Positions 1 to 41,925 of a DNA stretch of 41,925 bases are shown here, piece by piece. Under the pieces are notes generated by a model. That model saw nothing but the letters and a program-made list of their open reading frames with translations. It had not been told where the DNA came from and ran no database searches. Numbering within the stretch: the first letter of the stretch is position 1; each line of letters begins with the position of its first letter. This DNA comes from Bacteroidota bacterium (GTDB lineage Bacteria; Bacteroidota; Bacteroidia; Chitinophagales; Chitinophagaceae): positions 1 through 41,925 of the forward strand of contig CANJRV010000019.1 in NCBI GenBank assembly GCA_947476825.1, in the 5' to 3' direction. A program made the translations under genes and the position numbers.

Positions 1-1
1 C

Positions 2-136
2 TATCATAAAATCAATGCCAAGTATTTGCAAAATTATTTAGATGAGTTCTGTTACAAATTAAATCGAAGATATTTTGGCAAAAGACTTTTTGATAGACTC
101 GTTGTAGCAGTGGCTCAGAATCTTGTGGCAAACTAA
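2..136 (+). CDS. C-terminal end of an IS1595-family (ISXO2-like) transposase, cut by the window edge
   Basis: An open frame runs in from the left edge and stops with TAA at 134-136, giving 44 visible residues. The segment YLQNYLDEFCYK followed by NRRYFG and LFDRL matches the conserved tail of ISXO2-like DDE transposases (IS1595 family), which catalyse cut-and-paste movement of their insertion sequence. The catalytic DDE residues lie outside the window, so activity cannot be judged. I saw no obvious terminal inverted repeat between the stop and the next gene at 196. The family call rests on the recognisable tail only. Confidence 0.72.
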   Translation, partial: YHKINAKYLQNYLDEFCYKLNRRYFGKRLFDRLVVAVAQNLVAN

Positions 137-195
137 GACAGAATCAATACAATAAATCTTTCTCTTACATTTGTTTACATAAAAATAAATGAAAG

Positions 196-1200
196 ATGAA
201 AAAAATATTAACTCTTATAGCATTTTGTTTCATCGGGCACTATGCATTTGCACAAGTAGATTTCACACTTGGACTCAAAGCCTATTATCCATTTACTGGA
301 AATGCGAATGATTTAAGTGGTAATAATAATAATGGAACTGTTTATGGCTGTGTATTAACAACAGGTAAGTTGGGATTGCCAAACACCGCCTATTATTTTA
401 ATGGAACAAGTGATTATATTGAAGTAGCTAATAGTCCATCACTTTCTCCAACTTTGTTAACCATGTGTGCTGTGGTGAAACCAGAGGGATTTTATACAGG
501 GACTTGTCAAAGCAATGTGATATTTTGGAAAGGGAATAATTTTCTAACTGGTCATTATGGACTTACATTTTCTGATCAAGTTTTTGATAATGGGAATTGT
601 ACTAGCCTGGATACTTTGCATGAAACCTTTTATGGAGAAATTTCGTCGAACAGTGGTTCATCGATTTATACGCCTTATATAGCACGTAATATCTGGTATT
701 GTATTATTTGTACTTATGATGGCGACTCTACAAAAATGTATATAGATGGGAATCTAAAGTATTCAGTGTCTACGCCAAGTCCGATTGGTGTGAGTACTTC
801 ACCGCTCGATATTGGACATGATATTTATGATGCCTTGTTTCCCTATTGGTTTCATGGAGTGATGGACGAAATAAGAATTTACGATAGGGTATTCAACAAT
901 GAAGAAATTAATTCTTACTGCAATTTATCAACCAGTATTAACGACGAAAAAATCCTTACTTCTGTAAAAATAAGTGATGTCTCTGCAAGTGGAACGTTCG
1001 GTTTACATTTTGAGGAATCATTCAATTCAGTTGTTGTACATGTGTATAATAGTATAGGACAAGCAATAGTTTCGAAACAAATGCAACAGGTTATTGCAGG
1101 CACTGAGCAAAGGGTAGACATATCTAATTTAGCGCAAGGGATTTATTTTCTAGATATTATCGCTGATAAAAAACATGTCTTCAAGAAACTTAGGAAGTAA
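196..1200 (+). CDS. Secreted LamG-domain protein with type A T9SS sorting domain
   Basis: 334 residues. Residues 1-20 are a signal peptide ending in AYAFAQ. Residues about 25-240 form a concanavalin A-like/LamG jelly roll: it opens with LKAYYPFTGNANDLSGN, and the end shows HGVMDEIRIYDRVF, the usual closing strand of this fold. Residues about 255-334 are a type A T9SS C-terminal domain, with the pattern VHVYNSIGQ then LAQGIYFLDI and a basic KKLRK tail. The protein is therefore predicted to cross the outer membrane by T9SS and be surface-anchored or released. LamG domains often bind glycans; the ligand here is unknown. A TACATTTG box at 166-173 is a plausible -7 element. It resembles the LamG protein at 27725-28777 in architecture. 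Confidence 0.85.
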   Translation: MKKILTLIAFCFIGHYAFAQVDFTLGLKAYYPFTGNANDLSGNNNNGTVYGCVLTTGKLGLPNTAYYFNGTSDYIEVANSPSLSPTLLTMCAVVKPEGFYTGTCQSNVIFWKGNNFLTGHYGLTFSDQVFDNGNCTSLDTLHETFYGEISSNSGSSIYTPYIARNIWYCIICTYDGDSTKMYIDGNLKYSVSTPSPIGVSTSPLDIGHDIYDALFPYWFHGVMDEIRIYDRVFNNEEINSYCNLSTSINDEKILTSVKISDVSASGTFGLHFEESFNSVVVHVYNSIGQAIVSKQMQQVIAGTEQRVDISNLAQGIYFLDIIADKKHVFKKLRK

Positions 1201-1226
1201 TATTGAAATGATGGAAATGAATTAAC

Positions 1227-1259
1227 AAGGAAGGCTTCGCTCCAAGCGAAGCCTTCCTT
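1227..1259. terminator. Bidirectional terminator-like perfect hairpin between convergent genes
   Basis: A perfect 15-bp inverted repeat, AAGGAAGGCTTCGCT with a 3-nt loop (CCA), lies between the convergent stops at 1200 and 1264. Its position and symmetry suggest a shared terminator. There is no strong T-run on either side. Almost the same sequence recurs at 34388-34420, also between convergent genes. Confidence 0.7.
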
Positions 1260-1263
1260 ACCA

Positions 1264-2220
1264 TTAAAAATAAAATGCACGCATTCTTAAACCCCCATTC
1301 GTATTGTATTCTAGCGTCGGCATAGGCAATTTTAATTTTAAACTATTTAATAATTTAAGTGCTTTGAATCGTTTTCCTTTCCATTCTATTTTACTCAAAT
1401 CAATATCTGGAGAAAGATAAAATTGTCGGCTTCTTACAATATCCGTTCTGTCATAATAAATGCCTGTTTTTTTATCTGTCCAAAAATTGTCATAACCGCC
1501 ATAAAGCCCATCCACACCATACCCTACGGCTATGTTGAACCACTTAGGTAAACGACTATGCTTGGCAAAGGACCACAGGTTTGCACTAAGCCAATACGAT
1601 TGTCCATTGTAATCTTTCAATATTCTTTCAGGCAATGAAGCACCATATAAATTGTTTGCTTTTTGGTCTAAAATAGGATCGGTATAATTCACGCGATGTG
1701 CAGAAAACTTAAATTGAATTCTTTGTTCTCCCCATGCATATTCTTGTGAAGCAAATAGGAGAGAGCCACTTGTATTCGCAGCCATATCTCCCAAACTGAA
1801 TCCCCATTCTGAGCTAAAGCCATCTAATATTTCAATTACACTTTCGTAGGCGATACCCATGCCTGCGCCATAGATAGCAGCACGTTTGCGCGGAATTCCT
1901 GACCATCTAAAAAGACCAGCACTGCATTGCGCTCCCCAATAAGCACTCCAAGCATGACCCACTTTATCTATTTGATTCCATTCGCCAATATCATTAAATA
2001 AATGAAAATTACTTCTTGGATAATTCTCATACCAAGCTTGATTTAATACTACCATACTGCTCACCCATACAGTCCCTTGCCCTATGCTTACGGTACGCAG
2101 ACGGGTTGTATTCAGACTATCTGATGGTAATAGAAAGGATTGGGTTTTGTGTTGACCAAATGAGTTGGTACTAAATAAAACAAGTAGTATAAAAACATAA
2201 CGGATGCCTTTATATGGCAT
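1264..2220 (-). CDS. DUF2279-family predicted periplasmic/outer-membrane protein
   Basis: I chose the ATG at 2220. The frame could extend to a TTG at 2304, but the ATG gives a clean signal peptide (MPYKGIRYVFILLVLFSTNS then FGQ). The body has the features of DUF2279: a WNQIDKVGHAWSAYWGAQ stretch, then GAGMGIAYESVIEILDGF and SEWGFSLGDMAANTSG, which look like short hydrophobic hairpins. The C-terminal half is rich in aromatic, alternating strands and may be membrane-associated. The biochemical role of this family is not known to me. It converges on the LamG gene and lies 93 bp from the YdeI-like gene upstream, so it may be co-transcribed with it. Confidence 0.7.
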   Translation of the reverse strand: MPYKGIRYVFILLVLFSTNSFGQHKTQSFLLPSDSLNTTRLRTVSIGQGTVWVSSMVVLNQAWYENYPRSNFHLFNDIGEWNQIDKVGHAWSAYWGAQCSAGLFRWSGIPRKRAAIYGAGMGIAYESVIEILDGFSSEWGFSLGDMAANTSGSLLFASQEYAWGEQRIQFKFSAHRVNYTDPILDQKANNLYGASLPERILKDYNGQSYWLSANLWSFAKHSRLPKWFNIAVGYGVDGLYGGYDNFWTDKKTGIYYDRTDIVRSRQFYLSPDIDLSKIEWKGKRFKALKLLNSLKLKLPMPTLEYNTNGGLRMRAFYF

Positions 2221-2313
2221 AGATTTCAGGCTACTTTGAAGAAAAGTAGATTTGATGTCTAGTGAATGGAAAAAGTCTGCCAAGGAGAAAATATAATCTC
2301 GCAAATATATTAA

Positions 2314-2817
2314 TTAAAACTCCTTTGCGCTACGTAACATCTCCGCATAACTTTGTTTTTGATGCATCGCACGACAAATGAGTGCAAGACGTTTAGCCTT
2401 TGTTGGATCTGTTTTGGCAGAGTCTACATATTTGCTATAGTAATTTTGATGTGAGCGAGGCATGGTATTAAAATGAGAGTAGCCTATTTTATCTTCCTGC
2501 AAACATTCGAGCAACAATGCATTCAATTGATATTCTTCGTTGTCCTTTATTAATTGAACAGTAATCATTTCACCTATAGGCTTTTGAATTATCTTTCGCA
2601 TCTCTAAATTAATGGGTAAAATAAAATTGCCTTTTCCCATGGGTAATAAAGCAACGCCATTTATTTTTAGAGTATCCAAAATACCTTTTACTCGAAACGA
2701 TTTTTTATATTTTGGATATAGTTGATTCGCAATGTCGGATGGAATATGAATATAGGTCCATCCAGATTTTTCACCTTTCTCTTCAAATTTTTCCAGTGTA
2801 GCTTTGAATGAAATCAT
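2314..2817 (-). CDS. YdeI/OmdA-like protein with DUF1905 domain
   Basis: 167 residues from the ATG at 2817; a TTG two codons upstream is less likely. The N-terminal half (ISFKATLEKFEEKGEKSGW, then IHIPSDIANQL and SFRVKGILD) is DUF1905. The C-terminal segment, with SHQNYYSKYVDSAKTDPTKA and a helical tail, matches the YdeI/OmpD-associated domain. Members have been linked to tolerance of peptides and bacteriocins in some bacteria, but the mechanism is unclear. No signal peptide is present, so it is cytoplasmic. The stop lies 93 bp from the start of the DUF2279 gene. Confidence 0.7.
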   Translation of the reverse strand: MISFKATLEKFEEKGEKSGWTYIHIPSDIANQLYPKYKKSFRVKGILDTLKINGVALLPMGKGNFILPINLEMRKIIQKPIGEMITVQLIKDNEEYQLNALLLECLQEDKIGYSHFNTMPRSHQNYYSKYVDSAKTDPTKAKRLALICRAMHQKQSYAEMLRSAKEF

Positions 2818-2832
2818 ACACAAATTTTTTAT

Positions 2833-3741
2833 TTACCAGCTATTTGATTTATTTTTTACAACGGTAAATACGCGAGATAAATTAAAGCCTAATTGGAATT
2901 CGCCATTTGTCCAATCTTCTGTTGTCTCTGTAATGAAGGCTCTTTCATTCATGCCTCTCGCGTTACTTAGATGTAGTTGAAACACATGTCCACCAGTTTC
3001 TATATCAAATCCAATGGAGAGTGGAACCATGTTATAATCTTCACGAGCACCATAAACAATTGGGTAAGTATCCAGAATAAGTGCGGTTCTATTGCTCAAT
3101 TTTACTCGCGCACCAATACCAACCGCAACCATATCATTTTTGTCTGATTTCAAATCTACCAAATTACGATGAATCAATGTAGGAGAAAGTTGTAAGGTAT
3201 ATTTGTCTCCCAATTTTCTACCTGCTATGAGTTGATGAAAATAGCCAACACGATTCGAAAATTTGTTTAAAGCTTCATTCGTAATTTTAGATGAATTAAT
3301 GGTGTAACCAGAAGCCCAAACGATAGACAATGGGAATGAATTGCTGCCTTTGCTTTGGTGTGCAATACGATATTTTACAAATCCATCTGCTTCTTTATGA
3401 AATGAACTACGTCCAATTCCAATGGTCAAATTTTTTGAAACACCATAATCGAAACCGATTCGCATACTCGCTTGATCGAATCCAAAGAGTTCACTAAATC
3501 CATCTCTAATCATGCCAAAGCGATGTAAAATTCTAAAATCTAAAACACCTTTGCCAAGCATTTCAATGGAATGCCCCATTATCACTCTTGGCGATTTGAA
3601 TGCATTATTGACATACTCTTTTGTTTTATTATTATCACCTAAAAGGCTTTCTACATCATCTTTTGTGGCATTTTGTGCTTGGCAATTTTGCAATGCAAAA
3701 AAACAACAAGCAAAGCCAATCCACACTTTGGAATAATTCAT
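2833..3741 (-). CDS. DUF5777-family outer-membrane beta-barrel protein
   Basis: 302 residues from the ATG at 3741; an upstream TTG adds three residues. A signal peptide ends in FALQNCQAQ. The body has KSPRVIMGHSIEMLGKGVLDFRI, then repeated amphipathic strands with aromatic ends, as in DUF5777 barrels. This family is regularly found beside YceI and c-type cytochrome genes in Bacteroidota, and that is its setting here (last gene of a four-gene minus-strand run, 20 bp after the YceI stop). It probably sits in the outer membrane. The cargo or partner is unknown; association with extracytoplasmic redox chemistry is an inference from the neighbours. Confidence 0.75.
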   Translation of the reverse strand: MNYSKVWIGFACCFFALQNCQAQNATKDDVESLLGDNNKTKEYVNNAFKSPRVIMGHSIEMLGKGVLDFRILHRFGMIRDGFSELFGFDQASMRIGFDYGVSKNLTIGIGRSSFHKEADGFVKYRIAHQSKGSNSFPLSIVWASGYTINSSKITNEALNKFSNRVGYFHQLIAGRKLGDKYTLQLSPTLIHRNLVDLKSDKNDMVAVGIGARVKLSNRTALILDTYPIVYGAREDYNMVPLSIGFDIETGGHVFQLHLSNARGMNERAFITETTEDWTNGEFQLGFNLSRVFTVVKNKSNSW

Positions 3742-3761
3742 GGTATACAATTATGGGTTTA

Positions 3762-4307
3762 TTATTTTAATGCGTCAAGCGAACAATTGACACTTATTTT
3801 TACGTCCTTCGAAATCTTATCTTTTACTGCCCCTGGAATGGCAATATTATAATCTGCACAAAGAACAGTAAATGAAGAAATCAATGTAGGTTTCCCATTT
3901 TTTACAACAATCTTCCCTGTCGATTTAATATCTTTTGTAGTGCCGTGAATGGTTAGTTTACCTACAACTTCAGCATCGTATTCGCCATCTTTCGTTAGAT
4001 TGATAGATGTATAATTTGTAATGGTTCCTTTGAAACTAGATTTCGGAAACTTATCGCTTTCCATATAATTTTCATTAAAATGTTCTTGCAATAATTGTTT
4101 GTCGAATACGAAACTTTTATTTTGTAGAATAAAATCTAAGCTACCCGTTTTGGTATCATATAAGCAAGCTACCGATTTATTCGTACCAATTATTAATTCT
4201 AAAGGTGTTTTAGAAACGAATTCAATGGTACCTGTTTTCGTCATCATTTTTTGTGCTCCAGCTTGAATGCTACATAATGTTAGGAAAGAGATAAGTATAT
4301 TTTTCAT
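3762..4307 (-). CDS. YceI-family periplasmic protein
   Basis: 181 residues with a signal peptide ending IQAGAQ. The YceI lipocalin-like fold is recognisable: TKTGTIEFVSKTPLE at the start, ESDKFPKSSFKGTI in the middle, and GKLTIHGTTKDI followed by the strand KISVNCSLDALK. YceI proteins bind isoprenoid or other amphiphilic lipids in the periplasm, and several are encoded beside cytochromes. Length is normal for a secreted YceI. It starts 2 bp after the OB-fold gene stop, so the two are almost certainly translated from one message. Confidence 0.88.
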   Translation of the reverse strand: MKNILISFLTLCSIQAGAQKMMTKTGTIEFVSKTPLELIIGTNKSVACLYDTKTGSLDFILQNKSFVFDKQLLQEHFNENYMESDKFPKSSFKGTITNYTSINLTKDGEYDAEVVGKLTIHGTTKDIKSTGKIVVKNGKPTLISSFTVLCADYNIAIPGAVKDKISKDVKISVNCSLDALK

Positions 4308-4309
4308 AT

Positions 4310-4756
4310 TTATTTGTTTTTAAATTGAGAACAGAAATTCATTTCAACGGTATTACCAAGTCCTAAATCATTGTCTATAGCATAGCCTGTCATGAAGCCT
4401 TGTATGGCTATTGGGTCAAGTACTTTACAAGATTTAAATTCATCTTGGTGACGGATATCTATTTGACAAATCACACAAGAAAGACTATTCGTATCACCAA
4501 TTTCGATAGTGGTCGAATTGGAATCTACGCTAATTTTTTTGATGCACCCCTTCATGCAAACAATCTTATCTTTAAGTTGAGAAAGGGAGGCAGTATCCTT
4601 AGAAACTTTTTCCATTATTTCTGGAAAAGTAAAAGTAACATCCGGTTTTTTATCAGAATTATCTGGGGGTGCTTTATGCACATACTGCCAAACCCCAAAT
4701 ACAGTACACAGGCCTACTAGACAAGCGATGAGGAAGTATTTCAGTTTTTTGTTCAT
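4310..4756 (-). CDS. tRNA_anti-like OB-fold protein, membrane-anchored or exported
   Basis: 148 residues. An N-terminal hydrophobic helix (residues 6-24, ending at VWQYVHK) is followed by a short linker and an OB-fold-like domain. That domain has the pattern FPEIMEKVSKDTASL, then KIVCMKGCIKKI and the strand STTIEIGDTNSLSCVIC, which resembles the tRNA_anti-like family of small extracytoplasmic OB proteins. The name is historical and tRNA binding is not implied. Five cysteines, including CMKGC and CVIC, could form disulfides or bind metal. It lies between the haem lipoprotein and YceI genes, with 7 and 2 bp gaps. Confidence 0.65.
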   Translation of the reverse strand: MNKKLKYFLIACLVGLCTVFGVWQYVHKAPPDNSDKKPDVTFTFPEIMEKVSKDTASLSQLKDKIVCMKGCIKKISVDSNSTTIEIGDTNSLSCVICQIDIRHQDEFKSCKVLDPIAIQGFMTGYAIDNDLGLGNTVEMNFCSQFKNK

Positions 4757-4763
4757 ATAATAT

Positions 4764-5153
4764 TTAATTATTTTGTGCGCCTCTATTTACCCAAGTTTGG
4801 ATTTTTGAAATGATACAATCATCCAGCTTTCCACCAGCGGGGGGCATATTTCCCGAATTCATTCTTTGAAGAATATTGGTGTAATTATTTTTGACATCAT
4901 TATAGGTTTCTAATGATAAGCCTGCAGAGGGAGAGGAACCGCCATGGCAACTTGTGCAATAGTCTGTCATGATTACACTTATCACTTCCCCATATTTTGT
5001 ATTGATGGTATCGCAAGTTCCAGTTGATCCTAATATAGTTTGCTTATTGTGGTAAGTACAACTTTGAATAACTACACCAATAGTGATAAAAAAAAGTGCA
5101 ACAATAAGTGCACTTTTTGATGGAATATTTTTTATGTTTTGGAAGAAAAGCAT
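4764..5153 (-). CDS. Monohaem c-type cytochrome lipoprotein
   Basis: 129 residues. A signal sequence leads to a lipobox-like VVIQSC (Cys32), so the protein is probably lipid-anchored. The haem c site is CTSCH at residues 66-70, and the NMPPAGG motif about 35 residues later supplies a likely methionine axial ligand. This is the short cytochrome form seen in Bacteroidota proteins that accept electrons at the cell envelope. It is the first gene of the run 5153 to 2833. Its redox partner is not evident in the window. Confidence 0.85.
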   Translation of the reverse strand: MLFFQNIKNIPSKSALIVALFFITIGVVIQSCTYHNKQTILGSTGTCDTINTKYGEVISVIMTDYCTSCHGGSSPSAGLSLETYNDVKNNYTNILQRMNSGNMPPAGGKLDDCIISKIQTWVNRGAQNN

Positions 5154-5477
5154 GGGATGAAATATGAAGGATAAACTAAAGTTGTTTAAACAGTTGCTAA
5201 AAGTAAAAACGTATTAGATATAAATATGTTAAGTAAACGATAATTGTATTATTTATTTGAATGAAACTGCGACTTACCGATGGGAATTTTTACATGACGG
5301 TAGTGAATTTAAAAGTCAAATATTAGGGCAGCTTTCAGGTCCAATCTATGAACACAAGAATGTTTTTATGTGTGGTGTAGGTAGTGGTCTTTTCATAAGA
5401 ACCCATGCGGAATTCATCAACAATTGCAATAAAAAAACCACAACTAATTGTTGTGGTTTTTTTAGTAGATTTTTCAT
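5154..5477. other. 324-bp intergenic stretch without a convincing gene
   Basis: The gap separates two minus-strand genes. Its right end holds the terminator of the CotH-like gene (5431-5463). A plus-strand frame of 74 codons exists (5257-5481, TTG start), but it reads through the terminator hairpin and has no recognisable domain, so I do not call it. The stretch 5154-5256 is AT-rich and probably holds the promoter for the cytochrome cluster, though I see no clear TAnnTTTG box. Confidence 0.5.
5431..5463 (-). terminator. Rho-independent terminator of the CotH-like gene
   Basis: A perfect 14-bp inverted repeat (AAAAAAACCACAAC, 5-nt loop, then its complement ending in seven T) lies 15 bp beyond the CotH-like stop at 5478. 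On the minus strand the stem CCACAAC/GTTGTGG is followed by a T-run, the classic intrinsic terminator form. It would also work for plus-strand transcripts. Confidence 0.85.
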
Positions 5478-8303
5478 TTAGCGAAGCAAAGTTAAATCGC
5501 CTTTATAGGTTAGGATTTTATCGTTTCTGAATTTTACCTTAATGATGTAGTTATATGTGCCCATTTCTGCATCACGTCCTTTATATCTTCCATCCCAGGC
5601 AGCAGTTAATTTGTTGGTATGATATACTTGATTACCCCATCTATCGAATAGAACGACATCTATACCTATGGCATCTTTGCCCACTTCAATCACAAACAAA
5701 TCATTGTGTCCATCATTGTTTGGAGAGAAGGCGTTTGGAATAAAAATAGTTGTATTTACCTCTGTCAATGTTGGTAACGGTGGCGGTGGCGGTGGCGGTG
5801 GTACATATTCGAAATTAGCTACTACAACTTCTTGATCCATATAATTTAAAGTGACAGTCTTGTCGGTTAAAGATGGAGCAATAAATGTATTTGGATTATT
5901 CTTTTGCCAGGTAATAAATTTATAGCTTACAATTGGTGTTTCAATTAAGTTATAGGTTAATCGTCTATCTAATTTTATAGTTGTAGGATAAGTTGGGATG
6001 ACATTTCCATTCAAGGTAATAGTTCCAGTACCTGGTGGATTAACATCGAAAGTCACGTCTACGGAATCGTAATTAAAATATTTGAAGAAGGCTATAACAG
6101 AATCTTTTTTCTTGAAATTATATTGCACTAAATCTGTAGTTACATTCGGGTTGATAGTATTCAACGGTTCTTGTTTTTCCCAATGATCAAATGCCCAATA
6201 TTGACCAGCGGTTGGCGTAGCTTTTAATGTATAAATGGAATCGCCAGCAATAGTTTTACTCCATACATAAGGGGATTGTAAAACATTATCCATTCTAATG
6301 TTTCCACTATTTGGCGGACTAACATTTAATTTCAATAATTGTGGATTCAAATCTAAGCAGGTATCCAAAGCTGCTGCAATAAAGCCACATCTAGACGTAA
6401 TCCATGTGCGCATAGAAGCAACATTGGTATTCCAATTGGCTAAGGTTCCACCCCAACGTATTGCTTGTCTATTCATTTCCGGAGAAAATATATTCACCAC
6501 GGAATCAAAATGCGCTAAAATATTTTGACATTCAAATGGACCATTTAACATGTCTATCCAATTATCCTTGAAAGTTTGTGTAAACTCTGGATTATTGAAG
6601 AGCTTAGTGAGCATATCTGTATGCTTAATACTGGGGTTATTTTGAAATAATGAGGTTGGTTCGCAAGGGTCATTCGTAGGACCAGTGGTACCAACTCCTG
6701 TATAATTTGGATTATTTAAACCACAAATGGCATCTTCATCCCATAAAGCATAACGCCATTTAACTGGGTTATTATTTCCTCTCCCTCTCCACCACATGGT
6801 ATTCCAATTGAGCCAATCGTGATTGACTAGATATTCATTGAAGATAAAATATTGAATAAAACTTTTGACATTTAAAAATTCTTTTACATGATCATAATTT
6901 GCAGGAACGGACATAGGATTGGTCATAATATAATTATATAAATTCACCCAACCTGTATCACTTCCCATTCTAATATTAAGTCCACCCCAATAGGAAAGAT
7001 GATCCACTTTTGTTTTGGATTTGTTGTAATAATATTTAAAGAACCCCTTGTCCACTCTTTCTCGCATATCATAAACACCCCAATATTGTCCATTAATAAA
7101 AACAATGGAGGGTCTGAATCGACGGAAGTCCATATCTAAATTATATTTTTCAGAAAGTGTCATTGCAAACACATCTCTAAAGTGGCAAGAGTTTCCTGGA
7201 CCTAAAGGGAAGTTGTCTGAAGAACCGGCCTTCAAGATAAAACGACTGAATGTATCACGCGGTGTTGTTGACCAAAATGCGCCAGAAAATTCCGCTTTTG
7301 TTCCAGTTTCGTCAAATGCTTCAATATCCATTCCCTTTTGCGCATAAGCCCATGAATCATTACCATGCCTAGTAGCCAATATTTCCTGCTCAAATTGTTG
7401 GGTAAAATTGTTGTCAAAAAACTCTAAGGAAGACCAAGCTGGTGTGGCTGCTCCGTGAAATAAGTAGGCGCCGTTATTCGCACTTGCTGTTGTAAAAGGG
7501 CCGCATAATGAAATAACATCATAGCGAGGATCTACAGCATCATTGATAAAATAGGTATTTGTTTCTATAAAACTTGGTAAGATGGAAGGGTTGCTACTAA
7601 AGGCTCTTGCGCGAATGGCAACGGTAGCTGGCACTGCAATAGGCACTGTGAAAGCTGTTGATGTTGTTACTGGAGGTGTGCCATTTGTTGTATAATAAAT
7701 GGTCACCCCAGGATCTGGACTACTGATAGAAATATTTTGCGCAGCTGCATAATTGCCAGGTCCTATATTGAAAACTGGTTTTGTTGCATAAGCGGTATAG
7801 GCTGTTTGTGCGCCGTTGGAAGCATTCGGCGTTGGTGTTGTAAATATGCCCCAAGTAGCTGCGCCATCTGTAGTTCTACCTCTTGAATGACCGCGTTGTG
7901 TTAATTTGCATTGTAACGAATCAACAACGATACCAGCTGCATTGGCTAAAATAATCCAATTGCCATGGGTCTGTGTCAATTTAAGATTGGGGTGTATTTG
8001 GCCACCGCCTGTTACCAAATTAGCACCACTTGCAAAAACCATTTTACGTGCGCCAGGTGCAATGGTTGTGGCGCCTACAGGGATTTGCCAATTTTGAATA
8101 TTGCTTGGTTTATCGCTTAAGTAATAACCTGCTAGGTCTACCGTTACAGCTCCAGTATTGTATAATTCTACCCAAGATTCAAAATTCCCAAATGCATCTG
8201 CATAGGAATTATAATTAGAACAAGAGTATTCATTAATTACAATTTGTGTTTTGCCTACAAACACACTTAGAAGTAATGAAAGAGAAAGTAATAATTTTTT
8301 CAT
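5478..8303 (-). CDS. CotH-like multidomain surface protein with LTD domain and type B T9SS sorting domain
   Basis: 941 residues with a signal peptide (residues 1-19). Domains in order: lamin-tail domain about 20-155 (IVINEYSCSN, SWVELYNTGAVTVDLAGYYL); chitobiase/beta-hexosaminidase C-terminal type domain about 178-250 (PDPGVTIYYTTNGTPP); CotH kinase-like region about 265-620, with the expected YALWDEDAICG at 518-528; two InlB-like divergent repeats about 655-830; an eight-proline linker; and a type B T9SS domain about 850-941 (FSPNNDGHNDLFVI, LFDRWGNQVY, GTYNYIIKVKF). CotH of Bacillus phosphorylates spore-coat proteins; whether this homologue is active is unknown. T9SS sorting places it at the cell surface or outside. 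It has its own terminator and a candidate promoter (8352-8382). Confidence 0.88.
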   Translation of the reverse strand: MKKLLLSLSLLLSVFVGKTQIVINEYSCSNYNSYADAFGNFESWVELYNTGAVTVDLAGYYLSDKPSNIQNWQIPVGATTIAPGARKMVFASGANLVTGGGQIHPNLKLTQTHGNWIILANAAGIVVDSLQCKLTQRGHSRGRTTDGAATWGIFTTPTPNASNGAQTAYTAYATKPVFNIGPGNYAAAQNISISSPDPGVTIYYTTNGTPPVTTSTAFTVPIAVPATVAIRARAFSSNPSILPSFIETNTYFINDAVDPRYDVISLCGPFTTASANNGAYLFHGAATPAWSSLEFFDNNFTQQFEQEILATRHGNDSWAYAQKGMDIEAFDETGTKAEFSGAFWSTTPRDTFSRFILKAGSSDNFPLGPGNSCHFRDVFAMTLSEKYNLDMDFRRFRPSIVFINGQYWGVYDMRERVDKGFFKYYYNKSKTKVDHLSYWGGLNIRMGSDTGWVNLYNYIMTNPMSVPANYDHVKEFLNVKSFIQYFIFNEYLVNHDWLNWNTMWWRGRGNNNPVKWRYALWDEDAICGLNNPNYTGVGTTGPTNDPCEPTSLFQNNPSIKHTDMLTKLFNNPEFTQTFKDNWIDMLNGPFECQNILAHFDSVVNIFSPEMNRQAIRWGGTLANWNTNVASMRTWITSRCGFIAAALDTCLDLNPQLLKLNVSPPNSGNIRMDNVLQSPYVWSKTIAGDSIYTLKATPTAGQYWAFDHWEKQEPLNTINPNVTTDLVQYNFKKKDSVIAFFKYFNYDSVDVTFDVNPPGTGTITLNGNVIPTYPTTIKLDRRLTYNLIETPIVSYKFITWQKNNPNTFIAPSLTDKTVTLNYMDQEVVVANFEYVPPPPPPPPLPTLTEVNTTIFIPNAFSPNNDGHNDLFVIEVGKDAIGIDVVLFDRWGNQVYHTNKLTAAWDGRYKGRDAEMGTYNYIIKVKFRNDKILTYKGDLTLLR

Positions 8304-8351
8304 GTTTTATTTTTGATATAAATTCTTGTGAGAGGACGTTTAAAGAGGGTT

Positions 8352-8382
8352 TAAAGTTAGCAAAAAGAAATTAATAACCCAA
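8352..8382 (-). promoter_or_regulatory. Candidate Bacteroidota promoter of the CotH-like gene
   Basis: On the minus strand, TTG (8380-8382) is followed by 20 nt and then TAACTTTA (8352-8359), one base away from TAnnTTTG. Spacing matches the known -33/-7 arrangement. It would give an untranslated leader of about 40 nt. The call rests on pattern matching only. Confidence 0.4.
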
Positions 8383-8483
8383 TTAATAGGGGAAATTCGA
8401 CGTATGTAAAAAAACAGGATGTTTCGACATGCAGTTTGTTAGTGTAAAAAGCCAAATTGTTATTCAGTACAGAAACATACTTT

Positions 8484-10340
8484 TTATTTCAATACAGGGT
8501 TAATCTGAAACTCAGCAAACTTAGGATCTTCACCACCAGGATAGATGCGAACGTCTATCCCAAATTGAGTTCGAATACGATCCGCATTTTTTTGACCTTC
8601 TGTAAAAGTTGGATTAATCATGAAGGCGGTATTGAAAAAATAGGAGGCTAATTCATAACGCTGCATGGCTTCATAAACTATGCCCATATTATTATAACTT
8701 CTATATGCACCTGGCGTACATTGAATAGATTGTTTATAAAAATAAAGACAAGAATCTGGAATCAATTTGACATCAGTATAAGCTCGACCAAGATCGCCCC
8801 AAACTTCCCCAAATCTTGGATTGATTTCAACAGCACGATGCAACAATTTTAAGGACTCATTAAAGTCTTTCATTTTTTGCACTGTATCTTTTTTTTCTGC
8901 AATGGCTCTTTCTAATAGTTCATTGCCATAATGTCTATTATTCTGCGCACTATTATTTCCAGAAGAAATGTCGGTGGAGAAAAGTACAAAATTCGATTTC
9001 CAAGCTTTGTTTCTATCAATCGTTTTAAACGAATACAAACCAAAAATGACTACTACTAAAAGCAATATTCGCTTATCTGCCAGCAAAAATTTGAAACTAG
9101 AATTTGCAGAACTTACCGTTGAATCTTCCTCCTCCTCTAATTTTAATTTAAACAAATGCGCGAATAAAAAAATAACTGCGATACAAAAGCCTAATGAAGA
9201 TGCATACAAGAATCGTTCTGCCATGATACCACCCCTTAACCAAACAAATCCCATGGCTGGTAAAAAGGTCACAAAGAACACGGACAAGGCAAATCCCCAA
9301 ATGGATTTTTTCATAATTTCTTTGATTGTTAGATAGAGCAATCCAAAAAATAAAAGTAATCCAATTAGGGTGATTGGATTAGAGAAAGCCCCTTCTGGTA
9401 TGAGATTATAAGAGTAATCATAACGCAATAGGTAAGGTGCAACAAGGATTTTAAGACAATAAGCAAAAATGCTCATGCTACTCAAAAATTTAGTTTCAAC
9501 GTATGGATAATTATTCATCTCATCAAATGAAGCATCTTCCACTGGACCTAGAACAATGTTTTTATGGATATAAAATAAAACCACCATAGCCAATATTGGC
9601 AGCACTTTCACGATAGATTGCATAATTGTTTTTTCTCTAAAAAAATAAAAACAGGCTGGTAATAAAAGGAGAGTGGTGATGGCAGTTTCTTTTGATAATA
9701 AACCTAAGTAACAAATTATCATAGCCATGATGATATACGTTTTTTTGCTGTCACCATCCCAACGTAACATAATATACAAAGTACTTATTATGCCTAAGAA
9801 GCTAAAAATTTCATCTCTACTTTTTAGGTTAGCGACTACTTCTGTATGTGCAGGATGGGCAATGAAAAGTAAGCAAATAAAAAATGGAATGACCTTATTG
9901 TATTTTGTAAATAAGGTCTGTAATAGTAAGCATAAAACAAAACCAGTTAGTGCATAATAGAATACATTGAAAAAGTGACTCACATGGGGATTACTTCCGA
10001 AAAATTGATGTTCAATCGCAAAGGTGATTAAGGAGAAGGGCCTGAAATATCCATAAGAATGATTCGCAAAATGCCATAGATCTACTTTTAATATATCGCT
10101 AATGCCAGCGAAGCCTTTTTGTACAAATTGATTCTCCGTAATGGCTGCTGAATCGTCTAGTACATACCCATGTTGAAAGGTGTTGGCATACAGGAAAAAA
10201 GCAAATATGGCAATGATACTTGGAAATAAATAATCCTGTTTTTGTTTGATGTATGGTGCAGCCTCTTGGCTTGTTTTTTTTGTTGAAGCTGCAGTTTTTG
10301 TAGCAATTGGTCTATTTTGCTTTGGAAATGATTTTGCCAT
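8484..10340 (-). CDS. Multi-spanning GT-C-like membrane protein with C-terminal TPR repeats (TMTC-like)
   Basis: 618 residues. A basic, Lys/Thr-rich cytoplasmic tail (1-37) precedes about ten or eleven hydrophobic segments (residues about 38-420). The first luminal loop carries YVLDDSAAI, an acidic pair in the position of the catalytic Asp in GT-C glycosyltransferases, and later SRDEIFSFLG and SKETAITTLLLLP, typical of TMTC-like bacterial proteins. Residues about 470-600 hold tetratricopeptide repeats (AVEINPRFGEVWGDLGRAY, AYRSYNNMGIVYEAMQRY). The animal TMTC relatives are O-mannosyltransferases that use dolichol-phosphate mannose; transfer of a sugar to exported proteins is an inference here. 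A CAAATGTA complement at 10361-10368 may be its -7 box. Confidence 0.7.
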   Translation of the reverse strand: MAKSFPKQNRPIATKTAASTKKTSQEAAPYIKQKQDYLFPSIIAIFAFFLYANTFQHGYVLDDSAAITENQFVQKGFAGISDILKVDLWHFANHSYGYFRPFSLITFAIEHQFFGSNPHVSHFFNVFYYALTGFVLCLLLQTLFTKYNKVIPFFICLLFIAHPAHTEVVANLKSRDEIFSFLGIISTLYIMLRWDGDSKKTYIIMAMIICYLGLLSKETAITTLLLLPACFYFFREKTIMQSIVKVLPILAMVVLFYIHKNIVLGPVEDASFDEMNNYPYVETKFLSSMSIFAYCLKILVAPYLLRYDYSYNLIPEGAFSNPITLIGLLLFFGLLYLTIKEIMKKSIWGFALSVFFVTFLPAMGFVWLRGGIMAERFLYASSLGFCIAVIFLFAHLFKLKLEEEEDSTVSSANSSFKFLLADKRILLLVVVIFGLYSFKTIDRNKAWKSNFVLFSTDISSGNNSAQNNRHYGNELLERAIAEKKDTVQKMKDFNESLKLLHRAVEINPRFGEVWGDLGRAYTDVKLIPDSCLYFYKQSIQCTPGAYRSYNNMGIVYEAMQRYELASYFFNTAFMINPTFTEGQKNADRIRTQFGIDVRIYPGGEDPKFAEFQINPVLK

Positions 10341-10554
10341 ACCTGTATTTTTTTTGAAACCAAATGTAATTCCGATTCTTGAAATTATTACACATTTTAA
10401 AGAAAGAGAGGCAATAAAATGATGCAGGAAAATGAATTGAATTTAAGGGAGATGGATAGATGGAAATTTGCTTTTTGCTTACAGGAAATTAATTTAAAAA
10501 TTCTAGGTTTACTTGCAAGTTATACAAAGGTATCGCTGTAATATTGTGTAATAA

Positions 10555-11139
10555 ATGGATAAACAATCAAGCGCAATTAAATTGGGACACCCAAAATTGG
10601 TTGATTTGTTGCAACGCGCCTATTCCGCTGAGAAGGCTGCTGCGTTTGCCTATCAAGGACATGCGGATTCTGTGCGAGACCAGGATTCTAAATCGGCAAT
10701 ACATCAAATTGAATTGGATGAATGGAATCATAGAAAAGAAGTTTTCAAAATAATGTCTCTTTATCAAATTCCGATTTCTCGGAAATATGAAATTCAATTT
10801 TATTGTATAGGTAAAATAATTTCTTACTCTTGTTATATTATCGGTTGGTTTATGCCATATTATTTTGCGGGCAAATTGGAAAGCGGTAATGTGTGTGAAT
10901 ATTTTCGGATGCTGCATTATTTTCATGAACTGAAAATAGTTGCGCATGATGAAATATTGTATGAAATGGGTATGAAGGAAAAGGAGCATGAAGTCTATTT
11001 TTTAGAAAAAATAAAAGGGAAGAGAATGCTGCCTTTCTTTGAAAAAGTATTTTCATGGGGCTTGATGAAAAGCTATAATGATGTGGATTTAGAACATAAA
11101 TATTCATTAGAAGACGCTGAAAAATATTGTAAAAAATAA
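10555..11139 (+). CDS. Coq7/ferritin-like di-iron protein
   Basis: 194 residues, no signal peptide. The sequence has the spaced acidic and histidine residues of the ferritin-like/Coq7 fold: Glu26 in AYSAEKAAAF, E56-x2-H59 in ELDEWNHRKEV, E133 in VAHDEILY and E144-H145 in KEKEHEVYFL. Coq7-type enzymes hydroxylate quinone precursors, but other ferritin-like proteins do different oxidations, and the match is to the fold rather than to a specific reaction. Two hydrophobic segments (about 85-105) would suit a membrane-associated monotopic enzyme. The stop lies 2 bp before the VOC gene, so the pair is one operon. Confidence 0.65.
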   Translation: MDKQSSAIKLGHPKLVDLLQRAYSAEKAAAFAYQGHADSVRDQDSKSAIHQIELDEWNHRKEVFKIMSLYQIPISRKYEIQFYCIGKIISYSCYIIGWFMPYYFAGKLESGNVCEYFRMLHYFHELKIVAHDEILYEMGMKEKEHEVYFLEKIKGKRMLPFFEKVFSWGLMKSYNDVDLEHKYSLEDAEKYCKK

Positions 11140-11141
11140 AG

Positions 11142-11549
11142 ATGAAACAGACGCTTGCTCATGTTGCCATTGTGGTAGATGATTACGATGAAGCCATTGC
11201 TTTTTATACCCAAAAATTGGGTTTTCAATTGTTAGAAGATACTGTCTTGTCTTCTATAAAAAGATGGGTTGTACTATCTCCTAAAGGTAGTACTGGATGC
11301 AGTTTGCTATTAGCCAAAGCAGCAAATGAAGAGCAAAAATCAAGAGTTGGAAATCAAACTGGGGGCCGAGTTTTTTTGTTTTTGCATACTGATAATTTTT
11401 GGGATGATTATACATCTATGACGCAAGCAGGAATTGAATTTGTTCGTCTGCCAGTAGAAGAAGAATGGGGTACAGTAGCTGTGTTTGCAGATTTGTATGG
11501 TAACCTTTGGGATTTTATTCAACCCAGAGGGCAAATTCCAAATGTTTAA
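11142..11549 (+). CDS. VOC-family (glyoxalase/bleomycin-resistance fold) protein
   Basis: 135 residues. The paired beta-alpha-beta-beta-beta modules are clear: LAHVAIVVDDYDEAIAFYTQ with LGFQLLED at the N-terminus, and WGTVAVFADLYGNLWDFIQP at the C-terminus, the typical metal-proximal end of the VOC fold. His7 and the Glu/Asp near the C-terminus could be metal ligands. Substrate cannot be read from sequence; members include glyoxalases, dioxygenases and antibiotic-binding proteins. Its start codon lies 2 bp after the Coq7-like stop. The repeat tract begins within its last few codons. Confidence 0.8.
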   Translation: MKQTLAHVAIVVDDYDEAIAFYTQKLGFQLLEDTVLSSIKRWVVLSPKGSTGCSLLLAKAANEEQKSRVGNQTGGRVFLFLHTDNFWDDYTSMTQAGIEFVRLPVEEEWGTVAVFADLYGNLWDFIQPRGQIPNV

Positions 11550-11750
11550 ATTCCAAATTCCAAATGCAAATCCCGAAGGGAAATCCCAAAGTTTAAAATT
11601 CCAAATTCCAAATCCCTACAGGAAATTCCAAAGTTTAAAATTCCAAATCCCAAAGGCAAATCCCTACGAGAAATCCCAAAGTTTAAATTCCAGATTCCAA
11701 AGGCAAATCCCGACGGGAAATTCCAAAGGTTTAAATTCTAAATTCCAAAG
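11532..11750. repeat. Degenerate tandem repeat tract built on AAATTCCAAA
   Basis: About 220 bp are built from interrupted copies of AAATTCCAAATTCCAAA and AAATCCCnnnnGGGAAAT, at irregular 40-65 bp intervals. The tract begins inside the last codons of the VOC gene. A 94-codon open frame across it (11485-11769) is only a translation of the repeat (KFQIPNANPEGK and similar) and is not a gene. The units are imprecise, as if made by slippage and point change. Confidence 0.85.
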
Positions 11751-11787
11751 ACTAATTGGTAGATTTTGAATGTTGAAATTAAAATCG

Positions 11788-11856
11788 CTACTAACTACTT
11801 TTTACTTGCTACTTTTTACTTTCGACTAACTACTCAATACTAACTACTAACTACTC
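11788..11856. repeat. Low-complexity CTACTAACTA tract
   Basis: A pyrimidine/adenine-rich stretch repeats CTAACTACT and TACTTTTTACTT with small variations, directly before the tsaD stop codon. It looks like slippage-derived DNA. No terminator hairpin for tsaD is visible within it. Confidence 0.7.
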
Positions 11857-11857
11857 C

Positions 11858-12865
11858 CTAAAAAGTACTTCTTGCACTTGCGCCATCTGCTATTTCTGAA
11901 AACTCTCCTTGTAGATATTTATAGTATGCAGTGATGGCAATCATTGCAGCATTGTCGGTACAATATTCAAATTTGGGAATGAAGTAATTCCAGCGATAAC
12001 GTGCCGCATGCGATTGAATAGCTTCTCGTAATCCGCTATTGGCACTCACTCCACCAGCTATACAAATATCTTTGATGCCAGTTTGCTTAGAAGCTAGCAT
12101 TAATTTTTTCATCAATATTTTGATAATCGTATATTGAATACTAGCACATAAGTCAGCGAGATTTTTTTCTATGAATGTTTCATCCTTTGCTTTTTCTTTT
12201 TGTAAAAAATACAAAATGGAGGTTTTTAAACCTGAGAAACTATAATTCAAATCTGCTACTAATGGTTCGGCAAATTTGTAAGCAAGAGGATTCCCATTTT
12301 TTGCATGTTTATCTATTAATGGTCCGCCAGGGTAGGGCAGTCCTAACATTTTAGCTGCTTTGTCAAAGGCTTCACCAGCAGCATCGTCAATGGATTCGCC
12401 TAGTATATGCATGTCGAGTGGCGCGTTACATTGTACAATTTGCGTATGACCTCCAGAAACGGTCAAACATAAAAAAGGAAAATTAGGACGAGGAGAATCA
12501 ATTAAATTGGACAGTACATGTGCTTGCATGTGATTGACTGCAATAAGCGGAATATCCAATGCTTGCGCCATTCCTTTTGCAAAGCTTGCGCCTACCAAAA
12601 GCGAACCAATTAAACCAGGAGATTGCGTATAAGCAATGGCAGATAATTGTTCTTTGGTTATTCCACTCTGTAAAAAAGCTTCATGAACTACAGGTAAAAT
12701 ATGCCGAATATGTAGACGAGAAGCCGATTCAGGAACCACGCCACCATATTTTTCATGTATGGTTTGAGTATAAATAATATTGGAAAGTATTTGCCCATCT
12801 TGAATAACAGAGGCACTTGTTTCATCACAAGAACTTTCAATGGCAAGAAGAATAACAGAAGCCAT
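11858..12865 (-). CDS. tsaD: tRNA N6-adenosine threonylcarbamoyltransferase TsaD
   Basis: 335 residues, full length for the family. TsaD transfers the threonylcarbamoyl group from threonylcarbamoyl-AMP to A37 of ANN-decoding tRNAs, giving t6A, in the cytoplasm with TsaB and TsaE. Visible signatures are LAIESSCDETSASV at residues 7-20, the YGGVVPE segment, the metal-binding HMQAH (His112, His116), SGGHTQIV, the nucleotide-site AGGVSANSGLR, and the final metal Asp in CTDNAAMIA. The ATG start gives the canonical N-terminus. It lies 6 bp downstream of the gene ending at 12872, so the two are probably one operon. Confidence 0.97.
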   Translation of the reverse strand: MASVILLAIESSCDETSASVIQDGQILSNIIYTQTIHEKYGGVVPESASRLHIRHILPVVHEAFLQSGITKEQLSAIAYTQSPGLIGSLLVGASFAKGMAQALDIPLIAVNHMQAHVLSNLIDSPRPNFPFLCLTVSGGHTQIVQCNAPLDMHILGESIDDAAGEAFDKAAKMLGLPYPGGPLIDKHAKNGNPLAYKFAEPLVADLNYSFSGLKTSILYFLQKEKAKDETFIEKNLADLCASIQYTIIKILMKKLMLASKQTGIKDICIAGGVSANSGLREAIQSHAARYRWNYFIPKFEYCTDNAAMIAITAYYKYLQGEFSEIADGASARSTF

Positions 12866-12871
12866 AGTAGT

Positions 12872-13441
12872 TTACCAACGAAGTAATTTCGTAAATGTAC
12901 GTTTTGGTTTTACTTTTTTTTCTGTATTGGCATTATAGGATAAAATATTTTCTTGTGGTGTATCATAGGTTTTTAAACAAAGTATGATGTTCACTTTCCC
13001 TAAATAATTTTCCTTGTAAAATTTCTTATACAATGCGTCAATTTCACGCTCATCCACTTGTATACGCAAGCGTGCTTTATCACTAGTGAAATATACGATC
13101 ATGCTATCCCATTCTACTTTTTCAATCACTCCTTTAAGGGTTAATGTGCCATAATATTTACTAGGATCAAAATCTACATGTTCGCAGCAAGAGTTTGTTG
13201 CTTCTTTGACATAATCATCATCTACTTTGCGTATTGTTTGAAAATCGCAGGTATAAAATGTAGCAGAAGGTTTATCGTAGATGCCACAAAATTCAATTTG
13301 ATTCGGCAATTGGTAAGTAGAAAAGAAGTGAGCATCAACAACATCAATCGTTGCTTTTTCGTAGCCCATGGTATAAATATTTTGTGCCTTAGCAGCCAAT
13401 GTGAATAGGCCTAATGACATTAAAATGCATATTTTTTTCAT
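12872..13441 (-). CDS. Exported protein of unknown function
   Basis: 189 residues from the ATG at 13441. A signal peptide ends TLAAKAQ. I do not recognise the family. The mature part has a Cys-Cys pair (TNSCCEHVDF) plus Cys in EFCGIY and FYTCDF, so disulfides in the periplasm are possible, and a basic C-terminus (KKVKPKRTFTKLLRW). A TATATTTG box on the minus strand (13462-13469) sits about 20 nt upstream and could be the -7 element. It is transcribed just before tsaD with a 6-bp gap, which probably reflects shared transcription rather than shared function. Confidence 0.6.
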   Translation of the reverse strand: MKKICILMSLGLFTLAAKAQNIYTMGYEKATIDVVDAHFFSTYQLPNQIEFCGIYDKPSATFYTCDFQTIRKVDDDYVKEATNSCCEHVDFDPSKYYGTLTLKGVIEKVEWDSMIVYFTSDKARLRIQVDEREIDALYKKFYKENYLGKVNIILCLKTYDTPQENILSYNANTEKKVKPKRTFTKLLRW

Positions 13442-13570
13442 CAATTATTCTAATTATCTAACAAATATAGGGAATGATTCGTCTAGGTGCTAGTAAAAAG
13501 AGAATAAAAATATAAATCCTTCTTTTCTTATTGATTCTGAATTACATTTAACCCATAAAAAAAATTAAAC

Positions 13571-14161
13571 ATGAAAAAAATCATTTTGTTTTCATTTGCC
13601 TCTTTTGCGTTAGCTCTTACATTTAGTTCTTGTAAACATAAAAGCACAAGTACTGTAACAAATAACACAGAAAAAGGTACAACGTTGGTGCCGATAGAAT
13701 ATACCAAAATTAAAACGCTAACGGATTCAATTCCTTCTTTTCCTATTTCTTTGCCAGTGCCTTTAACAGATACTTTTGCAACTAAAGTGGATGAAATGCT
13801 CGCAACCTATGCGCCCGGTGTGACCAAAACTGATATTATCTATATTCAGCCTAGAACAATGCGGGTTACCATTGATAATACTACAGCCCAAACTTTAGAT
13901 TTTGTTGATGATTCTGTAAAGGTTTATGTAGGTGCTTATGGCGGAACGGATTCGGTTTTAGTCGCTACTAAATATGGCATATTGCCTGGCGCTAAAGTGA
14001 TTGATTTTAATGTAGATCAAACCAAAGACATTAAAGATTTATTTTATAATCCTTATATGAAATTTACCTTGAAATTTAATACCAAACCTTACCAAGGGAT
14101 GCTTGCTAATACAACATTTGTGACTGCTATTAAATTTGAAATAAAAGCATACACACCATAA
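13571..14161 (+). CDS. Lipoprotein of unknown function
   Basis: 196 residues. Signal peptide with lipobox LTFSSC (Cys about 21), so it should be lipidated. After a Ser/Thr/Asn-rich spacer the rest is predicted all-beta, with TMRVTIDNTTAQTLDFVDDS and VKVYVGAYGG. No known domain is recognised. A TACATTTA box at 13543-13550 lies 20 bp upstream and may be part of the promoter. A strong terminator follows at 14184. It is a single-gene unit between genes on the other strand. Confidence 0.65.
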   Translation: MKKIILFSFASFALALTFSSCKHKSTSTVTNNTEKGTTLVPIEYTKIKTLTDSIPSFPISLPVPLTDTFATKVDEMLATYAPGVTKTDIIYIQPRTMRVTIDNTTAQTLDFVDDSVKVYVGAYGGTDSVLVATKYGILPGAKVIDFNVDQTKDIKDLFYNPYMKFTLKFNTKPYQGMLANTTFVTAIKFEIKAYTP

Positions 14162-14183
14162 TTAATTAATCTTTTCATAAATT

Positions 14184-14224
14184 AAAATAGGCTATCTATA
14201 CTTTTTGGATAGCCTATTTTTTTT
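14184..14224 (+). terminator. Rho-independent terminator after the 13571-14161 lipoprotein gene
   Basis: A perfect 13-bp stem, AAAATAGGCTATC with an 11-nt loop and its complement, ends in a run of eight or more T. It lies 22 bp after the stop codon. Stem and T-run fit intrinsic termination of the plus-strand gene. Confidence 0.85.
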
Positions 14225-14324
14225 ATTTATGCAAGATACGAAACCCAAAATACAATGAGAATGGCATTTCAATTAAGTTACCCTTAGAATAAATGCGCTG
14301 CATTAATTATCGTAATTGGCGTTG

Positions 14325-14405
14325 TATTGCGGCAACGATTGTAGTGGAAATCCTTTTTGCGGCGAAGCAAGCAAAAAGATTGAAACGGAAAGCGTGTGCG
14401 CCGCC
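14325..14405 (+). repeat. Dispersed intergenic repeat, copy 1 (conserved ends, hairpin core)
   Basis: 81 bp starting TATTGCGGCAACGAT and ending AGCGTGTGCGCCGCC. The core contains ATCCTTTTTGC and GCAAAAAGAT, which pair as a hairpin. The outer GCGGC and GCCGC can pair. It lies in the convergent gap 14162-14466. Other copies are at 18011, 25991 and 37898. Confidence 0.85.
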
Positions 14406-14466
14406 CAAAATATTTTCATCGTATTTTTTTTAAGACGATTGGGAATGGAATTCTGAATTGTAGCTT

Positions 14467-15135
14467 CTATATTTTAAAATGAATGCCTCCTTGAATAATG
14501 GATTCTGGAATGAAATACTTTTTAAAGAGAATCCAACTTTTACCCATTCCTAATTCGGAATAGATGGCAATATTTTTGATGATATAATATCTAATGCCAA
14601 TGGTTGTTTCAACACTTAAGGGACGTGGAAATGCATATCCAACTGAAAATTGATTTAAAGGAGCTTCGGTATAAGTGCCTAGTGTGATTTTTCCATAGCC
14701 TGCACCCAAGCCAGCATAAACATCCATTTTTTTACTTCGAATAAAATGGTAATTGGCTCTGCAGGTTAATGAAAAATCTTCCGCTTCAATGCCATATTCA
14801 TAAGGTCTTTTACCATGAATGACGGTATCATAACCATCATCCATCCATGAAATGCGTGAAAAATTATATGTGAAATTTAAACCAATGCTCCATTTGTTGC
14901 GCAGCAAATAATCGACCTTAAACATATAGGGGCCCCAACCAACAATTTTAAAATCAGCATGTGCATTCTTTAATTTTAAATAAGTTCTTACAATACTTGG
15001 AGCACCATAACCTACACTAAAAGTTACATTGCCTTTGTGGATACAAACATTCTCCTCTTCTGTGTTTGATTTTTCTTGTGCAAAAAGAGCAGATGATATA
15101 AAGAGCAACAAACTAAGCAAAGCATATTTTTTCAT
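14467..15135 (-). CDS. Outer-membrane beta-barrel protein of unknown function
   Basis: 222 residues with a signal peptide ending SSALFAQ. The mature chain alternates hydrophobic and polar residues in about eight strands, with aromatic girdle residues (VTFSVGYGAPSIV, WSIGLNFTYNFSRI, MDVYAGLGAGYGKITLG) and ends with the barrel-type terminal strand SIIQGGIHFKI. This is the general pattern of small Bacteroidota porin-like barrels. No specific family or ligand is recognised. Its start is 53 bp from the divergent gene at 15188. Confidence 0.7.
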   Translation of the reverse strand: MKKYALLSLLLFISSALFAQEKSNTEEENVCIHKGNVTFSVGYGAPSIVRTYLKLKNAHADFKIVGWGPYMFKVDYLLRNKWSIGLNFTYNFSRISWMDDGYDTVIHGKRPYEYGIEAEDFSLTCRANYHFIRSKKMDVYAGLGAGYGKITLGTYTEAPLNQFSVGYAFPRPLSVETTIGIRYYIIKNIAIYSELGMGKSWILFKKYFIPESIIQGGIHFKI

Positions 15136-15187
15136 CGTAATTTTTTATACGCAATATAAATCAATAAATCTGCTATTTTGTATTTCG

Positions 15188-16360
15188 ATGAAAATATTAT
15201 CTTCACGTTTCAAACTTTTTATGTCCTATAAATATTTCACTGTAGCGCTCTTCATTATTTTTAATTTCAACAATGTTCAAGCTCAAATAGATAATTCAAA
15301 ATTGTCTACGGAAATTGCTGTAACAGATAGTATGGAGCATCATGTGATGCTTTCCATTGGCAATATTAATTTCTTAAAAAACAATGAATATTTTAATGAT
15401 ATTGTAACTGGCTATACTTTATTTGGGACGCAATTGGCTACACAAATTGCATATCAACCTTCTCGCTACGCACGTATACAAGGTGGTATTTTTTTACATA
15501 AAGATTATGGCAATCCGCAGTTGACAAAAGTTGCTCCATTGCTCACTTTGAAATTGGAGAAAAATAATTATGCCTTATTGTTCGGGAACCTTGAAGCCAA
15601 TTTCGCACATCGTGTTATAGAACCATTATACGATTATGAAAGAGCTATTTTTAATCCTGTAGAAAGTGGGATTCAATTCAAAGTGAAGAAAGAAAAAATT
15701 TGGTCTGATACTTGGTTCAACTGGGAAGTGATGCAATATTTACATTCGACCTATCAAGAACAATTCACGGTTGGACATTCATCGGATATAGTTTTGTATC
15801 ATAATAATAAGTGGCAATTTAAATTGCCTGTTCAAGCTATCATTACCCATAAGGGCGGACAAATAGATGTGGATACAACAGATTTAAAAACCTTGTTGAA
15901 TATGGCTAGCGGTTTGACAATTCGATATGTGCACCATGGATTTTTACAAGAAATAAAAAGTGAAAACTATATTGCTTTGTATCGTGATTTGTCGCCCAAT
16001 CCAGCAAGTATATTTGATTCTGGTAAAGGATTATTTTTGAATGCCGCTGCAAAATTTAAACATGACTTTACGCTTTCATTTGGCTATTGGAATGGACAAA
16101 ATTATTTGAGCAGTAGGGGTGGTAAATTATTTTTATCTGCTGCAAGTGATTATGGTAAGCAAGGTTATGTAGAAAAGAATCGAAGTTTATTTTTGATACG
16201 GGCTTTATATCAAAAACAAATTGCAGATGGACTATGCGCTGATGTGCGTTTTGAGCCATTCATCGATTTAAATAAACATACATTTGAATATGCGTATTCC
16301 TTTTATTTAACGTATCATTTTGATTTTAATGTAGCACATTTGCATGTAGCTAATAAGTAA
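15188..16360 (+). CDS. Outer-membrane beta-barrel-like protein of unknown function
   Basis: 390 residues from the ATG at 15188. The frame is open further upstream, but that part overlaps the divergent gene, so I reject it. An ATG at 15221 is an alternative that also leaves a good signal peptide (FTVALFIIFNFNNVQAQ). The mature chain is rich in Tyr/Trp/Asn and alternating strands, with KFKHDFTLSFGYWNGQNY near the end and a final strand YAYSFYLTYHFDF, like an outer-membrane barrel of 16 or more strands. No family is recognised. It lies 6 bp upstream of the DUF3108 gene, so they are likely co-transcribed. Confidence 0.65.
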   Translation: MKILSSRFKLFMSYKYFTVALFIIFNFNNVQAQIDNSKLSTEIAVTDSMEHHVMLSIGNINFLKNNEYFNDIVTGYTLFGTQLATQIAYQPSRYARIQGGIFLHKDYGNPQLTKVAPLLTLKLEKNNYALLFGNLEANFAHRVIEPLYDYERAIFNPVESGIQFKVKKEKIWSDTWFNWEVMQYLHSTYQEQFTVGHSSDIVLYHNNKWQFKLPVQAIITHKGGQIDVDTTDLKTLLNMASGLTIRYVHHGFLQEIKSENYIALYRDLSPNPASIFDSGKGLFLNAAAKFKHDFTLSFGYWNGQNYLSSRGGKLFLSAASDYGKQGYVEKNRSLFLIRALYQKQIADGLCADVRFEPFIDLNKHTFEYAYSFYLTYHFDFNVAHLHVANK

Positions 16361-16366
16361 TATGCT

Positions 16367-17155
16367 ATGCTAAAAATGAAATATATACTTTTCCTTTTAT
16401 TATTTATTTTCAGTTGCCCTGCTGGTATAAATGCGCAAACTACTTTGCCAAAAGTAAATAACAAAGCATTCAAACGTGGTGAAAAATTGACCTATCGATT
16501 GCATTATGGTTTTATTGATGCCGTGCGAGCGACCTTAGAAATTACGGATGAAAATAAAAAATTTGCGAACCGAAATACCATGCATGTTGTTGGTATTGGA
16601 AAATCAAAAGGTACTTTCGATTTCTTTTTTAAAGTGCGAGATCGATATGAATCTTATATTGATGAAGAGGCTTTAATTCCTTGGTTTTTTGGTAGAAGAA
16701 TAGATGAAGGTGGTTATAAAACTTCGCAAGATTACGCATTCAATCATTATACCCATAAATTGACTGCCAACACACAAACGATTTCTATTTTGGAAAATAC
16801 ACAAGACATGATATCTGGTTTTTATTTGGCCAGAACCATGGATTTGTCGAGTGCCAAAGAAGGGCAATTGTTTAGCGTACCTACCATTGTAGATGGAGAA
16901 ATGTATAATTTGCAAATCAAATTTAAAGGTAGAGAAACAGTTAAAACGGATTTTGGAAAAGTAAAGTGTTTGAAGTTTGTACCCGTATTACAGAAAGGTA
17001 GAATATTCAAACATGAAGAAGATTTGCAAGTGTGGCTTACGGATGACAGTAACCATATTCCTATAAAAGCAAAAGCAGAAATACTATTTGGATCAATAAA
17101 ATTAGAATTGATTGATTACACCGGTTTGACCAACCCAATTACTTTTATTAAATAA
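16367..17155 (+). CDS. DUF3108-family exported protein
   Basis: 262 residues with a signal peptide ending CPAGINAQ; ATG at 16367 or 16376. The DUF3108 pattern is clear: FKRGEKLTYRLHYGFIDA at residues 36-53, then the central YESYIDEEALIPWFFGRRID, and the C-terminal VWLTDDSNHIPIKAKAEI. In Bacteroidota these are periplasmic all-beta proteins of unknown activity, often beside cell-surface barrels, as here. The gap to the upstream barrel gene is 6 bp. Confidence 0.85.
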   Translation: MLKMKYILFLLLFIFSCPAGINAQTTLPKVNNKAFKRGEKLTYRLHYGFIDAVRATLEITDENKKFANRNTMHVVGIGKSKGTFDFFFKVRDRYESYIDEEALIPWFFGRRIDEGGYKTSQDYAFNHYTHKLTANTQTISILENTQDMISGFYLARTMDLSSAKEGQLFSVPTIVDGEMYNLQIKFKGRETVKTDFGKVKCLKFVPVLQKGRIFKHEEDLQVWLTDDSNHIPIKAKAEILFGSIKLELIDYTGLTNPITFIK

Positions 17156-17207
17156 TATTTTCATTTCACATAAACTATTTATTTTTTATAACTAAATCTA
17201 CTAACAC

Positions 17208-17936
17208 ATGACAAAGCAATATTCTTTCTTATTAGGTTTTATTCTTCTTTGGCAAATTGCGTGTACGCAAAGCACCGAACATGCACGAACAGTTGCAGTT
17301 TCAGACTATTTGAAAGCACTTACAGAAACAAAGAATGAAATATTGATTGATGTACGTACGCCAGGTGAATTTGCACAAGAGCATTTGAATAATGCCATGA
17401 ATATTGATTTTCAAGGAAATGATTTTGAAAAAAGAATAGAAACATTGGATAGGAATAGACCCATATTTGTATATTGCCTTGCTGGTAGTAGAAGTGCGGA
17501 TGCGATGAATGTGATGGTGAAAAAAGGGTTTACGAATGTGACCAATATGAAAGGAGGTATACTGCAATGGAAAGCGCTCAATTACCCACTCAATACGACG
17601 GACCTCCACGCAAAAACAAATACTTGGAAAGGAATGACAGAGGCAGATTTTGATAAAATCACAAATGGTGATATGCCAGTGTTGATTGATTTTAATGCTG
17701 TTTGGTGCGGTCCTTGTAAAATGTTGAAACCTATATTGGATGAGATTCAAACGGAATATGCTGGTAAAATAAAAGTTGTTCCTATTGATATTGATGAAAA
17801 CAAATCGCTTGCTGACAAAATGAAAATTCGCCAAATTCCTTTTATGATTTATTATAAAAAGGGAAAGGTGATGATGAACATTGAAGGTTATTCCGATAAG
17901 GAAAGCATTATTGAAAGTTGTAAATTGAAGAAATAA
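17208..17936 (+). CDS. Rhodanese-thioredoxin fusion lipoprotein
   Basis: 242 residues. Lipobox LLWQIAC (Cys19) indicates lipid anchoring. Residues about 27-130 are a rhodanese domain with an active-site loop FVYCLAGSRS (Cys90), and residues about 140-242 a thioredoxin domain with WCGPC (Cys167, Cys170) and the cis-proline segment IRQIPFMIYY. Rhodaneses carry sulfur as a persulfide and thioredoxins reduce disulfides, so the fusion could release bound sulfur as sulfide or repair persulfides in the periplasm. That role is inferred from the domain pair. Both catalytic cysteines are present. It is transcribed alone. Confidence 0.88.
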   Translation: MTKQYSFLLGFILLWQIACTQSTEHARTVAVSDYLKALTETKNEILIDVRTPGEFAQEHLNNAMNIDFQGNDFEKRIETLDRNRPIFVYCLAGSRSADAMNVMVKKGFTNVTNMKGGILQWKALNYPLNTTDLHAKTNTWKGMTEADFDKITNGDMPVLIDFNAVWCGPCKMLKPILDEIQTEYAGKIKVVPIDIDENKSLADKMKIRQIPFMIYYKKGKVMMNIEGYSDKESIIESCKLKK

Positions 17937-18010
17937 TTATTTTCTAATTGGTGAACTTTTGTTTGTAGAGAGATTTTTCTGAAGGCGCTATTAAAAATGA
18001 AAATTATTGG

Positions 18011-18143
18011 GGCGGCAGACACGTCCTGATGATAAATATCAGGATCCGTTTCTGCTTAAAACAACGCCATCCAGACTTTCCGTTCCAATCTTTTTGCTTG
18101 CTTCGTAGCAAAAAGGATTTCCACTACAATCGTTGCCGCAATA
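18011..18143 (-). repeat. Dispersed intergenic repeat, copy 2, with a 52-bp insertion
   Basis: Minus-strand copy of the element seen at 14325: it reads GGCGGCAGACACG on the plus strand and ends GCCGCAATA. After the first 13 bp there is an extra 52 bp (18024-18075) not present in the other copies, starting with the hairpin TCCTGAT/ATCAGGA. The rest of the core (18076-18143) matches copy 1 closely, including the TTTTTGC...GCAAAAA hairpin. It fills the gap 17937-18304, in which I see no gene. Confidence 0.8.
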
Positions 18144-18304
18144 CAGCCTCGATTAACAATAATTACTCCGTTCAATATTTGTGTAGCCTGATATAGAAAG
18201 AAACAAAATTGTCTTATTCGGTTGTATTGCTACATTTTATTATTTGAAGATGGTATTCAAGAGAACACATTTTTTTTATACATTTATCTCCTAAAAAATA
18301 ATTC

Positions 18305-20467
18305 ATGAAACAATGCTTAACCATTTTATTTTTATTCTTGGCATTCTCCTCTATTGCACAAAGTAAAAAGGAAATCACTTTAGAAGATGTGTTTACGAAA
18401 GGGACATTTAAACAAGATGCTGTTTCTGGTTTTCGTTCCATGAAAGATGGCATACATTATTCTGAAATCAATGAAGAAAAGAAATTAGTGCAAGTTCGTT
18501 TTCAAGATGGTAAAGAAGAGGGAATCCTTGCCGATTTTAAAGAGATACAATACAAGGATGAAGTATTAAAAATTGATGATTATGCCTTCAATGAGGAAGA
18601 GACCAAATTATTGCTGTTTACAGAAAGTGAAAATATTTATCGCCGCTCGGTATTGCATAAAGTATACGTTTATGATATTCAATCGAAGGAAGTTATAGCT
18701 ATAAAGGATGCTAAAATTTTGCATGCTGCATTTGCTCCAAAGGGAGATAAAGTAGCGTATGTATTCGAAAATAATTTGTATTACATGGATTTGAATTCTA
18801 TGGAAACAGTGGCTATCACCGATGGTGGAGATTATAATAGCATCAACGGAAATTGTGATTGGGTTTACGAAGAAGAATTTGAATTTACGAAGGCATACGA
18901 ATGGAGCGCAGAAGGCGATTATATTGCTTATTACCATTTTGATCAAAGTGCAGTGCCAGAATATAATTATGCGATTTATGATAAATTATATCCAACAGAT
19001 TACAGATATAAATACCCAAAAGCTGGAGAGAAAAATTCGACTGTTAGTATTTTTATATATCAATTAAGGAACGATAAAACCACGCGCTGCGATATTGGTG
19101 ATGAAACGGATATGTATATCCCACGTATCAAAATAAATCCATTTAATAATGCACTGATTATTTATCGTATGAATCGTTTACAAAACCAATTGGAATTTTT
19201 ACAAGCAGATACAAAAACAGGAGCTACAAGAATTATTTACACAGAAACGAATAAATATTACATAGAAATTAATGATGATATTGTATTCTTTAAAAATAGA
19301 AATGCCTTTGTGCATATGTCTGAAAAGGAAGGATACAATCACATTTATTTGCACGATATAGAAGATAATCACTCTTCCAGAATTACAAGTGGCGAATGGG
19401 ATGATGTTAGCCTATTTGGCGTAGATGAAAAACAAAATACCATTTATTATTTGAGTGCCGAGAAGTCGCCTATGGATAGAAATTTATATACTATCGCAAC
19501 GAATGGAGAAAATAAAAAAATGATAAGTACTGACAAGGGATGGCATGATATTTCCTTCAGTGAAGGCTTTCAGTTTTATATGGACAAATTTTCTTATCTC
19601 AATCATGTGCCAGTTTATACCATACATAATGACCAAGGAAATTTAATTAGAACCTTGAAAAGTAATGAGTCTTTAGAAAAGAAGATGAAGGAATATACTT
19701 TATCGAAATTGGAACTCATACAAGTTCCGAATGAAGAAGGCGTGCTATTGAACGCTTGGATGTTGAAGCCTGCCGATTTTTCGGAGAGTAAAAAATATCC
19801 TTTGTTGATGTTTCAATACAGTGGGCCAGGTTCGCAACAAGTTACCAATCAGTTTGCGCCTCGTGAATTTTGGTGGTATCAAATGTTGGCACAAAAAGGA
19901 TATGTGATTGTTTGTGCAGATGGCACTGGCACTGGATTTAGAGGAGAAGAATTTAAAAAGAAAACCTATTTGCAATTGGGTAAATATGAAAGTGATGATC
20001 AAATAGCAGTTGCAAAATATTTTGCGAAGCAGCCCTATATTGATGCCAAGCGAATTGGTATTTGGGGTTGGAGTTTTGGTGGATATATGAGTAGTATTTG
20101 TATACTCAAAGGCGCCGATGTTTTTAAGTCTGCTATTGCAGTTGCACCAGTTACCAATTGGCGATATTATGATAATATTTATACAGAGCGTTATATGCGA
20201 ACACCACAAGAAAATGGAAATGGTTACGATGATAATTCGCCAGTAACCATGACAGATAAACTCAAAGGCAAATATCTATTGATACATGGAACAGCCGATG
20301 ATAATGTTCATTTTCAAAATTCAGTGATGATGGTAGATGCTTTGATTAAGTCCAACAAAGATTTTGATAGTGAGTATTACCCCAATAAAAATCATGGTAT
20401 CAGTGGTGGTGTAACTCGTTTACAATTATATCGTAGATTGACCAGATTTATTTTGGAAGATTTGTAG
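18305..20467 (+). CDS. S9 family serine peptidase, dipeptidyl peptidase IV type
   Basis: 720 residues, signal peptide 1-18. The N-terminal two-thirds is a DPP IV beta-propeller (VYEEEFEFTKAYEWSAEGDY contains the paired Glu that binds the substrate amino terminus in this family). The C-terminal alpha/beta hydrolase has the nucleophile in GWSFGGYMSS (Ser590), Asp665 or Asp666 in HGTADDNVHF and His697 in NKNHGISGG. These enzymes remove X-Pro or X-Ala dipeptides from peptides in the periplasm. Full length for the family. The gene stands alone on the plus strand; its stop converges with the 20539-21732 gene 71 bp away. Confidence 0.95.
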   Translation: MKQCLTILFLFLAFSSIAQSKKEITLEDVFTKGTFKQDAVSGFRSMKDGIHYSEINEEKKLVQVRFQDGKEEGILADFKEIQYKDEVLKIDDYAFNEEETKLLLFTESENIYRRSVLHKVYVYDIQSKEVIAIKDAKILHAAFAPKGDKVAYVFENNLYYMDLNSMETVAITDGGDYNSINGNCDWVYEEEFEFTKAYEWSAEGDYIAYYHFDQSAVPEYNYAIYDKLYPTDYRYKYPKAGEKNSTVSIFIYQLRNDKTTRCDIGDETDMYIPRIKINPFNNALIIYRMNRLQNQLEFLQADTKTGATRIIYTETNKYYIEINDDIVFFKNRNAFVHMSEKEGYNHIYLHDIEDNHSSRITSGEWDDVSLFGVDEKQNTIYYLSAEKSPMDRNLYTIATNGENKKMISTDKGWHDISFSEGFQFYMDKFSYLNHVPVYTIHNDQGNLIRTLKSNESLEKKMKEYTLSKLELIQVPNEEGVLLNAWMLKPADFSESKKYPLLMFQYSGPGSQQVTNQFAPREFWWYQMLAQKGYVIVCADGTGTGFRGEEFKKKTYLQLGKYESDDQIAVAKYFAKQPYIDAKRIGIWGWSFGGYMSSICILKGADVFKSAIAVAPVTNWRYYDNIYTERYMRTPQENGNGYDDNSPVTMTDKLKGKYLLIHGTADDNVHFQNSVMMVDALIKSNKDFDSEYYPNKNHGISGGVTRLQLYRRLTRFILEDL

Positions 20468-20538
20468 GGGGGTAGGGTAAACAGTAAAGTGTTAATTGAA
20501 TTTGAATAGGCAAATTTCTATAAAATGGTATTGCCATT

Positions 20539-21732
20539 TCAGTGATGAATTAATTCTTTAATTATTTGTTCAATCTCCGCATCATCTTTTTCTGAGTAGC
20601 CAATAGTTTGATGTTTCAGTTTCCCATTTTTGTCTATAATAAATAGAGTTGGATAACCTGATATTTCTAATGTATGCAAGCTTTTATCTTTGCTTACAAG
20701 CATCGGATAGTCTACTTTTTCTCGGGTTATAAATTGCATACATTTTTTTAATTTATAATCACTGGTGTCTATCATATTCACACCAATGACTTCAATGTCG
20801 TCGCCATATTGATGATATAATTTATTGAGAAATGGAACCGTTTTTGTGCAATAGAAACAAGAGCTATACCAAAAATCGTATACCTTTATTTTCGTTGGAT
20901 TTGATGTACTTACATATTTACTTTTCGTTTGTAGAATATTGCCATGGAATGTTGGAAATGTATATGTTGAATCATAAATAACTTCTTTGGGTTTATTTGA
21001 TCTGTGAAATACTATCAATGAATATTTAGATTCTATTTGATGGATTCTATTTTCAATATCTGTCACTTTTATTTTATCAAATTGAATATTTTTCAACGCC
21101 CATTCTTTGCGTTCTATTTGATCTTTGAGATAGGTAACACGTGAAATATATTCGATTTGATAGTTTGCTTTGTTAATAAGGATAGTTTTTTGGCAATCAT
21201 GAAAATCCTCATCATCTGGGAAGTTAATATGCACAAGTAGATATTTCATTTTATGCATAACTGTATCTTGCAAAGTAACTCTATTCGTTGTATCCAGCAT
21301 GGTTTGGATTAACTTGTCTGGTTTCAAAAAATAGGTGTTTATGAATTCGCCATCTATATTTCCTGTGATAGGAAATATTTCATTTTTGGCAGGATCAAAA
21401 CTGGTAAATTCTTTTTTATTGTAATTAAAAACGTATAGTTTATTCAGGTCATATATTTTTTCTGTATTCGATGTCGCATCTACTCTTGTATACGTAAACA
21501 AGCCATTAAAAATACTATCATCCATTTTTCTTATGACTTGGCAATGTCCATTCATTTTTAAAAATGTATCATCGTCGAAAGTTTTTATTTTATATGCTAC
21601 ATCATAGGAAATAGAACGATGGCTTTTGTACAACTCGACTACTTTATACACCAAGTCAATATTTTTTTGGCTGAATGTATTGAAAATACTGCAAATGAAT
21701 AGTGTGAAAAGTAGTGCAGGAAATTTAAACAT
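20539..21732 (-). CDS. TlpA-like exported thioredoxin-fold protein with a LytTR-type promoter
   Basis: 397 residues with a signal peptide ending FNTFSQ. Residues about 25-255 form a beta-rich domain with outer-membrane-lipoprotein-carrier character (KMDDSIFNGLFTYTRVD, KMKYLLVHINFPDDE). Residues about 255-397 are a TlpA-like thioredoxin fold with FWYSSCFYCTKTVP (Cys292, Cys295) and the cis-proline EISGYPTLF (Pro361). It probably reduces or oxidises disulfides in the periplasm. The start ATG is 26 bp from a promoter (21758) that has two upstream direct repeats matching those at 25880, so it likely belongs to the same LytTR regulon as 22772-25496. Confidence 0.82.
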   Translation of the reverse strand: MFKFPALLFTLFICSIFNTFSQKNIDLVYKVVELYKSHRSISYDVAYKIKTFDDDTFLKMNGHCQVIRKMDDSIFNGLFTYTRVDATSNTEKIYDLNKLYVFNYNKKEFTSFDPAKNEIFPITGNIDGEFINTYFLKPDKLIQTMLDTTNRVTLQDTVMHKMKYLLVHINFPDDEDFHDCQKTILINKANYQIEYISRVTYLKDQIERKEWALKNIQFDKIKVTDIENRIHQIESKYSLIVFHRSNKPKEVIYDSTYTFPTFHGNILQTKSKYVSTSNPTKIKVYDFWYSSCFYCTKTVPFLNKLYHQYGDDIEVIGVNMIDTSDYKLKKCMQFITREKVDYPMLVSKDKSLHTLEISGYPTLFIIDKNGKLKHQTIGYSEKDDAEIEQIIKELIHH

Positions 21733-21757
21733 GAGGTGTATGTTTTTGCTTGTGAAA

Positions 21758-21789
21758 CAAATATAAGATAATGAACCTCACGCTTGCAA
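21758..21789 (-). promoter_or_regulatory. Bacteroidota promoter of the TlpA-like gene
   Basis: On the minus strand TTG (21787-21789), exactly 21 nt, then TATATTTG (21758-21765). This is a full match to the TTG-N20ish-TAnnTTTG promoter. The start codon at 21732 would follow a leader of about 20 nt. The same boxes with the same 21-nt spacing occur at 25842-25873. Confidence 0.75.
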
Positions 21790-21795
21790 GAGGAA

Positions 21796-21828
21796 TTGAG
21801 TAACTCGGCAAATTCTTGAGTAACTCGG
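21796..21828 (-). promoter_or_regulatory. Direct-repeat operator, probable LytTR response-regulator site, copy 1
   Basis: Two copies of CCGAGTTACTCAA (minus strand) at 21796-21808 and 21816-21828, spaced exactly 20 bp start to start. The inner copy lies directly upstream of the -33 box. Paired direct repeats about 20-21 bp apart upstream of a promoter are the known arrangement for LytTR regulators such as AgrA and ComE. A LytTR response regulator is encoded at 26122-26868. Binding is inferred. Confidence 0.6.
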
Positions 21829-21926
21829 AATTTTGAAGGCTGATCAACATCAATCCACTGCTAATAGGTATGGAATGAACACCTAAGATGGCTTACTTGT
21901 TATAGGTATTGAATGAAGATATTAGC

Positions 21927-21948
21927 TGGCGCGGGTTTGCAACCCGTG
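21927..21948 (-). repeat. REP element, left copy flanking the transposase
   Basis: 22 bp that are the exact reverse complement of 22562-22583, with the core GGGTTTGCAACCC. Together they bracket the REP-associated transposase at 21966-22526. The core can form a short hairpin (GGGTT/AACCC). Confidence 0.85.
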
Positions 21949-21965
21949 CCTAAATTGTTTGTCTT

Positions 21966-22526
21966 TTATTCTGTAATAAATATTATGTCAAGTAGTCCAC
22001 AATTTTGGTTATAATAATAATCTCTCGCACTGCTGTATACATATGCTTCCGCATTATCTACATAAAATTCTGTCACAGGGTTATTGTGTACATATATTAA
22101 TTTTTGATGGATTACTTCTTCACTCCAAACTTCTAGAGGATGGTTATCTTGTCGCCAAAACTGATAATCTTTATTACCGCTATTAGCTTTACCAGCTTGA
22201 TTAAAAATGTCCAGCATCCATTCTCTTCTACTTTCATGTACATTATTTGAAATAGTCTTTATCATCAACTTACTTGTATGTTTCTTGAAATCACGAATTA
22301 TGTCTTGTAGTAAAAACCCTGTTTTAGCTCGGGCTATTAAATGCACATGATTTGTCATAATACACCATGCAAATATTTCCAGTCCTTTTTCATTTTGGCA
22401 ATACTTCAAATTTTCAACGATGATATTTTTGTACTCTTTTCGAGTAAATACATCTACCCATTCAACTGTAGCGAAACTAATAAAATAACATCCTTCACTA
22501 TTTTTGAACTTATATTTTGTACTCAT
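21966..22526 (-). CDS. REP-associated tyrosine transposase (RAYT), Y1/IS200-like
   Basis: 186 residues. The HUH motif NHVHLI (His60, His62) is preceded by IFAWCIMTN, and the C-terminal YVHNNPV with the upstream FWRQDNHPLEVW pattern is typical of RAYT proteins. These Y1 nucleases cut and join single-stranded REP hairpins and are thought to spread REP sequences. Flanking REP copies at 21927 and 22562 are exact inverted 22-mers, and three more tandem copies lie upstream of its start codon, which supports a recent or maintained association. Catalytic Tyr position was not assigned with confidence. It sits between genes of the same strand. Confidence 0.9.
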   Translation of the reverse strand: MSTKYKFKNSEGCYFISFATVEWVDVFTRKEYKNIIVENLKYCQNEKGLEIFAWCIMTNHVHLIARAKTGFLLQDIIRDFKKHTSKLMIKTISNNVHESRREWMLDIFNQAGKANSGNKDYQFWRQDNHPLEVWSEEVIHQKLIYVHNNPVTEFYVDNAEAYVYSSARDYYYNQNCGLLDIIFITE

Positions 22527-22561
22527 TTATTTTAATGATTTGTAATTTTTTGATTAGAGGT

Positions 22562-22725
22562 CACGGGTTGCAAACCCGCGCCAGCGAATAACTTTAGCGT
22601 ATTTTGAAGGCATTGTCACGGGTTGTAAACTCGCGCCAGCGAATGACAGCGAATAGCTTTAGGGTATTTTATGGGCATTGTCACTGGTTGCAAACCCTCG
22701 CCAGCGAAAGACTTTAGGGCATATT
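22562..22725 (-). repeat. Three tandem REP units upstream of the RAYT gene
   Basis: Unit 1 starts at 22562, unit 2 at 22617 and unit 3 at 22682 (periods 55 and 65 bp). Each has the core CACGGGTTGCAAACC followed by CGCGCCAGCGAA and a spacer containing CTTTAG.GTATTTT. Units 2 and 3 differ from unit 1 by a few bases in the core and unit 2 carries a partial duplication (GACAGCGAAT). The first unit is the exact inverse of the left REP copy. Confidence 0.85.
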
Positions 22726-22771
22726 AATTCAAGACATGTATTGTACTTTTTTTGAATAATATTCTTTTATT

Positions 22772-23809
22772 CTACAAATGATTATTCAAATAAAACCCTA
22801 AGGATAATTGATTCAGAATTAGAGGTTTTGGGTTGAGCGAACTGTTAAAAGAAATTTTACTTCGAAGTGTGAGTCGCACATATTTTAGCAGAATAATATG
22901 TAAGGCATTATTGGCATCGATTGAATAATAATGAATATCTCCAAGATGATTGAGTGGAGTAAACATATTGCCATAAAATTCCCAATGAAAATATTTGTTG
23001 AGGTGTTGCATGGGAACTGTCGTGGTAAGTGTTGCGCCAAATTCTGCTTTTTTGCGTTGACCTTTATCGAGTCCATTAATGTTTTCAACTTCTCTCGATT
23101 CAAATATTTTTTGGTTTCGAATTTTAGTAACTTTACTACTTCCCAAACCAAGATTAATTGTTGCATTTTGTGGACCTTCATACGTGATGCCACCTGCATA
23201 GAATATAGTGCCAGGGCTCATGAAACCATCATAGAGGTAGCGTTCATTTGCACCGCTTATGCTGTTTCTATATTGATGTGTATTCCAAAGTTTGGTTTGT
23301 GTATTTGCAGTAAGTGAGATGTATAATTTCTTTTTGTAGAATGGATAATACACACTGTTTTTGAAATTTAATTGATCTTGTGTTTTCATAGTGGTACTAT
23401 CAAAAAAATGGCGAACACCGTAATCATTGAATAGGTAAGTATCCCATTTTAATTTACGATATTCTATATTGTTTTTGATATCCATATTGTAATAGAAGTA
23501 GACATTATTGATGTCGTTGCTATTGTTGCTATTGAAATTTTTGATTATCGTTAAGGTGGTGTACACATCATAATATAAAATCCAATGAAAGGTGCGTTTA
23601 GCAATTTGCGCTGCATCGATCTTGGAGTTAATATGAGGAGCAGGTGTATACCGAACAGTATCCAAATAATAGGGGATTATTTGTTGTAGGTATGCAGGGA
23701 TTATTGGGTTAATGGAATCATTTTTGTGTGGAAATAAAATGCTTGTTTGCGCTGGAGCACTGAGGCTCCAGACGCAAGCGAAGCAGATGAGTAAATAGAA
23801 TTTACACAT
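22772..23809 (-). CDS. DUF3078-like outer-membrane beta-barrel protein
   Basis: 345 residues, signal peptide ending LSAPAQ. The second half matches the Bacteroidota DUF3078 barrel pattern: FMSPGTIFYAGGITYEG, then NLGLGSSKVTKIRNQ, GQRKKAEFGATLTT and terminal strands ending LSLGFYLNNHL. The N-terminal 130 residues are less familiar. It is the last gene of the run starting at the 25842 promoter and begins 17 bp after the 23827 stop, so it is likely co-transcribed. The function of DUF3078 barrels is unknown; here, an outer-membrane partner for the small secreted proteins is an inference from position. Confidence 0.6.
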   Translation of the reverse strand: MCKFYLLICFACVWSLSAPAQTSILFPHKNDSINPIIPAYLQQIIPYYLDTVRYTPAPHINSKIDAAQIAKRTFHWILYYDVYTTLTIIKNFNSNNSNDINNVYFYYNMDIKNNIEYRKLKWDTYLFNDYGVRHFFDSTTMKTQDQLNFKNSVYYPFYKKKLYISLTANTQTKLWNTHQYRNSISGANERYLYDGFMSPGTIFYAGGITYEGPQNATINLGLGSSKVTKIRNQKIFESREVENINGLDKGQRKKAEFGATLTTTVPMQHLNKYFHWEFYGNMFTPLNHLGDIHYYSIDANNALHIILLKYVRLTLRSKISFNSSLNPKPLILNQLSLGFYLNNHL

Positions 23810-23826
23810 AACGGTTGGGGTTTTAT

Positions 23827-24228
23827 TTACTCGTGAAAAACGACAGTATATATTTTATTTTTATACTGCATGGGATATATTCCTTTCTTAATTTTATAGT
23901 CTTTTGGCATTTGTAAGGCAATTGCCACATCATCTGGAATGCTAAAATCTTCTTCCAAAGGGAACTCCGATTTATTGCTTAGCAAGCCAGCAAATATGCC
24001 GTTGAGATCAATGTCTTCTTGTTTGAATTCCATACTAAAACTTTGGGCATTGGGTTCGGCGAAAACATAAGTTGCTTTTATGGTATTCGCTACTTTTGCA
24101 GGACAATTAAAGGCGAGTCCTTTGCAGTCACTTGCACGACCAATGGTTACATTTTTTTCGATTTTACCTGAAGTGATAATAAGACAGAGGCAAATTAAGA
24201 ATAAGCTGAGGGATAAAGTTTGTTTCAT
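23827..24228 (-). CDS. Small secreted cysteine-containing protein B (paralogue of 25077-25496)
   Basis: 133 residues with a signal peptide (about 1-20). The mature N-terminus carries VTIGRASDCKGLAFNC, like VGFTIGKASKNCEKFGLC in the protein at 25077-25496. The C-terminus IYPMQYKNKIYTVVF resembles KYPLSYNNGVYSITI of the same protein. Both therefore belong to one family of small, all-beta-looking exported proteins with a conserved cysteine pair near the N-terminus. I do not recognise a named domain. It lies between a thioredoxin-like lipoprotein and a DUF3078-like barrel, all on one strand. Confidence 0.7.
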   Translation of the reverse strand: MKQTLSLSLFLICLCLIITSGKIEKNVTIGRASDCKGLAFNCPAKVANTIKATYVFAEPNAQSFSMEFKQEDIDLNGIFAGLLSNKSEFPLEEDFSIPDDVAIALQMPKDYKIKKGIYPMQYKNKIYTVVFHE

Positions 24229-24307
24229 AACGTTTTTGGTTTTGAGGGTTTGTAATGGTGTTTGATTTAGTCAGGATATAAGCGAATTCAAAGATGTATT
24301 AGAAGAT

Positions 24308-24421
24308 TTAATTCTTGATTTCTTCTTTAGGAGGGTCCATGTTTAGACCAACAATAATTATTTCTTTTTTATAAGGTAGGAGTTCTTTGTTACTTGCTAA
24401 AAAATAGTGCCTAGAATTAAA
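24308..24421 (-). pseudogene. Remnant resembling the C-terminus of the 24438-24995 lipoprotein family
   Basis: A 37-codon open stretch without a start codon sits in the 209-bp gap between two genes of the operon. It reads HYFLASNKELLPYKKEIIIV and then GLNMDPP. The pattern K-[KL]-[EK]-[IV]-x-I-[VI]-x-L-N-x-D aligns with KLKVCIILLNEDNLY at the end of the gene at 24438, and with no frame break. I read it as the tail of a deleted tandem duplicate. It is short, so chance similarity is possible. Confidence 0.45.
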
Positions 24422-24437
24422 TTATTTGAAATAGAGT

Positions 24438-24995
24438 TTAATATAAATTATCTTCATTTAACAAAATGATGCATACCTTTAATTTAGTAGAATTGTATAG
24501 ATCTGAAACTGTATTAAATAAAGCCTTTGTAAGCTTTGGTGTAAATTTTGCCCATCCGGCAATTAAATAGTAATCATACTTTTCGTATCTGTATTTTTCT
24601 TGAATAGCTTTCGTTTGTTGCAGGAAATTATCATATGCATTATTTGAATTTTTTATTGGAATGAATATTGTATCTTTTCTTATCGCATCCATGGCTTTCC
24701 AATGGCAAGTTTCACCACCTTCATTAAAAATTAAATTTCTATTTTTGTCAAATATCATAATACTTGGTAATGTGAATTTATTCTTTAAGAGTGTCGCATA
24801 AGTTTCCTCATCTTTTATCATATACAAGGCATCATACGGTACCTTCTTTTTGTTGCAGAATTGTAGTATAGAGTTTTTGCTTTCTTGTTTTGGTGTAATG
24901 TAATTGCCAGAAGCTCGCAATATTAATTTGGAACAAGAGCTAAATAAAGAAGTTGCCAAAAGTATGGTGAGAAAAATTTGTTTAGAGTGATACAT
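24438..24995 (-). CDS. Thioredoxin-like lipoprotein of unknown function
   Basis: 185 residues with a lipobox LFSSC (Cys21) after a hydrophobic signal. The segment LPSIMIFDKNRNLIFNEGG resembles the cis-proline strand and following hairpin of a thioredoxin fold, but there is no CxxC. Cysteines are in LQFCNKKK and GGETCHW. It may be a redox-inactive or single-cysteine partner of the small cysteine proteins on either side. No named family is recognised with certainty. The unit is 42 bp from the hairpin after 25077 and likely part of the same transcript. Confidence 0.55.
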   Translation of the reverse strand: MYHSKQIFLTILLATSLFSSCSKLILRASGNYITPKQESKNSILQFCNKKKVPYDALYMIKDEETYATLLKNKFTLPSIMIFDKNRNLIFNEGGETCHWKAMDAIRKDTIFIPIKNSNNAYDNFLQQTKAIQEKYRYEKYDYYLIAGWAKFTPKLTKALFNTVSDLYNSTKLKVCIILLNEDNLY

Positions 24996-25037
24996 ATTTG
25001 TTCGATTGTTATTTTTATTATCAAATTTTTCATTTTG

Positions 25038-25073
25038 AAATGATACCCCTACTTGAATGTAGGGGTATCATTT
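25038..25073 (-). terminator. Intra-operon hairpin after the first small secreted gene
   Basis: A perfect 15-bp stem (AAATGATACCCCTAC, 6-nt loop and its complement) starts 4 bp beyond the stop at 25077. On the minus strand the hairpin is followed by only a weak T-stretch, so partial termination or mRNA-end protection with read-through into 24995 is the natural reading. It would make the first gene more abundant than the rest. Confidence 0.65.
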
Positions 25074-25076
25074 TTA

Positions 25077-25496
25077 TTAAAGAGAAATAGTAATGGAATA
25101 AACACCATTATTGTATGATAGTGGATATTTTCCAACATTAACTATTAAGGAAGTTCTAGAGCCGAGTGCATTACTTATTTCTTCAGGACATATCCAGATT
25201 TCATCAAATGTTATATAATTTTGCCCTTGAAAATAGAATAGCTTGTCATGTTGTAGAGCAATTAAATCACTTTCTGATAGTGTAATCGTTAATGTACCAG
25301 CATCCTCATCTAAATCTAAACCTCCTTTAATCATTGTCTTATCGCCATCTATTGTCACTTTACAGAGTCCAAATTTTTCACAATTTTTACTTGCTTTGCC
25401 AATGGTAAATCCAACTGTAATATGAATTTTTGGTTTAGCTGTAGTGTGAAGTGCAATTGAAGAAATTACAATCATCATTAAAATAATTTTTTTCAT
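25077..25496 (-). CDS. Small secreted cysteine-containing protein A
   Basis: 139 residues from the ATG at 25496. The frame could extend upstream to a TTG at 25568, but the ATG gives a proper signal peptide (MKKIILMMIVISSIALHTTA). The mature protein begins KPKIHITVGFTIGKASKNC and has Cys pair NCEKFGLC, then a predicted all-beta body (GTLTITLSESDLIALQ) and the C-terminal KYPLSYNNGVYSITI. It is a paralogue of 23827-24228. It is the first gene after the LytTR-type promoter at 25842 and is followed directly by a strong hairpin, which suits a highly expressed product. Function is unknown. Confidence 0.72.
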   Translation of the reverse strand: MKKIILMMIVISSIALHTTAKPKIHITVGFTIGKASKNCEKFGLCKVTIDGDKTMIKGGLDLDEDAGTLTITLSESDLIALQHDKLFYFQGQNYITFDEIWICPEEISNALGSRTSLIVNVGKYPLSYNNGVYSITISL

Positions 25497-25841
25497 AACA
25501 TATTTGGCTTTACTGTAGGCAGCCTTACCTTTATTTGTTTGTTTTTTTTGCCTACTCAATTCAAGCAATTTCGGCTTCCAGCTTTTTTGTTTTTACACCT
25601 AATGTTTAAAAACGGGCATTCGGTTTTGTACATCCGTAATATTCCATTCTCTATTTGCACTTCATCCTTTAGGTTTAGAATCTGTTTAGTTTTTTCAGTA
25701 GCTAGTCTCGTCTTTTACTAGTCATTACTGGGTTGTCTCTAACATGAATCAAGCACAGTGGAGAAATGAAAAATTACCAATCGTACTTTGTACTTTTCAT
25801 AACGTGTTCTTTTGTATTTCAAATAACTTTTGCTAGCGACA
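25497..25841 (-). other. Long 5' leader between the LytTR promoter and gene 25077-25496
   Basis: The predicted transcription start near 25835 is about 340 nt from the ATG at 25496. I see no complete gene in this leader. A 46-codon open stretch without ATG (minus strand, ending TGA near 25559) includes RMYKTECPFLNIRCKNKK, which looks protein-like but is unidentified. No known riboswitch motif was recognised. Confidence 0.4.
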
Positions 25842-25873
25842 CAAATATAATATCATGGCTCTCGCGCTTGCAA
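25842..25873 (-). promoter_or_regulatory. Bacteroidota promoter for the secreted-protein operon
   Basis: Minus-strand TTG (25871-25873), 21 nt, TATATTTG (25842-25849). This is the same pair of boxes and the same spacing as at 21758-21789; the sequence between (CAAGCG and GAG) is largely shared too. It points toward gene 25077-25496. Confidence 0.75.
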
Positions 25874-25879
25874 GAGGAA

Positions 25880-25912
25880 TTGAGTAACTCGGAATATTCT
25901 TGAGTAACTCGG
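25880..25912 (-). promoter_or_regulatory. Direct-repeat operator, probable LytTR response-regulator site, copy 2
   Basis: Two copies of CCGAGTTACTCAA (minus strand) at 25880-25892 and 25900-25912, again exactly 20 bp apart and abutting the -33 region. Same arrangement as 21796-21828. It lies 209 bp from the stop of the LytTR regulator gene. Confidence 0.6.
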
Positions 25913-25990
25913 AATTTTTGGTACTTTTTTAGGAAAAAAATGCGAAACAATAAAGTGCAATAAGTCAGAAAAAACTTCTTTAATAGATGC

Positions 25991-26070
25991 ATTGCGGCAA
26001 CGATAGAAGTGGAAATCCTTTTTGCTTGCTTTGAAGCAAAAAGATTGGAACGGATAGCGTGTTCGCCGCC
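25991..26070 (+). repeat. Dispersed intergenic repeat, copy 3
   Basis: 80 bp starting ATTGCGGCAACGATAGAAG and ending AGCGTGTTCGCCGCC. The core has a 10-bp perfect hairpin CTTTTTGCTT/AAGCAAAAAG. It lies just downstream of the LytTR regulator stop. Confidence 0.85.
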
Positions 26071-26121
26071 CAAATTATTTTCATTAGAATTTTAGTATGG
26101 CAGAAAAAATAGACTGTTCTC

Positions 26122-26868
26122 TCAAAACTGAATTCTTTCCATCACCTCTTTTTTATAGGTTGCGGATATTGGAATTTCTACATTGTCGCACATCACTAGA
26201 TTCCCAAATTTGGATGGTACGTATTTGTGAATCTGTTTGATATTGATGATATGCGAATGATGTACGCGAATGAATATAGTCTGTGGTAATTTCTTTTCGT
26301 AGTCCTTTAATGTTTTCGAGATAGTATGTTTTTTGCCGTCGGTTGTATACACTTTGGTGTAATTGCTCATGGCTTCCAAACGTATGATATCCGCTGTGCT
26401 GACGATAGTTTTTGCTTCGTGCGAAATGGGCAGTGCTATATATATTTCAGTGTTTGGTTTTTCTTGAACAACAGATTGTACCAAATGTATTTTTTTCTGC
26501 ACCCTTTTTACGGCTTCTATAAATTGCGAAATGACTAATGGCTTCAATAAAAAATGCGTGACTTCATGGTTAAAGGCTTCAGACGCATATTGCTTGTGAC
26601 CCGTTACCATCACCACATGCATGGATTCTAACTGTGCATTTTGTAAAAGATCAAATCCATTTTTATCATTGATTTCTATGTCTAAAAAAAGAAGATCGGG
26701 TTTGTATTGTTGAATAAGCGTAAGGCCTTCATGGTAATTGGTTGCGGTGGCTACTAATTCAATTTCTGGACAATAGGTACGGGCAAAGCTGCTTAATAAT
26801 TTGATGTTTAATTTTTCGTCATCAATAATAATGGTGCGAATCAGGTCATTGTTTTTCTGCTTGCTCAT
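26122..26868 (-). CDS. LytTR-family response regulator
   Basis: 248 residues. Receiver domain about 10-125 with acidic pocket DDE (16-18), phospho-acceptor Asp63 in FLDIEI, Thr89 in VMVTGH and Lys109 in FLLKP. LytTR DNA-binding domain about 148-248 (IIRLEAMSNYTKVYT, IFIRVHHSHIINIKQI). It is a transcriptional activator type whose members bind paired direct repeats. No histidine kinase of the usual membrane LytS/YpdA type lies in the window, so it is an orphan here. Its likely targets are the two matching direct-repeat promoters at 21796 and 25880. Followed downstream by repeat copy 3. Confidence 0.93.
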   Translation of the reverse strand: MSKQKNNDLIRTIIIDDEKLNIKLLSSFARTYCPEIELVATATNYHEGLTLIQQYKPDLLFLDIEINDKNGFDLLQNAQLESMHVVMVTGHKQYASEAFNHEVTHFLLKPLVISQFIEAVKRVQKKIHLVQSVVQEKPNTEIYIALPISHEAKTIVSTADIIRLEAMSNYTKVYTTDGKKHTISKTLKDYEKKLPQTIFIRVHHSHIINIKQIHKYVPSKFGNLVMCDNVEIPISATYKKEVMERIQF

Positions 26869-27036
26869 GCTTTATTAATTGCTAATATTTTCTCAAAAAG
26901 GAAAATAAAGATAATAAAGGAAGCAATACTTAGGTAGTTTTTAGGCTAAAGTTTTTTTATAACAATTACTTTATCGCAAAGGGCAATCATTTTCTTAGAG
27001 GATTTTAAGTGGGAAAGAAGTGTTTAATTTTATCTA

Positions 27037-27717
27037 CTATTTTTTTACAACATATAGATATTCCGCAAACCCTAGAATGTCCCAAAATACATTGGCTCTT
27101 ATTTTTCCAATTTGTAATAATGAAATTAAAATTCGTATGGGAGTAGCAAGAATGTAGTACCAGTTTCGTCTAATTCCACTGGATAATATGGTACAATTAT
27201 GTGCTGCAAAAATTGGAGCAAGTTCTGCTACCGAATAAACCCTTACATGTGTCGGATCATCATGAAAATTAAGTGTGCCATACATGGAAGGCAAGGTGAG
27301 ACTTTTTTTGCCAGGAAATTCAATGTAAAAATGACCGCCTGGTTTTAATTTTTGTAGGAGCAAAGGCAATACTAAATCACCATTGTGCAGATGCTCTATC
27401 ACATGAGCCATATTGATATAATCAAAGAATGTATTTGGAACGGAATCATAATTTAGTTTGGTTAAATCTAATTCATAAAAGTCTTTCATTTGTTTAAAAT
27501 CCGCTTCGATATAATCTGTATTTTTATCCATATCCAAACCATAATAATTACAGTTAGGGAATACCGCCATCGTTTTGCTTGCAGATCGATTTCCTGCACC
27601 GACGTCTAATAAATTAAAGGACTTGCCTTGGGTGGCTTTGGAAATATATTTGAATTTGATATTAATTATTCGGCGAATTGATGATGTAAGCGTATTCATA
27701 ACGGCGAATTTAATCAT
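27037..27717 (-). CDS. Class I SAM-dependent methyltransferase
   Basis: 226 residues. The SAM-binding motif is FNLLDVGAGNRSASK at residues about 34-48, followed by the acidic end of strand 2 (YYGLDMDKN), motif HVIEHLHNGDLVLPLLL (His105-Glu107) and the GGHFYIEFPGKK strand. The H-[VI]-[IL]-EH signature matches Methyltransf_11/23 enzymes acting on small molecules or sugars; the substrate is not evident. ATG at 27717 with an internal Met at position 7 as an alternative. It starts 7 bp after the LamG gene stop, so it may be co-transcribed with it. Confidence 0.85.
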   Translation of the reverse strand: MIKFAVMNTLTSSIRRIINIKFKYISKATQGKSFNLLDVGAGNRSASKTMAVFPNCNYYGLDMDKNTDYIEADFKQMKDFYELDLTKLNYDSVPNTFFDYINMAHVIEHLHNGDLVLPLLLQKLKPGGHFYIEFPGKKSLTLPSMYGTLNFHDDPTHVRVYSVAELAPIFAAHNCTILSSGIRRNWYYILATPIRILISLLQIGKIRANVFWDILGFAEYLYVVKK

Positions 27718-27724
27718 TCAACCA

Positions 27725-28777
27725 TTAGTATAAAGCTATTTTTTTAGTAATCACTTTATTTTGCTTGTCTATAATTTTAATGAGTAAAAATTGGTTAGGC
27801 AAGAAAGATAAATCTAATTCTACTTTACGCAAAAATGGCAATCTTTGTAGAACTCGTCCACTCATATCCATGATTTCAATTTGTTTATTTTCATTTGAAT
27901 TGTCGGTCACTTTAATATTCTTATTTGTACAAGTAACATTAATATTATCTTCTACATTCATATTTTTAACCCCAGTTGCTACGCCGTATAAATAACTATA
28001 GACAGATTCAATTTCACTGTCGGCAAGTGCTTTATTGAAAACAATTACTTCATCCATTTGCCCATTAAACCAATATTTATATGCAGGATTTTGTGTTACG
28101 CCTATATATACATTGTCTGTGCTGTTTCCCAATGGAACACTTGAATTGGATGTATAAGATGCAATAATATTAGTTGCTTTTAGCAGTGTGTCCATTTCAA
28201 TTTGGTAATACTTAATTGTGCTCCCGTTAAAACTAGTTGCCAAAAAATACCATTTATTGGTTTGGATATAATTAGAAGATGGAACTATTGTAGTTCCTAA
28301 ATTAGGCAACTGAAAGAAAAGCTTTTCCATGGTAGGATTAAATTGTCCGCAATTTTGATCATTATCTGCGACATACATTGCCCAGCTTAAATTGGCATTG
28401 TAATTAAATCCTTTATAAATAATATTATTCCCTTGACAGTTACTATTATAAAAACTATAAAATTTTATCAATGCGATGGTTGTGATGTTCGTCGGATTCA
28501 ACTGCGCATTACTCATCACTTCTGACCAACTACTGCTACCGTTAAAATCACCAGCTTTACCAGCAATATTTCGCCATCCATTTGTACTTACAATATTATG
28601 ATTGGTTCCATGATTGAGATTGCCACTTACATCATAAATAGAATCAAGTACTCCTCCTTCCGCCGCATCAAATGTCCAACGAGCGATGCATCCTGAAACA
28701 CCGCTTGGATAATTGGTTTGCGAAAAACCGCTTATGCAAACAATGAAAAGAATAAAGGAAAGGAAAAGTTTTTGCAT
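27725..28777 (-). CDS. Secreted LamG-domain protein with type A T9SS sorting domain
   Basis: 350 residues. Signal peptide ends CISGFSQ. LamG jelly roll about 28-258 (IARWTFDAAEGGVLDSIYD, SSSWSEVMSN, WFNGQMDEVIVFNKAL). Residues about 275-350 are a type A T9SS domain (KQIEIMDMSGRVLQRL, then LSFLPNQFLLIKI and KKIALY). It has the same architecture as the protein at 196-1200, suggesting two members of one surface family. It lies upstream of a methyltransferase gene by 7 bp; any functional link is uncertain. Confidence 0.85.
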   Translation of the reverse strand: MQKLFLSFILFIVCISGFSQTNYPSGVSGCIARWTFDAAEGGVLDSIYDVSGNLNHGTNHNIVSTNGWRNIAGKAGDFNGSSSWSEVMSNAQLNPTNITTIALIKFYSFYNSNCQGNNIIYKGFNYNANLSWAMYVADNDQNCGQFNPTMEKLFFQLPNLGTTIVPSSNYIQTNKWYFLATSFNGSTIKYYQIEMDTLLKATNIIASYTSNSSVPLGNSTDNVYIGVTQNPAYKYWFNGQMDEVIVFNKALADSEIESVYSYLYGVATGVKNMNVEDNINVTCTNKNIKVTDNSNENKQIEIMDMSGRVLQRLPFLRKVELDLSFLPNQFLLIKIIDKQNKVITKKIALY

Positions 28778-28841
28778 AAGTTACTTTTTTAATGGTTAAT
28801 GGTGAATTCGTTTTTTTTTTCTTTCTATTTTTTTAAAACAA

Positions 28842-29243
28842 TTAATCTTTAATCCAATCTTCTAATTTTATTCCGATAATCCTTTTAAAATGCTTGGTAT
28901 TATTAGTAACCATAATCAGTTTATGAATTACAGAGGTTGCGCCAATTAAGAGGTCGAAATCATCAATAGGTGTTCCTTCTTTTCGCAGTCTTGCTTTTTC
29001 CTTTGCGTATAAATCTAATGAATGAAAGATTGGCAATATTTGTACACCTGTAAGAAAATTATTTAATGCTTTTTTGTTTTTCTCTGGCTTCTCACTATTC
29101 TCGACACCAAATTTAAGTTCAGCCAAAGTTATTTCAGAAATGAAACAATTCTCAGATGTAACTTTATCAAATTTTGTTTCAAGATCAAACTTCCCTTTCA
29201 TGTAGAAGATGGCAATATTTGTATCAATTAAATATTTTTTCAA
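28842..29243 (-). CDS. VapC-type PIN-domain toxin, TTG start
   Basis: 133 residues. The PIN acidic residues are visible: Asp7 in YLIDTN, Glu42 in LAELKFG, and Asp97 in DDFDLLIGA, with VTNNTKHFKRI near the end. VapC toxins are endoribonucleases that cleave tRNA or rRNA when free. No ATG precedes the essential YLIDTN, so the TTG at 29243 is the likely start; it overlaps the antitoxin stop in TTGA (4 bp), implying translational coupling. Partner antitoxin is 29240-29485. Confidence 0.88.
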   Translation of the reverse strand: MKKYLIDTNIAIFYMKGKFDLETKFDKVTSENCFISEITLAELKFGVENSEKPEKNKKALNNFLTGVQILPIFHSLDLYAKEKARLRKEGTPIDDFDLLIGATSVIHKLIMVTNNTKHFKRIIGIKLEDWIKD

Positions 29244-29485
29244 AACGATTCAATTTGCCGATTTGAAATTCTACTATTGCGAATTTCGTCAATAATTTCT
29301 TCTGCTGTTTTTGCTGATTCAAAAGCACCGAATGCTTTTTTGAATGAGGATTTTTTTTTAGTCAAGTCTGTTTTAACTGATGTGGACAATTTAGAAATAA
29401 GGTCAAGTTTATTGTTTGTACTCAAATTCTCTAAAAGCTCCACATATCCATCAATAATTGTTGTATTTATTTCTGCTGTTCTCAT
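29240..29485 (-). CDS. Antitoxin partner of the PIN toxin
   Basis: 81 residues, short helical sequence with basic centre (KTDLTKKKSSFKKAFGAF) and an acidic tail (TAEEIIDEIRNSR). The position immediately upstream of the PIN gene with a 4-bp overlap is diagnostic. No clear AbrB, RHH or Phd DNA-binding motif is visible, although the N-terminal ILE/ELL-rich helix could be the DNA-binding or dimer element. The C-terminal tail is the likely toxin-binding segment. Confidence 0.8.
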   Translation of the reverse strand: MRTAEINTTIIDGYVELLENLSTNNKLDLISKLSTSVKTDLTKKKSSFKKAFGAFESAKTAEEIIDEIRNSRISNRQIESF

Positions 29486-29555
29486 GCTCCAAATTTAATA
29501 TAATAAAATGATATGTACATTAAAGTTTAATTGAGTTATTCTGTCTAACTACTCT

Positions 29556-31850
29556 CTACTCCTTAATCACTTTTCTAGTGACTGTTCCTTCATTCGTTTG
29601 AACAAGTATTGTATACATACCACTAGACAAATTTCTCAATGAAATATCTGTAGAACTCGCCATTGGTGCAGCTTGTAAACATGTTTTGCCAACAGCATCT
29701 AGCACTCGAATGGATTGAATGGTTTGTTTGTTTTTATTTTCAATATGTAATTTATCTGTTGTTGGATTTGGATAAATATTGATTGCATTGTCCATATTTA
29801 TGTTTTCAGTATTGGCTGGAAATTGTTGTACGATAACCTTACCAAAATATGGTGTATAATTTGGTTTAGTTGCTGTTGCATACATGGTATCTAAAACATT
29901 CAATGAATCGAATGCTAAGAAGGAAGCAACGCCACCAACTACATTTGCGGATGCCCAATATTTGCCTTGATAATAAAGCCCAATCGTAGCGCCATCTACA
30001 GGACAGTTAACCCAAAATGTTGTTGAGCCTTTGCCAATATAAGGGCTATGTGTGCAACTCAATGCACCTTCATTTTTTGTATATAAAGAAACAGTAGGAT
30101 CACCAAAATAAACCCAAGTATCTGTCATGTCATAACCGCCAGTAGTTCCATATTGATCATTCATACTTGCACATGCATCCATACAGATTGCACCTAATTT
30201 AGATTTTAAATTACTTGGCCTTGCACCGCGTAAAACTGCATTAAATTCATCTTGTGCTTGCATAGGTTCATCCCATAATTGGTCTATCACAGACATATAA
30301 CTGGAAATAGATCCCGTTGGATTGGTTGGTGTACCACCTCGTTGCCATGCTTCGGAGAAACAGGTTGTGCTGAGAAAGTTACCTGTTTGACAACCTACTA
30401 CTAAAAAGAAAGGCCATGATCCGTTTGTATTTGTTAGTGAGCTAACATCTCCTGTATTGAAGCTGGTAGTTACGATTAAATCTGAGCCGCCATGTCCACA
30501 ATAATTGATTAAGCTACAGCCTGTATTTACTTCTGTTGTAACCTCTGCAGCAGTTGGATATCCAGCAGCATCATAGGTGCCATGGGATGCAACGCCGTCA
30601 AATAATTCCGTATTGTGTAAGTAGTTATAATAAATTTTATTGCTATCCATAATGTCTTCTATATGTTCATAATCATATTGATTATCGTCGCCAGTGCCTT
30701 GCTCACTTGCGATACCCAATTGACGTTGCATCCACGCGTCTGTATTCACATGGGGTGTTTTTTCGTAGGCTAAAATTTTATTCAATTGGGTTTCTATTTC
30801 TGTGGTATTTGCACCAGAAATACGACCCATGATTAAATCTGGGTAATGATCTACTGGCGTAATATAGCCATACGGATTATCGCCTGGGCCACCTAGTCCT
30901 GGATCATTCCAGGCAGTGTTATAAGTTGGAATATTTACTTGATCACCAACCAATAAGCAATACGCGATTTCGTAGGTTTGATAATATTTTTTGATCAGAT
31001 TTCTAATATTGGTTTCGTTCACACCACCAGTTATGGTATCGGCTTTTACCAAAAAGGTTTTAATCCCTTTCATCTGTTTCCAAGTATTTAATGGTGCAAT
31101 TTTGTTGAGATAAGTGGAAGGGCAGATGATCAACATACTGCCTTGTTCTGTGATTGGCGCATACCTTGTTTTATGACTTTCTTGCGTCAAGTTTTTTGGA
31201 TAATTGATAAATTGATTGGCGTAAATACCATCAAATTCTTCAACAATTTTTGATGGCATTTTGTTTGATACTGATGCATTATTTGAGCTGTTGTTTTTGT
31301 AGCTAACGCGCAATAAAAGCGAGGTAAACACACGTAGTGTTTGCGTTACTGGATTATATTGAATTGGAAATACTTGTACTGTTTGTCCACGAAAATCACG
31401 AAGTATATAAGGCTCTAAAACGTGACTTAAAGTACTTGGATAAAATTCGTTTTTTGTATACACTGGATCATACACATAAGGGATAGAACTAGGTTTAATC
31501 GTGCGAGAAAAGCTTCCTTTGCTTGGCGCAACTTGGGTATTTGGGTAATCAGTAAATCGGCTTTCTACAATGGATACTGTCGCATTTTTTTGGTTCGGAA
31601 GAAGGACTGAAAAAGCTAATTTAGGTAAATTGGGGCATCCCTTTTGGAGTATGGGTGTTCCTGATGGAATACTGATGCTTACTGCCTCTCCGAGTGGTGT
31701 ATTTACCTTTCGTTGCTGTACATCGCCCACTTGTATATGAATAGTGGTTTGCGATTCATTATCAGCAATCACTAGTATACTAGTATTTTTTTGTGCGAAT
31801 AAAAAGGTGGAAACAAATACAAGAATCAGGGATAAAAAAATATTTTTCAT
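29556..31850 (-). CDS. C25 (gingipain-like) cysteine peptidase with type A T9SS domain
   Basis: 764 residues. Signal peptide 1-19 (FLFAQ). Residues about 20-220 are the C25 propeptide. The catalytic region (about 225-600) has His453 in LINYCGHGGSD and Cys487 in FFLVVGCQTGNF, which are the catalytic pair. Residues about 600-680 may be an immunoglobulin-like spacer. The C-terminus from about 690 is a type A T9SS domain (INIYPNPTTDKLHIEN, LSSGMYTILVQT). C25 peptidases are extracellular Arg- or Lys-specific endopeptidases; PorU, which processes T9SS cargo, is a relative. Substrate specificity here is not evident. Confidence 0.93.
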   Translation of the reverse strand: MKNIFLSLILVFVSTFLFAQKNTSILVIADNESQTTIHIQVGDVQQRKVNTPLGEAVSISIPSGTPILQKGCPNLPKLAFSVLLPNQKNATVSIVESRFTDYPNTQVAPSKGSFSRTIKPSSIPYVYDPVYTKNEFYPSTLSHVLEPYILRDFRGQTVQVFPIQYNPVTQTLRVFTSLLLRVSYKNNSSNNASVSNKMPSKIVEEFDGIYANQFINYPKNLTQESHKTRYAPITEQGSMLIICPSTYLNKIAPLNTWKQMKGIKTFLVKADTITGGVNETNIRNLIKKYYQTYEIAYCLLVGDQVNIPTYNTAWNDPGLGGPGDNPYGYITPVDHYPDLIMGRISGANTTEIETQLNKILAYEKTPHVNTDAWMQRQLGIASEQGTGDDNQYDYEHIEDIMDSNKIYYNYLHNTELFDGVASHGTYDAAGYPTAAEVTTEVNTGCSLINYCGHGGSDLIVTTSFNTGDVSSLTNTNGSWPFFLVVGCQTGNFLSTTCFSEAWQRGGTPTNPTGSISSYMSVIDQLWDEPMQAQDEFNAVLRGARPSNLKSKLGAICMDACASMNDQYGTTGGYDMTDTWVYFGDPTVSLYTKNEGALSCTHSPYIGKGSTTFWVNCPVDGATIGLYYQGKYWASANVVGGVASFLAFDSLNVLDTMYATATKPNYTPYFGKVIVQQFPANTENINMDNAINIYPNPTTDKLHIENKNKQTIQSIRVLDAVGKTCLQAAPMASSTDISLRNLSSGMYTILVQTNEGTVTRKVIKE

Positions 31851-32012
31851 TCTAGAAATAAATTAAAAAAATGAAATTATAGGAAAAATCTGAATTACGG
31901 CGTTAATATTGCAGATATTCTGAATGAAAGAATAGATAATGACACAACGCTGATTTTTTAATTCTATTTTTAAATAAAGCCTACTGAGCCTAAATCTTAC
32001 TTTCATCTGTAA

Positions 32013-32094
32013 TTACCTCGGGGTGTTTAGCACTTTGCTGATCTGAGAAGATACCCGTGAACCTAGAACAGATAATGCTGTTTAGGAAAGGTAA
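32013..32094 (+). promoter_or_regulatory. TPP riboswitch (THI element)
   Basis: The conserved parts are in order: CTCGGGGTG (32017-32025), CTGAGAAGATACCCGTGAACC (pyrimidine-binding region, 32043-32063) and GATAATGCTG (32071-32080). TTACC (32013-32017) can pair with GGTAA (32090-32094) as P1. This is a thiamine pyrophosphate aptamer ahead of the TonB-dependent receptor gene at 32180. Confidence 0.92.
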
Positions 32095-32123
32095 GTGAAC
32101 AAGCAATTCTCTTACCCTTTTTT
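32090..32123 (+). terminator. Riboswitch-linked hairpin and T-run
   Basis: GGTAAG (32090-32095) can pair with CTTACC (32111-32116), followed by C and six T (32118-32123). The 5' arm is the same GGTAA that closes P1 of the TPP aptamer, so the two structures exclude each other. The stem is only 6 bp, so a translational mode is also possible. Confidence 0.55.
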
Positions 32124-32179
32124 ATTAATTAACCGTCGTGCAAAAAGCATTTGCTTTTGTATGGCACAAAAAAAAATGG

Positions 32180-34372
32180 ATGATGAAGAAGTATTTACCA
32201 ATGATGTTGACATTAATTTCAACAAGTGTATTCGCGCAAAATAACAAAGACACATTGCGTTCTATTGAATTGCCAGCGACTGTTATTAAAGAGTATAAAC
32301 AAAACCTAAAGGACGAGGCCGTAACCAAAAAAGTGGATCCGAAATTGATGCAAAGATTGAATCAAGCAAGTGATTTGCCTTATGTATTAAACGCCATGAG
32401 CAATGTAGTTGTTACCTCGGATGCAGGCACTGGCACAGGTTATACAGGCATACGTGTACGAGGGGCAGACCTTACTCGTATCAATGTTACAATGAACGGT
32501 GTGCCCGTAAATGATCCTGAAAGTCAGGCTACTTATTTTGTGGATATGCCCGATTTGCTTTCTTCAACACAAGCTATTGAATTGACAAAAGGTGTTGGTA
32601 ATTCTACCAATGGCAATGCAAGTTTTGGTGCAGCAATTGCTATTCATAATTTAGATGTACAAGATCTAAAAGCACATGCTTCTTATCGTATAGATTATGG
32701 CACATTCAATTCCATGAAAAATACAGTTCGTTTGACAACTGGCTTAATCAATCAACATTTGATTGCGACGTTTAGAGCGTCCAGTATTTCTTCAGATGGT
32801 TATATAGACCGCTCTGCATCTGCATTGAAAGCTTTGCAAGGCACCTTTAAATATATTGTGAATCCGAATACGCAATTGGTTTTTAATTATGTAAAAGGAA
32901 AAGAAAAAACGGGTCAAGCATGGGATGGTGTGCCACAAGATAGTTTAGCAACAAACCGCCAATTGAATTATTTGGGCATAAGAAGTGATGGTACTTATTA
33001 TGAGAATCAAACGGATAATTACCAACAAGATTATTATCAATTTTTTGCAGACCATCATATCAATAATCATTTTACCATTGGGTCTACTTTATTTTATACC
33101 AAAGGAAAAGGCTATTATGAAGAATATTGGACAGAGCAAAAGTTTTCTGATTATGGGTTACCAAATTTTATTCGTGGCAATGATACCATGGAGTCTACCG
33201 ATTTGGCTCGACAAATTTGGCTCGACAATGATTTTTATGGAGGCAGATTATACTTAAATTATTTTTCTAAAAAAATAGATGCTGGTTTGTATTTAAATTA
33301 CAACGAATATAAAGGCAAGCATTTTGGGGATATTATTTGGGCAGATTATGGTGTGCCAAATGGCTATCAGTGGTATCATCTAACCGCACAAAAAAATGAT
33401 GCAAATATTTACGGTATGCTCGATTATAAACTGTCGGCTAAACTTAATTTATTCGCAGATTTACAATATCGACAAGTACATTATACCTTGAATGGCTTTA
33501 GACATCATCCTGCAATTAGACATGATTTAATGTATCATTTCTTTAATCCAAAATTAAAATTGACTTACACATCCAATAAAACTATTTCTAGTTTATTGGT
33601 CGGCATTGCGCAAAAAGAACCCAATAGAGATGATATAGAAGCAAGTGCTTCTAGTGTGCCTAAACCTGAAAAATTATTTGATGTAGAATGGAATGAAGTG
33701 TATAGTCCGAATAGACATTGGGCATTGTATGCAACTGCTTTTTTAATGTATTATCAAGATCAGTTGGTATTGACAGGCAAATTGAATGATGTGGGTGCTT
33801 ATACTAGAACCAATATTCCAGAGAGTTATAGAACGGGTATTGAATTGGAAGCCGCTTGGAAACCTGCTTGTAGATATGTAGAAGTAAAAGGAAATATTGC
33901 ATTAAGTGAAAATAAGATTACACAATTTGATGAGTACTTAGATGATTATGATAATGGGGGACAAGTAAAAAATAGTTATACCAAAACCGATATTTCATTT
34001 TCGCCAAATGTGGTAGCTTCAGCAACGGTTTCTGTTTTTCCAATGAAAGGAAAATGGAATAGAAAAACAGAAAATTTGTCGATAGATATTTTACCTAAGT
34101 ATGTTGGAAAACAATATTTAGACAATACACAAAATCCAGATCGTATATTGAAAAGTTATTTTGTAAACGATGTCATGATACATTGTCCTTTGCCATTGCA
34201 ATCAGGTGCTAAACTAATTTTGCGAACAGGAATCTATAATGTATTCAATCATTTGTATGAGTCCAATGGCGCATCCTATAGCTATTTTGTAAATCAAAAA
34301 GCGCAAGCAGCTAATTATTATTATCCGCAAGCAGGTCGTAGATGGATGTTGGGAATTGGGGTTGAGTTTTAG
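32180..34372 (+). CDS. TonB-dependent outer-membrane receptor under TPP-riboswitch control, probable thiamine uptake
   Basis: About 730 residues from the ATG at 32180 (32183 also possible); the upstream GTG would place a start before the signal peptide, so I reject it. Signal peptide MKKYLPMMLTLISTSVFAQ. Plug domain about 45-145 (VLNAMSNVVVTSDAGTGTGYTGIRVRG, NDPESQATYF), then a 22-strand barrel ending with WMLGIGVEF, the terminal aromatic strand. The TPP riboswitch upstream strongly suggests thiamine or a thiamine precursor as substrate, by analogy with thiamine-regulated TonB receptors described in Bacteroidota. No inner-membrane transporter gene adjoins it. Confidence 0.88.
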   Translation: MMKKYLPMMLTLISTSVFAQNNKDTLRSIELPATVIKEYKQNLKDEAVTKKVDPKLMQRLNQASDLPYVLNAMSNVVVTSDAGTGTGYTGIRVRGADLTRINVTMNGVPVNDPESQATYFVDMPDLLSSTQAIELTKGVGNSTNGNASFGAAIAIHNLDVQDLKAHASYRIDYGTFNSMKNTVRLTTGLINQHLIATFRASSISSDGYIDRSASALKALQGTFKYIVNPNTQLVFNYVKGKEKTGQAWDGVPQDSLATNRQLNYLGIRSDGTYYENQTDNYQQDYYQFFADHHINNHFTIGSTLFYTKGKGYYEEYWTEQKFSDYGLPNFIRGNDTMESTDLARQIWLDNDFYGGRLYLNYFSKKIDAGLYLNYNEYKGKHFGDIIWADYGVPNGYQWYHLTAQKNDANIYGMLDYKLSAKLNLFADLQYRQVHYTLNGFRHHPAIRHDLMYHFFNPKLKLTYTSNKTISSLLVGIAQKEPNRDDIEASASSVPKPEKLFDVEWNEVYSPNRHWALYATAFLMYYQDQLVLTGKLNDVGAYTRTNIPESYRTGIELEAAWKPACRYVEVKGNIALSENKITQFDEYLDDYDNGGQVKNSYTKTDISFSPNVVASATVSVFPMKGKWNRKTENLSIDILPKYVGKQYLDNTQNPDRILKSYFVNDVMIHCPLPLQSGAKLILRTGIYNVFNHLYESNGASYSYFVNQKAQAANYYYPQAGRRWMLGIGVEF

Positions 34373-34387
34373 ATGGAAGGCTTCGCT

Positions 34388-34420
34388 AAGGAAGGCTTTG
34401 CTCAAAGCGAAGCCTTCCTT
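34388..34420. terminator. Terminator-like hairpin between convergent receptor and carbonic anhydrase genes
   Basis: A 15-bp stem AAGGAAGGCTTTGCT with one G-T wobble, loop CAA, and AGCGAAGCCTTCCTT. This second arm is identical to that at 1245-1259. A partial copy (GGAAGGCTTCGCT, 34375-34387) precedes it. It lies between the stops at 34372 and 34425. Confidence 0.7.
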
Positions 34421-34424
34421 GTGA

Positions 34425-35051
34425 CTAATCTAATTTATAGATCTCCATGATATGTTGTAATACATCTTCAAAATCAATTTTTAAATCAATTAATTTGCCA
34501 GTATAAATATCGAATACCCAGCCATGCACCATTAATCCTCTATGCTTGACAGCTTGCTGTACTGCTGCAGATTTGAGCAGGTTGACACATTGTTCTTGAA
34601 CGTTTAATTCTACTAATCGGTCGTATCTTTTTTCTTCTTCATCAATCGCATTCAGTTCCTCTTTATGCAATCGATACACATCTCTTATGTTGCGTAGCCA
34701 CGGATTTAGAATGCCTAAGTCGGCAGGTTGCATTGCAGATTTTACACCACCACAATGATAATGTCCGCATACCACAATATGATTGACTTGGAGCACAGTA
34801 ACTGCATAATTTAACACAGACATTACATTCAAATCTATATTATTAACTAGGTTGGCAATATTTCGATGCACAAATACTTCACCCGGTTTTACGCCCATCA
34901 AATCTTCGGCAGTAACTCGACTATCGGAGCAGCCAATATATAAAATTTCGGGCGCTTGACCTTTGGATAAATCTTTAAAATAATTCGGATCTAAGCCTAT
35001 TTTTTCTGCTACCCATTTTTCATTATTCTTAAATACGTTTGCTATGTCCAT
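34425..35051 (-). CDS. can: Beta-class carbonic anhydrase
   Basis: 208 residues. It hydrates CO2 to bicarbonate with a zinc ion. Ligands are Cys41 in CSDSRV (with Asp43 and Arg45), His97 and Cys100 in CGHYHCGG. The HRNIANLV segment near residue 62 supports the assignment. No signal peptide, so cytoplasmic. Start ATG at 35051. It converges on the TonB receptor gene across the terminator hairpin. Length and motifs are normal, so it should be active. Confidence 0.95.
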   Translation of the reverse strand: MDIANVFKNNEKWVAEKIGLDPNYFKDLSKGQAPEILYIGCSDSRVTAEDLMGVKPGEVFVHRNIANLVNNIDLNVMSVLNYAVTVLQVNHIVVCGHYHCGGVKSAMQPADLGILNPWLRNIRDVYRLHKEELNAIDEEEKRYDRLVELNVQEQCVNLLKSAAVQQAVKHRGLMVHGWVFDIYTGKLIDLKIDFEDVLQHIMEIYKLD

Positions 35052-35317
35052 GTTTTTTTATTGAATAGAAGGAGGAAGTAAATTCCATTTCAGAATGTCA
35101 AATATAAGGAATGAATGATGAAGATTTGGGATATGGGGGAAGGAGAATTTTAGAATGGACTAACAAAGTCTTTTAAATTCAAATTGGAGAAAATCGAATT
35201 GTTCTATAAGGAATTGCTTTTTGTTACGAACAATAATAAAAATTAATTGAAAAGCATTATGTAGATTTGAGGTGAGTAACAAGTTTCTAAACAAATTAAC
35301 CAAATTCAACATTTGAT

Positions 35318-35896
35318 ATGAATCAAGATTTATTAAAGGAGGACAGAGATTATTTCTTAACTCTTACTTGGACATTTAGAAAGTGGATTGCTAGTCCTGC
35401 ATTAAAAGATAAATCAGTTGGTGGAGGTACAAGATTGTTTACTGGGCAAAATTATGATAATAGATTTTTTGAATATATTGAAGATGGCTGGACACATGAT
35501 CATTGTGAAATATGTCAATCCTATTTAACTGAAAGTGATGATATTACTGAACAGTATGGTTATACGGACAATAATCACACATGGTTATGTTATACATGTT
35601 ATAGAAATTTTCTGACTAAAGACTTCGTAACAAATGAATTTTTACTGAGTGATATAGTAGAATTCAGCAATGGTAATGTTGCTTTGTTTGTTCGATCACT
35701 TGTTAAAGACATGAATTTTCGAGTGTCGAATAATTCTAAATTTGGGAATATAGAAATCACAAAACATTTAGAAATTCCTAGGAAAATATTAGATAATGGA
35801 CTACAAGATTTATCGACTTATACGATGATATTAAAGAATAATTTGGATAAGGATAAGATTGTCAAAGAGAATTTGTATAAACTTACAGAAGAGTAG
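35318..35896 (+). CDS. Protein of unknown function with a zinc-ribbon-like Cys4 cluster
   Basis: 192 residues, no signal peptide. Two CxxC pairs, CEIC and CYTC (HDHCEICQSYL, then WLCYTCYRNF, residues about 66-102), look like a zinc ribbon with His nearby. No known family is recognised. Preceded by 266 bp (35052-35317) without a gene or clear promoter motif, and followed by 165 bp before the DUF433 gene. Codon use and gene content do not suggest a particular origin. It may be a regulator or nucleic-acid-binding protein, but that is a guess from the motif alone. Confidence 0.55.
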   Translation: MNQDLLKEDRDYFLTLTWTFRKWIASPALKDKSVGGGTRLFTGQNYDNRFFEYIEDGWTHDHCEICQSYLTESDDITEQYGYTDNNHTWLCYTCYRNFLTKDFVTNEFLLSDIVEFSNGNVALFVRSLVKDMNFRVSNNSKFGNIEITKHLEIPRKILDNGLQDLSTYTMILKNNLDKDKIVKENLYKLTEE

Positions 35897-36061
35897 AATC
35901 GTCTACAGTATCTCTTGAAAATGTTAGCACTAAAGTATTAATTCTATTAGTTCTTAATTTACACGTTATGCCTTGAATCACAGTCCCTATTATGTCGTGT
36001 AGCTTTTATATGTACTGAAAACACGATACCAAGAATATGAATTATTTATTACCTTTATCCA

Positions 36062-36301
36062 ATGAAATCAAGCGACATCATTACAATCGATAAAGATATT
36101 CTGAGTGGACAAGCAGTTTTTAAGGGTACTCGAATTCCTGTAGAATCCTTATTTGATCATCTAGAATATGGTGTTTCTCTTGACGATTACCTTGAAGAAT
36201 TTCCTTCCGTTACCCGTGAACAAGCTGTGGTGGTTTTAGAAATGGCAAATAAAATAATTACATCCGCTAATATTGAAAGATTGTATGAAACTATTGCTTG
36301 A
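36062..36301 (+). CDS. DUF433-family antitoxin
   Basis: 79 residues. DUF433 features: IITIDKDILSGQAVFKGTRIPVE with the helix-turn-helix part EYGVSLDDYLEEFPSVTREQ. Such proteins pair with DUF5615 PIN-like toxins. The downstream partner starts 17 bp before this stop, at 36285, but is cut short (see 36285-36416), so this antitoxin may no longer have its own toxin. DUF433 proteins are thought to bind DNA and autoregulate their operon. Confidence 0.85.
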   Translation: MKSSDIITIDKDILSGQAVFKGTRIPVESLFDHLEYGVSLDDYLEEFPSVTREQAVVVLEMANKIITSANIERLYETIA

Positions 36302-36416
36302 TGAGAACCTTCCAAAGAAACTAAAATTAGATTTTGAAATTCATGATGTTTTTACCGTGCGAGATATGAATTGGCAGGGCATCAAGAATGGAGAGTTATT
36401 TAAATTATGCTTTTAA
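36285..36416 (+). pseudogene. Truncated DUF5615 PIN-like toxin
   Basis: 43 codons (ATG 36285, TAA 36414-36416), too short for the usual 110 or so residues. The N-terminus MKLLLDENLPKKLKLDF with HDVFTVRDMNWQGIKNGEL is the DUF5615 start and includes the first acidic residue of the PIN-like site; the rest is missing. It overlaps the DUF433 gene by 17 bp, the normal coupling in this pair. The frame ends just before the XerD stop region at 36434, so a deletion or recombination boundary may lie here. Confidence 0.75.
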
Positions 36417-36433
36417 ACTTTCAACCCCTTCAC

Positions 36434-37336
36434 TCACTTATATCTCGGATGAAATCTTGTCAAAGTTTCTCTTAGAAATTCTCGATCTAAATGGGTGTAT
36501 ATTTCTGTTGTAGTGATGCTTTCATGACCCAACATTTCTTGTACTGCTCTTAAGTCTGCACCGCCTTCTACCAAATGGGTTGCGAAGGAATGTCGTAGTG
36601 TATGCGGATGTATATTTTTTCGAATACCTGCTTGCTCTGTTGCTTTTTTAATGATGTAAAATATCATCACTCTAGATAGTTTACCACCTCGTCGATTTAA
36701 GAATAAGATGTCCTCGCACTTGTTTGCTACTTTGATTTGAACGCGTATGTTTTCCGCATAGATAGAGATATATTTTAATGCAGAGGATCCTATTGGAATG
36801 AGCCTTTCTTTGTTTCCTTTTCCTATTACCCGTATGCATTGTTCTTGTGCATAAATATGGGATATACGTAATTCGGTTAATTCGCTCACGCGCAAACCAC
36901 AACTATACATCACTTCCAATATGGCTTTGTTGCGTGTGCCTTCTGGTGTACTGAGGTCAAGGCTATTGAATAATAAATCTAACTCTTCAACAGATAATGT
37001 GTCGGGAAGCTTGCGACTAGTTTTTGGTGATTCTAAAAGTTCCGTTGGGTTAATGCTAAGAATATCTTCTAACACTAGGTATTTGAAAAAACCTTTCAAG
37101 CCAGATACTATGCGCGATTGGGAAGTAGCAGACATGCCTAATTCATGTATCCATTGTAAAAAAGATTGCAGAATGGAAGTCGTAATTTCTTCTAATTGAA
37201 TCGTTGGGTGATGGGATTGTAAAAATTGTTCTAGCTTCTCCACATCCTGCAAATAAGCCATTACAGAATTTTCGCTGAGCGATTTTTCCAACTGCAAGTA
37301 GGATGTAAAGCCTTTTCTAAATGATGTCCAATTCAC
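36434..37336 (-). CDS. xerD: XerC/XerD-family site-specific tyrosine recombinase, GTG start
   Basis: 300 residues. N-terminal SAM-like core-binding domain 1-95 and catalytic domain from about 110. Catalytic residues are Arg149 (CGLRVSEL), Lys173 (GKGNKER), His245 and Arg248 (HPHTLRHS), His271 (LGHESI) and Tyr280 (TEIYTHL). Full length and typical of chromosomal XerD, which resolves chromosome dimers at dif. The GTG at 37336 is the only start fitting the N-terminus. No dif-like site was recognised nearby. It could also be a lone integrase, but the sequence looks like the core recombinase. Confidence 0.9.
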   Translation of the reverse strand: MNWTSFRKGFTSYLQLEKSLSENSVMAYLQDVEKLEQFLQSHHPTIQLEEITTSILQSFLQWIHELGMSATSQSRIVSGLKGFFKYLVLEDILSINPTELLESPKTSRKLPDTLSVEELDLLFNSLDLSTPEGTRNKAILEVMYSCGLRVSELTELRISHIYAQEQCIRVIGKGNKERLIPIGSSALKYISIYAENIRVQIKVANKCEDILFLNRRGGKLSRVMIFYIIKKATEQAGIRKNIHPHTLRHSFATHLVEGGADLRAVQEMLGHESITTTEIYTHLDREFLRETLTRFHPRYK

Positions 37337-37422
37337 TGCTCAAAACTAATTCAATTTGAGGAAGTGGGAAATTCAATTTGTGGAAAGGATACATACGTGA
37401 TTGTTGCGACTACTATTTATTT

Positions 37423-37448
37423 GTTCTTTTGTCTTGACACAAAAGAAC
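37423..37448. repeat. Hairpin upstream of the XerD gene
   Basis: GTTCTTTTG (37423-37431) and CAAAAGAAC (37440-37448) form a perfect 9-bp stem with an 8-nt loop. This begins the nested repeat element that runs to about 37722. It is not downstream of any gene, so a terminator role is unlikely. Confidence 0.7.
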
Positions 37449-37722
37449 CAAAAAGTCAAGGCTGTGGATAGTTTGTGCCGATGTGAAAAAATAGAAAGGC
37501 TTTCCACTTTTCAATCGGCATAATACCATCTAAGATTTATAAAATAGGCCATTAGCCTATTTCATAAATCAAGATGGCATTAGCTAAAAAATGTTCGTGC
37601 TCGACGCAAATCGTCCAAACTCACCAGCTGCCTGCGGCTGGCTGGCTCAAACAGGGACGATTTGTTCGCTGACCACTCCATTTTTTTAACGCCAAACTAT
37701 CCAAGGCCATTTGCTCGAACAT
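37449..37722. repeat. Nested inverted-repeat intergenic element
   Basis: Outer arms GGATAGTTTG (37466-37475) and CAAACTATCC (37693-37702) enclose a long hairpin at 37526-37577 (16-bp arms with one mismatch, 37534-37549 and 37555-37570, plus CCATCT/AGATGG) and a perfect pair CAAATCGTCC/GGACGATTTG (37607-37616 and 37655-37664). No open frame is protein-like. It fills most of the 744-bp gap 37337-38080. It could be a non-autonomous mobile or structured RNA element. Confidence 0.65.
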
Positions 37723-37897
37723 CATTCGATGCAGTAATTTGGGATACACCATATGCGAAGGAAAATTCAATTTGTGGAAAGGATTTTATAAGAGTTCACT
37801 TATTAGTAAAAGTTCCTATTCCTCATTAGGATATGCAATGCAAAAGGATTGACTGAACTAAAGTTATAATAAGAAATCTGAGTTTCTATTGTGGTGT

Positions 37898-37980
37898 ATT
37901 GCGGCAACGATAGAACGAAAAGCCCGCACCACATCCGCCTCGGTGTGGGCGGACTTGCAGTGATAGCGTGTCTGCCGCCA
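37898..37980 (+). repeat. Dispersed intergenic repeat, copy 4 (different core)
   Basis: 83 bp. Ends TATTGCGGCAACGATAGAA and GATAGCGTGTCTGCCGCC match the other copies. The core is different: a GC-rich segment built of CCGCACCAC and GGTGTGGGCGGAC that can form its own hairpin. It lies between the XerD gene and the DUF4249 gene. Confidence 0.8.
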
Positions 37981-38045
37981 TAATATTATAGAATTATTTT
38001 TTCTCGGAAAACACGCTACTGTATGCTTACAAATCTTAAACCTTT

Positions 38046-38076
38046 TTGGCTATTTCTTTTTTGTCGGTTAACTTCG
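38046..38076 (+). promoter_or_regulatory. Candidate promoter of the DUF4249 gene, near-leaderless
   Basis: TTG (38046-38048), 20 nt, then TAACTTCG (38069-38076), one mismatch from TAnnTTTG. The ATG at 38081 is only 4 bp beyond the box, so transcription would start at or very near the ATG. Confidence 0.4.
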
Positions 38077-38080
38077 CCCC

Positions 38081-39007
38081 ATGAAAAAAATTGCAGTCTT
38101 TGTAATCCTAGCTTTCTTAGTCAACTGCTTCAGTTCTTGCGAAAAAGAAATCAATGTTAATCTAGCAGACAGCGAAAAAAAAATAGTCATAGAAGGCGTA
38201 ATTGAAAGTAATCAAGTGCCTTATGTTACCATTTCTAAAAGTATAGGTTTCTTTGACAAAATCGATTTGGGCTCTGTGCAATATGTAAATAATGCCGTTG
38301 TAAAAATTGAAGACCTTTCTGACAGTAAATCCATTACCTTGAAGGAATATAATTTGGATACGACGGTAGGAACGCAAACCTTTCATTTTCATATTTATGG
38401 GCCAGATTTGAATGATCCTATTGCCATGAGTTTTAAAGGTCAAGTAGAACACACCTATAAATTGTCTATTAGTGCTGAAGGCAAACAATATGAGTCTATT
38501 ACCAAAATACCAGGCTCGGTCGGTTTAGATTCCTTATGGCTAGAACCCGTGCCAGGTAAAGAAGACAGCTTCAAAGCTGTAAAGGCATACTATAATGATC
38601 CAGATACATTTGGCAATGCAGTAAGGTTAGAAACACTGACAAATCGATTTATTAAAACTGGTGTTCCAGAAATTTATTACACTTCATTTAATTCTGTGTA
38701 TAATGATGATATCATTAATGGAACCAGAATTCCGTTGAGCATTGATTTAGGTTATAATAAGTCAGAAAACTATTCACAAAGCGAAATAAATACCATCGGA
38801 TTTATTCGTAAAGGCGATACTGTAAATATTAAATGGAGTGCAATAGATACGCATGTATATGACTTTTGGGAAACCTTGGCTTTTTCTCAAAGTAGTGTTG
38901 GTAATCCTTTTGCTTCACCAACTAAAATCCAAAGTAATATACCAGGTGCTTTAGGAGTTTGGGCTGGTTACGGTAGTATTTATTACAAGATTATAGATTC
39001 CCTTTAA
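38081..39007 (+). CDS. DUF4249-family lipoprotein
   Basis: 308 residues. Signal peptide with lipobox NCFSSC (Cys20). Residues about 24-300 match DUF4249: EKEINVNLADSEKKIVIEG at the start, then KSIGFFDKIDL and NNAVVKIEDLSDSK (beta-sandwich domain), and a C-terminal strand YGSIYYKII. These Bacteroidota lipoproteins are commonly encoded beside TonB receptors, but none is adjacent here. It lies 21 bp before trxB, so it may share the transcript. Its biochemical role is unknown. Confidence 0.85.
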   Translation: MKKIAVFVILAFLVNCFSSCEKEINVNLADSEKKIVIEGVIESNQVPYVTISKSIGFFDKIDLGSVQYVNNAVVKIEDLSDSKSITLKEYNLDTTVGTQTFHFHIYGPDLNDPIAMSFKGQVEHTYKLSISAEGKQYESITKIPGSVGLDSLWLEPVPGKEDSFKAVKAYYNDPDTFGNAVRLETLTNRFIKTGVPEIYYTSFNSVYNDDIINGTRIPLSIDLGYNKSENYSQSEINTIGFIRKGDTVNIKWSAIDTHVYDFWETLAFSQSSVGNPFASPTKIQSNIPGALGVWAGYGSIYYKIIDSL

Positions 39008-39028
39008 TTCAAATTTTTAATTAATTAT

Positions 39029-39979
39029 ATGTCACAAGAAATAGAAAAAGTACAATTACTCATTATTGGTTCAGGTCCTGCTGGATATACGGCTGCCATC
39101 TATGCTGCACGTGCAAACCTAAATCCAGTTTTATACCAAGGCTTACAACCAGGTGGTCAACTTACTATCACCACAGAAGTAGAAAATTATCCTGGCTATC
39201 CGGATGGTGTAATGGGGCCAAAAATGATGCAAGAGTTTGAAGAGCAAGCCAAGCGCATGGGTGCAGATATTCGTTGGGGCATGGCGTCAAAAGTAGATTT
39301 ATCTAAACAGCCTTATCGTGTAGAAATAGATGAAGAAAAATGGATTGAAGCAAATGCCATTATTATTTCTACTGGTGCATCTGCAAAATGGTTAGGCATT
39401 CCTAAAGAAGAGCAATTGGCTACAACAGGCGGCGGCGTTAGTGCTTGTGCAGTTTGTGATGGCGCATTTTTTAGAAATAAAGAAGTAGCGATTGTTGGTG
39501 CAGGAGATACTGCCTGTGAAGAAGCAATTTATTTGAGCAAACTATGCAGTACCGTTCACATGATGATACGCAGTGAAAAAATGCGTGCGAGTAAAGTAAT
39601 GCAAGATCGCGTATTGGCAACTCCGAATATTAAAGTGTATTGGAATACCGTAATTGATGAAATAGAATGTGGTGAAAAAATTACTGGCGTTATTTTAAAA
39701 CAGAATGCAACTGGCGAAAAAACAAATTTGCCAATTAGTGCATTGTTCGTTGCTATCGGACATACTCCAAATAGTGATTTATTTAAACCATGGATAAACA
39801 TGGATGAAACAGGTTATATCATCACGCAAGCAGGTTCTACCAAAACAAATATCGAAGGTGTATTTGCGAGTGGTGATGTTCAAGATAAAACCTATAGACA
39901 AGCAGTAACTGCTGCTGGAAGTGGCTGTATGGCTGCCTTAGATGCCGAAAGATATTTAAGTGAAAAAGGATTGCACTAA
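39029..39979 (+). CDS. trxB: Thioredoxin reductase
   Basis: 316 residues, typical of bacterial TrxB. FAD-binding GSGPAGYTAA at residues 14-23, the second half with GAGDTACEEA (about 157-166) for NADPH, redox-active CAVC at 140-143 and the GDVQDKTYRQ segment (about 280-289) that closes the FAD site. It uses NADPH to reduce thioredoxin in the cytoplasm. The upstream lipoprotein stop is 21 bp away and the downstream start 5 bp after this stop, suggesting co-transcription. Confidence 0.97.
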   Translation: MSQEIEKVQLLIIGSGPAGYTAAIYAARANLNPVLYQGLQPGGQLTITTEVENYPGYPDGVMGPKMMQEFEEQAKRMGADIRWGMASKVDLSKQPYRVEIDEEKWIEANAIIISTGASAKWLGIPKEEQLATTGGGVSACAVCDGAFFRNKEVAIVGAGDTACEEAIYLSKLCSTVHMMIRSEKMRASKVMQDRVLATPNIKVYWNTVIDEIECGEKITGVILKQNATGEKTNLPISALFVAIGHTPNSDLFKPWINMDETGYIITQAGSTKTNIEGVFASGDVQDKTYRQAVTAAGSGCMAALDAERYLSEKGLH

Positions 39980-39984
39980 AAACA

Positions 39985-41469
39985 ATGAAACAATTTTACA
40001 AGCATAAAATGAATACCATACTTATTCTAGGTATGGTATTTTTTTTATTAAATAATATGGCTTGTAAGAAAAGTATAGACCCTTCGTTTAACGATTCAGG
40101 TTTCCCAAATGAAATTGAAAAAATCATTGTCCATAAATGCGCAACAGTCGGTTGCCACAATGATAAAAGTTTTCAAAACGCCGCTAATTTAAATTTAACT
40201 ACCTGGGATGAATTGTTTAAAGGTGGTAATACGGGATCAGTTGCGGTTGCCTATTCTCCAACACAAAGTTCATTATTAACATTTATAAATACGTATGCGG
40301 ATCTAGGATTGACGGCAACACCGACCATGCCTTTGAATGCCGACCCATTGTCGAGAGAAGAAGTAAGCACCATTAAAAATTGGATTATCCATGGATGTCC
40401 AAATAAAATGGGTGAAATTCCATTTGCAAAAAATCCGAGCACAAGAAACAAATTATACATCGCCAATCAAGGTTGCGATTTAGTGAGCGTTGTAGATGCT
40501 GCCTCTTATTTGGTAATGCGATGTGTAAGGGTAGGGCATCAATTACCGCAAAAGGAAGTGCCGCATTGTTTGCGCGTGAGTCCCGATGGAAAGTATTGGT
40601 ATGTATGTTTTACCAATGGACAATATGTACAAAAGTTTGATGCTATAGCCGATACTTTTATTGCAGAAGCCAACATTGGAACGGGTAAATGGAATGTCAT
40701 CAAAATAGCACCCGACGGAAATCATGCGTATGTTTCGAGTTTTGATAATGATGGTAAATTAGTGGAAATCAATTTGAATACCATGACCATCAGCAATACC
40801 ATTGCGGGTTCTGGGTTATTGGCAAATCCACATGGCATCGCCTATTCTGCAAGTCAAGATACAGTATATGCAAGTGCACAATACGGGAATATGATCTATC
40901 GTATTGTGCCAAAATTATTTGTTGTTGATCAACTGTCTATTCAAAAAAATGCGGCTCCCGTATTGACGCCGCAATTATTAGATCCGCATGAAATCGTGAT
41001 GCGCCCAGATTATAAATACTATTTTATTTCCTGCCAAGCAAGCAATGAAGTTCGGGTAATGGACGCACAGGCAGATACATTATACAAGGTCATTCCGGTT
41101 GGTACTTACCCTTTGGAGTTTGCGATTTCCCAAAAAAGGAATCTCTTGTTTGTGACGTGTCAAGAAGATGTCAATCAAACCTACCTCAATTTTGTCGGCT
41201 CCGTTTATGTTATTGATATGGCTACTTTTCAAGTGATTCGTAAATTGGATATGCCATTTTTTCAACCCCATGGTTTGGCAATGGATGATGCGCTTGACTT
41301 GCTTTTTGTAGGTAGTCGTAATGTCAATCCTTCTGGACCGGCGCCACATCATACGTCAGAATGTGCTGGCAGAAATGGATATTATCATGCCATTAATCTC
41401 AATACTTGGCAAGCCTTAAAGCCCGTATCAGAAGTGTCTGTAGATCCGTATAGTTTAGATATTCGGTAA
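39985..41469 (+). CDS. Exported lipoprotein with CX4CH haem motif and YncE-like beta-propeller
   Basis: 494 residues; a second ATG at 40009 is a plausible alternative start. Lipobox NNMAC (Cys27). Residues about 43-135 have a cytochrome-like part with CATVGCH (Cys52, Cys57, His58), which is C-x4-C-H rather than the usual C-x2-C-H, plus TPTMPLN as a possible axial-methionine segment. Residues about 145-494 form a YncE/surface-layer-type propeller (VSVVDAASYLVMRCV, SPDGKYWYVCF, YVIDMATFQVI). Haem binding and electron transfer are inferred. It is 5 bp downstream of trxB. Confidence 0.8.
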   Translation: MKQFYKHKMNTILILGMVFFLLNNMACKKSIDPSFNDSGFPNEIEKIIVHKCATVGCHNDKSFQNAANLNLTTWDELFKGGNTGSVAVAYSPTQSSLLTFINTYADLGLTATPTMPLNADPLSREEVSTIKNWIIHGCPNKMGEIPFAKNPSTRNKLYIANQGCDLVSVVDAASYLVMRCVRVGHQLPQKEVPHCLRVSPDGKYWYVCFTNGQYVQKFDAIADTFIAEANIGTGKWNVIKIAPDGNHAYVSSFDNDGKLVEINLNTMTISNTIAGSGLLANPHGIAYSASQDTVYASAQYGNMIYRIVPKLFVVDQLSIQKNAAPVLTPQLLDPHEIVMRPDYKYYFISCQASNEVRVMDAQADTLYKVIPVGTYPLEFAISQKRNLLFVTCQEDVNQTYLNFVGSVYVIDMATFQVIRKLDMPFFQPHGLAMDDALDLLFVGSRNVNPSGPAPHHTSECAGRNGYYHAINLNTWQALKPVSEVSVDPYSLDIR

Positions 41470-41501
41470 AAAATTACCCAATGATAAAGAACAACAATTA
41501 G

Positions 41502-41612
41502 AACAAATCAGTTCCATCAGAAGAAAAAGTAATTGCCTTATTGAAAACGAAACCCGCTTCTGGATTTACGGTAGAAGATGCGGAAAAGACGCTGGAAGGA
41601 TTTAAGAAGTGA
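41502..41612 (+). pseudogene. Possible gene remnant, C-terminal fragment
   Basis: An ATG at 41481 begins a frame that stops at TAG (41499-41501). The same frame continues as 36 codons, SEEKVIALLKTKPASGFTVE then DAEKTLEGFKK, which reads like the end of a helical protein. I do not recognise the family. The stop in frame and the lack of an upstream body suggest decay. Chance coding-like sequence cannot be excluded. Confidence 0.3.
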
Positions 41613-41770
41613 TGGGGTTGGGTCTGAATCACGGATGGAGAGGATGAAAGGATTACACGGATTGAAAAAAGGACTTTGCAAGAGAATTGTAGTTGTCATT
41701 TTAATTACGCAAACTTGTACTGAGCGCAACCGAAGTACCAGAACATTTACTTTTGAAATTGATTATTAGA

Positions 41771-41790
41771 CACGGTTTGCAAACCCGCGC
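41771..41790. repeat. Solitary REP element
   Basis: CACGGTTTGCAAACCCGCGC is close to the REP units at 22562-22725 and 21927-21948. No transposase is adjacent. It lies in the last 456 bp (41470-41925), where I see no intact gene. Confidence 0.75.
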
Positions 41791-41863
41791 GAGCCAAGAG
41801 CGAGAGGACTCTCCGAAGAATGGGGAAAGGGAATGAGAGTGAGAAACAGAGTGAGAACGAGGA

Positions 41864-41925
41864 GAAAAATCAGAATACGTTCGTGTCACTGCGCTCTACG
41901 CTATTCGTTCTCGTTCTGATTTTTC
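41864..41925. repeat. Inverted repeat at the window end
   Basis: GAAAAATCAGAA (41864-41875) and TTCTGATTTTTC (41914-41925) are perfect 12-bp arms around 38 bp. The preceding 41797-41863 is purine-rich (GAGAGTGAGAAACAGAGTGAG). The right end is cut by the window, so the full element cannot be judged. Confidence 0.5.

Follow-up and report, generated by a model that had tools for sequence, protein, structure and literature searches.

Are the paired direct repeats found at two places in a Bacteroidota genome the operator of the LytTR response regulator that is encoded beside one of them? The window, that is the whole stretch of 41,925 nucleotides analysed here, holds two such pairs, sites A and B, together with an orphan regulator gene and several genes for secreted proteins (Table 1). 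The initial annotation had described a twin design (a repeat pair with a period of 20 bp, then TTG, exactly 21 nt and a box) and a LytTR response regulator 209 bp from one of the sites. Both observations hold: the design is present at both places, on the minus strand, and the open reading frame at that distance from site B has both domains above cut-off. On the basis of the sequence comparisons described below, we consider it probable, at about 0.7, that the orphan regulator binds the repeat pair as its operator and activates a small regulon.

Table 1. Coordinates of the sites, promoters and genes of the candidate regulon in the window (G001 is a congener)
Feature	Position	Strand	Details and evidence
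Site B, paired direct repeat, 2x CCGAGTTACTCAA, 20-bp period	25880-25912	-	Exact match, units 25880-25892 and 25900-25912; kept in G001
Site A, paired direct repeat, 2x CCGAGTTACTCAA, 20-bp period	21796-21828	-	Exact match, units 21796-21808 and 21816-21828
Site B, promoter-like stretch	25842-25873	-	TTG 25871-25873, 21 nt, TATATTTG 25842-25849
Site A, promoter-like stretch	21758-21789	-	TTG 21787-21789, 21 nt, TATATTTG 21758-21765
Response regulator, orphan, receiver and LytTR DNA-binding domain, 248 aa	26122-26868	-	Both Pfam domains above cut-off
Long 5' leader, about 340 nt, promoter B to first small-protein ORF	25497-25841	-	Conserved in G001
DUF805b-like RNA element in leader	25549-25584	-	23.3 bits, below the curated cut-off of 35.6
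Small secreted protein, family A1, 139 aa from ATG	25077-25496	-	Two conserved cysteines; secretion by eye from N-terminus; no hit in Pfam or NCBIfam
Probable lipoprotein (by eye), 185 aa	24438-24995	-	No family match
Second small secreted protein, family A1, 133 aa	23827-24228	-	
DUF3078-type protein, last operon gene	22772-23809	-	PF11276, 26.3 bits, cut-off 25
TlpA-like protein, candidate target of promoter A	20539-21732	-	C-terminal redoxin/thioredoxin domain, Redoxin 2.6e-13

The predicted promoter spacing is the same at both sites, with the second repeat followed by 6 nt, TTG, 21 nt and TATATTTG. The two-site repeat-promoter design is far beyond chance. Single matches to the 13-mer CCGAGTTACTCAA are at the level of shuffled sequence (8 in the window, mean 6.82 in shuffles) because of four matches outside the two sites, each with 3 mismatches. 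Exact 13-mer pairs with a period of 18-24 averaged 0.035 per shuffle in 200 dinucleotide shuffles, and none of the 200 contained one pair twice at distant positions. As in known LytTR operators, the repeats precede the -35/-33 element; the promoter itself is a prediction. Bacteroidota promoters carry TTG at -33. PMC9723704 gives TAnnTTTG as the consensus of the sigma-A -7 element of Flavobacterium psychrophilum.

The regulator has the features expected of a LytTR-type response regulator. Its LytTR domain scores 71 bits (cut-off 22.6, 1e-19) and its Response_reg domain 62 bits (cut-off 30.2, 7.2e-17). The receiver carries the phospho-acceptor aspartate and the acidic pair, with D16, D17, D63 and K109 invariant in 10 sequences, and the C-terminal domain has an FxRxH motif in the stretch FIRVHHSH, where R201 and H203 are invariant (alignment A2); the equivalent motif of AgrA is FFRCHNS (PMC4227749). 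All but one of the 52 matches to PDB sequences cover the receiver domain, the exception being the LytTR-only entry 3d6w. In G004 and G006 a histidine kinase gene immediately precedes that of the homologous regulator, and for this reason we infer that a kinase partner has been lost in the genome studied here. A LytTR Regulatory System, as partly defined in PMC11347149, pairs a receiver-less LytTR protein with an inhibitory membrane protein. The window regulator falls outside this class, having a receiver and, as neighbours, a methyltransferase and secreted proteins.

How does the arrangement compare with known LytTR systems? LytTR sites are described in PMC4847170 as two repeats of 9-11 nt with 11-13 nt between them and no common consensus. 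A 9-nt core plus 11 nt gives the period of 20 seen here, within the expected range of about 20-24; since the full 13-mer repeats leave a spacer of 7 nt, it is the period rather than the spacer that fits. The systems YpdB/yhjX and AgrA/P2-P3 have, like the present locus, a receiver-LytTR protein and a promoter preceded by two direct repeats spaced by about two helical turns, and no consensus is common to the systems (PMC4847170, PMC4227749). They differ from the present locus, where the regulator is an orphan, the promoters are of the TTG/TAnnTTTG type, the repeat is a different one and the putative targets are undescribed secreted proteins. The direct repeats of CoxC are likewise at a two-helical-turn spacing of 18-21 bp, a likeness to CoxC/RcoM that extends to a three-repeat site read by eye in G005 (L211). 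However, CoxC is a repressor that detects CO with a membrane MHYT domain, whereas the window regulator has a receiver domain, and the window pair lies upstream of -33, the position for most LytTR activators (PMC11347149).

The repeats are rare, and what they precede is consistent. As the regulator-site link proposed in the initial annotation would demand, they are not spread over many unrelated genes: at up to 3 mismatches the 3.3-Mb genome (G000) has three sites, with no control matches, and each precedes a secreted-protein or TlpA-like operon. The third is on another contig (G000:C44:15853-15885), without a TAnnTTTG box and ahead of another secreted-protein operon, whose 95-aa protein found only itself in the 149 genomes searched. 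Nor was the motif found in genomes without a close regulator. Among 149 genomes, the CCGAGTTACTCAA pair was found only in G000 and, at the syntenic locus, in the congener G001, which is also the only one of 39 genomes with a close ortholog of the regulator (94%, E 1.3e-152; next best G006, 43%, E 1.3e-63). All five sites, three in G000 and two in G001, share the sequence CCGAGTTACTCAAGAATnnnCCGAGTTACTCAATTyCyyTT(g/t)CA, with 26/26 repeat positions identical and a period of 20 throughout; in one G001 site the -33 element reads TTT rather than TTG.

A scan for exact GAGTTACTC-N10-12-GAGTTACTC in one genome per species, possibly leaving out the window's own records, returned 61 stretches that we inspected by eye with their flanks, and one of the 61 (L094, the G001 contig) is the same element. 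The second G001 site straddles the border of an 8-kb stretch and was not returned, so this type of scan can miss sites. Nineteen stretches carry AGCAAG(G/T)TATGTTTTGAGTTACTCAAAACC, or in one case a close variant of it, with a period of 19; they are probably a mobile element, and the others include many tandem arrays or single matches. A general CTCAA-pair pattern matched in 11 of 296 relatives. Within the genus these are 5 places in 3 genomes, all at loci described here; outside it there is no signal, as 8 places stand against control matches in 5 genomes.

The layout recurs in congeners with other letters. G005 (one contig, 4.27 Mb) carries TTCCCTCAA-N11-TTCCCTCAA (up to 2 mismatches) twice, with the 20-bp period kept and the promoter spacing nearly unchanged, and this pattern is absent from the 13 other congeners and from controls. 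Two LytTR regulator genes (65.9 and 63.5 bits, above cut-off) precede the copies at distances of 156 and 262 bp, and the first copy is itself followed by a gene whose product is homologous to the small secreted protein of the window. G008 has six sites with a third version, CGCTGAATAAAA. In a scan of 478 TAnnTTTG boxes in 26 loci, seven pairs scoring at least 10 have a period of 20 (four already known, two new G008 sites and one AT-rich) and one has a period of 21; there are none at any of the eight periods 16-19 and 22-25. Regulator, site and secreted-protein family are linked in several congeners, and a LytTR regulator adjoins the family in five genomes (G000, G001, G005, G004 and G082). The regulator and secreted-protein profiles were built with several sequences later found, so those matches arise by construction; independent checks were made separately.

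Could the repeats be a structural element in DNA or RNA instead? GAGTTACTC is self-complementary around its centre, forming a short palindrome (GAGT-T-ACTC), which we tried as a hairpin and rejected, since it is absent from the G005 (TTCCCTCAA) and G008 (CGCTGAATAAAA) versions. The repeats also precede the predicted promoter and hence fall outside its transcript, and a structural role is scarcely credible. Recent copying deserves slightly more weight. Sites A and B, with 88% identity in a 91-bp comparison, may share a recent origin, the two G001 sites are 92% identical over 275 columns, and a transposase gene lies beside site A, as would suit duplicated promoter cassettes without a dedicated regulator. 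Yet the C44 repeats are exact although their surroundings differ (outside a zone from about 10 bp upstream to 70 bp downstream of the site start, 10-bp blocks have 0-6 letters in common, single blocks 7), and copying alone does not give a period kept with different letters in other species. This explanation is very improbable.

The strongest competitor, which we still regard as unlikely, is that the pair is recognised by some other DNA-binding protein, be it a LytTR paralog or an activator of unrelated type, and that the adjoining regulator is incidental. With 8 matches to the regulator in G000, the binding protein could be a paralog. No LytTR gene was found around seven pattern-matched G008 and G013 sites in the stretches examined, several of them on short contigs, and G004 has a kinase, the regulator and the secreted-protein locus without a clear pair. 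Clear pairs are likewise missing from the related loci of G002 (a 3.2-kb contig) and G009, which has a kinase and the secreted-protein locus; G011 has a pair with a 22-bp period, and G006, with the 43% regulator and its kinase, has neither pair nor secreted protein. Against an incidental neighbour stands the position of the site, 156-262 bp after a LytTR gene in the same orientation in G000, in G001 and twice in G005. The layout recurs before secreted-protein genes here and, with different letters, in relatives, and the pair is therefore probably the docking site of the regulator. The link proposed in the initial annotation now has comparative evidence in its favour.

What would this regulator control? 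In the proposed mechanism each repeat would be occupied by one regulator molecule, so that two of them sit next to each other on the same helix face just ahead of the -33 element; from there they would recruit RNA polymerase to the TTG/TAnnTTTG promoter. We infer binding, activation rather than repression, and phosphorylation of the regulator at D63. The regulon would comprise three operons in this genome: the small secreted proteins, lipoprotein and DUF3078 protein at site B, the TlpA-like redoxin protein at site A, and the 95-aa secreted protein with two further genes at the C44 site. A Y1 transposase gene (21966-22526) adjoins site A. The predicted structure of the small secreted protein has a mean pLDDT of 82.4; a fold search against the PDB gave no match (best E 0.17) and so no function from its fold. 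DUF805b RNA (Rfam RF02914) occurs in the leaders of some pair-bearing genes, with the element at G008:C201 above the cut-off. A similar element at G002:C184 also passes it, and the window copy is below it. As a marker of the regulon this RNA was rejected, with a period-20 pair scoring at least 10 at only 2 of 30 examined loci; another of the 30 has a period-21 pair (score 10.1) far upstream.

Related genomes contain many matches to this regulator, 2 to 51 per genome across the 39 genomes, yet our search of the open-licence literature brought up no LytTR operator mapped in the phylum Bacteroidota. A broader view, speculative and on present evidence doubtful, is that in a lineage of Bacteroidota LytTR regulators control an undescribed family of small secreted cysteine-containing proteins, together with TlpA-like and DUF3078 partners, by way of operators rewritten from species to species (CCGAGTTACTCAA, TTCCCTCAA, CGCTGAATAAAA) at a fixed 20-bp period, a mode of control much like that of peptide-signalling and bacteriocin systems in Firmicutes. 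The secreted proteins might then be signals or antagonists. The locus provides a concrete, testable candidate operator with three natural sequence versions, and ties an unannotated family of secreted proteins to a regulator. Repeats that change species by species while their period stays fixed make the co-evolution of regulator and operator testable.

Both paired-repeat promoters described in the initial annotation are present when their layout is re-read on the minus strand. Sites A and B, which precede the TlpA-like gene and the small secreted-protein operon, respectively, each consist of CCGAGTTACTCAA, 7 nt, CCGAGTTACTCAA, 6 nt, TTG, 21 nt and TATATTTG. Across 200 shuffles of the window that preserved its dinucleotides, exact pairs of 13-mers with a period of 18-24 had a mean of 0.035 per shuffle, and the same pair never appeared at two distant places. 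The regulator, redoxin/TlpA-like and DUF3078 annotations were upheld by Pfam; the small secreted proteins and a 185-aa protein of the window have no match in Pfam or NCBIfam.

The genome itself (3,297,158 bases, 184 contigs) holds three pair sites at up to 3 mismatches, with no control matches. The third, on contig C44, has retained both repeats, AAGAAT following the first one, and the TTG plus 21 nt. Its -7 box, TATTTTGT, deviates from TAnnTTTG and matches the TAnnTTGY variant reported from F. psychrophilum (PMC9723704), and its more distant flanks are unlike those of sites A and B. The secreted protein behind it is followed by a 337-aa protein and then a 139-aa protein with a weak MauE likeness (15.3 bits, cut-off 27).

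Relatives had been proposed as the place to look for the motif; among 149 genomes, it is present only in this genome and the congener G001, which carries a regulator ortholog with 94% identity (E 1.3e-152). Elsewhere in the 39 genomes searched, no regulator match is better than E 1.3e-63 (43%). The two G001 sites lie at the syntenic places of the window sites, one 208 bp past the regulator gene and the other between the DUF3078 gene and a dipeptidyl-peptidase-like gene. Behind the latter are genes for proteins of 299 aa, 73 aa and 276 aa, the last with a thioredoxin-like domain, and the window counterpart behind site A is a single 397-aa redoxin protein; the site has thus persisted with a different cargo. 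The two sites of G001 align at 92% over 275 columns, a likeness which suggests duplication.

Known LytTR operators reportedly consist of paired 9-11 nt repeats with 11-13 nt between them and share no common consensus (PMC4847170). The regulators are described as mostly activating, by binding upstream of the -35 element (PMC11347149), and AgrA as binding two direct repeats upstream of promoters with longer-than-optimal spacers (PMC4227749). The present sites are alike in their 20-bp period, in repeats upstream of a -33 TTG and in a 21-nt spacer. Given this fit we favour a model where two regulator molecules would bind the repeats as a pair and activate the promoter; the regulator may instead repress it. 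That the locus represents LytTR regulation of a known kind, newly found here, is well supported. In the open-licence literature searched, titles and abstract openings contain no description of such an operator in Bacteroidota.

A diverged version occurs in the congener G005, where the best regulator homolog (42%) is directly followed by a secreted-protein homolog, then by a DUF3078-like gene and finally by a second LytTR regulator. Between the first two lies TTTCCTCAA-N11-TTCCCTCAA, TTG, 20 nt and TAGGTTTG. At up to 2 mismatches this pair has two copies in the G005 genome, none in controls and none in 13 other congeners. The second copy lies behind the second regulator and ahead of a 41-codon reading frame, and its box is TACTTTTA, not TAnnTTTG. 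The 4.27-Mb G005 genome has 29 regulator matches, and the 300 bp downstream of each together amount by arithmetic to ~0.2% of it. Examination of RNA leaders brought to light a further G005 site with three repeats in 20-bp steps (GTTCACTCAAGAAT, GTTTACTAACAAG and, by eye, GCTGACTCAATAT), ahead of a secreted-family member (24.8 bits, profile A1); no LytTR gene was found in the surrounding 18 kb.

A period scan not tuned to the known motif compared 12-mer pairs ending 18-36 nt upstream of 478 TAnnTTTG boxes, at periods 16-25, in 26 loci. Pairs scoring at least 10 numbered seven at period 20, one at period 21 and none at the other eight periods. The loci had been picked for their content (a LytTR gene, a secreted-family member or the third site), so these counts are not a genome-wide rate. 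The seven period-20 pairs comprise the four window and G001 sites known earlier, two new ones in the congener G008 (CGCTGAATAAAA) and an AT-rich pair (L012:7038) that may be due to chance; the G005 pair comes next (8.65). At up to 3 mismatches the G008 version occurs six times in G008, once in G013 and never in controls (8 congeners searched). The gene behind the single G013 site is homologous to that behind one of the G008 sites (69% over 685 columns), and a secreted protein of G013 (contig C230) is preceded by a degenerate copy, seen by eye. G008 targets are varied, with one secreted-family member alongside proteins of 312, 170, 163, 684 and 440 aa. No LytTR gene was found around these sites in the stretches examined, and here the argument has a gap.

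The secreted family is undescribed; its small members have in common two cysteines and, close to the C terminus, a Gly. It is present in 9/14 congeners (profile A4) and 16/394 genomes of the taxonomic family (profile A1), frequently beside DUF3078, thioredoxin-like and lipoprotein-like genes. A LytTR regulator adjoins it in five genomes: this one, G001, G005, G004 (in the order histidine kinase, regulator, secreted protein and, by eye, thioredoxin-like protein) and G082, of another genus, with divergent kinase and regulator. Against this linkage, a weak family match in G326 (27.5 bits) and a LytTR gene are ~8.6 kb apart on the same stretch. The remaining family loci examined, in G112, G008, G002, G235, G182, G163, G013, G453, G476, G046, G495, G394 and G011, together with a second G009 locus and the further G005 locus, show no LytTR gene; several of them are on short contigs.

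The syntenic G009 locus has LamG, methyltransferase, DUF3078 and secreted proteins and a propeller-type histidine kinase with no adjoining regulator; G006 has propeller kinase, regulator and LamG. We infer that an ancestral kinase-regulator pair split and that the window regulator lost its kinase. The lone G009 kinase is a mirror image of the window's kinase-less regulator. Two similar gene sets flank the G082 LytTR locus, each with (by eye) a small secreted protein, a ~200-aa protein and a larger membrane-like protein; a DCC1-like thiol-disulfide oxidoreductase (64.9 bits) belongs to one of them.

Coordinates of the features discussed
Feature	Stretch	Position	Remark
Third site	G000:C44	15853-15885	end 272 bp before ATG of 95-aa secreted protein
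Secreted family	window	25077-25496, 23827-24228	
Secreted family	L024	2537-2953	
Secreted family	L211 (G005)	1584-1865	
DUF805b leader	window	25549-25584 (-)	
DUF805b leader	L174	1381-1413	
DUF805b leader	L140	884-919	
DUF805b leaders	L188-L217		
Flavo-1 RNA (RF01705)	window	25992-26068 (+)	63.3 bits, over curated cut-off
Flavo-1 RNA (RF01705)	window	14327-14403 (+)	52.1 bits, over curated cut-off
Flavo-1 RNA (RF01705)	window	18065-18141 (-)	43.9 bits, over curated cut-off
IS200-like Y1 transposase (PF01797)	window	21966-22526	
GC-rich repeats (by eye)	window	~21930-21955, 22560-22585, 22617-22645, 22680-22708	
Flanking gene sets	L136 (G082)	6149-8125, 13262-15649	
Lone kinase	L139 (G009)	2235-5198	

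Behind site B the operon leader of ~340 nt carries a DUF805b-like element scoring 23.3 bits, below the cut-off of 35.6. The element exceeds the cut-off at G008:C201, which has the pair, and at G002:C184, which has the secreted family without a clear pair; three more G008 sites score 20-22 bits. Congeners have it in 13/14 cases at E 0.05 (7/14 over the cut-off), and 5/14 control genomes have weak matches, none over the cut-off. Since just 2/30 DUF805b loci have the pair, the element forms a second, wider layer. These cis-regulatory RNA leaders are common in the genus, some ahead of secreted-family operons and others elsewhere. Of the Flavo-1 copies, the strongest occupies the gap separating the regulator from site B, on the opposite strand; G001 keeps this copy (61.7 bits). 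Short GC-rich repeat copies flank the Y1 transposase, resembling a REP-associated transposase unit; the transposase ORF is absent from the syntenic G001 interval.

Taken across these genomes, the candidate operator versions form an unusual natural series, and the putative target family is one not described before.
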